From the IMG/VR virus record IMGVR_UViG_3300006920_000020, positions 1 to 42,025 of that record: a stretch of DNA of 42,025 nucleotides; one strand, written 5' to 3'. How positions within the stretch are numbered: the stretch's first letter is position 1; each line of letters starts with the position of its first letter. Below are positions 1-42,025 of the stretch, in pieces. Position numbers and translations under genes: made by a program. This DNA comes from a virus. Under the pieces are notes generated by a model, which saw nothing but the letters and a program-made list of their open reading frames with translations, did no database searches and was not told the origin of the DNA.

Positions 1-126
1 ACAAGAAAGCGGCAGACGACAAGAAAGCGGCAGACGACAAGAAAGCGGCAGACGACAAGAAAGCGGCAGACGACAAGAAAGCGGCAGACGACAAGAAAGC
101 GGCAGACGACAAGAAAGCGGCAGCAG
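1..126 (+). repeat. 18-bp tandem repeat, left-end portion
   Basis: Six complete copies and a partial seventh of the unit ACAAGAAAGCGGCAGACG run from position 1. The copies are identical at the DNA level and encode the hexapeptide KKAADD in the frame of the gene that ends at 386. The same unit fills the last 102 bases of the window. Perfect identity implies recent expansion or active copy-number change. Joining the ends directly would lose 4 bases of a unit, so the assembly is cut, not closed, here. Confidence 0.97.
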
Positions 127-386
127 CAAAAGTGAGTGCAGCCGAACAAAAGAAGATTAAAGCTGCACAAGGTTCGGACGAAAACGACTTCGTACCTAAA
201 GAGAACGAGCGAGGACATTACCACGTAAAAATGGAAAAGAAAGTCTTTAGCCCATCGACAGGCGAGAAACTTACTAAAGATTACGTACAAATCTATTCGA
301 TTAAAGAGTGGTCTGCGTTTGAGAAAAACGGTAAAGGTTTAGGGTTTACTTGCACGGTTCTTTGGAATCCAGAAAACTACAAATAA
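1..386 (+). CDS. KKAADD-repeat phage protein, C-terminal part (gene continues from 41840)
   Basis: This is the 3' part of a gene that starts at 41840 and runs through the window ends. The open frame begins before base 1: from base 3 every codon belongs to the KKAADD repeat, so the GTG at 132 is internal, not a start. After the repeat come an Ala/Lys-rich stretch and a globular domain of about 65 residues (from ENDFVPKENERGHYHVKMEK to WNPENYK). I recognise this C-terminal domain only as a conserved type in Bacteroidetes phages; its function is unknown. It lies between portal and scaffold-like genes, so a head-assembly or virion-associated role is inferred. The repeat, with lysines spaced four residues from aspartates, should form a charged, extended helix. 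A hairpin follows the stop. Confidence 0.85.
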   Translation, partial: KKAADDKKAADDKKAADDKKAADDKKAADDKKAADDKKAAAAKVSAAEQKKIKAAQGSDENDFVPKENERGHYHVKMEKKVFSPSTGEKLTKDYVQIYSIKEWSAFEKNGKGLGFTCTVLWNPENYK

Positions 387-398
387 AATCATTTTTTA

Positions 399-425
399 AA
401 GGGTACGTCATAATGTCGTACCCTT
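399..425 (+). terminator. hairpin after the KKAADD gene, possible terminator or processing site
   Basis: A perfect 9-bp stem, AAGGGTACG and CGTACCCTT, encloses a 9-nt loop 13 bases after the stop codon. There is no long T run after the stem (AATATATT follows), so it may attenuate or protect mRNA instead of stopping transcription. The next gene starts 31 bases downstream. Confidence 0.5.
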
Positions 426-455
426 AATATATTAACATAATTCAAGAGTAAAATT

Positions 456-1397
456 ATGGCACTTACACCAGAAGTACTAAAAGCAAACGAGGCATTAAAC
501 GGATTAACCGACGACCAAGTCGCGGCAATTACTACACTATCTGTAAACGATGAAACCTCAGTTATCAATACCAAAATAGGGGAACACCACGGGAGCATCG
601 AAAAAGATGTTTTAGAAACGTCGGGAATTGCAAAGAATGAGGGCGAAAAGTCTTTCGATTATATGAAAAGAGTAATCGGAGAATTTAAAACCTCTGCGAC
701 AGGATCGGCAACCCTACAAACTGAAATCGATAATTATAAAACTAAAGTCGCAGACTTAGAGAGTAAAATCGAAAAGGGGCAAGGGGACCAGGCAACAGTA
801 CAAAAGTTGAGAGATACCGAAGCCAATTTGGCAGCGTTACAAACTCAGTACGATACTGACAAAACGGGTTGGGCCAATAAAGAAAAAGAGTTCCAAGGGC
901 AAATCACAGGAATACAAGTAAACTCAGAATTTGGAAAAGCAACAAGCGGTATCAAATTTAAAGCAGGTTATCCAGAGAGTGTACAAAAAACTCTTATAGA
1001 TTCGGCAAAGAGTGGTATTTTAGCAACAGCCAAACCAGATTGGATTGAGGCGGACGGTACTAAAACTATGGTATTCAGAGACGACAAAGGGGAAATACTT
1101 AGAAACAAAGGTAATGCGTTACAACCTTACACGGCAGCGGAATTAATCTCAGAGAGATTAAAAGATGTTATCGACGTAGGGCAAAAGAAACCAGGAACGG
1201 GAACGCAGAATCCAGCAGGAACACCGGACACAATCGATTTAGTGGATGTGGCAGCAGCCCAAACACAAGTCGAGGCCGACGAAATTATCTCTAAATACTT
1301 GTTACAACAAGGCGAGTTGCGAGGTACGGAGGCTTTTTCTACCAAGCAAAAAGAGATCCGAGATAAAAACAACGTATCTAAATTACCGATGCGATAA
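456..1397 (+). CDS. putative capsid scaffolding protein
   Basis: Protein of 313 aa. The centre (about residues 85-150) is rich in Glu, Lys, Gln and Ala with heptad-like spacing, predicting a coiled coil, as in scaffold proteins of the gp20-like minor structural type. The C-terminus is basic (DKNNVSKLPMR), as is common for scaffolds that bind capsid protein through a short basic tail. It lies upstream of the capsid candidate and downstream of the portal and KKAADD genes, the usual place for a scaffold. No protease motif was seen, so separate or no maturation cleavage is inferred. The ATG at 456 is the first good start after the hairpin. A strong terminator follows. Assignment rests on position and coiled coil, not on a diagnostic motif. 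Confidence 0.6.
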   Translation: MALTPEVLKANEALNGLTDDQVAAITTLSVNDETSVINTKIGEHHGSIEKDVLETSGIAKNEGEKSFDYMKRVIGEFKTSATGSATLQTEIDNYKTKVADLESKIEKGQGDQATVQKLRDTEANLAALQTQYDTDKTGWANKEKEFQGQITGIQVNSEFGKATSGIKFKAGYPESVQKTLIDSAKSGILATAKPDWIEADGTKTMVFRDDKGEILRNKGNALQPYTAAELISERLKDVIDVGQKKPGTGTQNPAGTPDTIDLVDVAAAQTQVEADEIISKYLLQQGELRGTEAFSTKQKEIRDKNNVSKLPMR

Positions 1398-1405
1398 TAT
1401 ATTTA

Positions 1406-1438
1406 ATACCCTCGGTTTTACTGAGGGTATTTTTTTTT
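1406..1438 (+). terminator. rho-independent terminator after the scaffold gene
   Basis: Stem ATACCCTC / GAGGGTAT of 8 bp with a 9-nt loop, followed directly by eight T. This is a classical intrinsic terminator and should lower read-through from the portal-scaffold genes into the holin-like and capsid genes, or set their ratio. Confidence 0.88.
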
Positions 1439-1456
1439 AACTTAAAAATTACAGAA

Positions 1457-1744
1457 ATGAAAATATTTATCTTAATCGTTTTATCGATCCCGTTTATTAC
1501 TGAAGGACTTAAATATGTACTCGGTAAAACTCGAAGCACCCCAAACATAATTGTCCAGGCCCTATCTTGGATTGTTGGGGTGGTTACTATGATAATCGCA
1601 CAAATTTCGGGACTTTCAATCCTCCAGGACGTGTCTATTTTAACCGCAATGTTATACGGATTATTCGCCGCACTTTGTGCGAACGGGATAGCCGATACAA
1701 AAATTATACAAACATTCCTTTTATTATTTAAGAAAAAGGACTAA
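1457..1744 (+). CDS. small membrane protein, putative holin
   Basis: 95 aa with three likely membrane segments (about 2-20, 32-53 and 58-79) and a short basic tail (LLLFKKKD). The pattern with a conserved-looking NGIAD after the third segment resembles small holins annotated in Bacteroides and Flavobacterium phages, so a class I-like holin that permeabilises the inner membrane is the best guess. It sits between scaffold and capsid genes, 13 kb away from the amidase and spanin. The terminator just upstream means it may have its own control or be made by read-through. An alternative is a structural or superinfection-related membrane protein. Confidence 0.5.
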   Translation: MKIFILIVLSIPFITEGLKYVLGKTRSTPNIIVQALSWIVGVVTMIIAQISGLSILQDVSILTAMLYGLFAALCANGIADTKIIQTFLLLFKKKD

Positions 1745-1818
1745 TTTAGCAACCAAAGTAAAATAACGTGCAAGGGTAACACAGTTATAAAATTATTAAC
1801 TCACTAAAATTTTAATCA

Positions 1819-2853
1819 ATGTCATTGATAAACACACGTATTCAAAACGTAAGATCGTCAAGCAACTTGGATAAAAACGAGTTACGCCCTAGCCGTTACG
1901 GTGGGTTAAACTTGTTTATGCAACAGACTGCCGATCCTGCCGGGATTATAACTCCCGAACTAAAAGCCGCAGCTGAAAAGTCAATCGGTAACACATTACA
2001 GACTCCTGTAATCGATTTCGATGGTGGAGTAACAATCGGGAACACTCGATCGGTTACTATTGCAGACAGCGAGAACACTTCGCAAATGCACACACTTACA
2101 TTCGCCACTTATTCGTGGGGTTTCACTATTGTACCTTCTAATTTTATGAACAACGAAGTATCTATCCAAAGAGATTTCGAGCGTAAATTTAATAAGTATT
2201 TATACAAGTTTGGGGAAACTTTAGACGCCGCAGCAATTGCAGCTCTATCGACTGCGAAAACACAAGTATTCGCCGATACATTAAACTACTCAGTAGTTGC
2301 GAACGCTATCCAAGCGTCATTCGCACAGAGAGAAAATATAATCGGGGACATTAATCCTATGTTAGCGGCAAACGACCACTTTGGACAAATCCACTTATTA
2401 GGAAATGCAGGTTACGAAAGTATCATCCGTAAATTAGCCGAAAAGGATATTTACAACTCTGAAAATAAAACGTTAGAGTATAGCGATAAAATCCTTCACT
2501 TTAGTACGAGAGTACCGAACGATGCACCAGACTTTGCAAACGCTTACGCGGTACAAGGTGGCTCAGTTGGTATGCTTACAAGATTCGAGAGAGAATCTTT
2601 ATTGGGTACTAAAATGGCAGACGGTACGGAATGGGGTATCGATACTTTACCGATGTTAAACTTTCCAGTAGGAACGTACTTCTACGAAAGTAAAGGAGAT
2701 TTCAGTGCCTTAGCGGGGGCTGCGACAGCAGACAACACGAGAGCAAGAAAGGAACATTACGGTTTTGCCGTGGATGTTGCAATCTTAACACCGTATAACA
2801 GTGATCCAGCAACGATTGCAAACCCAATCGCCAAAGTAACTGTATTGTCTTAA
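1819..2853 (+). CDS. putative major capsid protein
   Basis: 344 aa, a usual size for an HK97-fold capsid protein without a large N-terminal delta domain. It has no membrane segment, is well mixed in composition, and carries alternating long helices (around 125-165, with YLYKFGETLDAAAIAALSTA) and beta-rich segments, including a C-terminal strand region ending IAKVTVLS. It follows the scaffold-like gene and is closed by a strong terminator, which is typical of a highly expressed capsid gene. Start is the ATG after an AT-rich leader of about 75 bases that could hold a promoter (TAATTTAG at about 1743). No motif alone proves the role. Confidence 0.7.
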   Translation: MSLINTRIQNVRSSSNLDKNELRPSRYGGLNLFMQQTADPAGIITPELKAAAEKSIGNTLQTPVIDFDGGVTIGNTRSVTIADSENTSQMHTLTFATYSWGFTIVPSNFMNNEVSIQRDFERKFNKYLYKFGETLDAAAIAALSTAKTQVFADTLNYSVVANAIQASFAQRENIIGDINPMLAANDHFGQIHLLGNAGYESIIRKLAEKDIYNSENKTLEYSDKILHFSTRVPNDAPDFANAYAVQGGSVGMLTRFERESLLGTKMADGTEWGIDTLPMLNFPVGTYFYESKGDFSALAGAATADNTRARKEHYGFAVDVAILTPYNSDPATIANPIAKVTVLS

Positions 2854-2906
2854 AAAGAAAAAACTTTCTATTTTTATTTTTTCATATTTTTTGATTATTA
2901 GAAACT

Positions 2907-2935
2907 AAAGGGATGGCGTTAGCCCTCCCTTTTTT
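2907..2935 (+). terminator. rho-independent terminator after the capsid gene
   Basis: AAAGGGA pairs with TCCCTTT, then one mismatch, then GGC/GCC around a GTTA loop, followed by a T run. It separates the capsid gene from the head-tail genes and should allow far more capsid mRNA than tail mRNA. Confidence 0.85.
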
Positions 2936-2953
2936 CGTAAAATATACTAAGCA

Positions 2954-4252
2954 ATGTACAGACCTAGCGAAATAAAAGCAAATTTAACCGACCTTTGGGG
3001 ATGGCGTCAGAACTATAATACTGCCGATTTTACAATCTCGGACAGTCTTACTCAGACTATAACAGGACAGTATTACCAGGAGGTACACCCTTTAGTAACG
3101 TTGGAGAACGTCAAGGCCTTAGCACCCGATTTTAAAAACATTAATTACGACGGGTGGGTAATTGGTACACAATACAGAGTCGGCGACCGTACAACTCTAA
3201 ACGAATTACATTACAGAGCCAAACTCGATAATATTGGATTGACACCAGAGACGAACCCGACAGAGTGGGAACGATTCGACCCGTTTTCTGAATGGTTGGA
3301 AACGAAAACCCAGGCAAGCGTACTGAAGGCGATACGTTCTTTTTGGGATAGTAAGATGGCAGACAATGAAATGCGTAACGTATTAGAGAATAAAACTCTA
3401 TTTAACGGTACTGCACGAATTAAAAATCTGGTACCGACAGGATCTAACTTTGTCGGATTTGAACTTGTACCAATTAGGGCCAACGGAATAACTACCAGGA
3501 TCGACAAAATAGGGTTACAGTTTACAGGAACGCAGGACGTTACTTTATATTTATACCATTCGAGTAGAACCCAACCAATAAAGACCGAAACATTTACCCG
3601 TACAAGAGACGGAGGGATGCAATGGTTTGACGTTGCGGACTTCTTACTCCCTTACTCTAGTAGTGAGGTGGATTCGGGCGGGAGTTGGTATTTAGTTTAC
3701 GACCAGACGGCCGTGTCAGTAGGACAGGCAATATCTAAAGATAAAGATTGGAGTAAAAAACCGTGTGGTACTTGCGACCGCGACGAGGTTTCGGCGTACA
3801 GAGTTTGGAGTAAATATTTAGAAGTACACCCCTTTAAAATCGGAGGGGACCAGGTAACAGGAGGGGCACTCTGGGACGTTGCAAATAATCTTTATACCTA
3901 CGAAACGAATTACGGATTAAACCTTCAGATTACTATCGAGTGCGATATAACGGATTTAATTATACAACAAAAGAAAGCGTTTCAAAATATAATAGGTTTG
4001 CAAGTTGCTATCGATATGCTTAGAGAATTTGCGTATAATCCGAGTTATAAGATAGGCCGACAACAACAGAACCCTGGATTATCTAAAATGGAAATCCTTT
4101 ACGAACTTGATGGAGACAGTCAGAGTTATAAAAAAAGTGGTCTAGGCCACGATTTCAGTAACGCAATGAAAGCGGTTAGTTTAGATATTAAGAATATGAG
4201 TCGAGTATGTACCCCGTGTAAAAACGGAGGCGTTCGATATAAAACGGTTTAG
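2954..4252 (+). CDS. virion structural protein with carbohydrate-binding-like module
   Basis: 432 aa, first gene after the capsid. Residues about 67-107 fit the pattern of small CBM5/12-like chitin-binding modules: W68, Y74, the pair G77-D78, Y87, A89 and W105, with a proline-rich run before the last Trp. The middle (about 150-260) looks beta-rich (GGMQWFDVADFLLP). Two CxxC pairs, PCGTC near residue 275 and VCTPC near 421, could form a metal site or disulfides. Its place suggests a head-tail connector or a decoration protein; the sugar-binding module would suit a decoration or adhesion role. I do not recognise the full-length family. Confidence 0.5.
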   Translation: MYRPSEIKANLTDLWGWRQNYNTADFTISDSLTQTITGQYYQEVHPLVTLENVKALAPDFKNINYDGWVIGTQYRVGDRTTLNELHYRAKLDNIGLTPETNPTEWERFDPFSEWLETKTQASVLKAIRSFWDSKMADNEMRNVLENKTLFNGTARIKNLVPTGSNFVGFELVPIRANGITTRIDKIGLQFTGTQDVTLYLYHSSRTQPIKTETFTRTRDGGMQWFDVADFLLPYSSSEVDSGGSWYLVYDQTAVSVGQAISKDKDWSKKPCGTCDRDEVSAYRVWSKYLEVHPFKIGGDQVTGGALWDVANNLYTYETNYGLNLQITIECDITDLIIQQKKAFQNIIGLQVAIDMLREFAYNPSYKIGRQQQNPGLSKMEILYELDGDSQSYKKSGLGHDFSNAMKAVSLDIKNMSRVCTPCKNGGVRYKTV

Positions 4253-4254
4253 TT

Positions 4255-4695
4255 TTGAAACGGTTAGACGACTTAATAAATAAGTTGAAATCCTTAGAGT
4301 CTGAAATGTTCGAGGCCGTTAAAATGGTACTCCAGGACAATAAAGAAATTATCTTGGATATGAACTCAGAGGAACAACTCTACGAAAAGGGCATTACTCG
4401 CCACGGTGTAGAAATTGCAAGTTTCGCCCCGTACAGTCCAATAACCGTTGAGATCAAAAGAGAAAAAGGACAACCGACCAACAGAGTAACACTCCGAGAC
4501 GAAGGCGATTTCCATTACTCTTTTTATATCGAGTTTACCGAAACAGGATTCGAGATAAAAGCCTCAGATTGGAAAGCTAAAAATTTGGTCGCCAATTACG
4601 GAGAAAGTATATTGGGTTTAACTGAGGAAAATTTTAGAGATTTGGCCGTTAATTATGTGGCCCCAGAAATATTAAAAATACTTAAAACGTTATGA
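4255..4695 (+). CDS. putative head-tail completion protein
   Basis: 146 aa, TTG start two bases after the preceding stop; no ATG is available nearby in frame. It has an N-terminal amphipathic helix (LDDLINKLKSLESEMFEAV) and a central motif of the kind GQPTNRVTLRDEGDFHYSFY that I have seen in head-tail completion-like proteins of Bacteroidetes phages. The next gene overlaps by 4 bases (ATGA), indicating translational coupling. The order capsid, connector, completion, terminator-like, chaperone, tape measure supports the role; no catalytic motif is present. Confidence 0.45.
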   Translation: MKRLDDLINKLKSLESEMFEAVKMVLQDNKEIILDMNSEEQLYEKGITRHGVEIASFAPYSPITVEIKREKGQPTNRVTLRDEGDFHYSFYIEFTETGFEIKASDWKAKNLVANYGESILGLTEENFRDLAVNYVAPEILKILKTL

Positions 4696-5258
4696 CAAAT
4701 ATACCAACAGTCCCAAAACCAGAGAGTCCCGCTTTTATGGACGAAGTAGTGGTACAGATACAGGATATTTTAAAAGCGAACATATCTTGGTTAAATTATT
4801 CCTTTGGTCGTAGTCAAACTCTAATCGACAAAGACACAAAGAAAGTTTATCCCGCCATACATTTAGGTTATGAAAAATATATTAATGTTTTCCCGGACCA
4901 GGAGTTGGGAAATTATAGTTTTTTAATATTCCAAGATCCCCAGACTATCGACTCAAAATTGAAACCTTACATAAAAGTAAGTCAAAAATTTAGTATTGTA
5001 TTCTGGTTTGATCTAGGTAAAATATTCGTGGACCAGAAAGACCGAAGTTTGGAGACTGTAAAATTACAAATCCTTAAAGTCTTAAATACAAAAATGTTAC
5101 TCAACAAAGGGAGTATTAAAATGTCTGAAATCAAAAAGGATGCAAAGAATATTTATCGAGAGTACAGCGTCAACGAGTTAGAAAGTCAATTTTTAATGCA
5201 CCCATACGCAGGTCTGAGGTTCGACGGCGTTATGGATTACACCAGTACAGTTTGTTAA
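4692..5258 (+). CDS. putative tail terminator / tail completion protein
   Basis: 188 aa, coupled by a 4-base overlap to the preceding gene. It has mixed alpha/beta character with strands such as YSFLIFQ and KFSIVFWFDL, no membrane segment, and ends at a Cys. Size, fold pattern and location two genes ahead of the tail chaperone candidate match tail-terminator proteins that cap the tail tube. I do not recognise a named family; the call rests mostly on gene order. Confidence 0.4.
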   Translation: MTNIPTVPKPESPAFMDEVVVQIQDILKANISWLNYSFGRSQTLIDKDTKKVYPAIHLGYEKYINVFPDQELGNYSFLIFQDPQTIDSKLKPYIKVSQKFSIVFWFDLGKIFVDQKDRSLETVKLQILKVLNTKMLLNKGSIKMSEIKKDAKNIYREYSVNELESQFLMHPYAGLRFDGVMDYTSTVC

Positions 5259-5259
5259 T

Positions 5260-5505
5260 ATGGATTTAATAATTATAAACGGATTAATCTCGGCTTTTTT
5301 AATACTCTTAATCTCTAAAATAGGATTGAGAGAGTACGGACAGACCTACGGGCCCAGGTTAATATCGAAAATATTTAACTGCGATTTCTGTTTAGCCTTT
5401 TGGATTAACGTAATTGTCTCAATTATTTTGTATATTTTTGTTAAAGATACGACCGTATTTCTTTTTTCTTTTGTATCTACACCAATAACACGAGTTTTGA
5501 TATGA
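5260..5505 (+). CDS. small membrane protein with CxxC, DUF1360-like
   Basis: 81 aa with an N-terminal membrane segment (about 4-20), a central CDFCLAFW block, and a second segment formed by residues 47-75. The CxxC followed by an aromatic-rich membrane segment resembles the DUF1360 family. It starts one base after the previous stop and overlaps the next start by 4 bases, so it is an integral part of the tail operon. Function is unknown; an inner-membrane role in tail assembly, lysis timing or exclusion is possible. Confidence 0.5.
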   Translation: MDLIIINGLISAFLILLISKIGLREYGQTYGPRLISKIFNCDFCLAFWINVIVSIILYIFVKDTTVFLFSFVSTPITRVLI

Positions 5506-6245
5506 GGACAATAAAAATAGGAAGGAAAACAGTAGAGTTTTACGATGCGATAGACGAATTACCAATCCGTCGTTATCATAAATTTAATAAATATATGTTA
5601 GTTGATAGCGGGATAGGTTCAGACCTTAACGATATTAACGACCATATTGCAAAAATAAAAAGATTCATAGGTAAGAAAGACGAAAAGAACGCCCAATTAC
5701 AGTTGGAAAATTTAAGAACGTCTCTTTATATGATCGCTAACGAGACGAACGTCCGACATTTATCCTTTGCCATTTTGGTAAAAAGTATAAACGGTAAACC
5801 CGTTACGGATTTGTCCGACGAGAATATCGAACGGATTGCCAAAAGTTTTGACAATGAGAAAAAAGGATTTATAGATCGGGTTATTGACTCGATCAAAAAA
5901 AAAATCGATTTGGAATTGGTCGTATATTTTCCGGGGCAGTTCGAGGACGCCCAAGTAAAAGAGTACCACGATAGAATCCGTAGTCGAACCCTTTTAATTT
6001 TATCGGAGATTATTACCAATAAAAAAGAGACAGACAAAATACATAAAATCGACGACTATTTAATGAGTTTGGTAAATCCAAAATCTTTTGCAGGTAAAGA
6101 AAGCGTCGAAATAATTTACGATAAACAGTTCGAGGAAGCCTGTACCTTTTTAGAATCCGAAACGGGTGCAAGAGTTGACGACTTAACTGCGATGCAGTTC
6201 TTTAGTAAGTTCGAGTACATTAAGAAAAAACATAAGAAAAAATAA
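5502..6245 (+). CDS. putative tail assembly chaperone
   Basis: 247 aa, rich in Lys, Asp, Glu and Ile and largely helical, ending KKKHKKK. It lies directly upstream of the tape measure gene (2-base gap), the place of tail assembly chaperones in siphophages. It overlaps the preceding gene by 4 bases (ATGA). A run of ten A occurs at 5895-5904, but neither shifted frame stays open for more than about 20 codons, so there is no sign of the usual G/GT-type frameshift extension. Confidence 0.5.
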   Translation: MRTIKIGRKTVEFYDAIDELPIRRYHKFNKYMLVDSGIGSDLNDINDHIAKIKRFIGKKDEKNAQLQLENLRTSLYMIANETNVRHLSFAILVKSINGKPVTDLSDENIERIAKSFDNEKKGFIDRVIDSIKKKIDLELVVYFPGQFEDAQVKEYHDRIRSRTLLILSEIITNKKETDKIHKIDDYLMSLVNPKSFAGKESVEIIYDKQFEEACTFLESETGARVDDLTAMQFFSKFEYIKKKHKKK

Positions 6246-6247
6246 TT

Positions 6248-9181
6248 ATGGACAATCCGATTAAATATTCTCAATTTATACAACCCGACCAGAGTGTATC
6301 TAATTTGATTGTACAACTTGAACAGTTACAAACTAAATACACCGAGTTACAAGCCAAAATCTCTGCCGATGCTGCCAAGATTGAGAAATCTTTAAAGGGT
6401 GTAAACAGTGCCACCGAAGCAGGTCGAGAAAGTACCCGAAAGTCTGCGACAGATGCGGACAAATTAGCAAAAGCAAACGCCGATTTAAAGAAGTCTCAAT
6501 CGGATGTCGCTAAAGAGTTGGCAGTACTGAAGGCAAAACAGCAGCAACAAAATAACATTAATAAACTTACTGCAAAAATTAACGCCTCGACTGAGGGGTC
6601 TTACAATAAACTATCTGCACAATATAGTCTGAATAAGATTAAATTAAACGCAATGAGTAAGGCCCAACGAGACGGGACGAAAGCAGGTAAAGCGTTGGAA
6701 AAAGAGTCTAAAGCTCTGTACGACGAAATGAAACGTTTACAAGAGGCCACGGGTAAAACCTCTTTAAACGTTGGTAATTATAAGGATTCTCTAAACGCCA
6801 TGCCTGGTCCTATGGGCGGGGTCGTGTCTGGTACTAAGGCAATGGGTAAACAGTTGTTAGTATTGGCAGCAAATCCGATTGTCGCAATAGTGGCCCTAAT
6901 CGCGGGACTGTTTATTCTATTGGTTAAGGCAATGAAAAGAAGTGAAGAGGGACAAGACCGTTTAAATAAAGTTATGGTCGTGGCGTCCTCTATTTTCGAC
7001 AACGTTATGGATGTCCTAACCTTAATCGGAATAGCTCTGTTTGATTCGTTACCGAAAGCGTTTCAAATGTTTGTGAATAATTTTAAAATATTTGTAAACG
7101 CTTTTAAGTCGGGTATTTTAAAAGTCCGTATCGCTTGGAATGAATTTACCAACGATGCCGAAGAGGCCGACAAGTTTAAAAAGGAACTGAAGGACTTACA
7201 AACTGAGACAAAAAATTTAGTCGCAGAACAAAAGAAACTCGGTAAACAAATCGTGGAGACTTTTAGCGAGTCAATAGAAAAAGCCAAAGACTTAGGAAAC
7301 GAGATCCAAAGGGACATCGTTGCCGCTAAAAAATTGGCAGACGCCCAAGCATCATACAACCGAGAAGAGAGACGAGTAATTGTCGCAAATGCAAAATTAA
7401 ATAAAGCGTCGGCAAAGGCCCGAGGGGATGCCGAACGTCTTAAACTTTTGGACGCTGAAAAAAGTATCGCAGTACTACAAAAAAGTTTTGATTTAGACGA
7501 AAAAGTTTTGGCAAACGAACTGAGTTTGGCAAAGGCCCGAGCGAGTATTTTAAAACAAACCTCTAATTTAGCAGTTGACGACATCGAAGCAAAGAAAGCC
7601 ATCGCAGAGGCGGAGGCTAACGTATTCGACGTAGAAACTAAGTTTAATAATCTTAGGAGACAAAGAGTCCGACGTATGAATATGTTACGTATGGAGGCTT
7701 TTAAACAGGAAAAGGAACGAATGAAAGCGTACGCCGCTTTAAATAAGTTCCAACAAAGTTCGATTATCTCTGCAAATAACGCCATACTTGCGTCTGACAG
7801 TGCGACATACGACGAAAAGAATAAAGCTCTATTATCTAACGCCCAACTTGCGACAACTGTTTTACAGGAAAACTCTGTTATCACTCTAAAAGAATTACAG
7901 AAACGTAAAGAATTACAGTTGATTTCTGACGAAGATTATGCACTACAAAAAAGGGTAATCGATGCAAAATTGGCGGACGATATTTTAAAAGTTAGTGATA
8001 AACTCCAAAAAGACCAAAATAAATTGGCGGAGGTTAAAAAGGCCGCAGAACAAAAAGCGAGAGACGAAAAATTTAAGTTAGCAGAAGAAACCATCGCACA
8101 GGAATACGACTTGGAAATGTCTCGAATTGATATTCTAAAAGCGACCGAAGCCGAAAAAACTAAATTACGTTTAGAGGCTGAGAGGGACAGAATCCAAAAA
8201 ATACTGGACCTAAATAAAAAAGCGGGTGGAGACTTAACAGCGTTGCAAATTGCAACAATGAAAAACACCATCGAGAAAATAAACCAAGAGATTAGCAAGG
8301 TACCAGATGGAGGGGATCTCTACTCTAAATTAGGATTGAATTTAAACGACGACCAAAAACAGGCCATCGAAGATAGTGCAACCCACGCACTCGAAATAAT
8401 CCAAACCGTTTTGGATGCGAAATTGGAAGCGGCAGACAGAGCGTTGGAAAAAGCAGAAGAGGAGACCGCGTCCGCAGAGTCTAAAGTACAACGAGAAATC
8501 GAGGCCCGAAATAATGGTTATGCAAATAATGTGATCGGAGCCCAACGAGAATTGGAGTTGGCAAAAAAGAAAGAGGCCGACCGATTAAAAGAGAAAAAGA
8601 AAGCTCAGAAAGCCCAAGCCATAATCGACACGGCAATGCAGATAAGTAGTTTAATTACTGCGACGGCCGAACTATGGAAATCAAACGCAGGTATTCCTAT
8701 TATTGGGGCAGGTCTTGCCACGGCGGCCACTGCCTTAATGTGGGGATCTTTCGCAGCGAGTAAGATAAAAGCGGCCACAGCAGCAAAAGAAAAATTTGGA
8801 GACGGTGGATTGGAGTTCCTAAGAGGTGGGAGCCACGCAAGCGGAAACGACATCCCTATCGGTACAACCGACAGCGGAAAACAAAGAACCGCAGAGGGTG
8901 GCGAAGCGATGGCGATTATAAACAGAAAAAACACCCGTAAATACAGAGGTGTATTACCTGGAATTATTAAGAGTCTTAATAGTGGTACTTTCGAGAAAGC
9001 CTATTCAAACAGTTTTGTCGATGAAAATAATAAACTTATTTTAGCAGAATCAAACTCCGATTTTTCTAAAATGGAAAACAGTTTGGAGGCTATCCGACAG
9101 AATGGCGAAAAACGAACTTATATCGACGGCGAAGGTCGTTTGGTAGAAGTTTATAAAAATATTAAACGAGTTTATGTATAA
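6248..9181 (+). CDS. tail tape measure protein
   Basis: 977 aa, the longest gene. Nearly all of the protein is long coiled coil rich in Ala, Lys, Glu and Gln (about 20-170, 290-480 and 560-790). A strongly hydrophobic segment at about 203-228 (containing NPIVAIVALIAGLFILLV) and a second apolar region near 800-840 are expected membrane-active parts used in DNA delivery. The C-terminal part has the Gly-rich FGDGGLEFLRGGSHASGND and EGGEAMAIINRKN motifs that close many Bacteroidetes tape measures. If about 1.5 angstrom per residue applies, the tail would be on the order of 140-150 nm. It overlaps the next gene by 8 bases. Confidence 0.9.
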   Translation: MDNPIKYSQFIQPDQSVSNLIVQLEQLQTKYTELQAKISADAAKIEKSLKGVNSATEAGRESTRKSATDADKLAKANADLKKSQSDVAKELAVLKAKQQQQNNINKLTAKINASTEGSYNKLSAQYSLNKIKLNAMSKAQRDGTKAGKALEKESKALYDEMKRLQEATGKTSLNVGNYKDSLNAMPGPMGGVVSGTKAMGKQLLVLAANPIVAIVALIAGLFILLVKAMKRSEEGQDRLNKVMVVASSIFDNVMDVLTLIGIALFDSLPKAFQMFVNNFKIFVNAFKSGILKVRIAWNEFTNDAEEADKFKKELKDLQTETKNLVAEQKKLGKQIVETFSESIEKAKDLGNEIQRDIVAAKKLADAQASYNREERRVIVANAKLNKASAKARGDAERLKLLDAEKSIAVLQKSFDLDEKVLANELSLAKARASILKQTSNLAVDDIEAKKAIAEAEANVFDVETKFNNLRRQRVRRMNMLRMEAFKQEKERMKAYAALNKFQQSSIISANNAILASDSATYDEKNKALLSNAQLATTVLQENSVITLKELQKRKELQLISDEDYALQKRVIDAKLADDILKVSDKLQKDQNKLAEVKKAAEQKARDEKFKLAEETIAQEYDLEMSRIDILKATEAEKTKLRLEAERDRIQKILDLNKKAGGDLTALQIATMKNTIEKINQEISKVPDGGDLYSKLGLNLNDDQKQAIEDSATHALEIIQTVLDAKLEAADRALEKAEEETASAESKVQREIEARNNGYANNVIGAQRELELAKKKEADRLKEKKKAQKAQAIIDTAMQISSLITATAELWKSNAGIPIIGAGLATAATALMWGSFAASKIKAATAAKEKFGDGGLEFLRGGSHASGNDIPIGTTDSGKQRTAEGGEAMAIINRKNTRKYRGVLPGIIKSLNSGTFEKAYSNSFVDENNKLILAESNSDFSKMENSLEAIRQNGEKRTYIDGEGRLVEVYKNIKRVYV

Positions 9182-11723
9182 ATTTATATTAAAACATAGA
9201 ATCGGATCGGGTAAAAATCTAATTGATCCATATAAAATTCGACAGGGATATTTACCCGATGCCGCGGGGTCGATTAGTGGGTACGACCATACGGATTTTA
9301 TAGAAGTTAGTACAGGAGTTTATACCTATTCAGAATCAGGATCTATCTTTTACCCAAATAGACACGCTACATTTTACGATTTTTGGGGACAAATAATCGA
9401 CGACGACGTAACCTTCAATACAGAATTGACAATCCCGAGCGGAGTTCGTACCATTAAATTAGCTTTTCAATCCGACGAAAATGGATTGTCGGCAGAAAAC
9501 GCCTGTTTTGCAAGACTTTCGGGAACTCCTTACGAACCATATTACACATCGAGAGAAGTAAATCCGATTTATAAATCTTTAAAATTGGAGTACGACAAGG
9601 CGGGGACGGGCGAATATTACAGACGAAAACTAAAGGGTAATTTAACCCTTCAGAAAACCGACTATAATTACATCGATACCCTTGCGTTTGATACTGAAAT
9701 GTTTTTGGATATTACCGACTCGGAAAACATAGTGGAAAAGTATATCGGTTATTTTTTCAAAACAGATTGTAAATTCAATCACGACGATTTAACTGTACAA
9801 GTTAGAACTAAAGTCCTGGACGATTACGAAAAAGTTTTGGGGGGTATGCAAAAAATATACAATATTTTAGAACTTACACCCGAACTCGAAACGGTGGAAA
9901 TGACTCGCCGACCTATTATACAAGTGTACATCCCTGGGGATAATGTTCTCACAAACATTTTAGGGGGTACTTATTGGGAGCAGGAATTGCAAGTCGATCC
10001 ACTATTCGACCATAACACTCTGGTAAATACTTATAAATTTTACAATACTCAGAATATACGTACTATTCCGTCAAGTGCTGCAACAGGATTAAGTACAGAT
10101 GTTACAGGGACATACGACGATAATCGTTTAAATGCAAACGGTCTTTATAGATTGATTGAGGAATCGGACACGATATATTTTAACTTTACTAGATACCGAT
10201 ATAAAATACAAAGAGTTTCGGACGACGTAATTTTATACCAAACAGGGTACACAAATTGGCGGGAAACAGGAGTTAACCTTTTACCATTTAACGGGGTAAA
10301 CGGAGAAACAGGGTCTTTCTATTTTGTAGAATACCGAATTTATGCAAGGTATTACACGGACATTCTGGACACGGGGACGGTATCGACTTACGGAATACCA
10401 AGCACAGACATAGTCGCAAATAATTCTAATTATAAAAGAGTTGTCGGGTACAATTTAGGTACGACGAGGTTTACGATTTATGACGAGTTTTTAACCACCC
10501 CAACAAAATACGGACGAGTTCCCGACGATGCCCCAGACGGTGGATTGTATTACAGAGGTTTACAATTACCTAGCTCGACGGGAATCGACAGAGAGCCCAC
10601 TCCTATAAGTTCGAGCAATTGGCGTGCCGTGTCTCTTTGGTTTTTGTCCGACGACTCGGTACAGTTTACGGAATTTGGGGACGGACTTAAATTTAATTTA
10701 CGGGATGCGTTTCCTCTGAGTTCGGTAATACAAAACCTATTGTCTGAAATGGGGGCGAATGTATCATTTTTAAAAGATACCGAACACAGCGAATTTTTTT
10801 ACGCGACGACAAACCCTTTAGGTGGTTTCTCTTATATGGGGACTTACAGTCTTTTTAATAATCCCGATTTTATCGGAAACCTCGATTATTTCATTACTCC
10901 TAAATCAAACGTCGTAAATGCGAACTACGACCAACCGGCCCGAAAAGCCGAGTTAAGTTTGCAACAAGTTTTTAAAATGTTAGCCGATATTTTCAAGGTA
11001 CATTGGCACATCGATAAAGGTCGTCTAAGATTGGAGCACATAAGCTGGTACCAAAAAGGAGGGACATACTCTTTTACTCCGATAGTAGGTACGGACTTGA
11101 CAACTTTACAAAATGTAAAGACGCATAAAAGCTGGGATTATTTACAAAATAATTTCGAGTATGATAAAGAGGCGATGGCCGAACGTTACGAATACGGCTG
11201 GATGGACGATGTTAGTCCAATTTTTGAAGGGAATCCGATAGACATAGTTAGTAATTTCACACAGGAGGGTAAAATCGAAGATTCCAGCAATGGTCGATTT
11301 ACAACAGATATTGACTTTATACAGTCAAACCCGCAGGAAATAAGTAAAGATGGTTTTGTATTGTTGGGTGCAGTTAACGAGTCCGGAGTCTATAAAATTC
11401 CGTACATGCGTTGGTACAATCCGAACTATAAACAATTTATGTTGCAAAACGGTTTTTTATCCTGGTCCTATATTCACGGAAAATACCACACTAGCGATTT
11501 ACCTTCAGACAATGTAATTATAAACGGACAGGAGGTAACTTTGTACAGTAACATCACAAAACAGAAAAAACAAAAAGTAAAATTCCCGTTAGTGGAGACT
11601 TTCAATCCTTACCAATTAATAAGGTCGGGAATCGGGAATGGTAAAATACAAAAATTAGCGGTCGATTTAGAAAGTTATATGGTTGACGGGGATTTAAAAC
11701 ACGATACAGATGGAAACACCTAA
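9174..11723 (+). CDS. distal tail / baseplate-like protein with lectin-like module
   Basis: 849 aa, start inside the end of the tape measure gene. Residues about 14-125 form a module beginning NLIDPYK and ending PYEPYYT, with Y-x-H-T-D-F-I-E-V-S and a FYDFWGQ turn; modules of this pattern recur in phage receptor-binding proteins, and two relatives occur in the protein encoded at 12585. The remainder (LKLEYD, RRKLKGNLTLQKTDY onward) looks like the distal tail/hub protein of Bacteroidetes siphophages; a segment near 600-680 (LFKMLADIFKVHWHIDKGRL-like) matches hub proteins in general style. It probably joins the tube to the fibre proteins and contacts the host surface. Confidence 0.65.
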   Translation: MYKFILKHRIGSGKNLIDPYKIRQGYLPDAAGSISGYDHTDFIEVSTGVYTYSESGSIFYPNRHATFYDFWGQIIDDDVTFNTELTIPSGVRTIKLAFQSDENGLSAENACFARLSGTPYEPYYTSREVNPIYKSLKLEYDKAGTGEYYRRKLKGNLTLQKTDYNYIDTLAFDTEMFLDITDSENIVEKYIGYFFKTDCKFNHDDLTVQVRTKVLDDYEKVLGGMQKIYNILELTPELETVEMTRRPIIQVYIPGDNVLTNILGGTYWEQELQVDPLFDHNTLVNTYKFYNTQNIRTIPSSAATGLSTDVTGTYDDNRLNANGLYRLIEESDTIYFNFTRYRYKIQRVSDDVILYQTGYTNWRETGVNLLPFNGVNGETGSFYFVEYRIYARYYTDILDTGTVSTYGIPSTDIVANNSNYKRVVGYNLGTTRFTIYDEFLTTPTKYGRVPDDAPDGGLYYRGLQLPSSTGIDREPTPISSSNWRAVSLWFLSDDSVQFTEFGDGLKFNLRDAFPLSSVIQNLLSEMGANVSFLKDTEHSEFFYATTNPLGGFSYMGTYSLFNNPDFIGNLDYFITPKSNVVNANYDQPARKAELSLQQVFKMLADIFKVHWHIDKGRLRLEHISWYQKGGTYSFTPIVGTDLTTLQNVKTHKSWDYLQNNFEYDKEAMAERYEYGWMDDVSPIFEGNPIDIVSNFTQEGKIEDSSNGRFTTDIDFIQSNPQEISKDGFVLLGAVNESGVYKIPYMRWYNPNYKQFMLQNGFLSWSYIHGKYHTSDLPSDNVIINGQEVTLYSNITKQKKQKVKFPLVETFNPYQLIRSGIGNGKIQKLAVDLESYMVDGDLKHDTDGNT

Positions 11724-12579
11724 TAATAATTTGAACATATTACCTTTTTACGATTCGATAGATAAACAGAATCATCGTAAAACGTACGCGTTCGACAGTA
11801 CTTTCAATCTAATATCTGAAAATGTACGTCTTTTACCTTTTCAATTAAGACGCGAACACTCGGCAGGGGCGACTATTAATAAAGTCAATCTAGTTAATTT
11901 AGAAACGGGTGTAGTTACTAATATTTTAGCCCAGGCCACGGGTGCAGGATTGGGGGTACTAGAGTTTTCCTCTGAAGGTTACGACTTAATAATAAACCCG
12001 TCTCTTTTAATTTTTCCAACTCTGCAAATGGAATTGGGTAAACATTATTTAATCATAGGAGACACAGCGAACAATACTTGGTACAGTGATATTTTTAACG
12101 TGGTTAGGGATATTAGTCCATATTTAAAGCTGAGTTATTGGGATGAAGATAATTTCGTACACTCTGACGGACACATCGATTACTCAATCCCTTATAAAAA
12201 TTACGTATATTTACCAACAGAAATTGGAAAACCAGAATATCCGTTTGAAGAGGTGGCCCAAAAACGAGACGGACACTTGTTTATCGAAAAACAAATAAGT
12301 GAAAAAAAGTATAAATTTACGTTTATTGCGCCCGAGTTTCTTTGCGACGCGTTGAGAATTGTAAGGATGCACGACCATATCGAGGTATATTCTAAAGACC
12401 AAACCTACGACGTGGAAACAATAATACTAGAACCGAAATGGCAGAGACAAGGCGATTTAGCCTCAGTAGAAACCGAGTTCGAGTGTAATACAGTAATAAA
12501 GAAAATAGGTAAAAGTATTGTTTCGTCTGGGAGTTCTGGGGATTTCAATGCCGATTTTAATAACGATTTTAACAATTAA
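11710..12579 (+). CDS. tail-tip structural protein
   Basis: 289 aa, overlapping the hub-like gene by 14 bases. Beta-rich (for example VRLLPFQLRRE and LVNLETGVVTNIL), with no membrane segment or catalytic motif. The C-terminus is a low-complexity Asn/Asp/Phe tail (SGDFNADFNNDFNN) of the type found at the ends of tail proteins that present a fibre. It sits between hub and SGNH appendage, so it likely bridges them. Confidence 0.5.
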   Translation: METPNNNLNILPFYDSIDKQNHRKTYAFDSTFNLISENVRLLPFQLRREHSAGATINKVNLVNLETGVVTNILAQATGAGLGVLEFSSEGYDLIINPSLLIFPTLQMELGKHYLIIGDTANNTWYSDIFNVVRDISPYLKLSYWDEDNFVHSDGHIDYSIPYKNYVYLPTEIGKPEYPFEEVAQKRDGHLFIEKQISEKKYKFTFIAPEFLCDALRIVRMHDHIEVYSKDQTYDVETIILEPKWQRQGDLASVETEFECNTVIKKIGKSIVSSGSSGDFNADFNNDFNN

Positions 12580-12584
12580 ATACA

Positions 12585-14771
12585 ATGTCATACGAGAGCC
12601 TAAAATCCGCAGTAACGGCCGTAATAACTGCAAACGGTAGTAATGAAATAACAGGACAAATCCTTCAAGATTTAATAAATAACAACCTTATACCGAGTTT
12701 AGGCGAAAACCTTTTTATGGGAGTGGCTACATCGACCACAGTTCCGCAGGTTACACCTGAAAAAGGTATATATTACGCAGCTTTTAAACAAGGTACGTAT
12801 GTTAATTTTTCGGGGGTTGTAGTAAAAAATCAATTTTGTTTTTTAAAATATGATACTGTAAATTCTGTTTGGGAAAAAATAGTACTTCTAACATTAAAAC
12901 CAGAGTTATATCGATCGTCTCTGGAACACTCTTTGTTTTTAACCGACGAGAATATCGCAAACGGAAACGTTTTTGGTGGTAGGGTACAAAAAATAGACGG
13001 ATCAACGGTATTAGATGCAAACTGGTTATCTACTGATTACGTGTACGTACACCACAACCCAACAATTACGAGAGTGGCAACGGCATTTTCTCCGACAGGG
13101 AGTTCAGTTGCGGGGATTTCTTTTTTTGATGAAGATTTAACATATCTCGGTTACGTAGAAACTATACCCGAAACCTTCACGTATAAAGCAAAAGATTATT
13201 ACCCAGAGGCCTATTATATGAGAGTTTCGGGGGCTGCGAGTCTTGGAATTTCTCTTAAATTAAAACACGGGATCGTTAAAGACATAGAAGATTTAAAAAT
13301 ACAATCGTCTTTACTTATAACCCGAACAGACTACGCCGAAAACCCGTTAATTGGTTTTTTAGATAGTACAGGAACTTTTATAAGCTCTGCAAATTGGAGA
13401 TCTACGGATTTTATAGATACCTCAGTAGTGAAAACAGTTTCGTACCGAGGTACTGCGAACGGAAACGCCAGAGCAATAGTCGGGTATGATGAAAACCAAA
13501 ACTATCTACAAGATGTAGCAACTCTTATAAATAGTCAGGTAGATTTAGTCGAGTACACAATCCCCGAAAATGTGAAATATGTAAGAGCTTCCGCCCGTAT
13601 GGTTTCGGGGGACGTATTCGAGTTCGTTGTAATTGATCGTTTAGGAGAAAGTTTCGAGCGTGATTTTTTTATACCTAAAACGTTATATGCTAAACAGTCT
13701 GAGCGTTTCAGAATTAACCCAAACGGTTTAATGGCAAAACACCCAGACGACCACAGTCCCGATATTTTTTCAGATTTGCAACAGTCAAACGAAAAGTATA
13801 TACAGTTTGTACCGGCAACGGCGGACAAAACAGTAAATATATTTTACAGAGATTTAGGGGGTAATTTAAAAAACGCCGGCAGTACCTTGGTAAAAGTTAC
13901 ACCGACGGCGAATATCGTAAACCCTTCAGTACATCAAAATTTCATTTGTTTAGGCGACAGTCTTACCGAGGGGGTTTCTGCGTCTGGAATACAGGGGGCA
14001 TATACAAATGAATTAGCTAGAAGATTAACAGGCGTAGGTACTGAGTTACTTTCTGGAAACGAAAGTCCAGCACCTCTTGCACTTTCTAACGTACATTTTA
14101 GAGGTACGAGAGGCGACCAAGCTATTTTACACGAAGGTCGAGGCGGTTGGGCTGCGTCCACATATTTAGGCGTTGCAAGTAGTGGAGGTGTTACCAACGC
14201 TTTTTGGAATCCTTCAACCTCTGAATTTGATTTGGATTATTATTTGGATCAAAACAATTTTAAATCGAGTCAAATAGTGGGAGGTGTAACTCCAACAGGG
14301 GACAACCTTACCGTTATAATTTTACTTGGATGGAATAACGCCTACAATAGTGGTGCGGCTGGAGGTGCTGCGGGAATAAGTCTTTTAATAGACAAGATAA
14401 AAGCGGATATGCCCGACGTTAAAGTAAAAATGTTAGGTTTAAATACACCTCCGACATTAAACTATAAAACTTTTACAGGGAGTCGAAACGTAACCGCCGA
14501 AAGTATAATGCGAGACGTTATATTGCCTTTTAACAGAGCTTACGAGGAATTAGCAGAAAGTACGGCCTATAATTCTTTTGTTGAGTTCGTACCTATTTCG
14601 CCCGTATTTTTTCCAGAGAGAAGTTATCCGACCACGAATTTAAGTGCAAGTTTCAGAGACGACACCGCTATCGAAGTAAATACAGATTACGTACACCCTG
14701 TGGCCAGAGGTTACGCACAAATTGCAGACGCTTTATTTTATAACATTTTATACAACTATTGTAGATCTTAA
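12585..14771 (+). CDS. tail appendage protein with SGNH/GDSL hydrolase domain
   Basis: 728 aa. Residues 1-100 look like the attachment domain of Bacteroidetes phage fibres (NGSNEITGQILQDLINNNL, then a beta region with GIYYAAFKQGTY). Residues about 115-230 and 245-350 are two lectin-like modules with the signatures NWLSTDYVYV and NWRSTDFIDT. From about 450 to the end is an SGNH hydrolase: block I GDSLTEG with the nucleophile Ser near residue 459, the Gly block GRGGW, block III GWNN, and block V DYVHP with catalytic Asp and His near residue 703. Such domains remove acetyl or other ester groups from surface polysaccharides, so this is probably the receptor-processing spike. Confidence 0.85.
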   Translation: MSYESLKSAVTAVITANGSNEITGQILQDLINNNLIPSLGENLFMGVATSTTVPQVTPEKGIYYAAFKQGTYVNFSGVVVKNQFCFLKYDTVNSVWEKIVLLTLKPELYRSSLEHSLFLTDENIANGNVFGGRVQKIDGSTVLDANWLSTDYVYVHHNPTITRVATAFSPTGSSVAGISFFDEDLTYLGYVETIPETFTYKAKDYYPEAYYMRVSGAASLGISLKLKHGIVKDIEDLKIQSSLLITRTDYAENPLIGFLDSTGTFISSANWRSTDFIDTSVVKTVSYRGTANGNARAIVGYDENQNYLQDVATLINSQVDLVEYTIPENVKYVRASARMVSGDVFEFVVIDRLGESFERDFFIPKTLYAKQSERFRINPNGLMAKHPDDHSPDIFSDLQQSNEKYIQFVPATADKTVNIFYRDLGGNLKNAGSTLVKVTPTANIVNPSVHQNFICLGDSLTEGVSASGIQGAYTNELARRLTGVGTELLSGNESPAPLALSNVHFRGTRGDQAILHEGRGGWAASTYLGVASSGGVTNAFWNPSTSEFDLDYYLDQNNFKSSQIVGGVTPTGDNLTVIILLGWNNAYNSGAAGGAAGISLLIDKIKADMPDVKVKMLGLNTPPTLNYKTFTGSRNVTAESIMRDVILPFNRAYEELAESTAYNSFVEFVPISPVFFPERSYPTTNLSASFRDDTAIEVNTDYVHPVARGYAQIADALFYNILYNYCRS

Positions 14772-14787
14772 ACCCCCATAAACTAGA

Positions 14788-15207
14788 ATGAGTATATTTT
14801 TAATATTACAGGATTTACCAATTAACACAACGCCACCAGTCGAAAATATTAAAGGTATTTTCGCCTGGATAATTGGTCTTTTAGTTACGTTTGTTGTCGT
14901 AATTTTGAGAATCATAACCGTACAGAATAAACAGCACATCGATAACCTAAAGAGTCAGATTACAGATTTGAAACTCGAAAACTCTGGTTTAATTTCTAAA
15001 CTCGACGAGGAAATAAAATACAATAAGGACCAGGGCGTATCGACAATGAAATTAATAACGGACGTAAACCATATTTTAGGGACACTTACAAAGGCCTCTG
15101 AAACTATGCAGATTGACATATCTAAAGAAGTAACCCCGATTTTAAAGGATAATAATTCGATCGTTACGGGAATCCGTAAACATTTACAAGATAATGGAAG
15201 AGGGTAA
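14788..15207 (+). CDS. membrane-anchored coiled-coil protein, lysis region
   Basis: 139 aa with one membrane segment (about 22-44, FAWIIGLLVTFVVVILRII) and a following coiled coil (50-85, LKSQITDLKLENSGLISKLD). The N-terminal part is short and probably periplasmic or cytoplasmic without a signal cleavage site. It begins 17 bases after the appendage gene and overlaps the cupin-like gene by 14 bases. A single membrane segment plus coiled coil is seen in some holin, pinholin-helper and hemolysin XhlA-like proteins; any of these is possible. Confidence 0.45.
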   Translation: MSIFLILQDLPINTTPPVENIKGIFAWIIGLLVTFVVVILRIITVQNKQHIDNLKSQITDLKLENSGLISKLDEEIKYNKDQGVSTMKLITDVNHILGTLTKASETMQIDISKEVTPILKDNNSIVTGIRKHLQDNGRG

Positions 15208-15643
15208 AGACGTTAAAATACAGTTACAGAGATCAAGAGCCGAGCTACGTTTAAATATGTTAGCAGGGTTTAAAAATGTGCCTCACGTTGACATCCCCGA
15301 AATACCCATACATCGATCTAAATTTCCAAACTCTAAGAACGATTTTTGGGTAAGGTTGGATCCAGAGGAAAAACATAAAATGTCGTCGTGTTTATATACT
15401 TTAGATTCTGAAGGAGTATTCGGAACACATCGACATTTACATAATTCCGAAACGGTTTCTATATTGACACCTGGGGCGAAAGTGGAGTGGGTAACTGAAA
15501 GCGGAATTTTCTTTTACGAATACCCTGCCCGTTTTGAAGTTTCAAAAGGTATAAAACACGCGTTAGTAAATCTGGTACCTTTTCCGATAGAAATACGAGT
15601 GGATTGGTGCCCATTAATGGAGGGTTTTAAAGCTGAATTTTAA
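15194..15643 (+). CDS. cupin-like small protein
   Basis: 149 aa. Residues about 75-130 read like a cupin: a THRHLHNSE block giving three His and one Glu in the first metal motif, then beta strands (VEWVTESGIFFYEYP), and a late His in KGIKHALVN that fits the second motif. Cupins bind a metal in a beta barrel and can be enzymes or sugar-binding proteins. There is no signal peptide, so it should act in the cytoplasm or as a virion part. It lies between appendage/membrane genes and the amidase. Confidence in the fold is moderate; the substrate cannot be told. Confidence 0.5.
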   Translation: MEEGKDVKIQLQRSRAELRLNMLAGFKNVPHVDIPEIPIHRSKFPNSKNDFWVRLDPEEKHKMSSCLYTLDSEGVFGTHRHLHNSETVSILTPGAKVEWVTESGIFFYEYPARFEVSKGIKHALVNLVPFPIEIRVDWCPLMEGFKAEF

Positions 15644-15647
15644 AAAT

Positions 15648-15965
15648 ATGATATTAGTATCTAAATATTTAGTACCTAAAGGATATGCGGCTATGGCGGT
15701 ATTTCCTTTTGTGTTTTTCAAATACAAAAAATACATTAACCCAATAAGATTAAACCACGAAAAAATCCATATTAGACAGCAATTAGAGCTTTTAATTTTA
15801 CCGTTTTATATTTGGTACGGTATCGAATTTTTAAAAAATTGGGTAAAATTCAAGGATAGAAAAAAGGCCTATTATAATATTTCTTTTGAAGTTGAGGCCT
15901 ATAAAAACGAGAATAATTTAAACTATTTGAAAACCCGCAAAAGGTTCTCATTTATAAAATCGTAG
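15648..15965 (+). CDS. HExxH-containing membrane-associated protein, putative metallopeptidase-like
   Basis: 105 aa. Residues about 36-41 read NHEKIH, a HExxH zinc motif, and a conserved acidic stretch FEVEAYKNE lies about 35 residues later and could give the third ligand. Hydrophobic patches (AAMAVFPFVFF and LLILPFYIWYGIEFL) flank the motif and suggest membrane contact. Proteins with this layout are common in Bacteroidetes genomes, but I know of no proven function. It starts 4 bases after the cupin-like gene and is followed 4 bases later by the amidase, so it belongs to the lysis operon. A role in envelope proteolysis is inference. Confidence 0.5.
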   Translation: MILVSKYLVPKGYAAMAVFPFVFFKYKKYINPIRLNHEKIHIRQQLELLILPFYIWYGIEFLKNWVKFKDRKKAYYNISFEVEAYKNENNLNYLKTRKRFSFIKS

Positions 15966-15969
15966 CATT

Positions 15970-16452
15970 ATGGGAAAATTAAAATATTTAGTAATTCACT
16001 GCACGGCAACGCCTGAAGGTAGAGAAATCACAAAACAAGATATTGAACAATGGCACTTGAAAGAACGAGGCTGGTCAAGAGTTGGGTATTCAGATATGAT
16101 ACATTTGGACGGATCTTTGGAAAATCTAATCGAGTTCGACCAAGATAATACCGTGGACAGTTGGGAGATCTCAAACGGTGCCCGAGGGTTTAACGGAGTA
16201 TCGAGACACGTCGTTTATATTGGTGGGGCAAGTAAATCCAAACCGAGTTGGTCTAAATTTTACCCTCCTAAAGATACGAGAACACCGGACCAGAAAAATA
16301 CTCTTTTAACGTATGTTAAATTTATGATTTTAAGACACCCAAACATTAAAGTTATAGGACACAATAATATATCCAACAAGGCTTGTCCGTCTTTCGACGT
16401 TACGGATTGGTTAAGGAGTGAGAATATACCTTTTGAAAATATAGGACTATAA
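15970..16452 (+). CDS. endolysin: N-acetylmuramoyl-L-alanine amidase (T7 lysozyme type)
   Basis: 160 aa, an Amidase_2/PGRP-fold zinc amidase that cuts between N-acetylmuramic acid and L-alanine in peptidoglycan. Zinc ligands are visible as H10 (VIHCTAT), H131 (IGHNNIS) and C139 in NKACPSFDV; K137, two residues before the Cys, matches the catalytic Lys of T7 lysozyme, and the His-Cys spacing of 8 is the same. No signal peptide, so export depends on a holin. It is followed 11 bases later by the spanin gene. T7 lysozyme also inhibits RNA polymerase, but no phage RNA polymerase was seen here, so that activity is not implied. Confidence 0.92.
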   Translation: MGKLKYLVIHCTATPEGREITKQDIEQWHLKERGWSRVGYSDMIHLDGSLENLIEFDQDNTVDSWEISNGARGFNGVSRHVVYIGGASKSKPSWSKFYPPKDTRTPDQKNTLLTYVKFMILRHPNIKVIGHNNISNKACPSFDVTDWLRSENIPFENIGL

Positions 16453-16463
16453 ATAATAACATT

Positions 16464-16955
16464 ATGAAAAAACTAATTTTAGGCCTGTTAGTGGTCGTTT
16501 CTCTGTATTCGTGCAGTACAACTAAAAAACTACTGAAGGAGGACACCTCAGTAAAGAAAACCATTACAGAACGTAAACAGATAACACGTCCAGGCGATAC
16601 CATTACGATTGACATCCCAAATATTAGGTATAAAGATACTTTAATTACCCGCATCAATTATGAAAATAAAACGATTGCGAGGGTAACGTATGACGATAAA
16701 GGTAATCAAAAATTCGAGTGTCTAAGTGCTGAGATAGACGAAAAATTGGAACTAATACGAGAAGAGGTCCAGAACAATATTAAGGAGCAAAACGAAATTA
16801 AACGAGATTTTAACCCTCAATATTTTATCTATGCGTTAGGTTTTTTAGTATTGGTAGTCGTTATCGGTTTCGGATTTATGGGTTTTATGTTTATGAAATT
16901 ACAAAAACAATTACCAGGAATGATCGCAAATATTACTAAAGAGGTACTAAAGTAA
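16464..16955 (+). CDS. putative unimolecular spanin (u-spanin)
   Basis: 163 aa. The N-terminus is a lipoprotein signal with lipobox LYSC (Cys17), which would anchor the mature protein in the outer membrane; a helical/charged periplasmic part follows (KLELIREEVQNNIKEQNEIK), and residues about 121-143 form a single membrane segment near the C-terminus, with a basic end (KLQKQLPG). Outer-membrane lipid plus inner-membrane segment in one chain is the hallmark of u-spanins such as T1 gp11, which fuse the two membranes in the last step of lysis. It directly follows the endolysin. The TAA stop lies inside the first GTAAACAAT repeat of the array downstream. Confidence 0.8.
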   Translation: MKKLILGLLVVVSLYSCSTTKKLLKEDTSVKKTITERKQITRPGDTITIDIPNIRYKDTLITRINYENKTIARVTYDDKGNQKFECLSAEIDEKLELIREEVQNNIKEQNEIKRDFNPQYFIYALGFLVLVVVIGFGFMGFMFMKLQKQLPGMIANITKEVLK

Positions 16956-17140
16956 ACAATAATAAACAATTTTTGTTCCTCTGTAAACTCTTATGTTTAT
17001 TAACTTTAAAAGGTAAATAAACAAAGTAAACAATAAAATAGTAAATCTTTTTATATTTTAATATCTATATAATATAGGGTATATATTAGTAATTATATAC
17101 CCTTATAGAAAACATCGTTTATATTGTTTCTTTGTTTACC
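16952..17140. repeat. GTAAACA repeat array at the late/early border (left copy)
   Basis: Non-coding, AT-rich. GTAAACAAT occurs at 16952-16960 and 17026-17034, variants AATAAACAAT at 16961 and 17017, GTAAAC at 16983, and the reverse TGTTTAC at 17133-17139. A 10-bp stem with an 8-nt loop (AGGGTATATA paired with TATATACCCT) occupies 17076-17103 and may terminate late transcription. From 17017 to 17140 the array is collinear with 36630-36764 in the same orientation. The rest of the gap to 17300 is AT-rich with no further signal seen. Possible roles: replication origin, operator set, or packaging signal. Confidence 0.8.
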
Positions 17141-17307
17141 CACGACCTAAACACTTAAAAATCAAATACTTAAAGAGGAACAAAGATTCTAACTCGATTT
17201 TGGATTGATTACCTTTGAAAATTTTACATCTTAACTACTTGAACATCAATATTTTATAATTAATTTATAAAATATTTTCTATTTTTATTAAAAATAATTT
17301 TTATTAT

Positions 17308-17351
17308 CTGTTTATCCGTTGTACATTTACACCAGAATTAAAACAGATATT
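17308..17351 (+). promoter_or_regulatory. early promoter and leader, shared with the gene at 34605
   Basis: GTTTATCCGTTGTA is followed by TACATTTA (17322-17329), close to the Bacteroidetes -7 box TAnnTTTG, and by a leader ending GATATTATG. Almost the same sequence precedes the gene at 34605, with the same length to the ATG give or take one base, so the two genes should be co-regulated. Confidence 0.65.
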
Positions 17352-17690
17352 ATGAAAAAATTAATTATTATCATCGCAGCAATAATCTTAACTAGTTGTT
17401 CTACGGACGACCTAATCGAGAATGAAATGTTAAACGATCCAACAATCGAAAATTTATCCGAGGTATTGCCTGGAGAATGGTCTGCCGAGGAAACGGATTT
17501 TAAAATTACTTTCGACCCTTCGACTGTAAAATATGACATCGACGGAACTACTGAGGGCGTTTACGATTACGAAATTATCGAAAACGGTATATTAGTACAT
17601 TTTGAAAATATCTCGTTAGAGAGGGAAATACTTTTGAGTAATGGGGGTAATACCTTGAAATACTCCGGTATGACTTTCAACAGACAGTAA
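17352..17690 (+). CDS. small lipoprotein, candidate superinfection-exclusion or envelope protein
   Basis: 112 aa from the ATG at 17352; this start is chosen over an upstream in-frame one because the leader before it is shared with the gene at 34605. A lipoprotein signal (KKLIIIIAAIILTSC, Cys at about 15) is followed by an acidic linker (STDDLIENE) and a beta-rich domain of about 75 residues (LPGEWSAEETDFKITF), resembling small lipocalin-like domains of Bacteroidetes lipoproteins. The Asp/Glu after Cys fits surface-directed lipoproteins of Bacteroidetes. Located first in the early region, far from lysis genes, it could alter the host surface and block further infection; that is inference. Confidence 0.7.
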   Translation: MKKLIIIIAAIILTSCSTDDLIENEMLNDPTIENLSEVLPGEWSAEETDFKITFDPSTVKYDIDGTTEGVYDYEIIENGILVHFENISLEREILLSNGGNTLKYSGMTFNRQ

Positions 17691-17720
17691 AATTATTTTA
17701 CAATTTATTTAAAAATAATT

Positions 17721-17750
17721 TTTGTATGTTATTTTTATATCCTAATTTAG
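17721..17750 (+). promoter_or_regulatory. promoter for the HTH regulator
   Basis: TTTG at 17721-17724, an 18-base spacer, then TAATTTAG at 17743-17750, one base off the TAnnTTTG box. Start of transcription would fall about 15 bases before the ATG at 17772. Confidence 0.5.
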
Positions 17751-17771
17751 CCGAAACAAAATATACACCGA

Positions 17772-18179
17772 ATGAAAACGATAGCATTAGATAAAATCAT
17801 AGAAAAAAAGAAACTGGATAAAAAAGATTTAGCCCAAAGACTTTTCCCAGGTAACAAATACGCATCGTTATCATTAAATCGGGTAATTAAAGGCGACGGA
17901 TTTTTGGACTCTAACCAAATTAGTTTGTTATCTGAATTGACAAACATACCAATAAACGAACTTTACGAGAATAACGATTGGAGTTCCGAAAGTACAAACG
18001 GTGTAATCGTATTCACTTCAAAAGATTACAGGGCAGAGTTAAATATAAAATCAAACCTAACCAAAGTTTTTAAAAACGGATCACTTTTTCACGAGAGTAT
18101 TATACACTCTGGATCTGTTCCGTTATCTGAATACCTCGACAAATTAGCTGAGGTAATATCTGAACACACAAAAGAGTAA
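17772..18179 (+). CDS. HTH transcriptional regulator (Cro/CI-like)
   Basis: 135 aa. Residues 1-65 form an HTH: ALDKIIEKKKLDKKDLAQRL, then SLNRVIKGDGFLDSNQISLL and TNIPINELYEN, which follows the pattern of lambda-type/HTH_3 domains with the recognition helix around SLNRVIKG. The C-terminal half is a small beta domain (IVFTSKDYRAELNIKS). No peptidase motif of LexA/CI type was seen, so it is more Cro-like. It is early, with its own promoter, next to the GTAAACA array, which contains a palindromic version at 36452; it is one of two candidates (the other at 34847) to bind it. Confidence 0.7.
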   Translation: MKTIALDKIIEKKKLDKKDLAQRLFPGNKYASLSLNRVIKGDGFLDSNQISLLSELTNIPINELYENNDWSSESTNGVIVFTSKDYRAELNIKSNLTKVFKNGSLFHESIIHSGSVPLSEYLDKLAEVISEHTKE

Positions 18180-18211
18180 ATTTTTTAATAATCAATAAAT
18201 ATTTAGAAAGT

Positions 18212-18649
18212 ATGAGTTTAGTAAATTTAGAAACGAGTTTCGACCCGTCAAATCCAGAGCAATTAGCCGCAGCAATGAATTTTTTATCTGCGTTAGGTGG
18301 TAACGGATCAGTAGGTCCAGGAACAACCGTAACGGTACCAGCAACCACAACCGAAGAGCCTAAAAAGGAGGCACCGAAAAAACGTGCGTCCCGTGCAAAA
18401 AAACCAGCAGAGACGCCGGAAACTGTAAATACTGAGGAAAAAAAGGAGACACCTTCAGAAACTCCAAAGATTGAACAGAAAGCCGAAAAAGGTATTACTT
18501 TAGAGGACATCCGTTCGTTAACTTCTAAGAAAGCGAAAGACCACAGAGAGGCAATAAAGGCCAAGATTACCGAGTGGGGTGCTAATAACGTGGTACAAAT
18601 CCCAGAGGATAAATTTAAAGAATTTATGGACTTTTTAAACAGTCTTTAA
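18212..18649 (+). CDS. early protein with disordered Pro/Lys/Glu linker
   Basis: 145 aa. The N-terminus (about 1-35) is short and Asn/Gly-rich, the middle (45-95) is a Thr/Pro/Lys/Glu low-complexity linker with basic KKRASRAKKP, and the C-terminal 50 residues (GITLEDIRSLTSKKAKDHRE to FMDFLNSL) form a compact helical domain. Proteins with this tail occur next to DUF2800/DUF2815 genes in other phages, so a role in the replication-recombination set (perhaps an adaptor for SSB or nuclease) is inferred. The next gene begins two bases after the stop, with TTG. Confidence 0.45.
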   Translation: MSLVNLETSFDPSNPEQLAAAMNFLSALGGNGSVGPGTTVTVPATTTEEPKKEAPKKRASRAKKPAETPETVNTEEKKETPSETPKIEQKAEKGITLEDIRSLTSKKAKDHREAIKAKITEWGANNVVQIPEDKFKEFMDFLNSL

Positions 18650-18651
18650 AA

Positions 18652-19827
18652 TTGTCTAGTGTAGAACACTCAACCAGAGCGCACGCGTTATTGTCTGCCT
18701 CTGGTGCTTCTCGCTGGATGAATTGTACTCCAAGTGCAAGACTAGAAGAGAAGTTCGACGAGTCGAGTACGTCCTCTTTCGCTGCCGAAGGTACTTTGGC
18801 ACACGAATTTGGAGACGTTAACCTCAGATTTAAAAATGGGGAAATCGACGAAAAGACCCTAAAAGCCGAATTAAAGAAATTACGTAAAGACAAAAACTAC
18901 ACCGACGAAATGGAATCGGAGGTCGAAAAGTATGTTACTATCGTAATGGAAGCCTTTGCCGTTGCAAAAGCGAGAACACCAGACGCTAAACTCTTAATCG
19001 AAGAGCGTGTCGATTTTTCGCACCTAGTCGAAAAAGGTTTCGGAACTGGGGACGTTTGTATCGTTGCCGATGGAATTTTGGACGTTATCGACTTGAAATA
19101 CGGAAAAGGTGTAAAAGTTGACGCCGATAAAAACCCGCAATTAATGTTATACGGTTCGGGAGCCTTACGTAATTTTGAAATGCTTTACGACATCCATACC
19201 GTAAATTTAGTAATCGTACAACCTCGACTGGACCATCTATCGGAGTGGCAAATATCGACCGAAGATTTAATCGAGTGGGGCGAAAAAGAAGTAAGACCAA
19301 AAGCGGCGAAAGCCTACCAAGGTAAAGGAGTACAGAAAGCCGGCGATCACTGTAAATGGTGTAAAGTTAAGGCAATGTGTGCAACTCTTGCCGCTAAAAA
19401 TGTCAAGTTAGCCCAACACGATTTTAAAGATCCGCACCTACTTACTGAAAGTCAAGTTTTAGAAGTGTACAAGCAACAACCTATGTTGGTGGATTGGGTA
19501 AATGCCGTCGCTAAATATCTATTAGACGAAGCCGTAAAAGGTAAAAAATGGCCTGGAATGAAACTCGTAGAGGGTCGATCGAATAGAAAATGGCTTGACG
19601 ATAAAAAAGTCCAAGACGTTTTGGCAGATAATTTATTCGACGAAAAAGACTATACGACTACTAAAATACAAGGTATTACAGCAGTCGAGAAATTAGTCGG
19701 TAAATCCGATTTCCCTAAGATCCTGGGCGAATTAGTTATAAAACCACAAGGTAAACCAACGTTAGTTCCTATGTCGGATAAACGTCCAGCAGTGGGGATT
19801 GAACAAGCGAAAGAAGATTTTAAATAA
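18652..19827 (+). CDS. DUF2800 protein, Cas4/RecB-like PD-(D/E)XK nuclease
   Basis: 391 aa with the DUF2800 layout: an N-terminal HALLSASGASRWMNCTPSAR block, the nuclease motif VIDLKYGKG with D147 and K149 (acidic and Lys residues of motifs II-III), Q in NPQLMLYG, and a Cys cluster C234, C237 and C243 (HCKWCKVKAMC) similar to the Fe-S cluster region of Cas4/AddB-type enzymes. It is expected to be an exonuclease acting in recombination with the ssDNA-binding protein encoded next. TTG is the only start that retains the conserved N-terminus; the previous stop is 2 bases away. Usual DUF2800 length is about 370-400 aa. Confidence 0.85.
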   Translation: MSSVEHSTRAHALLSASGASRWMNCTPSARLEEKFDESSTSSFAAEGTLAHEFGDVNLRFKNGEIDEKTLKAELKKLRKDKNYTDEMESEVEKYVTIVMEAFAVAKARTPDAKLLIEERVDFSHLVEKGFGTGDVCIVADGILDVIDLKYGKGVKVDADKNPQLMLYGSGALRNFEMLYDIHTVNLVIVQPRLDHLSEWQISTEDLIEWGEKEVRPKAAKAYQGKGVQKAGDHCKWCKVKAMCATLAAKNVKLAQHDFKDPHLLTESQVLEVYKQQPMLVDWVNAVAKYLLDEAVKGKKWPGMKLVEGRSNRKWLDDKKVQDVLADNLFDEKDYTTTKIQGITAVEKLVGKSDFPKILGELVIKPQGKPTLVPMSDKRPAVGIEQAKEDFK

Positions 19828-19924
19828 AAATATTTTTAAAATAAAGTAAAATTTATTTTCAGTATTTAAAATAAAGTAGTAGTTTAGCAGTATAAATAAT
19901 AATCATTAATTTAAAATTAAAAGT

Positions 19925-20458
19925 ATGTCAAGTACAAAAGTAATCACAGGAAAAGTCCGTTTTAGTTACGCTCACGTATTCGAGCCGAGTGCTATAAACG
20001 AAGGGGACGACAAAAAATATAGTGTATCTATATTGATCCCAAAAACTGACACGGCAACACTTGCCAAAATCAACAAGGCCGTAGAGGCTGCGAAACAAGA
20101 AGGGAAAGGAAAATGGAATGGTAAAATACCACCCGTTTTAAAATTACCTTTAAGAGACGGAGACGCGGAACGTCCAGACGACGAAGCGTACGAAGGTATG
20201 ATGTTTTTAAATGCAAGTTCTAAAAACAAGCCTGGTATTGTTGACGAAAACCGCGACGAGTTAATGTCGAAAGACGAGTTTTACTCTGGTTGTTGGGGAC
20301 GTGCTTCGGTAAACCTTTACGCTTTTAATGTTAGCGGAAACAAAGGTATCGCCGTAGGACTTAACAACTTACAGAAATTAGAGGACGGAGATCGTCTTTC
20401 TGGTGGAGGTGCATCGGCTGCCGAGGACTTCGGATCTGACGACGATTTGTTAGGATAA
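19925..20458 (+). CDS. ssDNA-binding protein, DUF2815/Enc34-like
   Basis: 177 aa. The N-terminus TGKVRFSYAHVFEPSAI and the KYSVSILIPKTDTATLAKI region match the DUF2815 family, whose member Enc34 binds ssDNA with an OB fold. The C-terminus is acidic (AAEDFGSDDDLLG), like the protein-interaction tail of SSB and T7 gp2.5, which contacts polymerase and nuclease. It follows DUF2800, a pairing widespread in phage replication modules. The 97-base gap upstream has TAGTTTAG (19880-19887), a possible weak -7 box. Confidence 0.85.
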   Translation: MSSTKVITGKVRFSYAHVFEPSAINEGDDKKYSVSILIPKTDTATLAKINKAVEAAKQEGKGKWNGKIPPVLKLPLRDGDAERPDDEAYEGMMFLNASSKNKPGIVDENRDELMSKDEFYSGCWGRASVNLYAFNVSGNKGIAVGLNNLQKLEDGDRLSGGGASAAEDFGSDDDLLG

Positions 20459-20543
20459 AATAATCGGGGGATTATAAACGCTTCTTAGCGGAAAGCGTAA
20501 GTAAACATAAGAAACTTAAAGACGTATCGTCATCCGCTTTTAT

Positions 20544-20629
20544 GGGGTGGTAGCTCAGTTGGTTAGGGCGGTTTTGTTGCAACATTAGAAACAGATTTCA
20601 GGTCGTAGGTTCGAGTCCTACCCGCTCCA
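20544..20629 (+). tRNA. tRNA-like element with alanine-type acceptor and aberrant anticodon arm
   Basis: The 7-bp acceptor GGGGTGG/CCGCTCC, D-arm GCTC/GGGC with an AGTTGGTTA loop and T-arm GTAGG/CCTAC around TTCGAGT are all canonical, with discriminator A. The acceptor has a G3-U70 wobble, the identity mark for alanyl-tRNA synthetase. The anticodon region is 12 nt too long: a GTTTT/GAAAC stem would enclose a 12-nt loop (GTTGCAACATTA, containing TGC) and leave a 12-nt variable arm. It is 86 nt instead of about 74. It may be a degenerate tRNA, one with a short insertion, or a tRNA mimic that belongs to the RNA downstream. CCA is not encoded. Confidence 0.75.
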
Positions 20630-20635
20630 CGAAAA

Positions 20636-21170
20636 GACCCAAAGTAAAATTTAATATTAATTTAATAATGTCGCTAGTTATACTTTAATATAAATTCTTT
20701 GGGTCTAAAATATAGAGTTTGGAATCTCTCGAAATTGGTTAAGGCCCACCAATAAAATAAAAATTACAGCCCCGTTTTAAAATTTAGTTGCACGGACTTA
20801 TATAAGCAAGCAAGGACGCACACTGGTAGGAGGCTTACTCCAATACTCTAATTATTTCGTAGTGCGGAAATTACGCCGTACATATTTACATTTTTGTTTA
20901 TAATGGTTAATCATAGACAGGTTTTTACAGAAGTTCTCAAACTATCTGAGTGAAGCGAGACACTATAATCGGAGCCGTGGAAACAAGTCGTAATATGCAT
21001 CATTTTTTGGAGTAGTTGTAAAACTCCTAACAAGGATTATCCGAGGCCTAAAACTACGGTAAACGGACAGGCAACCCCGACAGAGTTTCCCGTATAATTT
21101 TTGGGTGTAAGGGATGGTAATACTGATACTTAATGTCTATGTGAAGCACTGGACGCCCAATTTATTTTTA
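20636..21170 (+). ncRNA. probable large structured non-coding RNA
   Basis: About 535 bases between SSB and polymerase genes with no ORF of size and a higher GC than other intergenic DNA. Stems seen: GACCCAAAG/CTTTGGGTC at 20636/20697 continued by an imperfect AT-rich stem; ATTGGT/ACCAAT at 20734/20748; GGAG/CTCC at 20829/20838; GTGCGG/CCGTAC at 20862/20876; AGTG/CACT at 20949/20961; GGAGT/ACTCC at 21009/21023; and TTGGGTGT/ACGCCCAA at 21101/21153, followed by TTTATTTTT, which could end the transcript. Size, place in a phage and closeness to a tRNA recall the GOLLD and ROOL classes of large phage RNAs; I cannot match it to a class by eye. The upstream part 20461-20543 also has stems (ACGCTT/AAGCGT). 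Confidence 0.65.
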
Positions 21171-21195
21171 ATCTAATAATTGAAAAAATAAAAAT

Positions 21196-23187
21196 ATGGC
21201 TCATAAATTACACATCGACATCGAGACTTACAGCTCGGTCGATATTACCAAGGCCGGAGCTTATCGATATTGTGAGTCAATAGATTTTGAAATACTTATC
21301 CTTTGTTATGCTCACGACGACCAACCAATCCAAACAATAGACCTTTTACAAGGCGAAAAAATACCACAGGATTTTATCGATGCACTCTTAGACCCGACAG
21401 TCGAAAAACACGCACATAATGCAAATTTTGAACGTAACGGATTCCGTGCAATAGGTTACGACGTTCCGATCGATCAATGGTTTTGCTCTGCGATAAAAGC
21501 GGGATATTGTGGTTTACCTTTAAGTTTGGGCGGAGTTTCTGAGGCCTTGAAATTAGAGGAAAAGGGGAAATTAACGACGGGTAAAGCCTTAATACGATTT
21601 TTTTCATGCCCTATCAAACCGACTAAATCTAACGGGCAAAGAGTCCGAAATTTTCCAATACACGATCCCGAAAAATGGGCAGAGTATAAACGTTACTGTT
21701 TTAATGATGTCGAGGCAGAGAGAGAAATCGGCGTTATACTGAAGGACTACCAAATTACAGAATTTGAAAGACGTAACTATATTCTGGACCAGGAAATAAA
21801 CGACAGGGGTATTTTAATAGATGTCGATTTTGCCGAAAACGCTTACGCCTTAGACCAGATTAATTCCGAAAAGGTAGGCGAACAAATGAAAAAATTAACG
21901 GGTTTAGACAATCCGAACAGTCCGAAACAGTTAAAAGATTGGTTAGGAAACCAAATGCAAAAAGAAATTAAATCACTTGCGAAGGGCGAAATTCCAACAC
22001 TAATTGACGAAGCTGGACCAGGACTTGTCTCGGATGTCTTAAACCTTAGATCGAGAGCCTCTAAAACCTCGATTAAAAAATATGTCGCAATGCAAAATTG
22101 CGTTTGTTATGATGGTAGGGCTCACGGACTTTTCCAATTTTACGGAGCTAATAGGACAGGACGTTGGGCAGGACGTTTAATCCAATTACAAAATTTACCA
22201 CAAAACCACCTGGAGGAACTCGCAAAAGTTAGAGAGGTATTTAAAGACGGAGATTACGAAAACGTATCTATGTTATACCCCGAAGTTTCCTCGACACTTT
22301 CTCAGTTAATCCGTACCGCGTTTATTGCAAAACCCGGACATACTTTCGCCGTTGCCGATTTTAGTGCGATTGAGGCCCGAGTAATTGCCTGGTTAGCGAA
22401 TGAAACTTGGCGTATGGACGTATTTAATTCACACGGTAAAATATACGAGGCGTCGGCGTCTCAAATGTTCGGAATACCAATCGAGAAAATAGACAAGTCC
22501 ACCGAAGAGGGTTCGGCTTTAAGAAATAAAGGAAAAGTCGCAGAACTTGCCTTGGGGTACCAGGGGGCGTTGGGTGCACTTAAACAGATGGGCGGCGAGG
22601 CGATGGGTCTTTCAGATATTGAAATGGAAACCATCGTTAAAAAATGGCGAGGTAAAAGTCCTATGATTGTAAGACTTTGGAAAAGTGTCGAGGGTTACGC
22701 TTTACGAGCACTTAGAAACCCGCACAAAAAATACATTTTAGAACTGTTTAAAGGTTTAGAATTTTACTACGACGGTATTTCACTAACTATAAAATTACCT
22801 TCAGGCAGAAAATTATTTTACAATAATCCAAGGATCAAACCTAACAAATGGGGTCGAGACGCTATCCAATACAAAGGGACGCACCAAATGACGAAAAAAT
22901 GGGGGTGGATTGATTCTTACGGTGGTAAATTTACAGAGAACATCGTCCAGGCCATAGCGAGAGATTTACTTGCTTACTCGATGTTACGTTTAAATGAGGA
23001 AGGTTTTAATATCGTAATGCACGTACACGATGAAGCCGTGGCAGAAATTCCCGACGATGGTAACATCTTCAAAAAGAAAAACGAATTAAATCGAATGTGT
23101 AAAATTATGGGCGAGACAGTACCTTGGGCGAAAACCCTCCCTTTAGTAGCAGACGGATATATCACACCATTTTATAAAAAAGACTAA
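21196..23187 (+). CDS. DNA polymerase, family A, with 3'-5' exonuclease domain
   Basis: 663 aa, replicative polymerase of the phage. Exonuclease domain: D8 and E10 (HIDIETY), the HNANFE block near residue 75, and YCFNDVEAE near 175. Polymerase domain: motif A VADFSAIEAR with D388, motif B RNKGKVAELALGYQ with R443, K447 and Y455, and motif C HVHDEAV with H611 and D612. There is no 5'-3' exonuclease domain. The length is usual for phage PolA of the DUF2800-DUF2815-PolA-VirE module. The next gene starts 6 bases after the stop, indicating one operon. Leader lies directly after the structured RNA. Confidence 0.95.
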   Translation: MAHKLHIDIETYSSVDITKAGAYRYCESIDFEILILCYAHDDQPIQTIDLLQGEKIPQDFIDALLDPTVEKHAHNANFERNGFRAIGYDVPIDQWFCSAIKAGYCGLPLSLGGVSEALKLEEKGKLTTGKALIRFFSCPIKPTKSNGQRVRNFPIHDPEKWAEYKRYCFNDVEAEREIGVILKDYQITEFERRNYILDQEINDRGILIDVDFAENAYALDQINSEKVGEQMKKLTGLDNPNSPKQLKDWLGNQMQKEIKSLAKGEIPTLIDEAGPGLVSDVLNLRSRASKTSIKKYVAMQNCVCYDGRAHGLFQFYGANRTGRWAGRLIQLQNLPQNHLEELAKVREVFKDGDYENVSMLYPEVSSTLSQLIRTAFIAKPGHTFAVADFSAIEARVIAWLANETWRMDVFNSHGKIYEASASQMFGIPIEKIDKSTEEGSALRNKGKVAELALGYQGALGALKQMGGEAMGLSDIEMETIVKKWRGKSPMIVRLWKSVEGYALRALRNPHKKYILELFKGLEFYYDGISLTIKLPSGRKLFYNNPRIKPNKWGRDAIQYKGTHQMTKKWGWIDSYGGKFTENIVQAIARDLLAYSMLRLNEEGFNIVMHVHDEAVAEIPDDGNIFKKKNELNRMCKIMGETVPWAKTLPLVADGYITPFYKKD

Positions 23188-23193
23188 TCGAAA

Positions 23194-25572
23194 ATGCAAT
23201 ATAACGAAACGATACACATAGCGACAGGAATGTCGGCAAAGTCCAAAATTTGGAAAAATAAAAAAGTATTATGGTCTGAACTTGTTTCCAAAATATCCGA
23301 ACCACACCATACAAACGAAACTTTTAAAGAATATATGTCCTCAACAAAGGACGAACAATCTAAGATAAAAGATGTCGGGGGTTACGTTGGTGGATATTTG
23401 AGAAACGGTCGTCGTAAACCCGAAAACGTGGTACATCGTCAAATTATGACTTTGGACATCGATTTCGCGCATTTAGATTTTTGGGACGATTTCTGTTTAC
23501 AGTTTGATAACGCTGCAATATTACACGCCACACACAAACACTCAGACGAAAGCCCAAGATACAGACTAATAATGCCGCTATCGAGAGAGGCAACACCGGA
23601 CGAATACGTGGCCGTTTCTCGTAAGATTGCGGGGACGTTAGGTATTGAGCTATTCGATAATACTACATTCGAGACAAACCGTTTAATGTTTTGGCCGTCG
23701 TCTCCAAAAGATGTCGATTATTACTGCGAGGTACAGGACGGAATTTGGGTTGATGTGGACGCAGTTTTGGAAACTTATATCGATTGGAAGGATTCAAGTT
23801 TATGGCCTACCGCAGACAGAAAAATACAGGAGGTAAACGGATTTGTTGAAAAACAAGAAGATCCAGAGAATAAAAAAGGAATCGTCGGCGCATTTTGTAG
23901 AGCGTACACGGTTACTGAGGCAATCGCCGAATTTTTAAAAGATGCTTACACACCAACAACCGACGGACGATTCACATACGCCAAAGGGACAACAGCGTCA
24001 GGACTTATTCTCTACGACGATAAATTCGCATATTCGCACCACGGTACAGACCCATGCAGCGGTAAACTCTGCAACTCTTTTGATTTAGTACGTATCCATT
24101 TGTTTGGACATTTAGACCCCGACAACGAATACAGAAACGGAAATACTAAGAGTTTCAAGGCAATGGAGGAATTCGCCAGAGCCGACAAAGAAGTAAAACA
24201 AGTAATCGCAACCGAGAATTTTACAGAGTCGAAATATGATTTTGCCGAACCTTTAGAAAATTCGGAAGAGGACATCGACTGGATGGGCGAACTTGAAATC
24301 GACACCAAAGGGAAATATTTATCGAGTGCAAACAATATAAATCTAATTTTCGCCAACGATGTAAGATTAAAAGGACTTTTTAAACATAACGAGTTCGACG
24401 GTAAAAGATACGTTTTCGGCAATATTCCGTGGCGAAAAATAGCAAAACCCGAAGCGGTTAAAAATGTGGATTATTCAGGAGTGCGAAACTACATCGAAAG
24501 TATTTACGGCATTACTGGTAATTTAAAGATTGAAGATTCCATGGCCTTGGAATTTGAAAGAAACGTTTTCCATCCCGTTATGGACTATCTGGAGGGTGTA
24601 AAATGGGACGGTAAAAAAAGAGTCGATACATTGTTAATCGATTATTTAGGGGCTGACGACAACATTTATACACGAGAGGCAATCCGAAAAACTTTAGTTG
24701 GTGCGGTTGCTCGAATATTCCGACCAGGTTGTAAGTTCGACATGGTGTTAACCTTAATCGGGGACCAGGGGACAGGAAAAAGTACCATTGTAAAAAAACT
24801 CGGCGGGAAATGGTTTTCCGATACTTTTATGACGGTACACGGTAAAGAAGCATTGGAGCAGATACAAGGGGCTTGGATTATTGAAATGGCGGAACTTTCA
24901 GGATTACGAAAAGCGGATGTGGAATCGACCAAACATTTTATATCTAAACAAGAGGACACCTTCAGACCCGCATACGCTCGAACGTCTGAGACATATAAAA
25001 GACAATGTATTTTTGTCGGTACGTCAAACAAAAGGGATTTTTTAAACGATTCAACAGGAAATCGAAGATTTAATCCGGTAGATGTTGGGTCGTCAGAACA
25101 CGCAGACAAAAACGTATGGGACGATTTAACCGACTCAGAAATCGACAACATTTGGGCGGAAGCCGTTACAATGTTGAGAGAAGGGGAATCTCTTTTCCTA
25201 AGCAAAGAGGCGGACAGTATGGCAAAAGTAGAGCAGAAAAACCACAGTTCGACAGACGAACGATCGGGTATTATTTCGGAGTATTTGGATATTAAACTGC
25301 CAGAGAATTGGGACAAAAAAGACGTTTACCAAAGACGGGATTTTCTCGCAGACGAGAGCTTGGAAAAACAGGGTACAATTTTAAGGGATTACGTTTGTGT
25401 CGCTGAGATTTGGTGCGAGTGTTTAGGTAAAGAAAAAACCGAAATGGACAGATATAAAACTAGAGAGATAAACGAAATCTTGCGAAGTTTAGAAGACTGG
25501 GAACAATCCAAGTCAACAAAGAATTTTAAAAACTACGGAAAACAAAAGTATTATTCTCGAAAACTTTATTAG
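23194..25572 (+). CDS. primase-helicase, VirE (virulence-associated E) type
   Basis: 792 aa. N-terminal part (about 80-190) resembles an archaeo-eukaryotic-type primase: MTLDID gives the acidic pair, then ATHKHSDESPRYRLIMPL and NRLMFWPS. A Cys/His region follows (YSHHGTDPCSGKLCNSF). The helicase domain has Walker A GDQGTGKST (523-531), Walker B WIIEMAEL (near 565) and sensor-like VGTSNKRDFLNDSTGNRRF. It should make primers and unwind DNA for the polymerase encoded just upstream. The last 14 codons are copied downstream as part of a duplication scar (25661-25704). Confidence 0.9.
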   Translation: MQYNETIHIATGMSAKSKIWKNKKVLWSELVSKISEPHHTNETFKEYMSSTKDEQSKIKDVGGYVGGYLRNGRRKPENVVHRQIMTLDIDFAHLDFWDDFCLQFDNAAILHATHKHSDESPRYRLIMPLSREATPDEYVAVSRKIAGTLGIELFDNTTFETNRLMFWPSSPKDVDYYCEVQDGIWVDVDAVLETYIDWKDSSLWPTADRKIQEVNGFVEKQEDPENKKGIVGAFCRAYTVTEAIAEFLKDAYTPTTDGRFTYAKGTTASGLILYDDKFAYSHHGTDPCSGKLCNSFDLVRIHLFGHLDPDNEYRNGNTKSFKAMEEFARADKEVKQVIATENFTESKYDFAEPLENSEEDIDWMGELEIDTKGKYLSSANNINLIFANDVRLKGLFKHNEFDGKRYVFGNIPWRKIAKPEAVKNVDYSGVRNYIESIYGITGNLKIEDSMALEFERNVFHPVMDYLEGVKWDGKKRVDTLLIDYLGADDNIYTREAIRKTLVGAVARIFRPGCKFDMVLTLIGDQGTGKSTIVKKLGGKWFSDTFMTVHGKEALEQIQGAWIIEMAELSGLRKADVESTKHFISKQEDTFRPAYARTSETYKRQCIFVGTSNKRDFLNDSTGNRRFNPVDVGSSEHADKNVWDDLTDSEIDNIWAEAVTMLREGESLFLSKEADSMAKVEQKNHSSTDERSGIISEYLDIKLPENWDKKDVYQRRDFLADESLEKQGTILRDYVCVAEIWCECLGKEKTEMDRYKTREINEILRSLEDWEQSKSTKNFKNYGKQKYYSRKLY
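25528..25571 (+). repeat. 44-bp direct repeat, first copy (second at 25661-25704)
   Basis: The 3' end of the primase-helicase gene, from AAAAACTACGG to TATTA, is repeated exactly at 25661-25704. Between the copies lies a diverged copy of the start of the VRR-NUC gene (25625-25665 against 26124-26164, four differences in about 42 bases). This is the trace of a tandem duplication with a junction at TTAAAAAAC. Confidence 0.95.
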
Positions 25573-25573
25573 A

Positions 25574-25705
25574 ATGTCGCATCTTGGTAATTACAAACAT
25601 TATTTAAAATACAGAAAAACAAAAATGATCGAGTCTGAAAAACTACTCGAAACCAAATTAAAAAACTACGGAAAACAAAAGTATTATTCTCGAAAACTTT
25701 ATTAA
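25574..25705 (+). pseudogene. chimeric remnant: VRR-NUC start fused to primase-helicase end
   Basis: A 43-codon frame. Residues 1-17 (MSHLGNYKHYLKYRKTK) are unique, 18-31 (MIESEKLLETKLKN) copy the N-terminus of the VRR-NUC nuclease, and the last 12 (YGKQKYYSRKLY) copy the C-terminus of the primase-helicase. It lacks all nuclease residues, so it is probably a non-functional scar, although it could still be translated. Confidence 0.75.
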
Positions 25706-25707
25706 TT

Positions 25708-26127
25708 ATGAAAATAGAACCAATAATTTACGAAACAACACGGGGTATTTACAGCATAGAAGATAAACTATCTATTGCTTCTTTAGTATTATTTAGCTGG
25801 AAATTAGGAAGTAAAACTTTTTGTAAACTTTTATACACTAAAGATTATAGCCAATTTATTGCCGATTTAAGCAATAAATATAAGGGTCATGGAGTAAAAT
25901 TAGATATTAGACTTGACGACAAACAAATAAAGAACGCATTAATAAAAACCATTGAAAAAGTAAGAGAAAAAGAAGATAAAGACGGATATTTAAAAGCACT
26001 ATTTGAAAACGATGAGTTTGCGCTTGCAATAGATGATATAATAAACAATAGTCTGCCAAATTTGCACGCTACTATAAAGGAGATGCAAACAGAGATAGAC
26101 GAAATAAATAGTCTTTTAGGTTTATGA
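25708..26127 (+). CDS. unrecognised cargo protein inserted between replication genes
   Basis: 139 aa, not recognised. It is helical, with an N-terminal alpha/beta part (IYSIEDKLSIASLVLFSWKL), a Lys/Asp/Glu-rich middle, and a C-terminal coiled coil (IKEMQTEIDEINSLLGL). Codon use is more AT-rich at third positions than its neighbours and lacks their typical GAC/CGA-rich style. It is bracketed by the duplicated VRR-NUC start on both sides, so it was probably acquired by illegitimate recombination. It overlaps the VRR-NUC start by 4 bases. Such cargo genes are often anti-defence or host-takeover genes, but nothing in the sequence shows this. Confidence 0.7.
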   Translation: MKIEPIIYETTRGIYSIEDKLSIASLVLFSWKLGSKTFCKLLYTKDYSQFIADLSNKYKGHGVKLDIRLDDKQIKNALIKTIEKVREKEDKDGYLKALFENDEFALAIDDIINNSLPNLHATIKEMQTEIDEINSLLGL

Positions 26128-26411
26128 TCGAGTCGGAAAAGCTAATCGAAACCAAACTAAAAAACGGTACTGAGAAAATGGGCGGATGGTGTATAAAAAT
26201 GTTATCCACCCATTTAACTGGATTACCCGACAGGGTTTGTCTTTTCCCCGGTGGAATTATATTCTTTGCTGAGATCAAAACCACAAAAAAGAAAGCGAAA
26301 AAAATACAAATTTTAGTGCATCATAAAATTAGAAAGTTAGGATTTGACGTCCATTTAATTGATACGTCCGCACAAATAAATCAAATATTGGAAAATGTTA
26401 AACGAAAGTAA
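26124..26411 (+). CDS. VRR-NUC domain nuclease
   Basis: 95 aa, a stand-alone VRR-NUC fold. The signature GLPDRVCLFPGGIIFFAEIK gives the catalytic Asp, Glu and Lys of the PD-(D/E)XK active site, and a Gln-containing helix (KKIQILVHHKIRKLGF) follows. Stand-alone VRR-NUC proteins of phages cut branched or Holliday-type DNA. It is paired, as in many phages, with the SNF2 helicase, which it overlaps by 17 bases. The 5' 42 bases have a diverged copy 500 bases upstream. Confidence 0.9.
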   Translation: MIESEKLIETKLKNGTEKMGGWCIKMLSTHLTGLPDRVCLFPGGIIFFAEIKTTKKKAKKIQILVHHKIRKLGFDVHLIDTSAQINQILENVKRK

Positions 26412-27783
26412 TTTACACAACTACCAGAACGCTGCAGTTAATCACATCATGGAAAAATCGCATTGTGCTTTATTTCTGGATATGGGTTTAGGGAAAACGG
26501 TTTCAACTCTGACGGCCATAAACAAATTAATGTTTGAGGACTTGGACATATCGTCCGTTCTGGTGGTTGCACCAAAACGAGTTGCCGAAAGTGTTTGGGG
26601 TGCTGAGACTCAGAAATGGGGACACCTCAACCATTTAAAAGTGGTATTAATTGCGGGAACTGCGAAACAACGCCGAGAAGCCCTCAGCAAAAAAGGGGAT
26701 ATTTATATGCTCGGTCGGGACAATGTATCTTGGTTATGTGGTCAATATGGTGGGTCGATGTTGCCTTTTGATATGTTGGTACTCGATGAAAGTTCAAGTT
26801 TTAAGAATCCAAAATCAATTCGTTTTAAATCTTTACGGGGTGTACAACCCTCGTTTAAAAGAGTGGTTGCATTAACAGGAACGCCGGCACCAAATAGCCT
26901 TCAGGATCTTTGGCCTCAAATCTATTTATTAGACCGTGGCGAACGTTTAGGTAAATATGTTACGAGATTCCGAGACGAATACTTTACACCAGGAAAACGA
27001 AATGGCGCAATTATCTATAAATACGATTTAAAAAACGAGGCGGAACAGAGAATCCACGACGCAATCGGGGATATTTGTATGTCAATGAAAGCCAAAGACT
27101 ATTTGGATCTACCGGGACGTATTGAAAATATTATAAATATTCCTATGCCTTTGGACATTGCGGATAAATACGCAGAATTTGAGAGGGAACAAGTATTGCA
27201 ACTTTTTGAAAATCAAAGCGTCGAGGACTCAATATCAGCGGTAAACGCTGCGGCACTATCCAATAAATTATTACAGTTTGCAAATGGTGCGGTTTACGAT
27301 GCTGAGAAAAACGTCCACGTAATCCACGATTTGAAAATCGAAGCAATAAAAGAAATAATTGAGGACACGAACGGCAAACCAATATTAATTGCATGGACGT
27401 ACCGATCGGATATGCACCGACTAAAAGAGTCGTTAAAAAAATACAAACCCAGAGAACTAAAAACGGACCAGGACATACGAGATTGGAACGGCGGAAAAAT
27501 CCGAGTGTTAATGATGCACCCCGCCTCTGGAGGGCATGGGCTTAATTTACAAGCCGGTGGAAACAACATTGTTTGGTTCGGGCAAACTTGGTCGTTAGAA
27601 TTAGAGCAGCAATTTAACGCCCGATTGGATCGTCAGGGACAACAGAATGTCGTCGTAATAAACAAACTTTGTATCGAGGGAACAATCGACCTCGACGTAA
27701 TAAAAGCCCAAGAGCGTAAAGCAAAAGGACAGGACGGTTTAATGGAAGCCGTAAAAGCGAAAATTAAAAAATATCTAAAATAA
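26395..27783 (+). CDS. SNF2-family DNA helicase/translocase
   Basis: 462 aa, superfamily 2. Motif I LDMGLGKT (G31-T35), motif II LVLDESSSFKNP (about 128-139), motif III ALTGTPAPNS, motif V MMHPASGGHGLNLQ and motif VI QQFNARLDRQGQ are all intact. It should use ATP to move along dsDNA in replication or recombination together with the VRR-NUC protein. Length and order match the phage PolA-VirE-VRR_NUC-SNF2 module. The methyltransferase gene follows directly (TAA then ATG). Confidence 0.93.
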   Translation: MLNESNLHNYQNAAVNHIMEKSHCALFLDMGLGKTVSTLTAINKLMFEDLDISSVLVVAPKRVAESVWGAETQKWGHLNHLKVVLIAGTAKQRREALSKKGDIYMLGRDNVSWLCGQYGGSMLPFDMLVLDESSSFKNPKSIRFKSLRGVQPSFKRVVALTGTPAPNSLQDLWPQIYLLDRGERLGKYVTRFRDEYFTPGKRNGAIIYKYDLKNEAEQRIHDAIGDICMSMKAKDYLDLPGRIENIINIPMPLDIADKYAEFEREQVLQLFENQSVEDSISAVNAAALSNKLLQFANGAVYDAEKNVHVIHDLKIEAIKEIIEDTNGKPILIAWTYRSDMHRLKESLKKYKPRELKTDQDIRDWNGGKIRVLMMHPASGGHGLNLQAGGNNIVWFGQTWSLELEQQFNARLDRQGQQNVVVINKLCIEGTIDLDVIKAQERKAKGQDGLMEAVKAKIKKYLK

Positions 27784-28722
27784 ATGCTACAATTACTAAA
27801 CGGCGATTGTTTAATCGAAAGTGATAAAATAGAAAACGGATCAGTTGATTTAATATTAACGGATTTACCCTACGGAACTGTAAAAGATCTATTCAAAGAT
27901 GTTGACGGAAGATCCAAAACGTCGTGGGACACCGTTATCGATACCCACAAGATTATGGATATCGCAAACAGAATACTGCGTAAAAATGGTAAAATGGTCA
28001 TGTTTGCTCAAGACCCATTCTCTACCGAGTTAAAAAACAAAGCTATTGCAAACATACCTTATAACTACTCTTTGATTTGGGAAAAAGATAATTTTGCAAA
28101 CGGCCTAATGGCAAAAAAAGCACCCGTAAAATATTTTGAAGATATTTTAGTGTTTAGTAAAAGTGCGGAATTCGAGGGACTCCACCCACTACGCCCGTAT
28201 TTTGAAAAGGTATTCAAATCTTTAAAATGTTATAAAAAGGATTTAATTAGTAATTTAGGGCAAAGAGCCGACCACGTATTTAGGTTTGATAGTTCTCAAT
28301 TTGAGCTATGTACGGAGGAAACTTACGAAGATATCATATTCTTTTACGGCATAGATTCAAACGGATGGTTTAAAGAGTATTCGGTTTTAAACGAAATAGA
28401 TACAAGATACAAAAAGAAATATTCGAGTACATTTAACCTATGGGAGGGTCGCAAATCTAAAAGTAACATCTTGAAATATAGAAAAGATTACGACGGATAT
28501 CACCCCACACAAAAACCCATTCTTTTGTTAGAAGATTTGATAAAAACATACAGTAACGAGGGCGACTTGATTGTCGATTTTACCATGGGGTCAGGCAGTA
28601 CGGGTGTTGCGTGCATAAACACGAATAGACAATTTACAGGAATAAAAAAAGAAAAGGAGTATTTTAATATCGCAGAAAAAAGGTGTGCGGATGCTCAGGA
28701 TTTGAAAAGTTTAATAGGTTAA
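27784..28722 (+). CDS. DNA methyltransferase, N6-adenine/N4-cytosine type (orphan)
   Basis: 312 aa. The catalytic motif IV is TDLPYG near residue 29, and the AdoMet motif I DFTMGSGSTGVAC is near residue 265, so the order is that of the beta class. The middle (about 120-215) is the likely target-recognition region. The residue after motif I that usually is a Glu (GIE) is Lys here (FTGIKKEKEYF), which may weaken AdoMet binding. No restriction endonuclease is next to it, so it probably protects phage DNA from host restriction or marks it for regulation. Confidence 0.88.
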   Translation: MLQLLNGDCLIESDKIENGSVDLILTDLPYGTVKDLFKDVDGRSKTSWDTVIDTHKIMDIANRILRKNGKMVMFAQDPFSTELKNKAIANIPYNYSLIWEKDNFANGLMAKKAPVKYFEDILVFSKSAEFEGLHPLRPYFEKVFKSLKCYKKDLISNLGQRADHVFRFDSSQFELCTEETYEDIIFFYGIDSNGWFKEYSVLNEIDTRYKKKYSSTFNLWEGRKSKSNILKYRKDYDGYHPTQKPILLLEDLIKTYSNEGDLIVDFTMGSGSTGVACINTNRQFTGIKKEKEYFNIAEKRCADAQDLKSLIG

Positions 28723-28732
28723 AATAAAAAAT

Positions 28733-28945
28733 ATGCAAAGTAAAAAACAATCGTCGATTGAAAGTGTTACAAATATAGTTGTCGGACTAATTACCAGTTT
28801 TTTAATTCAACTTTTTTTATATCCAGTTTTAGGGATTCCCGTAACGATAAACCAAAATATTACCATTACGTTAGTGTTTTTCGTGGTTTCCTTTTTAAGA
28901 AGTTACGGCCTCCGCCGATATTTTAATAAAAAACATTCAAAATAA
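28733..28945 (+). CDS. small two-segment membrane protein, DUF7220-like
   Basis: 70 aa with a conserved-looking start (SSIESVTNIVVGLITSFLIQ), two membrane segments (about 12-33 and 44-58) and a basic end (RSYGLRRYFNKKHSK). The ESVTN...G and RSYxLRR blocks match small phage proteins placed in DUF7220. It is found next to replication and methyltransferase genes; function is unknown. Confidence 0.65.
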   Translation: MQSKKQSSIESVTNIVVGLITSFLIQLFLYPVLGIPVTINQNITITLVFFVVSFLRSYGLRRYFNKKHSK

Positions 28946-29011
28946 TATGGCTTTTTATTATGTCCTATTTGAAAATATTTAAAATAAATTTCATTTTTTA
29001 ATGAAAAAGTT

Positions 29012-29041
29012 TTTTAGTTTAAATAAAACGCCGTAGATTTG
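29012..29041 (+). promoter_or_regulatory. early/middle promoter
   Basis: TAGATTTG at 29034-29041 is an exact TAnnTTTG box, preceded at about 20 bases by a T-rich TTTTTTAG. Upstream (28982-28999) is AAAATAAATTTCATTTTT, which also occurs upstream of the promoter at 34553 and, as a palindrome, near 39251. The leader is about 60 bases. Confidence 0.65.
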
Positions 29042-29104
29042 ACATATCAAAATAGGGAAGCCGAAAACTATAAAGAGTAGGTAATTTTATAAATATATAA
29101 ATAC

Positions 29105-29428
29105 ATGTACACATTAAGAACAATTAACGACGGAAAAAACGGAGCGGTACTCAACCAAGAATTAGGAGAATGCTACTCAGAAGTAAACCGCTTTGAACAC
29201 CCTGAAAGATTCAGAGAGCTTTTTAAAAAGGTATTCAATAAAAATCACGTTGCTGATTTAGATTCCACGTCTGATACTGATACCCAACAAACTATCGGGT
29301 TTATAATCAGTGCGAACGATAACATAATACCCATAAGTCAGGGATTGGCTAACTACATTATGACAGAGAGCGGCAGAACTTTTGAGAGAGTTAATAAATC
29401 TATGACAAAACAGCGATTCAGTAAATAA
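29105..29428 (+). CDS. hypothetical early protein
   Basis: 107 aa, alone between its own promoter and a strong terminator, so it is a separate, probably highly expressed unit. Beta/alpha character (YTLRTINDGKNGAVLNQELG at the start; TIGFIISANDNIIPISQG in the middle). The C-terminus is basic (KSMTKQRFSK). I recall similar proteins in Bacteroidetes mobile DNA but no function. An early host-takeover role is a guess from its expression layout. Confidence 0.6.
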   Translation: MYTLRTINDGKNGAVLNQELGECYSEVNRFEHPERFRELFKKVFNKNHVADLDSTSDTDTQQTIGFIISANDNIIPISQGLANYIMTESGRTFERVNKSMTKQRFSK

Positions 29429-29432
29429 TCCT

Positions 29433-29464
29433 AAAAGCGGCAACTACTAAGGTTGTCGCTTTTT
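29433..29464 (+). terminator. rho-independent terminator
   Basis: AAAAGCGGCAAC pairs with GTTGTCGCTTTT (12 bp, one G-T pair) around a 7-nt loop. The stem's 3' arm ends in the T run. It isolates the 29105 gene from the downstream dUTPase operon. Confidence 0.88.
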
Positions 29465-29482
29465 ATCAAAGATATAGAAATT

Positions 29483-29566
29483 ATGAAAAAATTAATAAAA
29501 AGGTTATTTTATGTAATGGTTTGCTCTTTAGTTTATTGGGCTGCCGTTTTATCAATATGTAATTAA
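29483..29566 (+). CDS. 27-aa membrane peptide
   Basis: ATG with an AT-rich leader of the local type (AGAAATTATG), followed by MKKLIKRLFYVMVCSLVYW and a hydrophobic end. A basic start and one membrane segment (about 9-25) are clear. It is the first frame after the terminator and ends 12 bases before the dUTPase gene. Reading it as a gene rests on its start context and fit; size is small. Confidence 0.4.
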   Translation: MKKLIKRLFYVMVCSLVYWAAVLSICN

Positions 29567-29578
29567 AAAATCAAAACA

Positions 29579-30019
29579 ATGAAGATAGTAAAAGTTAGAG
29601 ACGTAAAAACTCCCGAACGTGGGACGGCGAAATCAGCGGGTATCGATTTTTTTGTACCAAACGATTTTCCCGGTAATCATTTTTTAGCACCAACACAGGA
29701 CGTGCAAATCAAATCGGGTATTTATGCCAAAGTACCGAAAGGTCATGCGCTTATCGTTATGAATAAGTCAGGACAGGCAACTCGAAAAGGTTTACAAGTT
29801 GGTGCGTGTGTGATCGATGAAGATTACCAAAACGAAATCGAAATCCATGTCCGTAATATTGGCGGCGATGTCGTAGAAATTGAACCAGGCGAAAAATTGG
29901 TCCAAATGTTATTGGTACCGGTATCATATCAAGGTATCTCGATTGTTAGCGAAATAGGTAAATTATTCCCGACACCTTCAGAACGTAAAGGCGGTTTCGG
30001 ATCAACAGGGACGAAATAA
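29579..30019 (+). CDS. dut: dUTPase (deoxyuridine triphosphatase)
   Basis: 146 aa, trimeric dUTPase fold. Motif I SAGIDFF, motif II NKSGQATRKG, motif III VIDEDYQNEIEIHV with the catalytic Asp, motif IV GEKLVQMLLVPV and the C-terminal motif V KGGFGSTG are all present in order. It hydrolyses dUTP to dUMP and pyrophosphate, which keeps uracil out of phage DNA and feeds dTMP synthesis. It overlaps the next gene by one base (TAATG), starting a run of tightly packed small genes. Confidence 0.95.
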   Translation: MKIVKVRDVKTPERGTAKSAGIDFFVPNDFPGNHFLAPTQDVQIKSGIYAKVPKGHALIVMNKSGQATRKGLQVGACVIDEDYQNEIEIHVRNIGGDVVEIEPGEKLVQMLLVPVSYQGISIVSEIGKLFPTPSERKGGFGSTGTK

Positions 30020-30516
30020 TGGGACACATACACCAAACATCGAATTTCACTACTGTACAAAATGCGTTCGTAATGTTCCATGATTGGATCAACAAATACC
30101 CGCATTTTTCTGAGGAAGGTAAAAAGACAATATTTAATACTGGTTTCTATATTACCGAACCGATGTCCTTAAAAATGGACGTGGATTGGTACGAAAGTAA
30201 ATCCGATAAAAAGAAACACCCTGAATTGTCAGAGGTTTACGAACTCAACGCACTTGGCAGACTTACAACCGATAATTTCTACATTGAAACGGTTACAATG
30301 CCCCACGGTGTAGGTTTGTCGATACATATTCATAATTTAGATTTATGGAACGATTTAGAGGGTTTACACTTCTATTTTACCGACTTACTCCGACACTTTG
30401 CCAATTATAAGGGGTTAGGTATGGACTGGATATATTACAATGTTACACGACTGAGTGTACCTTTAGAACACTGCGAGGCACAATCTGAGTACTATAAAAA
30501 TAACCCGGTCGATTAA
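30019..30516 (+). CDS. hypothetical protein downstream of dUTPase
   Basis: 165 aa. Rich in His, Tyr, Trp and Asn; contains WNDLEGLHFYFTDLLRHF and MDWIYYNVTRLSVPLEHCE. The second half has some flavour of thymidylate-synthase-like phage proteins, and the dUTPase neighbour would fit, but none of the catalytic Cys context of thymidylate synthase can be seen, so I do not assign it. It is coupled to both neighbours by one-base overlaps. Confidence 0.6.
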   Translation: MGHIHQTSNFTTVQNAFVMFHDWINKYPHFSEEGKKTIFNTGFYITEPMSLKMDVDWYESKSDKKKHPELSEVYELNALGRLTTDNFYIETVTMPHGVGLSIHIHNLDLWNDLEGLHFYFTDLLRHFANYKGLGMDWIYYNVTRLSVPLEHCEAQSEYYKNNPVD

Positions 30517-30698
30517 TGGTATTGCAGACGGAACAAATAAAGTCAGAATCGGAAAAGTGTTTTAATTACGAATTTTACCACCCGACCACTTTACGACGTT
30601 GTTTCGCTTGGATTCCAAAATCCCAAATAGAAGAATTAAATTTTAATCAAATCAAAATACCCGACTGGCTCTGGTATTCCATAAAACAAAAATTATGA
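30516..30698 (+). CDS. hypothetical small protein
   Basis: 60 aa, coupled by TAATG to the gene before and by ATGA to the one after. It contains YHPTTLRRCFAWIPKSQIEE and ends with an amphipathic helix IPDWLWYSIKQKL. No family recognised. The tight packing supports that it is translated. Confidence 0.55.
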   Translation: MVLQTEQIKSESEKCFNYEFYHPTTLRRCFAWIPKSQIEELNFNQIKIPDWLWYSIKQKL

Positions 30699-30931
30699 GT
30701 TTAGAAATTATCGACATTTTACCTCAGTTAGAGAAACAATGTACAGACCACGAGGGTACGCCTCAAATAATCATTTGCAACGCTAGAACTCTGCAAAGAT
30801 TGAGTAGATCCAGAGTACAAAATCCGAGAGACGGGAAATTGTACAACCCTAGAACCGATATTGGGACTTTAGACGGTATCGAGATTATAACGAGTCCAGA
30901 GGTTAAGGACGACACCTTCAGAATCTTTTAA
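30695..30931 (+). CDS. hypothetical small protein
   Basis: 78 aa, start overlapping the previous stop by 4 bases. The pattern IIICNARTLQRLSRSRVQNP followed by GTLDGIEIITSPEV has the look of a compact beta/alpha protein; a similar TLDGI(E/P)I motif occurs in capsid-like proteins, but the size is far too small for that. No function assigned. Confidence 0.55.
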   Translation: MSLEIIDILPQLEKQCTDHEGTPQIIICNARTLQRLSRSRVQNPRDGKLYNPRTDIGTLDGIEIITSPEVKDDTFRIF

Positions 30932-30933
30932 CT

Positions 30934-31197
30934 ATGCAAATTGTAATCGCAGAAAATAAAAAATATATCTATTTAGGTATTGATCCCGAAAACGAGATCC
31001 CTTTAACGTGGGAACAGATGCAAGATTTAAAAGACGAATATTTCCCCGATACTGTTTTTATCGAGGTATTTCCCAAAAAATCGGATATTATAAACAAGGC
31101 TAACAACCGACATTTATTCCACCTTAAAAAATCAATCGTACCATCTTTGTCGGATTTAGAAGATAATATGGACGTTAAAAGGATTATTAATTTATGA
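30934..31197 (+). CDS. DUF7694-like small protein
   Basis: 87 aa. The core PLTWEQMQDLKDEYFPDT, followed by IEVFPKKSDIIN and NRHLFHLKK, matches the pattern W-x-x-M-Q-x-x-K-x-x-(F/Y)-(W/F) then P-x-x-S-x-x-(V/I)-N of small phage proteins grouped as DUF7694. The function of this group is unknown. It overlaps the next gene by 4 bases. Confidence 0.55.
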   Translation: MQIVIAENKKYIYLGIDPENEIPLTWEQMQDLKDEYFPDTVFIEVFPKKSDIINKANNRHLFHLKKSIVPSLSDLEDNMDVKRIINL

Positions 31198-31559
31198 TAA
31201 AAAGTAAGGTTTTAACGATTCCGATTTACGGAGACAAATACCGAATTTTACTTTACAATGATAATGCCGAAGTAAAAGAAAAATATTTCGGTTTAGATGT
31301 CAGAGATACGGACGGATTTATCCACACTCACAAAGGTAAAAACTATTTAGGTTTAAGAGTGTACAAACGAAAAGGGTATTTATATCCGACACCTGGGATA
31401 ATTGCCCACGAATGTAAACACGTTGTAAATAAGATTTTCGGAGATATAGGACAGGAACTCGATAGATTTAACGACGAGGCAGAATGTTACTTGTTAGGAT
31501 GGTTAGTAAACAGAGTCCACGAATTTACGGACAAAAATAAAACAGATTTTAAAATATGA
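31194..31559 (+). CDS. phage-type zinc metallopeptidase-like protein (HExxH)
   Basis: 121 aa. Zinc motif IIAHECKHVVN gives HExxH; about 25 residues later the conserved NDEAECYLLGWLV supplies a likely third ligand Glu. Stand-alone proteins of this form are common in tailed phages next to DNA-metabolism genes. The short length and lack of signal peptide point to a cytoplasmic role. The target is unknown; cutting a host factor or a defence protein is possible. It overlaps the next gene by 4 bases (ATGA). Confidence 0.75.
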   Translation: MIKSKVLTIPIYGDKYRILLYNDNAEVKEKYFGLDVRDTDGFIHTHKGKNYLGLRVYKRKGYLYPTPGIIAHECKHVVNKIFGDIGQELDRFNDEAECYLLGWLVNRVHEFTDKNKTDFKI

Positions 31560-32017
31560 ATGTATTAAGTTTATTCGACGGAATGTCGTGCGGACAAATT
31601 GCCTTGGATAAATTAGGTATAAAAGTGGACAATTATTTCGCGTGTGAAATCGATAAAAGTGCGATGCAGGTAGCCCAAAAGAATTTCCCTAATACGGTAC
31701 AACTTGGAAGCGTTACGGATTTACTAGACATCGATTTATTATTGCCTAAAATTGATTTGGTTATCGGAGGCAGTCCGTGCCAAAGTTTCAGTTTTGCGGG
31801 TAAACGTAAAGGGATGGCCACGACTTGTAATATCGAGGTTTTATCTCTGGATCAATATTTGGAACTGAAGGACGAAAATTTCGTTTTCGAGGGACAATCG
31901 TATTTGTTTTGGGAATACCTCAGAATTTTACAGGAGGTTAGGGACGTAAATCCAGACGTTAAATTCCTATTGGAAAATGTAAATATGTCTAAAAAAATGG
32001 AAATCGGTAATTTCTAA
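31556..32017 (+). CDS. cytosine-C5 DNA methyltransferase, N-terminal part (frame broken at 31991-31997)
   Basis: 153 codons before a stop created by a frameshift. AdoMet motif I LSLFDGMSCGQIALD, motif IV GGSPCQSFSFAG with catalytic C75, and motif VI LLENV are intact. After MSKK the frame runs into MEIGNF and stops. Dropping one A from the A7 run restores the reading frame WKSVISNNLETEPVFINS, which is what the family has at this point, and continues to 32918. The whole gene would encode about 453 aa. It overlaps the metallopeptidase gene by 4 bases. The break may be true mutation, transcript slippage in A7, or a sequencing slip. Confidence 0.9.
   Translation: MNVLSLFDGMSCGQIALDKLGIKVDNYFACEIDKSAMQVAQKNFPNTVQLGSVTDLLDIDLLLPKIDLVIGGSPCQSFSFAGKRKGMATTCNIEVLSLDQYLELKDENFVFEGQSYLFWEYLRILQEVRDVNPDVKFLLENVNMSKKMEIGNF
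31991..31997 (+). other. A7 frameshift site in the C5 methyltransferase
   Basis: The run TCT-AAAAAAA-TGG needs six A, not seven, to keep the methyltransferase open. Frame from 31998 (TGG AAA TCG) is in phase with the downstream 32112 frame and carries the expected motif VIII RPRLYWSNI before that start. Homopolymer runs like this are prone to polymerase slippage. Confidence 0.9.
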
Positions 32018-32111
32018 CAATTTAGAAACTGAGCCCGTTTTTATAAATTCGACATCATTTTCGGCGCAGTCCAGACCTCGACTATATTGGTCTAATATTG
32101 AAATTGACGAA

Positions 32112-32918
32112 GTGCCCGAGAACACCTCAACGATCCAGGATATAATTATCGAACCTTCAGACCCTAAATTGTTGTTAGAAAACAATACGTATTGGGATTT
32201 AACTATCAAAAACGGGGAATTTAGAATCGACGAACTCTTAAAAAATTATAGAAACGTTGACGAATTGAGTAACGATATAAAATTGATCTCAGTAATTACG
32301 GGCGACACCCCGTCGAATATATCTCGACAAGGCGATCGAGTTTACAGTATTTCAGGTAAAAGTCCGTGTTTAACTACGTCCCAAAAAATAAAGGTCGATT
32401 GCGGCAGCGACGACGTTTATAAATGGCGTTTTCTATCGGCCGCAGAACACGAAAGACTGCAAACGGTACCAGACGGATATACTATTGGAGTGAGTGAGGC
32501 ACAACGATACAGAATGTTAGGGAATGGGTACTCAGACCGAGACAAGGCCCGAACGTTATTAGTTAGCGATTCCCGACCTCTGAGTACTCCTGTAAAAATG
32601 CTACATAGATATTTTAATAAAGGTTTTACCACTCTTATTTTTAAGTCTGAGGAACATTATATCGAGGTAAAAAAACACTTCGATTTACACTTTAAAGATT
32701 TATCCGCAAAAGAAATCGACCAAGTATGTATCGATGTTGATTTGTCGATATACGAAGGTCTTAGATATATGGTAAAATCTGAACGTGAGGCCTGCCAAAC
32801 AGTACCAATCGGCTACACCAACAACCTAACAGAAAACGAAGCCGCCGACCTTTTAGGGGACGGGTGGACGGTCGATGTAATTGCACACATTTTTAAAAAT
32901 ATGAAGTATGAAAAGTAA
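32112..32918 (+). CDS. cytosine-C5 DNA methyltransferase, C-terminal part
   Basis: 268 aa from the first ATG of the restored frame; the true coding frame extends upstream to 31998. It contains the target-recognition region, motif IX-X (QTVPDGYT at 32460 and MLGNGYSD at 32514), then about 85 residues, and a second block of the same kind (QTVPIGYT at 32796 and LLGDGWTVDVIAHIF). The second block carries the form of the end seen in ordinary enzymes, so the first is followed by an inserted segment. Translation of this part alone would give no enzyme because C75 and the AdoMet site are upstream. Confidence 0.85.
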   Translation: MPENTSTIQDIIIEPSDPKLLLENNTYWDLTIKNGEFRIDELLKNYRNVDELSNDIKLISVITGDTPSNISRQGDRVYSISGKSPCLTTSQKIKVDCGSDDVYKWRFLSAAEHERLQTVPDGYTIGVSEAQRYRMLGNGYSDRDKARTLLVSDSRPLSTPVKMLHRYFNKGFTTLIFKSEEHYIEVKKHFDLHFKDLSAKEIDQVCIDVDLSIYEGLRYMVKSEREACQTVPIGYTNNLTENEAADLLGDGWTVDVIAHIFKNMKYEK

Positions 32919-33360
32919 AGAACCAATCTCGGATTTAGCCGAGTTTTTAGGAGAAAAATACGAAAAGGAATCGGAAAAGTTAATCCAAAATAACGTCCGA
33001 CTGGCGACTAAATTATCGGCGATGCTCTGTATGTTTGAGGCGTATTATACCGAATATTCCCAAAACCAACAAGAGTTGATCCGACAAGTCGATGTCGCTA
33101 TGACTGAGAAAGCTGCAGACGATACCGACCATCTAAAACAGATTAAAAGAACATCGAAAAATAAATTAAACAGGATCAAAAACCAGGACGCCCGATTCGA
33201 TAAATTTTTCAAGGAGTTTAATAAAGAGTTTACAAAGTATTTCGGAGACGGTACCGGGGAAATGTCGGGTACTCTATTGGATGCGTTCGACGCTTTTTGG
33301 AATACCGTAGTAAGAATCGACGAAAAGTCCGTCGGTATAAATAAAGAATTTTTAACTTAA
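32908..33360 (+). CDS. hypothetical coiled-coil protein
   Basis: 150 aa, overlapping the methyltransferase by 11 bases. Helical throughout: an N-terminal LAEFLGEKYEKESEKLIQNN, a middle rich in Lys/Gln/Asp (KQIKRTSKNKLNRIKNQDAR) and a Phe-rich end (FDKFFKEFNKEFTKYF). No family recognised. It closes a block of overlapping genes; a leader of 25 bases with TAATAATCAATAAA follows, similar to the one before 18212. Confidence 0.55.
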   Translation: MKSKEPISDLAEFLGEKYEKESEKLIQNNVRLATKLSAMLCMFEAYYTEYSQNQQELIRQVDVAMTEKAADDTDHLKQIKRTSKNKLNRIKNQDARFDKFFKEFNKEFTKYFGDGTGEMSGTLLDAFDAFWNTVVRIDEKSVGINKEFLT

Positions 33361-33385
33361 TTAATAATCAATAAAAATAGAAATT

Positions 33386-33940
33386 ATGGCTAAAATAGCA
33401 GGATGGAAAGTTGACAAAGTGGCCCGAATTATGGTTAAACCTATGGTCGGAAAGTCCAACGAAATTAAAAAGGAAATGGAACAAATCTTGACGGATGGAA
33501 TTTTAAAAGTTTTACCAAAAGACGTTGTTTCCTTCTTTGAAAAATACCCGAATAGGATTAACAAACAGGGCTACATATCTTTAAAAACCGAGATACAAGG
33601 CGAGAAAAAGAAATTTAAAACGTCTATGTATGTTTATCCAAAATGTCCAGAGGTTAGCGATACAGACCTCGACAAAGTTTTAAAAGAGGGTACGCCTTTA
33701 CTAAAACAGCTAAACAGATTACAACGTAAAGAGTATAAAATAAGTGCGGAGGCAACTTCTTTTGAAAATAAGATTAAATGTACGTTGAGTAAATTATCTA
33801 CTTACGCAAAAATTAGAGATAATTTCCCAGAGGCTTACAAAGTACTAACGGAAAAAGTAGATAAAGTAGAAAACGACGAAGAGTCTATCTGCGACAATGT
33901 GGAAAAATTAAGAGCTGAATTTAACAAGAAATCAAAATAA
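33386..33940 (+). CDS. hypothetical protein, possibly Nmad5-like
   Basis: 184 aa. The C-terminal pattern NKIKCTLSKLSTYAKIRDNF-PEAYKVL resembles the end of the phage Nmad5 (nucleotide modification associated domain 5) group, where a Thr/Ser-rich turn precedes a W/F-PEA motif; the match is weak. The first part (VARIMVKPMVGKSNEIKKEM) is helical. It has a separate leader repeated before 18212, so it may share translation control. Confidence 0.45.
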   Translation: MAKIAGWKVDKVARIMVKPMVGKSNEIKKEMEQILTDGILKVLPKDVVSFFEKYPNRINKQGYISLKTEIQGEKKKFKTSMYVYPKCPEVSDTDLDKVLKEGTPLLKQLNRLQRKEYKISAEATSFENKIKCTLSKLSTYAKIRDNFPEAYKVLTEKVDKVENDEESICDNVEKLRAEFNKKSK

Positions 33941-33941
33941 T

Positions 33942-34352
33942 ATGAAAGCAGTACCATTTAAAGATCAAAACATCGTAATCGCTGAGAACCAAGAGGAATA
34001 CGAGAATTTACCAGCATTGGCACAAACGAACGGAATTATATCGTTTTGTATGGAGTTGGACGAAAAGGACATCGAAAAGGTTACGTCTGAAGGTGTGGCA
34101 AACATAACAGTTTTAAACTTTGGCGGGCCTGTACAACCGATCGCGGTATCTGTACATAAACCAGAGTTCCCAATATCGCCAACAATCCACACGGACAGCA
34201 ATCCTAAATCGTGGGACGATGAAAACGGTACGGCGACATTCGGTAAACCTCTGACAAAAATGGAGACTTTAATCCTAGAGAAAACGAAAGTACTTTGGAT
34301 CTCGACAATCACATACGGACGACCTTTACAACCAATTAGCCAAACTCTATAA
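33942..34352 (+). CDS. hypothetical protein
   Basis: 136 aa, starting one base after the previous stop. Beta-rich, with two similar turns VQPIAVSVHKP and LQPISQTL, and a middle rich in Thr and Asp. No membrane segment. Family not recognised. Placed between an Nmad5-like gene and a SEC-C gene. Confidence 0.5.
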   Translation: MKAVPFKDQNIVIAENQEEYENLPALAQTNGIISFCMELDEKDIEKVTSEGVANITVLNFGGPVQPIAVSVHKPEFPISPTIHTDSNPKSWDDENGTATFGKPLTKMETLILEKTKVLWISTITYGRPLQPISQTL

Positions 34353-34354
34353 TT

Positions 34355-34501
34355 ATGAGAAAAATACCGAGAGATTTAAAGTACGCAAATAAAGGATCTA
34401 ACACATTAAAAAGAAAATCCCCGAAGGTTTACAGGAATCAACCTTGTACCTGCGGCAGCGGAATAAAAGCCAAAAAATGTTGTTACTCGGCATATTCTTA
34501 A
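34355..34501 (+). CDS. SEC-C zinc-binding mini-protein
   Basis: 48 aa. A basic first half (MRKIPRDLKYANKGSN) is followed by PCTCGSGIKAKKCCYSAYS, a SEC-C motif in which three or four Cys (C-x-C-x8-C-C) bind zinc. In SecA this motif contacts ribosomes and SecB; stand-alone copies occur in phages with unknown role. Starts 2 bases after the previous stop. Confidence 0.75.
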   Translation: MRKIPRDLKYANKGSNTLKRKSPKVYRNQPCTCGSGIKAKKCCYSAYS

Positions 34502-34552
34502 TGCTTTTTTAGGACGGATATAAAAATAAATTTCACTTTTTTGTAAAAATAT

Positions 34553-34604
34553 TTTTTATATCCGTTTATCCGTTGTATATTTGTAGAGAACAAAAACGGA
34601 TATT
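34553..34604 (+). promoter_or_regulatory. early promoter and leader, twin of 17308
   Basis: An exact TATATTTG box at 34576-34583 is preceded by a direct repeat ATCCGTT-T-ATCCGTT (34560-34574) and followed by a leader ending GGATATTATG. The segment is close to identical to that at 17308-17351. Upstream (34525-34542) is AAAATAAATTTCACTTTT, which is similar to the element at 28982. Confidence 0.75.
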
Positions 34605-34844
34605 ATGACAACTTTTGAAACAGGAAAATCTTACGGAAACGATCTAACAATTAAAGTTTTATCGAGAACAGCAAAGACAGTAACTATCGAGACAACCGCT
34701 TGGGGAATCAAAAGGGTAAAAGTAAGAGAGTACCAAAAAGGGGTCGAGTCAATATCTTTTAAGGCTTGGTTAATTATAGCGACTGAGACATTTAATCCCG
34801 TGGTTGCCGCCCAGACTACAATGGAAAACGCATATTACAGATAA
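34605..34844 (+). CDS. hypothetical small early protein
   Basis: 79 aa starting at the promoter leader shared with the lipoprotein gene. A small beta protein (TIKVLSRTAKTVTIETTAWG) with a hydrophobic end (SFKAWLIIATETF). The pattern of an RTAKTVT turn is common among small Bacteroidetes phage proteins; function unknown. Promoter sharing makes it a likely early gene. Confidence 0.6.
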   Translation: MTTFETGKSYGNDLTIKVLSRTAKTVTIETTAWGIKRVKVREYQKGVESISFKAWLIIATETFNPVVAAQTTMENAYYR

Positions 34845-34846
34845 AT

Positions 34847-35182
34847 ATGCGTTACGATCTTAAACTACTGAAGGACGGACTCAGAGACGTAAAAAGGGAA
34901 CGGGACGACATAATGGGTCGGAGTTTTCCTTTTTTACACCAAGAGGAAATCGACAAGGTGGACGCCATCGTGGACCAGGTAGAATCTGCGATTAAACTTT
35001 TAGAAGATACAACCTTTAAAGTGGACGCGTTCGCAAATAAAAGAGCCTTGAAATTGGAGGACTATCCTATTATATCGGCACGGTTTGCAAGAGGGGAAAA
35101 TTTACAGGATCTCGCCGATAAATATGGAGTAAGTTACAAAACTGTACAAAGAGCAATTAAACATTATAAAGAAAATCGATAA
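34847..35182 (+). CDS. HTH DNA-binding protein
   Basis: 111 aa. Helical N-terminal region (LKLLKDGLRDVKRERDD), then a C-terminal helix-turn-helix with ISARFARGENLQDLADKYGV and SYKTVQRAIKHYKE, the form of resolvase/sigma region 4-type HTH (helix, GVS turn, recognition helix). It could regulate the switch to late genes or bind the GTAAACA array nearby (36438 on). No enzymatic motif. Starts two bases after the previous stop. Confidence 0.65.
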   Translation: MRYDLKLLKDGLRDVKRERDDIMGRSFPFLHQEEIDKVDAIVDQVESAIKLLEDTTFKVDAFANKRALKLEDYPIISARFARGENLQDLADKYGVSYKTVQRAIKHYKENR

Positions 35183-35186
35183 TATT

Positions 35187-35417
35187 ATGGATGAATCAAT
35201 ACAAAAATGGTATTTAGAAAATTTCTCAGATGATCCAGAAGGGGAAAATATAAACAATACATTAACTTTCGCAGAATTGGCGATAAATATCCCTAAAGTT
35301 TATGAACTTTTAGAGGTTCACGACTCAATAGTACGGGAAAATGTTTTTACAGAATTAGCAAACAGATTAAAACTTGAATACGACCAAATTTATAATGTTT
35401 GGTTACATAACGATTAA
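35187..35417 (+). CDS. hypothetical acidic small protein
   Basis: 76 aa, strongly acidic (DESIQKWYLENFSDDPEGEN and many Glu), helical. Size and charge are in the range of DNA-mimic proteins, but no further support is visible. It lies 4 bases after an HTH gene and 4 bases before the exonuclease start. Confidence 0.5.
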   Translation: MDESIQKWYLENFSDDPEGENINNTLTFAELAINIPKVYELLEVHDSIVRENVFTELANRLKLEYDQIYNVWLHND

Positions 35418-35421
35418 TATT

Positions 35422-36000
35422 ATGGTAAAAATATTCTACGACGTAGAGACTACGGGAACAAAGTCCAATCGACATTCGATACATCAATTATCTGGTATTG
35501 TTGAGGTGGACGGCTTAATCGCTGAGGAATTTAACTATAAAGTTAGGCCCCACGAAAAGGCAGAGATTACAAAAGAGGCGATGTCGGTTTGTGGTAAAAC
35601 TGCAAAGGAAATTTTATCCTATCCCGAAATGTCGGTGGTATTCCCTGCATTTTTAAACCTTTTAAAAAGATACATTAATCCATACGAAAAACAGACAAAA
35701 GCGTGGCTAATTGGTTTCAATAATCGAAGTTTTGACGACCTATTTTTGCGAATGTTTTTCGAGTTGAACAAAAACACCTATTATAATTCGTGGTTCTGGT
35801 CCGACTCAATCGACGTACTCTGTTTGGCCTCTGAATATCTTATGGACAGACGTAAAAGTATGCCGAGTTTCAAACTTAAACGTGTGGGATTAGAACTCGG
35901 ATTGGCCGTTGATCCCGACAGTTTGCACGACGCTTTATTCGATGCAAGATTGACGCGAGACATTTACAGGATAGTAACAGGAATCGAAATCGAGTTGTAA
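35422..36000 (+). CDS. DnaQ-like 3'-5' exonuclease
   Basis: 192 aa from the ATG at 35422; an upstream in-frame ATG at 35374 is rejected because it lies in the previous gene and adds no conserved residues. DEDDh motifs are visible: FYDVETTG (Asp, Glu), GFNNRSFDDLFL (Asp) and HDALFDARLT (His, Asp). It resembles RNase T/ExoI-type nucleases; expected substrates are ssDNA or RNA 3' ends. It may assist recombination or degrade host nucleic acid. The next gene begins just after the stop. Confidence 0.85.
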   Translation: MVKIFYDVETTGTKSNRHSIHQLSGIVEVDGLIAEEFNYKVRPHEKAEITKEAMSVCGKTAKEILSYPEMSVVFPAFLNLLKRYINPYEKQTKAWLIGFNNRSFDDLFLRMFFELNKNTYYNSWFWSDSIDVLCLASEYLMDRRKSMPSFKLKRVGLELGLAVDPDSLHDALFDARLTRDIYRIVTGIEIEL

Positions 36001-36001
36001 T

Positions 36002-36313
36002 ATGGGAAGATTTAAAGAAAACCTCATAGGTGTATTATCTATTTTGTTGATTGTTTATGTCGTTAAGACTATAAAATACGAGAGAAAAATACAACTTTAT
36101 AAAGATATTAAAGTTTTACAAACCGAGATAATTACCTCAGATAGTTGTACAATTTCAAAATTAAGAAGTATTATAAAATTACACGAAAACCACGTTTACA
36201 GGATGCAATTAATCGCAGGTATTAAAAACCCGGATAGTGTTTTTACCTATAAAGAAAAAGTCTGCAACCCCGTGAATTTTAAAAACCTTACTACTTATGA
36301 AAGCAATAAATAG
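36002..36313 (+). CDS. small membrane-anchored protein
   Basis: 103 aa with one N-terminal membrane segment (about 8-24, LIGVLSILLIVYVV) followed by a helical, basic region facing the periplasm or cytoplasm (KYERKIQLYKDIKVLQTEII) with two separated Cys. No lipobox. Function not recognised. It overlaps the next small gene by 17 bases. Confidence 0.5.
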   Translation: MGRFKENLIGVLSILLIVYVVKTIKYERKIQLYKDIKVLQTEIITSDSCTISKLRSIIKLHENHVYRMQLIAGIKNPDSVFTYKEKVCNPVNFKNLTTYESNK

Positions 36314-36404
36314 AGTATTAAATACATACGGAACTCCGTCGATAGTTGTCGCAATAGTGTCGATTATCGTAATATTTTTAAATATTTACTCCTTATTTCA
36401 GTAA
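36297..36404 (+). CDS. 35-aa membrane peptide
   Basis: Begins inside the 3' end of the previous gene and reads MKAINRVLNTYGTPSIVV then a hydrophobic stretch ending SLFQ. One membrane segment (about 15-33). The start with basic residues and overlap suggest coupled translation. It is the last gene of the early region before the repeat array. Confidence 0.5.
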   Translation: MKAINRVLNTYGTPSIVVAIVSIIVIFLNIYSLFQ

Positions 36405-36437
36405 CATATCTAAAATCCCACTAGCGGACGCATAAAC

Positions 36438-36890
36438 AAAGGTAAACAGTCGTAAACAATGATTGTTTACCTTTATTAGTCTGATACATAAGGGTTTACA
36501 GGCGGTAAACAATGTAAACAATAAAAAGGGTAAACTATACGGAGGTAATAAAGTAATAAACAACGTAAACAATAATAAACAATGATTGTTTACTTCAGAA
36601 AGTCAATGTTTACGGGGTCTTAGGTACTAAATAAACAATGTAAACAATAAAATAGTATATCTTTTTATATTATTAAATATATAGAAAATACCCATAAATG
36701 CACGCGATTTAGTATATTATATACTGTGACGAAATTTATCGTTTATATTGTTTCTTTGTTTACAGGGGGTTTAATTGTCTGGTTTATAGGTGGTTACGGT
36801 GGAACAATAAAATATCGGTCTTTTTGATTGTTTACATATTCGGGTTAATTGGCTGATTGTCTGATAGTTGGACGATAAAATATTGTTTAC
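36438..36890. repeat. GTAAACA/TGTTTAC repeat array at the early/late border (right copy)
   Basis: Non-coding, with about a dozen copies of GTAAACA: forward at 36442, 36452, 36505, 36514, 36565 and 36640, and reverse (TGTTTAC) at 36464, 36587, 36607, 36757, 36829 and 36884. Two perfect palindromes are GTAAACAATGATTGTTTAC (36452-36470) and TAAACAATGATTGTTTA (36576-36592). A further 11-bp inverted pair is AAAGGTAAACA/TGTTTACCTTT (36438/36464). An unrelated palindrome AGTATATTATATACT is at 36711-36725. Region 36630-36764 is collinear with 17017-17140. The gap from 36405 to the terminase gene has no other coding sequence that I can see. Confidence 0.9.
36452..36470. promoter_or_regulatory. perfect palindrome, candidate operator
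   Basis: GTAAACAATGATTGTTTAC is a 19-base perfect inverted repeat with a central G; a 17-base version sits 124 bases later (36576-36592). Dyads of this length are typical binding sites for dimeric HTH regulators, and the phage encodes two HTH proteins (17772 and 34847). Confidence 0.7.
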
Positions 36891-36914
36891 GCGTCTCGTT
36901 TTGTATTTATTTTG

Positions 36915-36922
36915 TAGATTTG
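36915..36922 (+). promoter_or_regulatory. late promoter -7 box before the terminase gene
   Basis: TAGATTTG is an exact TAnnTTTG box 20 bases before the terminase ATG. The -33 element is not clear (TTTTG at 36899 is too close); a reverse GTAAACA copy ends at 36890, so a protein bound there could act at this promoter. Confidence 0.55.
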
Positions 36923-36941
36923 TTAAAAATTATTTTTAGAA

Positions 36942-37448
36942 ATGTACAGCGAAGAGGATAAAAAGATAATGAAGTCCAGAATTGTCGAAGAGATCGAGAA
37001 AAAAAGATCTCTGCACGATATTTTGGAAAATGATATTTTGGGCGAGTTTCCTAACGCGTCAACAGTTTACGAGTGGTTAAATGAAAATTCTAATTACTAC
37101 GATGCCGAGTTTTCCAATAACTACGAGCGTGCGAGAGACATCCGAGCCGACAAAATATTCGAGGAAATGTTACAGATTGCCGATACGCCCGTCCTAGGCG
37201 AGACGGTTAAATCCGGATTGTTAGGGGACGAAACTACGACGGGCGATATGTTGCAGCATCGACGTTTACAAGTGGACACTCGTAAATGGATTCTCGGTCG
37301 AATGAAGCCAAAGAAATACGGGGACAAGATCGAAACCACAATTACAGGAGGGGACAAACCCGTACAAACAGTCGATTATACAAAACTATCTCCGGAGTTC
37401 CTGGAGGAACTAGCAAAACAAGCCGATGTCAATAAACCTAAATCCTAA
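36942..37448 (+). CDS. terminase small subunit
   Basis: 168 aa. N-terminal HTH-like region (SLHDILENDILGEFPNASTV and YEWLNENSNYYDAEF) for DNA recognition, followed by ERARDIRADKIFEEMLQIAD, and the block LQVDTRKWILGRMKPKKYGD, which is typical of Sf6 gp1-like small terminases. It recognises the packaging site and loads the large subunit. It overlaps the large-subunit gene by 23 bases. The repeat array directly upstream is a candidate binding site. Confidence 0.9.
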   Translation: MYSEEDKKIMKSRIVEEIEKKRSLHDILENDILGEFPNASTVYEWLNENSNYYDAEFSNNYERARDIRADKIFEEMLQIADTPVLGETVKSGLLGDETTTGDMLQHRRLQVDTRKWILGRMKPKKYGDKIETTITGGDKPVQTVDYTKLSPEFLEELAKQADVNKPKS

Positions 37449-38868
37449 CGAGGCACTGGCCGAGTTATGTCGTCGGTCGTTTTATAGATTTGTGCAAGAG
37501 TTTTGGAGTGTTATAATTCCCGAAGATCCCGTCTGGAATTGGCATATAAAATACCTATGCGACGAACTCCAACACCTCAACACTTTTGTAATGGCCCGAC
37601 AGCCAAAACCGTATGATTTAATTATAAACATACCTCCAGGATCTACAAAATCCACCATTGCGACGCAGATGTATAACGCCTGGGTCTGGACAGTTGATCC
37701 GTCCCAAAGGATTGTCGGGTCGAGTTATGCACATACTTTATCCCTATCCCACGCCGTAAAGACTAGGGATATTGTTACCTCGGACAAATACCAAACATTA
37801 TTCCCAACCGTGGTACTGAAGGCAGACCAGAGCGCAAAATCTGACTTTCTTAACACCTCGGGCGGGCAGAGGTTTACAACCTCAACGGGTGGAACAATTA
37901 CAGGGATGCACTCGCACCAAATCATAATCGACGACCCTTTAAATCCTAAGCAGGCGGCGTCTGACGCTGAGAGATTAACGGCCAACGATTTTTGTACTAA
38001 GACCCTATCGACCCGTAAGATAGACAAGAAAATATCCGTTACCATTTTGATAATGCAGAGACTCCACGAGGAAGATCCGACGGGGGTTATGTTATCAAAA
38101 AAGGGTAAAAAAATCAAACATATTTGTTTACCAGCAGAGGACAAAGGGAACGTATTACCGCCTGAGTTATCCGCTAACTACACCGATACAGGCCTGGGGA
38201 AATACAAACTTTTAGATCCTGTACGTCTCGACGATGAGGTATTGGCGGAGTCTAAAATCGACCTCGGTTCGTTCGGTTATGCAGGACAGTTCGACCAAAA
38301 GCCGGCACCCGAAGAGGGTGGAATAATGAAACGGGATTGGTTTCCGATTGTACCGTGGCAACAGGAGTACTCGAACCTGGTTTGGAACTTCGTAGCAGAT
38401 ACGGCCTACACCAAAGACGAAACCAACGACCCGTCTGGGTACATCGCATACGCTGAATACGAAAACGATTTTATTATCCGTATGGCTGAGACTGAGCATT
38501 TAGAGTTCCCCGAATTGTGTAAAGCTCTGCCGACTTTCGCACACGCCAACGGATATACTCGACGATCTTTGGTCGAGATAGAACCAAAGGCCTCTGGTAA
38601 ATCCCTGGTCCAGACGTTGAAAAAAGAAACTAAACTAAACGTAAAAGAGGGCGTACCACCAGCAAAGGACAAAACGGCAAGAGCCAAAGACAGTTCCCCA
38701 ACGTGTGAAGCTCAGAGGGTTAAACTAATCCGAGGGACTTGGAATAAAGCATTTTTGGACCAGGTTACTATATTCCCGAACGCAACACACGACGAGTATA
38801 TGGACTGTTTGACTATGATGGTCGGAGGTAAGAAACCAAAGAAAAAAGGTTTAAAACGTAGAAACTAA
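37426..38868 (+). CDS. terminase large subunit
   Basis: 480 aa. ATPase: Walker A-like PPGSTKST (70-77) and Walker B IIIDDP with D169-D170. Nuclease: VADTAYTKDE (near 325) and the late DEYMDCLTMM with further acidic residues, as in RNase H-fold terminase nucleases. It cuts concatemers and pumps DNA into proheads at the portal. C-terminus is basic (KKPKKKGLKRRN). A bidirectional terminator follows. Confidence 0.95.
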   Translation: MSINLNPNEALAELCRRSFYRFVQEFWSVIIPEDPVWNWHIKYLCDELQHLNTFVMARQPKPYDLIINIPPGSTKSTIATQMYNAWVWTVDPSQRIVGSSYAHTLSLSHAVKTRDIVTSDKYQTLFPTVVLKADQSAKSDFLNTSGGQRFTTSTGGTITGMHSHQIIIDDPLNPKQAASDAERLTANDFCTKTLSTRKIDKKISVTILIMQRLHEEDPTGVMLSKKGKKIKHICLPAEDKGNVLPPELSANYTDTGLGKYKLLDPVRLDDEVLAESKIDLGSFGYAGQFDQKPAPEEGGIMKRDWFPIVPWQQEYSNLVWNFVADTAYTKDETNDPSGYIAYAEYENDFIIRMAETEHLEFPELCKALPTFAHANGYTRRSLVEIEPKASGKSLVQTLKKETKLNVKEGVPPAKDKTARAKDSSPTCEAQRVKLIRGTWNKAFLDQVTIFPNATHDEYMDCLTMMVGGKKPKKKGLKRRN

Positions 38869-38869
38869 A

Positions 38870-38906
38870 AAGGCCCAACAGTTAGTCGAGCCTTACAATT
38901 TTTTTT
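38870..38906. terminator. bidirectional terminator between terminase and leftward genes
   Basis: Stem AAGGC/GCCTT (38870-38874 with 38890-38894) is followed on the plus strand by T8 (38899-38906) and on the minus strand by TTTTTAG. It separates the plus-strand terminase gene from the convergent minus-strand genes. Confidence 0.65.
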
Positions 38907-38918
38907 GAGGTGGTTTAA

Positions 38919-39098
38919 TTACCTCATTAAGTTAGATAATCCGAGAGCTAAATCGTCAGTTTGACAATTTTTACATTGTTTTACACCTCTTTGGATATTG
39001 TAATTTTCGTCGTAAACAGGGTAAGACATACCCAACATTTCCCCACCGCATAAGTCGCACGGGTTTTTAATTTCTAAAGATTTGTTTTTGATCGCCAT
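38919..39098 (-). CDS. 59-aa zinc-ribbon protein on the minus strand
   Basis: A leftward frame starting ATGGCGATC and encoding 59 aa. It has CDLCGGEMLG and, about 30 residues later, QCKNCQTDD: two CxxC pairs in zinc-ribbon arrangement, with MSYPVYDENYNIQRG between. It follows the 30-aa frame by 6 bases and ends before the bidirectional terminator. The only strand exception among genes here. Single zinc ribbons in phages often bind host RNA polymerase or nucleic acid, but the partner is unknown. Confidence 0.75.
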   Translation of the reverse strand: MAIKNKSLEIKNPCDLCGGEMLGMSYPVYDENYNIQRGVKQCKNCQTDDLALGLSNLMR

Positions 39099-39104
39099 AT
39101 TTTT

Positions 39105-39197
39105 CTAGTTATCGTCTCGTTTGGATTTGATTAAAAAATCTGTTAAACCATCGAACACGGTTTGGCGATTACTGTTTTTAAACTCTAATGTTTTCAT
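39105..39197 (-). CDS. 30-aa leftward peptide
   Basis: Reads MKTLEFKNSNRQTVFDGLTD then FLIKSKRDDN. It starts 23 bases after the -7 box of the leftward promoter and ends 6 bases before the zinc-ribbon start. Size is small but promoter position, a plausible hydrophilic sequence and tight spacing support translation. No family recognised. Confidence 0.55.
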   Translation of the reverse strand: MKTLEFKNSNRQTVFDGLTDFLIKSKRDDN

Positions 39198-39219
39198 ATT
39201 TTCTATTTTAGATTATGAA

Positions 39220-39247
39220 CAAATATAAAAATAATTTTTAACATAAA
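39220..39247 (-). promoter_or_regulatory. leftward promoter for the mini-operon
   Basis: On the minus strand TATATTTG (CAAATATA at 39220-39227) is an exact TAnnTTTG box 23 bases before the ATG at 39197. A T-rich sequence is at the -33 distance. Upstream lies the palindrome AAAATAAATTTATTTT (39251-39266), related to the element before the promoters at 28982 and 34525. Confidence 0.65.
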
Positions 39248-39279
39248 CTAAAAATAAATTTATTTTGTTTTTAGCGAGG

Positions 39280-39308
39280 TTGTATATTAAAATTTTATTA
39301 TATCTTCG
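39280..39308 (+). promoter_or_regulatory. rightward promoter for the tail-tube/portal genes
   Basis: TTG at 39280-39282, 18 bases, then TATCTTCG at 39301-39308, close to TAnnTTTG. It is divergent from the leftward promoter, 53 bases away, with the shared palindrome between them. Leader of about 32 bases to the ATG. Confidence 0.5.
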
Positions 39309-39347
39309 TAGCATTAAATTGAATATTAATTAAAAACAATCTGCAAA

Positions 39348-40001
39348 ATGGGATTATTAGTAAACTGCCCACAAGGGGCTGCCATTGCTGACGTTGGTAT
39401 CGCAAGATGTCCAGAGTCAGTCGGACAAATCCAAAAGGCTGCATTTCAACGACTATTCTCGGCAGCAGGAGTAAAAAATAAATTCGAGGTTGCTACGGCA
39501 AACCCTAACGTCCTAGCATCTTGGACACCTAAGCTGGCAGCAGCGGACGGAACTAAAGTCGTACAGACACCATACATCCAGGCACCCGTAACGGAACCAG
39601 GAGCGGCAAGAGAATACGGCGGAGGTAATGAAACTTTGGGAGGTATTCCAATTATCATTGGTAGAGAACCGACAACCTTTACAGGTAATTTATTATTCAC
39701 ATCACAAGCAACAATCGCTGAGTTAAAGAAATACCAAGCCGAGGCCCTTAACGGTGGTCTAGGAGTATTTTTACAAGACGAGTTCGGACGTATTATTGCA
39801 GTAGCGGACGACGTGGACACTCCGACAGAGGTTTATCCTATTCCCGTGGCTGGATTATTTGTTGGCGATAAAGCCTTCGGAGGTTTAGAGGGTGCGGATA
39901 TGAACACGATTTCGTGGAAATTCTTACCAAACTGGTCTGACAAGTTAGTAATTATTACACCTTCAGACTTTAACGCTTTAACTGATTTAACAACTCCGTA
40001 A
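39348..40001 (+). CDS. putative major tail (tube) protein
   Basis: 217 aa, mixed beta/alpha with Gly-rich turns (GIPIIIGREPTTFTGNLLF and LGVFLQDEFGRIIAVADD), no signal peptide, with its own strong promoter, as expected for an abundant virion protein. I have seen similar proteins ahead of the portal in Bacteroidetes siphophages. The usual tail-tube position between terminator and chaperone genes (5.2-5.5 kb) is empty here, which favours the tube call. An alternative is a capsid decoration protein. Confidence 0.5.
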   Translation: MGLLVNCPQGAAIADVGIARCPESVGQIQKAAFQRLFSAAGVKNKFEVATANPNVLASWTPKLAAADGTKVVQTPYIQAPVTEPGAAREYGGGNETLGGIPIIIGREPTTFTGNLLFTSQATIAELKKYQAEALNGGLGVFLQDEFGRIIAVADDVDTPTEVYPIPVAGLFVGDKAFGGLEGADMNTISWKFLPNWSDKLVIITPSDFNALTDLTTP

Positions 40002-40013
40002 AACGTTACCGAT

Positions 40014-40226
40014 ATGGAAACAAGAGTTAACAAAGTAGAGTTACAAGTCGGGAAAATAAAAGAATCTTTCGAGATTAACCACGCCGAACGTATTTTGTCT
40101 ATGGCAAACAACGGAGGTTGGAAATTACCGACAGACTCTAAATATACTTTCGACAAAAATGGCCTTACTATTAAATCAAATAAAAGAACTGGTACAAAGT
40201 CCGAAGAGGGCAAACCAAATAAGTAA
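40014..40226 (+). CDS. small protein upstream of the portal gene
   Basis: 70 aa. Helical first half (METRVNKVELQVGKIKESF) with EINHAERILSMANNGGWKL, which I recognise as a recurring signature of small Bacteroidetes phage proteins near head genes. Basic C-terminus (KSNKRTGTKSEEGKPNK). The portal start at 40159 lies inside it, overlapping by 68 bases, so the two are translated from overlapping frames. Confidence 0.55.
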   Translation: METRVNKVELQVGKIKESFEINHAERILSMANNGGWKLPTDSKYTFDKNGLTIKSNKRTGTKSEEGKPNK

Positions 40227-41883
40227 AGCAATTAGGCATGAGAACCGAATACGTTTTCATGCCGAAAGTTTTATGGATCAATCGGAGGTTTCACAGCCTG
40301 CGACTATGTTCCTGGATTGGGTTAGAACTTTAATACCAAAAGATAAATTTGCGATCTTTGTATCGCTTTTTAGATTCCCAACTCCGATTGTCAGTTTATC
40401 CGATACCATCTTTAAAGAGTTGGAACGCGTATTCGATGGACGTAACCCGTCTTTCGATTATGAGTTTACCGACGCCGAACTAAAAACCGATTGGCAACAA
40501 TATAAAAAAGCCCACGGAGACAACGAAGTTTGGAGGAAAAAAGGTTGGGACGCAGTCAAAACTAAGATTAATTCTGTATTGGTGGTTGATCTACCAAAGG
40601 AACAAACGACAGAGTTTCCCGAACCGTACTTCTATTGGTTAGGGATTGAGAACGTTATCGACTTCGGTTACGTTAACGACAAATTAGATTACTTAATTTT
40701 TAGACAGGCCGACGGTAAAATCGCAGTATTTGACGACGAGACTATGTCCGTTTACGAAACTAACGACCAGGGACAAATTACAGACGCGGAGCCTGAGAGT
40801 GTAGAACACGGATTGGGGTTTTGTCCGGCCCGTTTTTTCTGGACCACAGAATTAAACCAAAAGACACCGGAATTAAAGAAGTCCCCAATATCGGCACAGT
40901 TGGCAGATATGGACTGGGCTTTATTCTTTTCGATTAGTAAAAGACATTTAGATTTATATGCTCCTTACCCAATATATTCGGCCTATGAGGCAGACTGCGA
41001 CTTCGAGAACTCAGAGACAGGAGACTACTGCGACGGCGGATATTTAAGAGGGGACGACGAGAATTATAAAGTACTGAGAACGGGCGGCGTACAGCAGTGC
41101 CCCGTATGCTCGGAAAAAAGATTGGCGGGCGTTGGTTCGTTTATTGAAGTACCAATCCCAACAAAGGACAGTCCGGATCTAAGGAATCCCGTATCGATTA
41201 CGACAATCGATAAAGGTTCGTTAGATTACAATGTCGAAGAGGTTGCAAGATTGAACGCCAAAATATATTCGGGATCGGTCGGAGTTGGTGGCGATATGCA
41301 GGCAAAACAAAGTATTAACGAAATGCAAGTGGCCGCAAATTTCGAGAGTAAAGTATCTGTACTTAATTCTCTGAAGGACAATATAGAAGCCGCTATTAAA
41401 TTCGTGGACGATACTCGATGTCGATTAAGGTATGGAGACAGATACCTCGGCAACCATATAAGTATGGGGACTGAGTTTTATTTATATTCTATCGACGTAC
41501 TGTATAAGCAATACCAACAAGCCAAAACCAACGGAGCGCCGTCGGCAGAACTTGACTTGTTAAGCGAGCAAATAATCGCAACAGAACACCGAAACAATCC
41601 GAGTAAGATCCAAAGGATGCGAGTCCTCAAACAGATAGAACCGTACAGACATTTTACTCTGGACGAACTATTGAAGTTAAACGACAAAGAGTTAATAAAT
41701 AAAGATTTATTAAAAGTTAAAATAAATTTTAATACATTTGTCGATAGGTTTGAAAGAGAGAATACCAATATAGTCGAATTTGGTATGCAGCTCGACCCAG
41801 CCAAAAAGATTAAAATAATAACCGATAAATTTAAAGAATATGTCAGAGAACAACAAGAAACCAGCACCGAAGGCGACGGATAA
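40159..41883 (+). CDS. putative portal protein
   Basis: 574 aa, between terminase and scaffold genes. Mixed alpha/beta in the first half; the long C-terminal helical region (KQSINEMQVAANFESKVSVL and on to KKIKIITDKFKEYVREQ) fits the stem and crown of portal proteins, as does RHLDLYAPYPIYSAYEA. A Cys-rich insert at about 276-318 (CDFENSETGDYCDGG and QQCPVCSEKR) looks like a zinc ribbon, which is unusual for a portal. Its 3' end overlaps the next gene by 44 bases. Portal assignment comes from position, length and the helical C-terminus. Confidence 0.65.
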   Translation: MALLLNQIKELVQSPKRANQISKAIRHENRIRFHAESFMDQSEVSQPATMFLDWVRTLIPKDKFAIFVSLFRFPTPIVSLSDTIFKELERVFDGRNPSFDYEFTDAELKTDWQQYKKAHGDNEVWRKKGWDAVKTKINSVLVVDLPKEQTTEFPEPYFYWLGIENVIDFGYVNDKLDYLIFRQADGKIAVFDDETMSVYETNDQGQITDAEPESVEHGLGFCPARFFWTTELNQKTPELKKSPISAQLADMDWALFFSISKRHLDLYAPYPIYSAYEADCDFENSETGDYCDGGYLRGDDENYKVLRTGGVQQCPVCSEKRLAGVGSFIEVPIPTKDSPDLRNPVSITTIDKGSLDYNVEEVARLNAKIYSGSVGVGGDMQAKQSINEMQVAANFESKVSVLNSLKDNIEAAIKFVDDTRCRLRYGDRYLGNHISMGTEFYLYSIDVLYKQYQQAKTNGAPSAELDLLSEQIIATEHRNNPSKIQRMRVLKQIEPYRHFTLDELLKLNDKELINKDLLKVKINFNTFVDRFERENTNIVEFGMQLDPAKKIKIITDKFKEYVREQQETSTEGDG

Positions 41884-42025
41884 CGACGACCTTTTAGGAG
41901 ACGCACAAACTCCGGAACAAATCAAGAAAGCGGCAGACGACAAGAAAGCGGCAGACGACAAGAAAGCGGCAGACGACAAGAAAGCGGCAGACGACAAGAA
42001 AGCGGCAGACGACAAGAAAGCGGCA
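41840..42025 (+). CDS. KKAADD-repeat phage protein, N-terminal part (continues at base 1)
   Basis: ATG at 41840 inside the portal gene in another frame opens MSENNKKPAPKATDNDDLLG then DAQTPEQI, and then the KKAADD repeat to the end of the window. It is the 5' half of the gene whose 3' end is at 386. Between them at least 11 to 12 hexapeptides are seen; the true count is unknown because the assembly breaks here. The N-terminal 28 residues are acidic and Pro-rich and may be disordered. Confidence 0.85.
   Translation, partial: MSENNKKPAPKATDNDDLLGDAQTPEQIKKAADDKKAADDKKAADDKKAADDKKAADDKKAA
41924..42025 (+). repeat. 18-bp tandem repeat, right-end portion
   Basis: Five full copies and two thirds of a sixth of the same 18-bp unit as at 1-126 (here phased AAGAAAGCGGCAGACGAC), encoding KKAADD. 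No base differs among copies. It marks the point where the circular map was opened. Confidence 0.97.

What the first reader, a model, noticed from the sequence alone, without database searches (positions are those of the whole stretch)
20544..20629. tRNA-like element with alanine identity but a broken anticodon arm
Acceptor, D and T arms are canonical and include G3-U70 and A73, sufficient for alanyl-tRNA synthetase in known systems. The anticodon region is 12 nt too long. It lies 6 bases before the structured RNA. It may be a charged mimic that is not a decoding tRNA, in a way that recalls the tRNA-like domain of tmRNA, or a decaying tRNA-Ala.
Basis: partly seen in the sequence, partly recalled or inferred. 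Interest (0 to 1): 0.75.

Follow-up and report, generated by a model that had tools for sequence, protein, structure and literature searches.

The report
Non-decoding tRNA-like element beside phage RNA
A bacteriophage carries a gene that still folds like the core of a transfer RNA but seems to have lost the part that reads the genetic code, and it sits directly in front of an undescribed structured RNA, so it is more likely a built-in processing or docking module than a working or dying tRNA.

Summary
Window 20544-20629 matches the Rfam tRNA model (43.2 bits), with complete acceptor, D and T stems, G3.U70 and A73, but 34 nt instead of 22 between canonical positions 27 and 48. It is no sequencing error and no private decay: the same element, in the same place between a gp2.5-like gene and the DNA polymerase gene, is in the isolate Croceibacter phage P2559Y and in a metagenomic phage. 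Between the two lineages the core changes only in ways that keep pairing, including a compensated D-stem pair and the tertiary Levitt pair (G15-C48 to A15-U48), while the anticodon arm diverges about as much as synonymous sites. No excision of the surplus rebuilds an anticodon arm. The RNA just downstream (about 560 nt, no Rfam match) is itself structured and conserved. Best reading: a non-decoding tRNA-shaped module of a bipartite phage noncoding RNA, probably cut by RNase P and tRNase Z, perhaps docked on the next hairpin through ACAUUA/UAAUGU. Charging by AlaRS is plausible but untested. tRNA-like genes with oversize anticodon arms also occur in two other groups of gut phages, so this may be a recurrent, undescribed kind.

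The parts
20544..20629 (+). tRNA-like element, 86 nt, no encoded CCA
   Evidence: ARAGORN; Rfam RF00005 43.2 bits; pair count
20544..20550 (+). 5' strand of acceptor stem GGGGTGG, pairs with 20622-20628 (G3.U70 = 20546 with 20626)
20553..20569 (+). D arm; stem pair 13-22 is C-G here, U-A in P2559Y; position 15 = 20558
20571..20604 (+). oversize anticodon arm plus variable region, 34 nt (canonical 22); no canonical stem; Levitt partner 48 = 20604
20582..20587 (+). ACATTA, in the conserved block of the otherwise diverged arm; complementary to 20666-20671
20605..20621 (+). T arm, identical in all 3 records
20630..21195 (+). conserved structured noncoding RNA (ends not mapped), no Rfam family
   Evidence: no match; alifold z -5.5
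20635..20706 (+). hairpin 1 of that RNA, AGACCCAAAG/CTTTGGGTCT, one compensatory change
20666..20671 (+). TAATGT in the apical part of hairpin 1, possible docking site for ACATTA
21101..21160 (+). 3' hairpin TTGGGTG/CGCCCAA with two compensatory changes in this stem and two in an inner stem
19925..20458 (+). upstream gene, gp2.5-like ssDNA-binding protein (phrog_112)
21196..23187 (+). downstream gene, DNA polymerase (phrog_17)

Best explanation
The element is the 5' module of a bipartite phage noncoding RNA: a tRNA-shaped, non-decoding domain directly followed by a structured RNA of about 560 nt. Shown: the tRNA fold, its maintenance in two phage lineages, the lack of a usable anticodon arm, and the structure and conservation of the neighbouring RNA. 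Inferred: the phage transcribes both together; host RNase P and tRNase Z recognise the acceptor/T/elbow part and cut before 20544 and after 20629, which frees the 5' end of the long RNA; and the rebuilt anticodon loop (ACAUUA) docks on the apical part of the next hairpin (UAAUGU), either before cutting or as a complex of the two products. The role of the long RNA itself is unknown.
For: Same element, order and place in P2559Y and IMGVR 3300032373_000042. All paired-site changes between lineages keep pairing: 39 of 39 pairs in 3 of 3 records, 3 pairs changed on both sides, among them D-stem 13-22 and Levitt 15-48. T arm, acceptor 3' strand and A73 are 23/25 identical, positions 1-27 are 23/27, and the next 104 aligned nt 97/104, against 17/34 in the arm and against 37% (79/215) and 56% (33/59) differences at fourfold sites of the flanking genes. 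The adjacent RNA is structured: alifold z -5.5 overall, hairpin 1 -5.5, 3' hairpin -3.3. It is the only tRNA-type gene found in each of these three records, so it is not part of a tRNA island. ACATTA/TAATGT is the longest shared Watson-Crick helix of the arm with the downstream RNA; 5 of 1000 column shuffles of the arm reach it in the apical loop, and 158 of 5000 shuffles in the test on the conserved block alone.
Against: Only two independent lineages, so covariation rests on few events: 21 of 500 shuffles reach the observed score. Many other helices with a compensatory change, most surely chance, exist in the same alignment, including competing partners of the same hairpin-1 bases. The proposed docking bases never vary, so no covariation supports docking; with G.U allowed, 43 of 1000 shuffles reach it, and a 4-bp AUAA/UUAU stem could close the same loop. 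No transcript, cleavage or promoter evidence was available. Conserved G3.U70 is not needed for processing alone. The isolated 86-mer does not favour the cloverleaf by energy, and the long RNA as a single sequence folds no better than its shuffles (z -0.42).
Confidence: 0.48

Rival explanations
1. Charged mimic: after processing and CCA addition the element is alanylated by host AlaRS and acts as Ala-RNA (EF-Tu or synthetase ligand, sink, or another role) without decoding.
For: A73, G2-C71, G3.U70 and G4-C69 all present in 3 of 3 records (determinants from PMC9976931). Acceptor pairs 5-68 and 7-66 switch between G.U and Watson-Crick while 3-70 stays G.U. AlaRS does not need the anticodon (established knowledge).
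Against: Two lineages only, so an unchanged G.U pair is weak evidence; U, not G, at position 20 (G20 is a listed bacterial determinant); no CCA encoded; comparable gut-phage tRNA-like genes lack G3.U70 (0 of 4).
Confidence: 0.22
2. Relic of a captured tRNA-Ala(UGC) that is decaying, starting in the anticodon arm, kept by chance.
For: Counted from the 5' end, the window has U33-UGC-A37 in the exact place of an alanine anticodon (sequence), with alanine acceptor determinants; the arm diverges as much as fourfold sites.
Against: Core paired sites changed without one loss of pairing, with compensation at 13-22 and 15-48; T arm identical; core far more conserved than fourfold sites; arm length 34/35/35 in all three and a conserved AACATTA block.
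Confidence: 0.13
3. Working tRNA with an unusual arm: a spliced insert, or a frameshifting four-base anticodon.
For: ARAGORN offers a four-base reading gcaa in both phages. The surplus lies near the canonical intron position.
Against: Removing any 12 (13) contiguous bases gives at best 2/5 stem pairs in the window (1955 of 2000 shuffles do as well) and 4/5 in P2559Y with a loop that has no U33. The anticodon at the canonical place differs (UGC against GCA), and loop and stem are not conserved.
Confidence: 0.07
4. The tRNA-like element and the long RNA are one permanent RNA (no cutting), with the tRNA shape as a structural or protein-binding domain, as proposed for Bacillus cereus tRNA-Other.
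For: Only a 5-6 nt linker; joint conservation; possible loop-hairpin contact; precedent PMC3399842 (abstract and passages seen).
Against: A canonical acceptor/T domain would be expected to be cut by RNase P and tRNase Z in a bacterium (established knowledge).
Confidence: 0.1

Closest known systems
Bacillus cereus tRNA-Other (pseudo-tRNA inside larger transcripts; PMC3399842)
   Same: tRNA-like, judged outside translation, found within larger RNA species
   Different: host chromosome and genomic island, has a Trp anticodon and is poorly charged with lysine (paper's words); here a phage gene whose anticodon arm is rebuilt and oversize, with alanine acceptor determinants
GOLLD and ROOL RNAs (large ornate phage/prophage RNAs; PMC12286853)
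   Same: large structured phage RNA next to tRNA genes; GOLLD linkers sometimes hold tRNAs (passages seen)
   Different: no match to any Rfam family of this kind even at E up to 10; the neighbouring tRNA-like gene here is single and non-canonical
tmRNA tRNA-like domain
   Same: alanine identity G3.U70 and A73, no decoding by an anticodon (recalled)
   Different: full D arm and continuous 86-nt unit here; no tmRNA called
tRNA-Ala(UGC)
   Same: acceptor determinants; UGC at 34-36 counted from the 5' end in the window
   Different: no anticodon stem, 12-13 extra bases, anticodon not kept in P2559Y
tRNA punctuation of mitochondrial transcripts (recalled; only search listing seen)
   Same: proposed use of tRNA shapes as cutting signals between neighbouring RNAs
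   Different: there the tRNAs also decode

Membership tests
tRNA (structure) | acceptor, D and T stems, T-loop TTCNANT, A14, G18G19, discriminator | tested here: met
tRNA (structure) | Levitt tertiary pair 15-48 | tested here: met
   G-C in the window, A-U in P2559Y and L004 (window and P2559Y)
tRNA (decoding) | 5-bp anticodon stem and 7-nt loop | tested here: not met
   34-35 nt instead of 22; 2/5 and 3/5 pairs; no excision restores it
tRNA-Ala (charging) | A73, G2-C71, G3.U70, G4-C69 | tested here: met
   present in 3 of 3 records
tRNA-Ala (charging) | alanylation by AlaRS | not testable with these tools
   needs an assay
tmRNA | tRNA-like domain closed over an mRNA-like domain, reduced D arm, tag reading frame | tested here: not met
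   no tmRNA in ARAGORN or Rfam; complete D arm
ROOL / GOLLD (for the adjacent RNA) | match to the Rfam covariance models | tested here: not met
intron-containing tRNA | removal of the insert leaves a canonical arm | tested here: not met
   contiguous excision of all surplus bases at every position
tRNA-like element within a larger RNA (tRNA-Other type) | joint transcription with flanking RNA | not testable with these tools
   needs RACE or RNA-seq

The most novel reading that the evidence does not exclude
A recurrent, undescribed class of phage tRNA-like RNAs that keep the tRNA elbow and acceptor but replace the anticodon arm with a longer loop. In this phage group the module is alanylated and docks through that loop on the first hairpin of a new large phage RNA. 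Similar oversize-arm elements (maintained cores, unconserved loops) occur in gut phages related to L018/MT835539 and, in another form, in Lak megaphages.
Probability: 0.17. Interest if true: 0.82.

Novelty: new variant of a known kind. Interest (0 to 1): 0.56.

Why it matters
If right, phages keep tRNA-shaped RNAs for a use other than decoding, next to large RNAs of unknown role, as with ROOL and GOLLD. Croceibacter phage P2559Y is an isolate with a named laboratory host, so transcription, cutting, charging and binding can be tested directly. It also warns that 'tRNA-???' calls in phage genomes are not all pseudogenes.

Tried and rejected
Intron, simple insertion or four-base anticodon: rejected. 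Sequencing error: rejected, since an isolate genome and an independent metagenome contig carry the same oversize arm. tmRNA: rejected. Known ornate RNA families: none matched. Long-variable-arm (type II) tRNA: reading 27-43 as a normal arm gives no 5-bp stem in either phage (by eye on the sequences).

Searches for further relatives led to little. Six DNA patterns were run on the IMG/VR viral contigs. Four from the long RNA and one gapped pattern for this arm type found nothing beyond P2559Y and 3300032373_000042, window-specific, found none. The pattern for the 5' tRNA half found 8 records: P2559Y, and 7 others in which ordinary tRNAs are called. Exact patterns can miss diverged relatives. In 395 Bacteroidia genomes a 225-base query matched in 80; the listed places cover at most 54 of the 225 bases, most on one or the other tRNA half, a few on the AT-rich hairpin, and none holds the whole element. 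Plasmids: no match. Of 10 IMG/VR records with a related polymerase, 8 had no tRNA-type match; some are fragments. The four related phages fetched whole (L035-L038) and two polymerase loci (L033, L034) gave no R1 match except the ordinary tRNA-Gln of L037. Of three short contigs with a near-identical portal (L028-L030), one gave a 28-base AT-rich match and two none; they do not reach this region. A look by eye for a promoter upstream of the element gave nothing convincing. The protein search gave one long polymerase match, in the genome used as the centre, and otherwise short, weak ones.

Full report
What was checked. The window is a 42,025-base virus record whose genes are those of a tailed phage. 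ARAGORN reports a single tRNA gene in it, 20544-20630, untyped with a four-base reading. Rfam gives RF00005 at 20544-20629, 43.2 bits, E 4.9e-6. The arms are complete (7/7, 4/4, 5/5 pairs), G3.U70 and A73 are present, and the stretch from canonical 27 to 48 has 34 bases instead of 22.

Relatives. The closest records are Croceibacter phage P2559Y (NC_023614, host Croceibacter atlanticus) and IMGVR 3300032373_000042. In both, the element lies between the gp2.5-like gene and the DNA polymerase gene, followed by the same long noncoding stretch (for P2559Y, for both). Nothing is annotated there in P2559Y. The polymerase is 87% identical in protein between the window and P2559Y. More distant phages with a related polymerase lack a tRNA-type match: 8 of 10 IMG/VR records. 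Two annotated ones have a gap of about 160-170 bases at this place instead of more than 700 bases here.

Selection on the tRNA core. Between the window and P2559Y, fourfold-degenerate sites differ by 37% (polymerase, 215 sites) and 56% (gp2.5-like gene, 59 sites). The T arm, acceptor 3' strand and A73 are 23/25 identical, positions 1-27 are 23/27 identical, and the 104 aligned bases after the element are 97/104 identical. The arm region is only 17/34 identical plus one indel. Every change at a paired site keeps the pair. U5.G68 becomes U-A, G7-C66 becomes G.U, U12.G23 becomes U-A, C13-G22 becomes U-A, and the tertiary pair G15-C48 becomes A15-U48. On the whole structure given, 39 pairs in 3 records are all standard, with 3 pairs changed on both sides; 21 of 500 shuffles do as well, so with two lineages this is moderate, not strong, support. 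A compensated change at the Levitt pair is what selection for the folded L shape would give.

The anticodon arm. Counting from the 5' end, the window has U33-UGC-A37 where an alanine anticodon would be, and P2559Y has U33-GCA-A37 because the same motif sits one base earlier (sequences). The opposite stem strand does not pair (2/5 and 3/5). Cutting out all surplus bases as one block, at every position, gives at most 2/5 pairs in the window, which 1955 of 2000 shuffled arms also reach, and 4/5 in P2559Y with a different loop (571 of 2000 shuffles). Splicing and simple insertion are therefore not supported. The longest shared conserved block in the arm is AACATTA.

The neighbouring RNA. Positions 20630-21195 have no Rfam match at E up to 10 except two that are far below their gathering scores, one of them on the tRNA's opposite strand. 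Column-shuffled alignments give alifold z -5.5 for the whole, -5.5 for hairpin 1 and -3.3 for the 3' hairpin; two middle parts are not significant (z -1.4 and 0.0). As a single sequence the RNA does not fold better than its shuffles (z -0.42). Compensatory changes support hairpin 1 and the 3' hairpin. Whole blocks of 70-94 columns are present in one lineage and absent in the other, as would fit a large modular RNA.

Possible contact. ACATTA in the arm (20582-20587) and TAATGT in the apical part of hairpin 1 (20666-20671) are complementary and invariant. The six-pair helix is reached by 5 of 1000 column shuffles of the arm (Watson-Crick only), 43 of 1000 if G.U is allowed, and 158 of 5000 when only the conserved block is tested. 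Because neither side varies, there is no covariation. An alternative five-pair contact with one compensatory change (20584-20588 with 20674-20678) and contacts of the D loop with the same hairpin bases exist. Docking is a hypothesis.

Function. The parts that RNase P, tRNase Z, the CCA-adding enzyme and AlaRS read (acceptor, T arm, elbow; established knowledge) are those kept, and the part the ribosome reads is the one not kept. A non-decoding tRNA-shaped module attached to a larger RNA explains this best. Which consequence matters to the phage (cutting, docking or charging) cannot be settled from sequence. The four acceptor-end alanine determinants tabulated for bacteria (PMC9976931, passages seen) are present; the fifth, G20, is not.

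A wider pattern. The scan for the 5' tRNA half also hit L018, a 180-kb IMG/VR phage with 16 tRNA-type matches. Three of them have oversize arms. Two (84 and 81 nt) recur, flanking the same 119-codon reading frame, in MT835539.1 from human faeces. All four copies have complete acceptor and D stems, 30-33 nt instead of 22 in the arm, unconserved loops and a T stem with 3/5 pairs; the A copies again show 15-48 as G-C against A-U. None of the four has G3.U70. The third (122 nt) recurs in Lak megaphages (115 and 104 nt in Lak-B2 and Lak-A1). These are not homologues of the whole element here: L018 scores with model R1 (at most 44.8 bits) lie among those of ordinary tRNAs, against 195-208 for the three members. 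They do suggest that non-decoding tRNA-like genes are kept in several phages, at least some of them of the same host phylum. The literature searches made returned no paper whose listing describes such elements in phages; most subscription papers are not in that library, and only listings were read except for PMC12286853 and PMC9976931 (passages) and PMC3399842 (abstract and passages).

Verdict. Real, conserved, unlikely to be decay or a decoding tRNA; a new variant of the 'tRNA-like element beside or within a larger RNA' kind, with a testable isolate. Mechanism moderately supported.

Noticed in passing
L018 6402-6485 and 6916-6996 (- strand); L065 1713-1796 and 1203-1283: Two tRNA-like genes with oversize anticodon arms (30-33 nt instead of 22) and a T stem with only 3/5 pairs flank a conserved 119-codon frame in two gut phages; Levitt pair 15-48 is G-C in one A copy and A-U in the other.
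   Followed up: partly
L018 5950-6071 (- strand); L063 308-422; L064 296-399: A 104-122 nt tRNA-like gene with a strongly conserved AAAACACCCAAATCCCAGGGATAAGAGA stretch and a variable insert, shared with Lak megaphages; ARAGORN does not call it.
   Followed up: partly
window 29051-29083: Match to Rfam DUF805b RNA (RF02914, 40.3 bits) upstream of the small reading frame at 29105.
   Followed up: no
window 20755-20764, 20890-20899, 21186-21195: AAATAAAAAT occurs twice, the second copy directly before the polymerase start codon; an ATTTTTGTTT between them could pair with either copy, so the long RNA might bear on polymerase translation. AT-rich, may be chance.
   Followed up: no
window about 20734 and about 20934-21003, against P2559Y: A block of about 94 bases present in P2559Y and L004 is absent from the window's long RNA near 20734, and about 70 bases near 20934-21003 are the reverse.
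   Followed up: no
L002 1725-1812: The P2559Y RefSeq record has no tRNA or noncoding RNA annotated at the element.
   Followed up: yes

What the first reader, a model, noticed from the sequence alone, without database searches (positions are those of the whole stretch)
20636..21170. Probable large structured RNA in a phage replication module
Between SSB and DNA polymerase lie 735 bases with no ORF and a clearly higher GC than other gaps. Several stems can be paired by eye, among them the 9-bp GACCCAAAG/CTTTGGGTC, GTGCGG/CCGTAC, GGAGT/ACTCC and a closing 8-bp TTGGGTGT/ACGCCCAA followed by a T run. Known phage RNAs of this size near tRNAs are GOLLD and ROOL, some of which form large multimeric RNA assemblies. 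No such RNA is known to me from a Flavobacteria phage at this locus, so this could be a new class.
Basis: partly seen in the sequence, partly recalled or inferred. Interest (0 to 1): 0.9.

Follow-up and report, generated by a model that had tools for sequence, protein, structure and literature searches.

The report
Phage tRNA-like element plus large RNA
Between two DNA-replication genes of a marine flavobacterial-type phage lies a real, conserved, large folded RNA headed by a tRNA look-alike that probably cannot decode, and dozens of related phages carry such look-alikes at this very spot, probably as a signal for the host's tRNA-cutting enzymes.

Summary
The 737-base ssb-polA gap has no ORF of 50 aa, and 20631-21178 is a structured RNA by comparative evidence. 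Croceibacter phage P2559Y and one IMG/VR phage carry a homologue at the same place (77% identity). Eleven base pairs are compensated on both sides, against 3.7 in shuffles; alignment-fold energy is 3.9 s.d. below shuffled alignments. Folding the window alone is not significant (z = -0.09). No Rfam family matches, so it is not GOLLD or ROOL by model. Related phages carry fast-changing TLSs here: 35 hits within 1 kb upstream of polA against 4 elsewhere in 927 kb; 33 of 38 have a non-canonical anticodon arm (host tRNAs: 0 of 13). The trait clusters on the polymerase tree, probably in Bacteroidota phages. Like host tRNA genes, TLSs nearly always have C74 and usually no encoded CCA. Most likely they recruit RNase P and RNase Z to cut the ssb-polA transcript; in this lineage a large RNA follows. 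Processing is inferred, not shown.

The parts
19925..20458 (+). upstream gene: Gp2.5/Enc34-type ssDNA-binding protein (ssb)
   Evidence: PHROG 112 E 2.5e-70; Pfam PF10991 E 9.8e-74
20544..20629 (+). tRNA-like structure (TLS): acceptor 20544-20550/20622-20628, D arm 20553-20569, T arm 20605-20621, discriminator A 20629, then C 20630; G3.U70 pair
   Evidence: Rfam tRNA 43.2 bits; ARAGORN tRNA-???; own finder score 18; all 16 core pairs kept in three phages
20570..20604 (+). stretch in place of the anticodon arm, 35 nt, no canonical 5-bp stem with 7-nt loop
20635..20706 (+). RNA domain 1: long hairpin (20635-20644/20697-20706, continued by 20648-20660/20685-20696)
   Evidence: one C-G to U-A compensation, 97% conserved sequence
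20721..21090 (+). RNA domain 2: closed by long-range helices 20721-20729/21082-21090 (invariant) and 20740-20746/21045-21051 (one compensated pair); holds GTGCGG hairpin 20862-20881 and GGAGT hairpin 21007-21030; lineage-specific insertions inside
21100..21161 (+). RNA domain 3: three-way junction (21100-21106/21155-21161, 21107-21112/21123-21129, 21135-21142/21148-21154)
   Evidence: five pairs compensated on both sides; model R1 matches only the three homologues
21161..21169 (+). T-rich run after domain 3, about 27 nt before the polA start; candidate RNA 3' end or attenuator
   Evidence: sequence; the simple terminator scan found none
21196..23187 (+). downstream gene: family A DNA polymerase (polA)
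   Evidence: PHROG 17 E 2.8e-134

Best explanation
Shown: the ssb-polA gap encodes a tRNA-like structure (20544-20629) followed by a conserved three-domain RNA (20635-21161) that matches no Rfam family; related phages share the habit of placing a tRNA-like structure without a decoding-type anticodon arm at this junction. Inferred: the gap is transcribed as part of the ssb-polA operon. The TLS offers the elbow (D/T loops), acceptor and T stem that RNase P, RNase Z and the CCA enzyme read, so host RNase P cuts at its 5' end and RNase Z or exonucleases trim its 3' end. This separates ssb mRNA from polA mRNA so that the two genes can be expressed at different levels. In the P2559Y lineage the cut also sets the 5' end of a roughly 540-nt structured RNA, which either ends at the U-run after domain 3 or stays as the polA leader.
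For: Position: 35 TLS hits within 1 kb upstream of polA, 4 elsewhere in 927 kb of the same loci, 2 in 2.78 Mb of shuffles; clustered on the polymerase tree, 8 changes against 32.9 shuffled. What is kept: acceptor, D and T arms; what is lost: a canonical anticodon arm in 33 of 38 distinct TLSs, against 0 of 13 host Bacteroides tRNA genes. C at position 74 as in 13 of 13 host tRNA genes. Pair 3:70 and base 73 vary, against a single amino-acid role. In 15 of 20 phage records with an Rfam tRNA match every match lies in this gap. No TAnnTTTG promoter within 120 nt before the TLS or between TLS and polA in 32 loci. In about a dozen loci the TLS ends only 17-43 nt before the polA start. Precedents: RNase P cleaves phage M3 and C4 RNAs, operon mRNAs and T4 gene 32 (an SSB) mRNA (PMC11143913); elbow mimicry recruits RNase P and RNase Z (PMC4810234). 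RNA fold: 11 compensated pairs and alignment z -3.9.
Against: No transcript or cleavage data. Some related phages with the same gene order lack a TLS (L028, L034, L005, L108, L109, L112), so it is not essential to the operon. The large RNA is known from only three phages, two of them near-copies, and processing does not explain why it is so elaborate. A few TLSs look like normal tRNAs (L025 tRNA-Ser, L058 tRNA-Gln). Phage-specific promoters would not be seen by the scans used.
Confidence: 0.5

Rival explanations
1. Independent trans-acting ncRNA: TLS and large RNA form one stable RNA made in quantity, as GOLLD or ROOL are. The tRNA look-alike is a natural tRNA scaffold that matures and stabilises variable RNA cargo placed in the anticodon-arm position or 3' of the TLS. 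It works outside the operon, for instance in replication or against host defence.
For: Large inserts in place of the anticodon arm (up to 147 nt in L033 and L058); extra structured RNA after the TLS in several phages, some ending in terminator-like hairpins before polA (L029, L106); elaborate conserved fold in the window; ROOL and GOLLD also lie near tRNAs in phages (PMC12286853).
Against: The fixed place directly before polA, and TLSs without any cargo that end about 20 nt before the start codon (L024, L030, L044, L079), fit a cis role better. No expression data.
Confidence: 0.22
2. Cis-regulatory leader of polA: the large RNA, above all the three-way junction followed by a T-rich run about 27 nt before the start codon, acts as an attenuator or translational operator that senses polymerase, SSB or a metabolite.
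For: Domain 3 has the strongest covariation and is followed by ATTTATTTTT in the window and GTATTTTT in the relatives; it lies next to the polA start.
Against: The terminator scan finds no intrinsic terminator there; only three known members; a TLS is not needed for attenuation.
Confidence: 0.15
3. Decoy or anti-defence RNA: anticodon-less tRNA mimics occupy or resist host tRNA-cleaving defence enzymes.
For: Fast turnover and loss of the anticodon arm, the usual target of anticodon nucleases; usually the only tRNA match in the phage.
Against: Nothing ties it to a defence system; accessory anti-defence RNAs need not sit at one fixed operon junction.
Confidence: 0.07
4. Unusual but decoding tRNA: an 8-base anticodon loop 'gcaa' makes a four-base-codon (frameshift suppressor) tRNA.
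For: ARAGORN proposes anticodon gcaa in all three phages; GCAA, CATTA and AA are shared in this stretch.
Against: The anticodon stem is poor (about three of five pairs in the window, partly G.U); other phages at the same locus have 5-nt loops, long inserts or an 8-nt remnant.
Confidence: 0.04
5. No functional RNA: AT-poor spacer and a decaying tRNA, with stems that arise by chance.
For: Folding the window alone is not better than shuffles.
Against: Compensatory changes and alignment z -3.9; acceptor, D and T arms kept while the rest changes, at one position in dozens of phages.
Confidence: 0.02

Closest known systems
GOLLD and ROOL RNAs
   Same: Large ornate phage-encoded RNA of several hundred nt, near a tRNA or tRNA-like gene, function unknown (PMC12286853).
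   Different: No Rfam model match even at E <= 10; sits between ssb and polA rather than in a tRNA island; only three members known; oligomer formation unknown.
RNase P-cleaved phage RNAs and mRNAs (M3 RNA, P1/P7 C4 RNA, T4 gene 32 mRNA, his operon mRNA)
   Same: Phage or operon transcripts presented to RNase P as tRNA-like substrates; T4 gene 32 also encodes an SSB (PMC11143913).
   Different: Here a nearly full tRNA core (acceptor, D and T arms, elbow sequences, C74) recurs at one operon junction across a clade; cleavage has not been shown.
Viral tRNA-like structures (plant RNA viruses) and the tRNA-like domain of tmRNA
   Same: tRNA core without ordinary decoding, mimicking the elbow to recruit tRNA enzymes (PMC4810234); the window TLS has G3.U70 and A73, the alanine identity also used by tmRNA (own knowledge).
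   Different: Internal, between two genes of a dsDNA phage; no pseudoknotted acceptor, no tag reading frame; G3.U70 is not general among the relatives.
Phage-encoded tRNA genes
   Same: Recognised by the Rfam tRNA model and ARAGORN; same 3' end type as host tRNA genes.
   Different: No canonical anticodon arm in 33 of 38; usually a single copy, before polA.

Membership tests
GOLLD / ROOL / OLE / HEARO / group I intron / tmRNA (Rfam) | match to the family covariance model | tested here: not met
   no match to 20450-21200 other than tRNA at E <= 10 apart from a chance-level minus-strand hit; none at gathering score in the relatives
GOLLD / ROOL | assembly into a closed RNA multimer | not testable with these tools
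   needs native gels, mass photometry or cryo-EM
GOLLD / ROOL | large RNA of phage origin next to a tRNA-type gene | tested here: met
   about 540 nt, 5 nt after the TLS
decoding tRNA | acceptor, D and T arms of a tRNA | tested here: met
decoding tRNA | anticodon arm with 5-bp stem and 7-nt loop with U33 | tested here: not met
   window, P2559Y and L004 fail; host control 13 of 13 pass
decoding tRNA | aminoacylation and ribosome use | not testable with these tools
   needs a charging assay; G3.U70 and A73 make alanylation possible
tRNA-like structure (TLS) | tRNA core that is kept while decoding parts are free to change | tested here: met
RNase P substrate | acceptor/T-stem stack and elbow sequences (G18G19-type D loop, TTCRA T loop) | tested here: met
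   required by the finder and present
RNase P substrate | cleavage at the TLS 5' end | not testable with these tools
   needs in vitro cleavage or 5'-end mapping
conserved structured RNA | covariation beyond chance | tested here: met
   11 compensated pairs against 3.7 +/- 1.6, 0 of 500 shuffles; energy z -3.9; but only one effective pairwise comparison

The most novel reading that the evidence does not exclude
A widespread, undescribed class of phage RNAs: non-decoding tRNA scaffolds fixed at the ssb-polA junction of Bacteroidota phages. They are matured by host RNase P/Z and carry rapidly evolving RNA cargo, inside the former anticodon arm or downstream, that acts in replication control or in trans. 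The window's roughly 540-nt ornate RNA would be the largest cargo seen here.
Probability: 0.3. Interest if true: 0.88.

Novelty: new variant of a known kind. Interest (0 to 1): 0.74.

Why it matters
tRNA mimicry is known mainly from RNA viruses, tmRNA and a few mRNAs. Recurrent, clade-wide use of tRNA look-alikes without a decoding arm inside the replication operon of DNA phages would be a new way for phages to use tRNA maturation for gene control. It would explain some 'undetermined' tRNA calls in phage annotations, and it gives natural examples of the tRNA-scaffold trick used in biotechnology. The large RNA adds a new family of ornate phage RNAs with a cultured representative (P2559Y in Croceibacter atlanticus), so it can be tested directly.

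Tried and rejected
Rfam at E <= 10 (would cover GOLLD, ROOL, introns, tmRNA): no match to the large RNA. Four conserved-block patterns in IMG/VR found only the two known relatives; the plasmid collection had none. Covariance models of domain 3 (R1) and domain 1 (R2) found only the three known members in 54 loci; L025 and L026 gave chance-level hits. Single-sequence folding as evidence: rejected, not significant. A common amino-acid identity of the TLSs: rejected, pair 3:70 and base 73 vary. A hairpin directly upstream of the TLS as a conserved feature: 7 of 33 against 4% in shuffles, crude scoring and terminators are expected after ssb anyway, so not relied on. Prophage copies in Bacteroidota: 1 of 395 genomes had the polymerase; the stretch of that locus read did not cover the upstream gap and added nothing. 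More distant Bacteroides-type phages (BT50, BK687P3, BU183P2, BD26P5, PM21P1, F2) show no TLS. tRNA intron as the explanation of the inserts: rejected for the 5-nt loops and the 8-nt remnant, and the inserts are too short for group I introns. Ten searches of the open-access library found no description of this element; most subscription papers are not covered.

Full report
What is there. The window is a 42-kb IMG/VR phage record, a relative of Croceibacter phage P2559Y (polymerase 86%, SSB 81%, portal 87% identical). Between the ssDNA-binding protein gene (19925-20458) and the family A DNA polymerase gene (21196-23187) lie 737 bases without an ORF of 50 aa on either strand. GC is 0.366, against 0.11-0.31 in most other gaps. 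Rfam finds only a tRNA at 20544-20629. ARAGORN calls it 'tRNA-???' with a four-base anticodon gcaa. Nothing in Rfam matches the stretch after it even at E <= 10.

The large RNA is real. P2559Y (L002) and IMGVR 3300032373_000042 (L004) have a homologous gap at the same place (77% identity); it is unannotated in P2559Y. Lineage-specific insertions differ: about 94 nt near the start of domain 2 in P2559Y, about 80 nt around window 20920-21000 in the window. RNAalifold on the three sequences gives 114 pairs, 11 of them changed on both sides and still paired. Against shuffles of the partner letters 3.7 +/- 1.6 are expected and 0 of 500 reach 11; sliding the partners leaves at most one. Against column-shuffled alignments refolded each time, the energy is 3.9 s.d. 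lower than the mean (0 of 150 as low), and doubly changed pairs number 11 against 5.7 +/- 2.4. Caveat: two of the three sequences are near-copies, so this is essentially one pairwise comparison.

Anatomy (coordinates). Domain 1 is a long hairpin, 20635-20706. Domain 2, 20721-21090, is closed by two long-range helices, 20721-20729/21082-21090 (invariant, so untested by covariation) and 20740-20746/21045-21051 (one compensated pair), and holds the insertions. Domain 3, 21100-21161, is a three-way junction with five compensated pairs, followed by a T-rich run about 27 nt before the polA start. Models of domains 1 and 3 find only these three phages among 54 loci.

The tRNA-like structure. Acceptor, D and T arms of 20544-20629 pair fully in all three phages, with a D-stem C-G to U-A change and two acceptor wobble changes. 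The place of the anticodon arm holds 35-36 nt without a canonical stem-loop. The acceptor has G3.U70 and A73, the alanine identity (own knowledge of tRNA identity).

It is part of a wider pattern. I fetched 80 IMG/VR loci by an SSB alignment and 80 by a polymerase alignment, plus annotated phages, and wrote a finder for acceptor + D arm + T arm. In 139 distinct polymerase loci it gives 35 hits within 1 kb upstream of polA, 4 elsewhere in 927 kb (both strands), and 2 in 2.78 Mb of dinucleotide shuffles. Rfam's tRNA model independently scores many of them above its cut-off, and in 15 of the 20 phage records with a match at E <= 0.001 every match lies in this gap (coordinates compared). On a polymerase tree the trait needs 8 changes against 32.9 when shuffled, 0 of 500. 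Nine rows of that label were added by hand from the gap sequences and other tool hits because the strict finder missed them or placed them elsewhere, and at least one of them (L059) is weak; L105, recognised later, is another positive counted there as negative. Of 38 distinct structures 33 fail a test for a canonical anticodon arm, which 13 of 13 host Bacteroides tRNA genes pass. Hairpins with 5-nt loops, an 8-nt remnant (L024) and inserts of up to 147 nt (L033, L058) occur. Like the host tRNA genes (C74 in 13 of 13) the TLSs nearly always have C after the discriminator and usually no encoded CCA. That the clade is one of Bacteroidota phages rests on the cultured members P2559Y and Bacteroides phage BF503P1 (L019, 5-nt loop) and on the lack of Shine-Dalgarno motifs in the TLS-bearing loci; most hosts are unknown. 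Two loci with Shine-Dalgarno-type starts (L062, L068) have a TLS further upstream in the same operon.

How it probably works. What is kept across fast-changing sequences is what tRNA maturation enzymes read: elbow, acceptor and T stem, and a host-like 3' end. What is lost is decoding. Pair 3:70 and base 73 vary, so a common amino acid is unlikely. No TAnnTTTG promoter (the Bacteroidota -7 consensus, own knowledge) lies in the 120 nt before the TLS or between TLS and polA in 32 loci, whereas four TLS-less phages have one directly before polA or its small upstream gene (L020, L182, L184, L186; read). I therefore propose that RNase P, and RNase Z at the 3' end, cut the ssb-polA transcript there. 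Precedents are phage M3 and C4 RNAs, operon mRNAs and, strikingly, T4 gene 32 mRNA, which also encodes an SSB (PMC11143913); elbow mimicry as a way to recruit RNase P is established (PMC4810234). The step from anatomy to cleavage is inference. In the P2559Y lineage the cut would also define the 5' end of the large RNA, whose own role remains open: polA leader, attenuator, or separate ncRNA.

Known or new. GOLLD and ROOL share size, phage origin and nearness to tRNAs (PMC12286853), but the model test fails. The element is not a decoding tRNA by the anticodon-arm test, not a tmRNA, and not a known intron. In ten searches of the open-access library I found no description of it; papers outside that library could hold one. 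I file it as a new variant of a known kind (tRNA-like, RNase P-type RNA elements) with a new large RNA family attached.

Noticed in passing
window 29051-29083 +: Rfam match to DUF805b RNA (40.3 bits, above gathering score), before the small gene at 29105.
   Followed up: no
window 36314-36941 and 38869-39347: Two other long gaps (628 and 479 nt) without assigned genes, with low GC (0.29 and 0.28); not examined.
   Followed up: no
L036, L037, L047, L117, L119 (inside the TLS): A subgroup of TLS inserts shares a motif around GCAAT..CCATAA..TGCTTT in place of the anticodon arm, which suggests a functional cargo RNA.
   Followed up: partly
L062 461, L068 1328, L077 398: TLSs at other places upstream in the replication operon; in L062/L068 a second, TLS-like structure with T loop TGCAAAT seems to precede the first one.
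   Followed up: partly
L087 542-621: An 80-nt stretch matches Rfam tmRNA (54.5 bits): seemingly only the tRNA-like ends of a tmRNA without the middle.
   Followed up: no
L020, L182, L184, L186 upstream of polA: TLS-less phages have a TAnnTTTG (Bacteroidota -7 type) promoter-like site directly before polA or the small gene before it, unlike the TLS-bearing ones.
   Followed up: partly
L103 2134-2494, L056 2170-2700: Arrays of two or three TLSs in one gap; in L103 a further T-arm-like hairpin sits inside a larger closed structure.
   Followed up: partly

What the first reader, a model, noticed from the sequence alone, without database searches (positions are those of the whole stretch)
36438..36890. 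Dense GTAAACA iteron array beside the terminase gene
About twelve copies in both orientations of GTAAACA in 450 bases, with two perfect dyads, occur in a non-coding stretch between the early genes and the terminase operon. Such arrays are replication origins (iterons), operator clusters or packaging (pac) sites. Position next to the small terminase supports pac; dyads support a regulator.
Basis: partly seen in the sequence, partly recalled or inferred. Interest (0 to 1): 0.8.

Follow-up and report, generated by a model that had tools for sequence, protein, structure and literature searches.

The report
Duplicated phage replication origin (iterons)
The repeat cluster next to the packaging gene is most likely one of two copies of the phage's DNA-replication start site, of a type until now described only in small satellite elements that parasitise phages, and the same kind of site can be found beside the matching replication gene in many other phages.

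Summary
In detail: 12 exact GTAAACA copies (6 per strand) in 449 bp, against 0.28 expected, with two perfect dyads, in a non-coding gap before terS. The reading as packaging site is not supported. A second, shorter copy lies at 16,949-17,139, so both early/late operon junctions carry one. Each copy has a direct pair of repeats, an AT-rich core of 80-95 bp and an inverted pair. The layout is conserved in relatives while the motif drifts (GTAAACA, GAAACAA, AAACCAT, GGAACAA), matching at both sites of a genome. The decisive evidence comes from relatives of the phage's VapE primase-helicase in bacterial genomes: in 56 of 74 loci with enough sequence, the strongest two-strand repeat cluster begins within 300 bp of the vapE stop codon. 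It has the same geometry (9-bp spacing, about 97-bp AT-rich core) but different motifs. VapE resembles the SaPI initiator PriRep1 (7PDS, Z 36.6). PICI origins are published as two iteron sets flanking an AT-rich region just 3' of rep, said to occur in no other replicon. Best reading: a PICI-type origin in complete phages, moved and duplicated to operon junctions in one Bacteroidota phage clade. Binding and origin activity are inferred, not shown.

The parts
36432..36890 (.). Site B: whole iteron array between the early genes and terS; proposed replication origin copy 1
   Evidence: 12 exact GTAAACA, 14 TAAACAA; array at the same place in P2559Y, L006, L008, L009
36452..36470 (.). Perfect dyad GTAAACAAT-G-ATTGTTTAC (left cluster)
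   Evidence: dyad at the end of the left cluster also seen in relatives
36505..36520 (+). Direct iteron pair, 9-bp spacing (GTAAACAATGTAAACA)
36576..36592 (.). Second perfect dyad TAAACAAT-G-ATTGTTTA
36631..36648 (+). Left iteron pair flanking the core (ATAAACAATGTAAACAAT)
36649..36743 (.). AT-rich core (79% AT), proposed DNA unwinding element
   Evidence: the 100-bp stretch from 36625 is 6th least stable in the window
36745..36764 (-). Right inverted iteron pair flanking the core (ATATTGTTTCTTTGTTTACA)
36829..36835 (-). Outer inverted iteron
36884..36890 (-). Outer inverted iteron, 52 bp before terS
16949..17139 (.). Site A: second, shorter copy of the unit, between the lysis genes and the early operon; proposed origin copy 2
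   Evidence: second density peak in a blind scan
17017..17034 (+). Site A left iteron pair (ATAAACAAAGTAAACAAT)
17035..17115 (.). Site A AT-rich core (85% AT)
   Evidence: the 100-bp stretch from 16998 is the least stable in the window
17116..17139 (-). Site A right inverted iterons (CGTTTATATTGTTTCTTTGTTTAC)
23194..25572 (+). vapE: AEP primase + D5/SF3-type helicase, proposed initiator that binds the iterons
   Evidence: PF05272 E=9.5e-82; 7pds PriRep1 Z 36.6 over residues 361-792; sequence hit 7pds_A E=5e-87
21196..23187 (+). Family A DNA polymerase of the same replication module
19925..20458 (+). ssDNA-binding protein (PF10991)
17772..18179 (+). XRE-like small protein, in the early operon just after site A; regulator candidate in this clade
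36942..37448 (+). Terminase small subunit (Sf6 type), next to site B

Best explanation
The array is a replication origin of the PICI/SaPI type. The phage's VapE protein (archaeo-eukaryotic-type primase fused to a D5/SF3-type self-loading helicase with a C-terminal DNA-binding region) binds the 7-9 bp iterons on both sides of an AT-rich core of 80-95 bp as two facing multimers, melts the core, and is loaded there to start replication with the phage's own PolA and SSB. The phage has two copies, one at each early/late operon junction (about 17.0 kb and 36.4-36.9 kb). Shown: the architecture, its conservation, the shared motif of the two sites within a genome, the linkage of such arrays to vapE in relatives, and the structural match of VapE to PriRep1. 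Inferred: that VapE is the binder, that the core melts, that replication starts there, and that both copies fire.
For: (1) Layout of direct pair, AT-rich core and inverted pair at both sites. (2) A blind density scan gives a peak at each junction in the window, P2559Y, G001, G002, G004 and G009. (3) Motif drift is shared by the two sites of a genome: similarity 0.81 within against 0.52 between genomes, p=1.6e-4, 12 genomes, e.g. GAAACAA at both sites of G004 and AAACCAT at both sites of L128 and L143. This is expected if one protein reads both sites. (4) Motif-blind scan of 80 vapE loci from bacterial genomes: among 74 with at least 400 nt downstream, the top two-strand cluster (5 or more copies) begins between -70 and +300 of the vapE stop codon in 56; 51 score at least 6 and exceed their shuffles; only 3 loci have a top cluster of 6 or more elsewhere. 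(5) Same geometry there: same-strand spacing mostly 9 bp, median gap between convergent copies 97.5 bp, AT 0.72 in the gap against 0.56 in the locus, higher in 51 of 52. (6) Cores are among the least stable 100-bp stretches of their genomes. (7) VapE: sequence match to 7pds_A E=5e-87; predicted fold matches 7PDS 'The structure of PriRep1 with dsDNA' Z 36.6, 430 residues, 35% identity, rmsd 4.5, and 7OM0 SaPI5 primase-helicase Z 14.0. [quoted passage not shown] pri-rep-ori drives plasmid replication (PMC6092414). SaPI Rep and SCCmec Cch2 bind repeats just downstream of their own genes through the C-terminal domain (PMC7581432). (9) Isolated phages phiFL4A, F4 and LWP01 carry such arrays 7-40 nt after the vapE match end.
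Against: No binding, replication or read-depth data. In this clade the arrays are not next to vapE. The test of which VapE segment varies with the motif was inconclusive: r=0.28 over all loci but 0.05 in genome loci alone. Only 30 of 49 loci with an XRE gene pass the strict cluster test upstream of it; P2559Y itself fails it although its array is plain by eye, and L094, L114, L115, L151-L153 and L155 show none. G003 has site B but no array at site A. BF486P2 gave no 7-mer cluster in the 34.5 kb read. GC skew is positive almost throughout and shows no switch at either site, so it neither supports nor excludes an origin.
Confidence: 0.78

Rival explanations
1. Operator cluster: the XRE-like protein (17772) or the HTH protein (34847) binds the dyads and iterons and switches the early and late operons, whose starts lie at sites A and B.
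For: Both sites lie at operon junctions. In relatives the XRE gene follows site A. Dyads suit a dimeric regulator. A conserved TTTTGTAnnTTTGTT element that resembles the Bacteroidota -7 motif lies at 36910, just after the last iteron.
Against: The bacterial-genome loci with vapE-adjacent arrays gave no XRE hit except L164, and L164 itself is of the junction type. No tblastn match to HTH 34847 was found in the more distant relatives. The fixed gap of about 97 bp with a low-stability core is not needed by an operator. In vapE-adjacent relatives the array lies within the replication module, between vapE and VRR-NUC.
Confidence: 0.12
2. Both: the arrays are origins read by VapE and the same repeats also act as operators or enhancers for the operon that starts there, which would keep them at the junctions. 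(Overlaps with the best explanation; not exclusive of it.)
For: The length between the sites varies (about 12 kb in L119, 14 kb in L102, 19.6 kb in the window, 23 kb in G005) while both stay at junctions. VapE branches carrying junction arrays form one clade that holds no vapE-adjacent case (support 0.963).
Against: No expression data. Intergenic junctions may simply be the only tolerated places for a 300-450 bp non-coding element.
Confidence: 0.3
3. Packaging (pac) site recognised by the Sf6-type terminase small subunit.
For: Site B lies 52 bp upstream of terS. The P2559Y record starts inside the same region, which may be an arbitrary choice.
Against: A second copy lies 19.6 kb away at the lysis/early junction. 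Arrays of this build lie next to vapE in most vapE loci tested. In G003 the array (8928-9400) lies 2.7 kb before terL, further than in the window.
Confidence: 0.04
4. Chance AT-rich or low-complexity sequence, or a plain partition site.
For: The region is AT-rich.
Against: Shuffles reach at most 4 copies against 12; conserved layout and shared drift; fixed geometry across unrelated motifs.
Confidence: 0.02

Closest known systems
PICI / SaPI pri-rep-ori replicon (Fillol-Salom 2018, PMC6092414; SaPI Rep as summarised in PMC7581432)
   Same: [quoted passage not shown] initiator is a primase-helicase; VapE matches PriRep1 (7PDS) over the whole helicase and C-terminal part.
   Different: Here the element is a complete tailed phage with its own terminase, portal and PolA; the origin is not 3' of the initiator gene but at two operon junctions, and there are two copies. 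[quoted passage not shown] the vapE-adjacent arrays found here in phages and prophages argue otherwise.
SCCmec cch2 putative origin (PMC7581432)
   Same: D5-type helicase with a C-terminal domain that binds short direct repeats in a non-coding stretch by its gene.
   Different: Only three AAGTG iterons are described there; here about 12 copies in convergent sets around a core, in two places.
Satellite phage P4 alpha protein with ori and crr (from memory, not tested here)
   Same: Two separate sites with the same short iteron, read by a primase-helicase; locus L192 carries GTGAACA, which resembles the P4 iteron as I recall it.
   Different: VapE was not compared with P4 alpha; no functional data; P4 sites differ in layout.
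Phage SPP1 oriL and oriR (from memory, not tested here)
   Same: Two copies of initiator-bound repeats in one lytic phage genome.
   Different: Different initiator (gp38) and host helicase loading.

Membership tests
PICI-type replication origin | Two sets of short iterons, convergent, flanking an AT-rich region | tested here: met
   Sites A and B; relatives
PICI-type replication origin | Initiator of the primase-helicase (PriRep/Rep) kind encoded by the element | tested here: met
   VapE to 7pds E=5e-87, Z 36.6
PICI-type replication origin | Origin immediately 3' of the initiator gene | tested here: not met
   Not so in the window (sites are about 6 kb before and 11 kb after vapE); met in 56 of 74 vapE loci of bacterial genomes
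PICI-type replication origin | Initiator binds the iterons; rep-ori plasmid replicates | not testable with these tools
   Needs gel shift and plasmid assays
PICI (as an element) | Satellite without its own capsid and terminase set | tested here: not met
   Terminase small and large subunits and portal and capsid genes matching P2559Y are present: a complete phage
Iteron plasmid origin with DnaA boxes | DnaA box next to the iterons | tested here: not met
   No TTATCCACA in or near either site; the only exact match is at 31318
pac site | TerS binding and start of packaging at the site | not testable with these tools
   No virion end data
XRE operator | Regulator always found with the site | tested here: not met
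   Of 80 vapE loci in bacterial genomes only L164 has an XRE hit, yet 56 of 74 have vapE-adjacent arrays

The most novel reading that the evidence does not exclude
One clade of Bacteroidota phages has turned a PICI-type origin into a paired system: two origins, one at the head of each rightward operon, read by one initiator and kept alike, that start forks in step with transcription and double as the early and late control regions. The same origin type, with a motif that changes from phage to phage, would serve a large share of the phages that encode VapE.
Probability: 0.3. Interest if true: 0.78.

Novelty: new variant of a known kind. Interest (0 to 1): 0.62.

Why it matters
VapE is annotated as 'virulence-associated' in many phages (471 phage records match it at E <= 1e-40) although its closest solved relative is a SaPI replication initiator. 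A motif-blind rule (convergent repeats with about 97 bp of AT-rich DNA between them, just after vapE or at operon junctions) predicts an origin in most loci tested, with dozens of different iteron sequences. That makes origin recognition by self-loading helicases testable across natural variants, argues against the statement that this origin layout is confined to PICIs, and suggests PICIs and these phages share a replicon.

Tried and rejected
Pac reading: rejected as the main function (second copy far from terS; arrays follow vapE in relatives). HTH 34847 as binder: no tblastn match in the more distant relatives. XRE 17772 as general binder: no hit in the vapE-adjacent loci. Test of which VapE segment varies with the motif: inconclusive. 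Search with the XRE alignment: no stretch conserved enough; with the single protein only 2 relatives. A first version of the shared-drift test used a wrong interval for L164 site A and is replaced. The idea that the two sites must lie opposite each other on the circle was dropped: spacing varies with the length of the early region. A size-difference test of the gap between vapE and VRR-NUC was unhelpful: in the junction clade that gap runs from -21 to 1386 nt, against a median of about 300 in vapE-adjacent loci. GC skew shows no switch. The paper on SaPI helicase structures (Qiao 2022) is not held. Literature searches for VapE origins in phages found no earlier description, which is weak evidence of absence in an incomplete library.

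Full report
Observation. The 12 GTAAACA copies, 6 per strand, in 36442-36890 are real and far above chance: 0.28 expected in local dinucleotide shuffles, maximum 4 in 2000. Two perfect dyads lie at 36452-36470 and 36576-36592. The stretch has no ORF of 60 aa or more on either strand and precedes an Sf6-type terminase small subunit gene. TAAACAA is the better core, with 14 copies in the region.

What was missed. A search of the window with the region finds a second, shorter copy at 16949-17139 (74% identity, E=1.5e-25). Aligned, the two share a unit: a direct pair of repeats, an AT-rich core, and an inverted pair. The cores are 79% AT (95 bp, site B) and 85% AT (81 bp, site A) in a genome of 62% AT. 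Site A lies between the lysis genes and the early genes, site B between the early genes and terS, so each head-to-tail block of genes starts with one. The contig ends share 86 bp, but that overlap consists of an 18-bp tandem repeat, so circularity is likely but not proven.

Relatives of the phage. The nearest isolate is Croceibacter phage P2559Y (81% DNA identity over 83% of the 6 kb query). Contigs of more distant relatives were scanned without assuming a place: peaks of A[AC]ACAA density fall at both junctions in the window, P2559Y, G001, G002, G004 and G009. The motif drifts: GAAACAA in G004 and G008, TAAACAA in G003 and G009, AAACCAT in L124, L128 and L143, GGAACAA with ACACAA in G005. Within a genome the two sites match each other better than sites of different genomes (0.81 against 0.52, p=1.6e-4, 12 genomes), as expected if one protein reads both, though gene conversion between the sites could add to this. 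G003 is an exception with only site B. Among 49 loci with an XRE gene and enough upstream sequence, 30 pass a strict cluster test; P2559Y fails it although its array is plain by eye, and several others show nothing.

Which gene does the array follow? VapE relatives were fetched from viral contigs and from bacterial genomes. Of the 80 loci in bacterial genomes only one (L164) has an XRE gene. A scan for any 7-mer found at least twice on each strand within 400 bp put the top cluster between -70 and +300 of the vapE stop codon in 56 of the 74 loci with at least 400 nt downstream. In 51 it had at least 6 copies and exceeded shuffles, and only 3 loci had a top cluster of 6 or more elsewhere. The motifs differ widely (GTAAACA, GTGAACA, GTTACAA, GTCAACA, GGATACA, CGGCAAC and others), but the geometry is fixed: same-strand spacing peaks at 9 bp, the median gap between convergent copies is 97.5 bp, and that gap is more AT-rich than the locus in 51 of 52. 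In isolated phages phiFL4A, F4 and LWP01 the array begins 22, 7 and 40 nt after the end of the vapE match. Elizabethkingia phage TCUEAP1 has a TTGAGAC array at a junction. In the VapE tree all 32 junction cases fall in one clade of 60 with no vapE-adjacent case (support 0.963), which fits a single move of the origin, followed by or together with duplication; 28 members of that clade gave no array in the sequence available.

The protein. VapE has PF05272. Its predicted structure (mean pLDDT 85.9, 35 sequences) matches 7PDS, 'The structure of PriRep1 with dsDNA', with Z 36.6 over 430 residues (361-792), rmsd 4.5, at 35% identity, and 7OM0 (SaPI5 primase-helicase) with Z 14.0; residues 4-204 match an archaeo-eukaryotic primase domain (6ZP9, Z 9.8, 151 residues, rmsd 4.1). 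The profile finds 7pds_A by sequence, E=5e-87.

Comparison with what is known. [quoted passage not shown] the authors state that no other known bacterial replicon shares this organisation (PMC6092414). The SaPI and SCCmec helicases recognise repeats next to their genes through the C-terminal domain (PMC7581432). The window's phage meets the layout and initiator features, fails the '3' of rep' feature, and is not a PICI. Hence 'works like' a PICI origin, classed as a new variant.

Mechanism and limits. Proposed steps: VapE multimers bind both iteron sets, the core melts, the helicases load, and the phage PolA and SSB carry on. None of these steps has been shown. Any other conserved protein of the module (VRR-NUC, SNF2-type helicase, SSB, DUF2800) could in principle be the binder; VapE is preferred because of its kinship with PriRep1. 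The attempt to assign recognition to a VapE segment failed. A second, regulatory role at the operon starts remains open. No earlier description of VapE-phage origins turned up in the held papers, but many journals are missing.

Noticed in passing
window 20544-20630: tRNA-like gene with an odd anticodon loop (ARAGORN: four-base anticodon 'gcaa'), also in P2559Y and G001, just upstream of polA.
   Followed up: partly
window 20640-21195: About 550 nt of non-coding sequence after the tRNA-like gene, conserved in P2559Y with a long predicted stem and pairs kept through changes on both sides; no Rfam match. Possibly a large structured RNA, of the sort known beside tRNAs in phages (GOLLD or ROOL, from memory).
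   Followed up: partly
window 29051-29083: Match to the Rfam family DUF805b RNA (RF02914).
   Followed up: no
window 36910-36930 and 39226-39259 (minus strand): Conserved TTTTGTAnnTTTGTT element before terS that resembles a Bacteroidota -7 promoter motif; a 91% identical stretch lies on the minus strand at 39226-39259.
   Followed up: no
window 31556-32017 and 32112-32918: Cytosine methyltransferase-like gene in two pieces, apparently broken in this contig; P2559Y has one ORF of about 1 kb annotated as DNA methyltransferase at the corresponding place.
   Followed up: no
window 1-386 and 41840-42025: Contig ends fall in a coding 18-bp tandem repeat; the 86-bp end overlap may be a repeat collapse.
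   Followed up: no
L223 downstream of vapE: Array of ACAACCG (13 copies), showing how far the iteron can drift from GTAAACA.
   Followed up: partly
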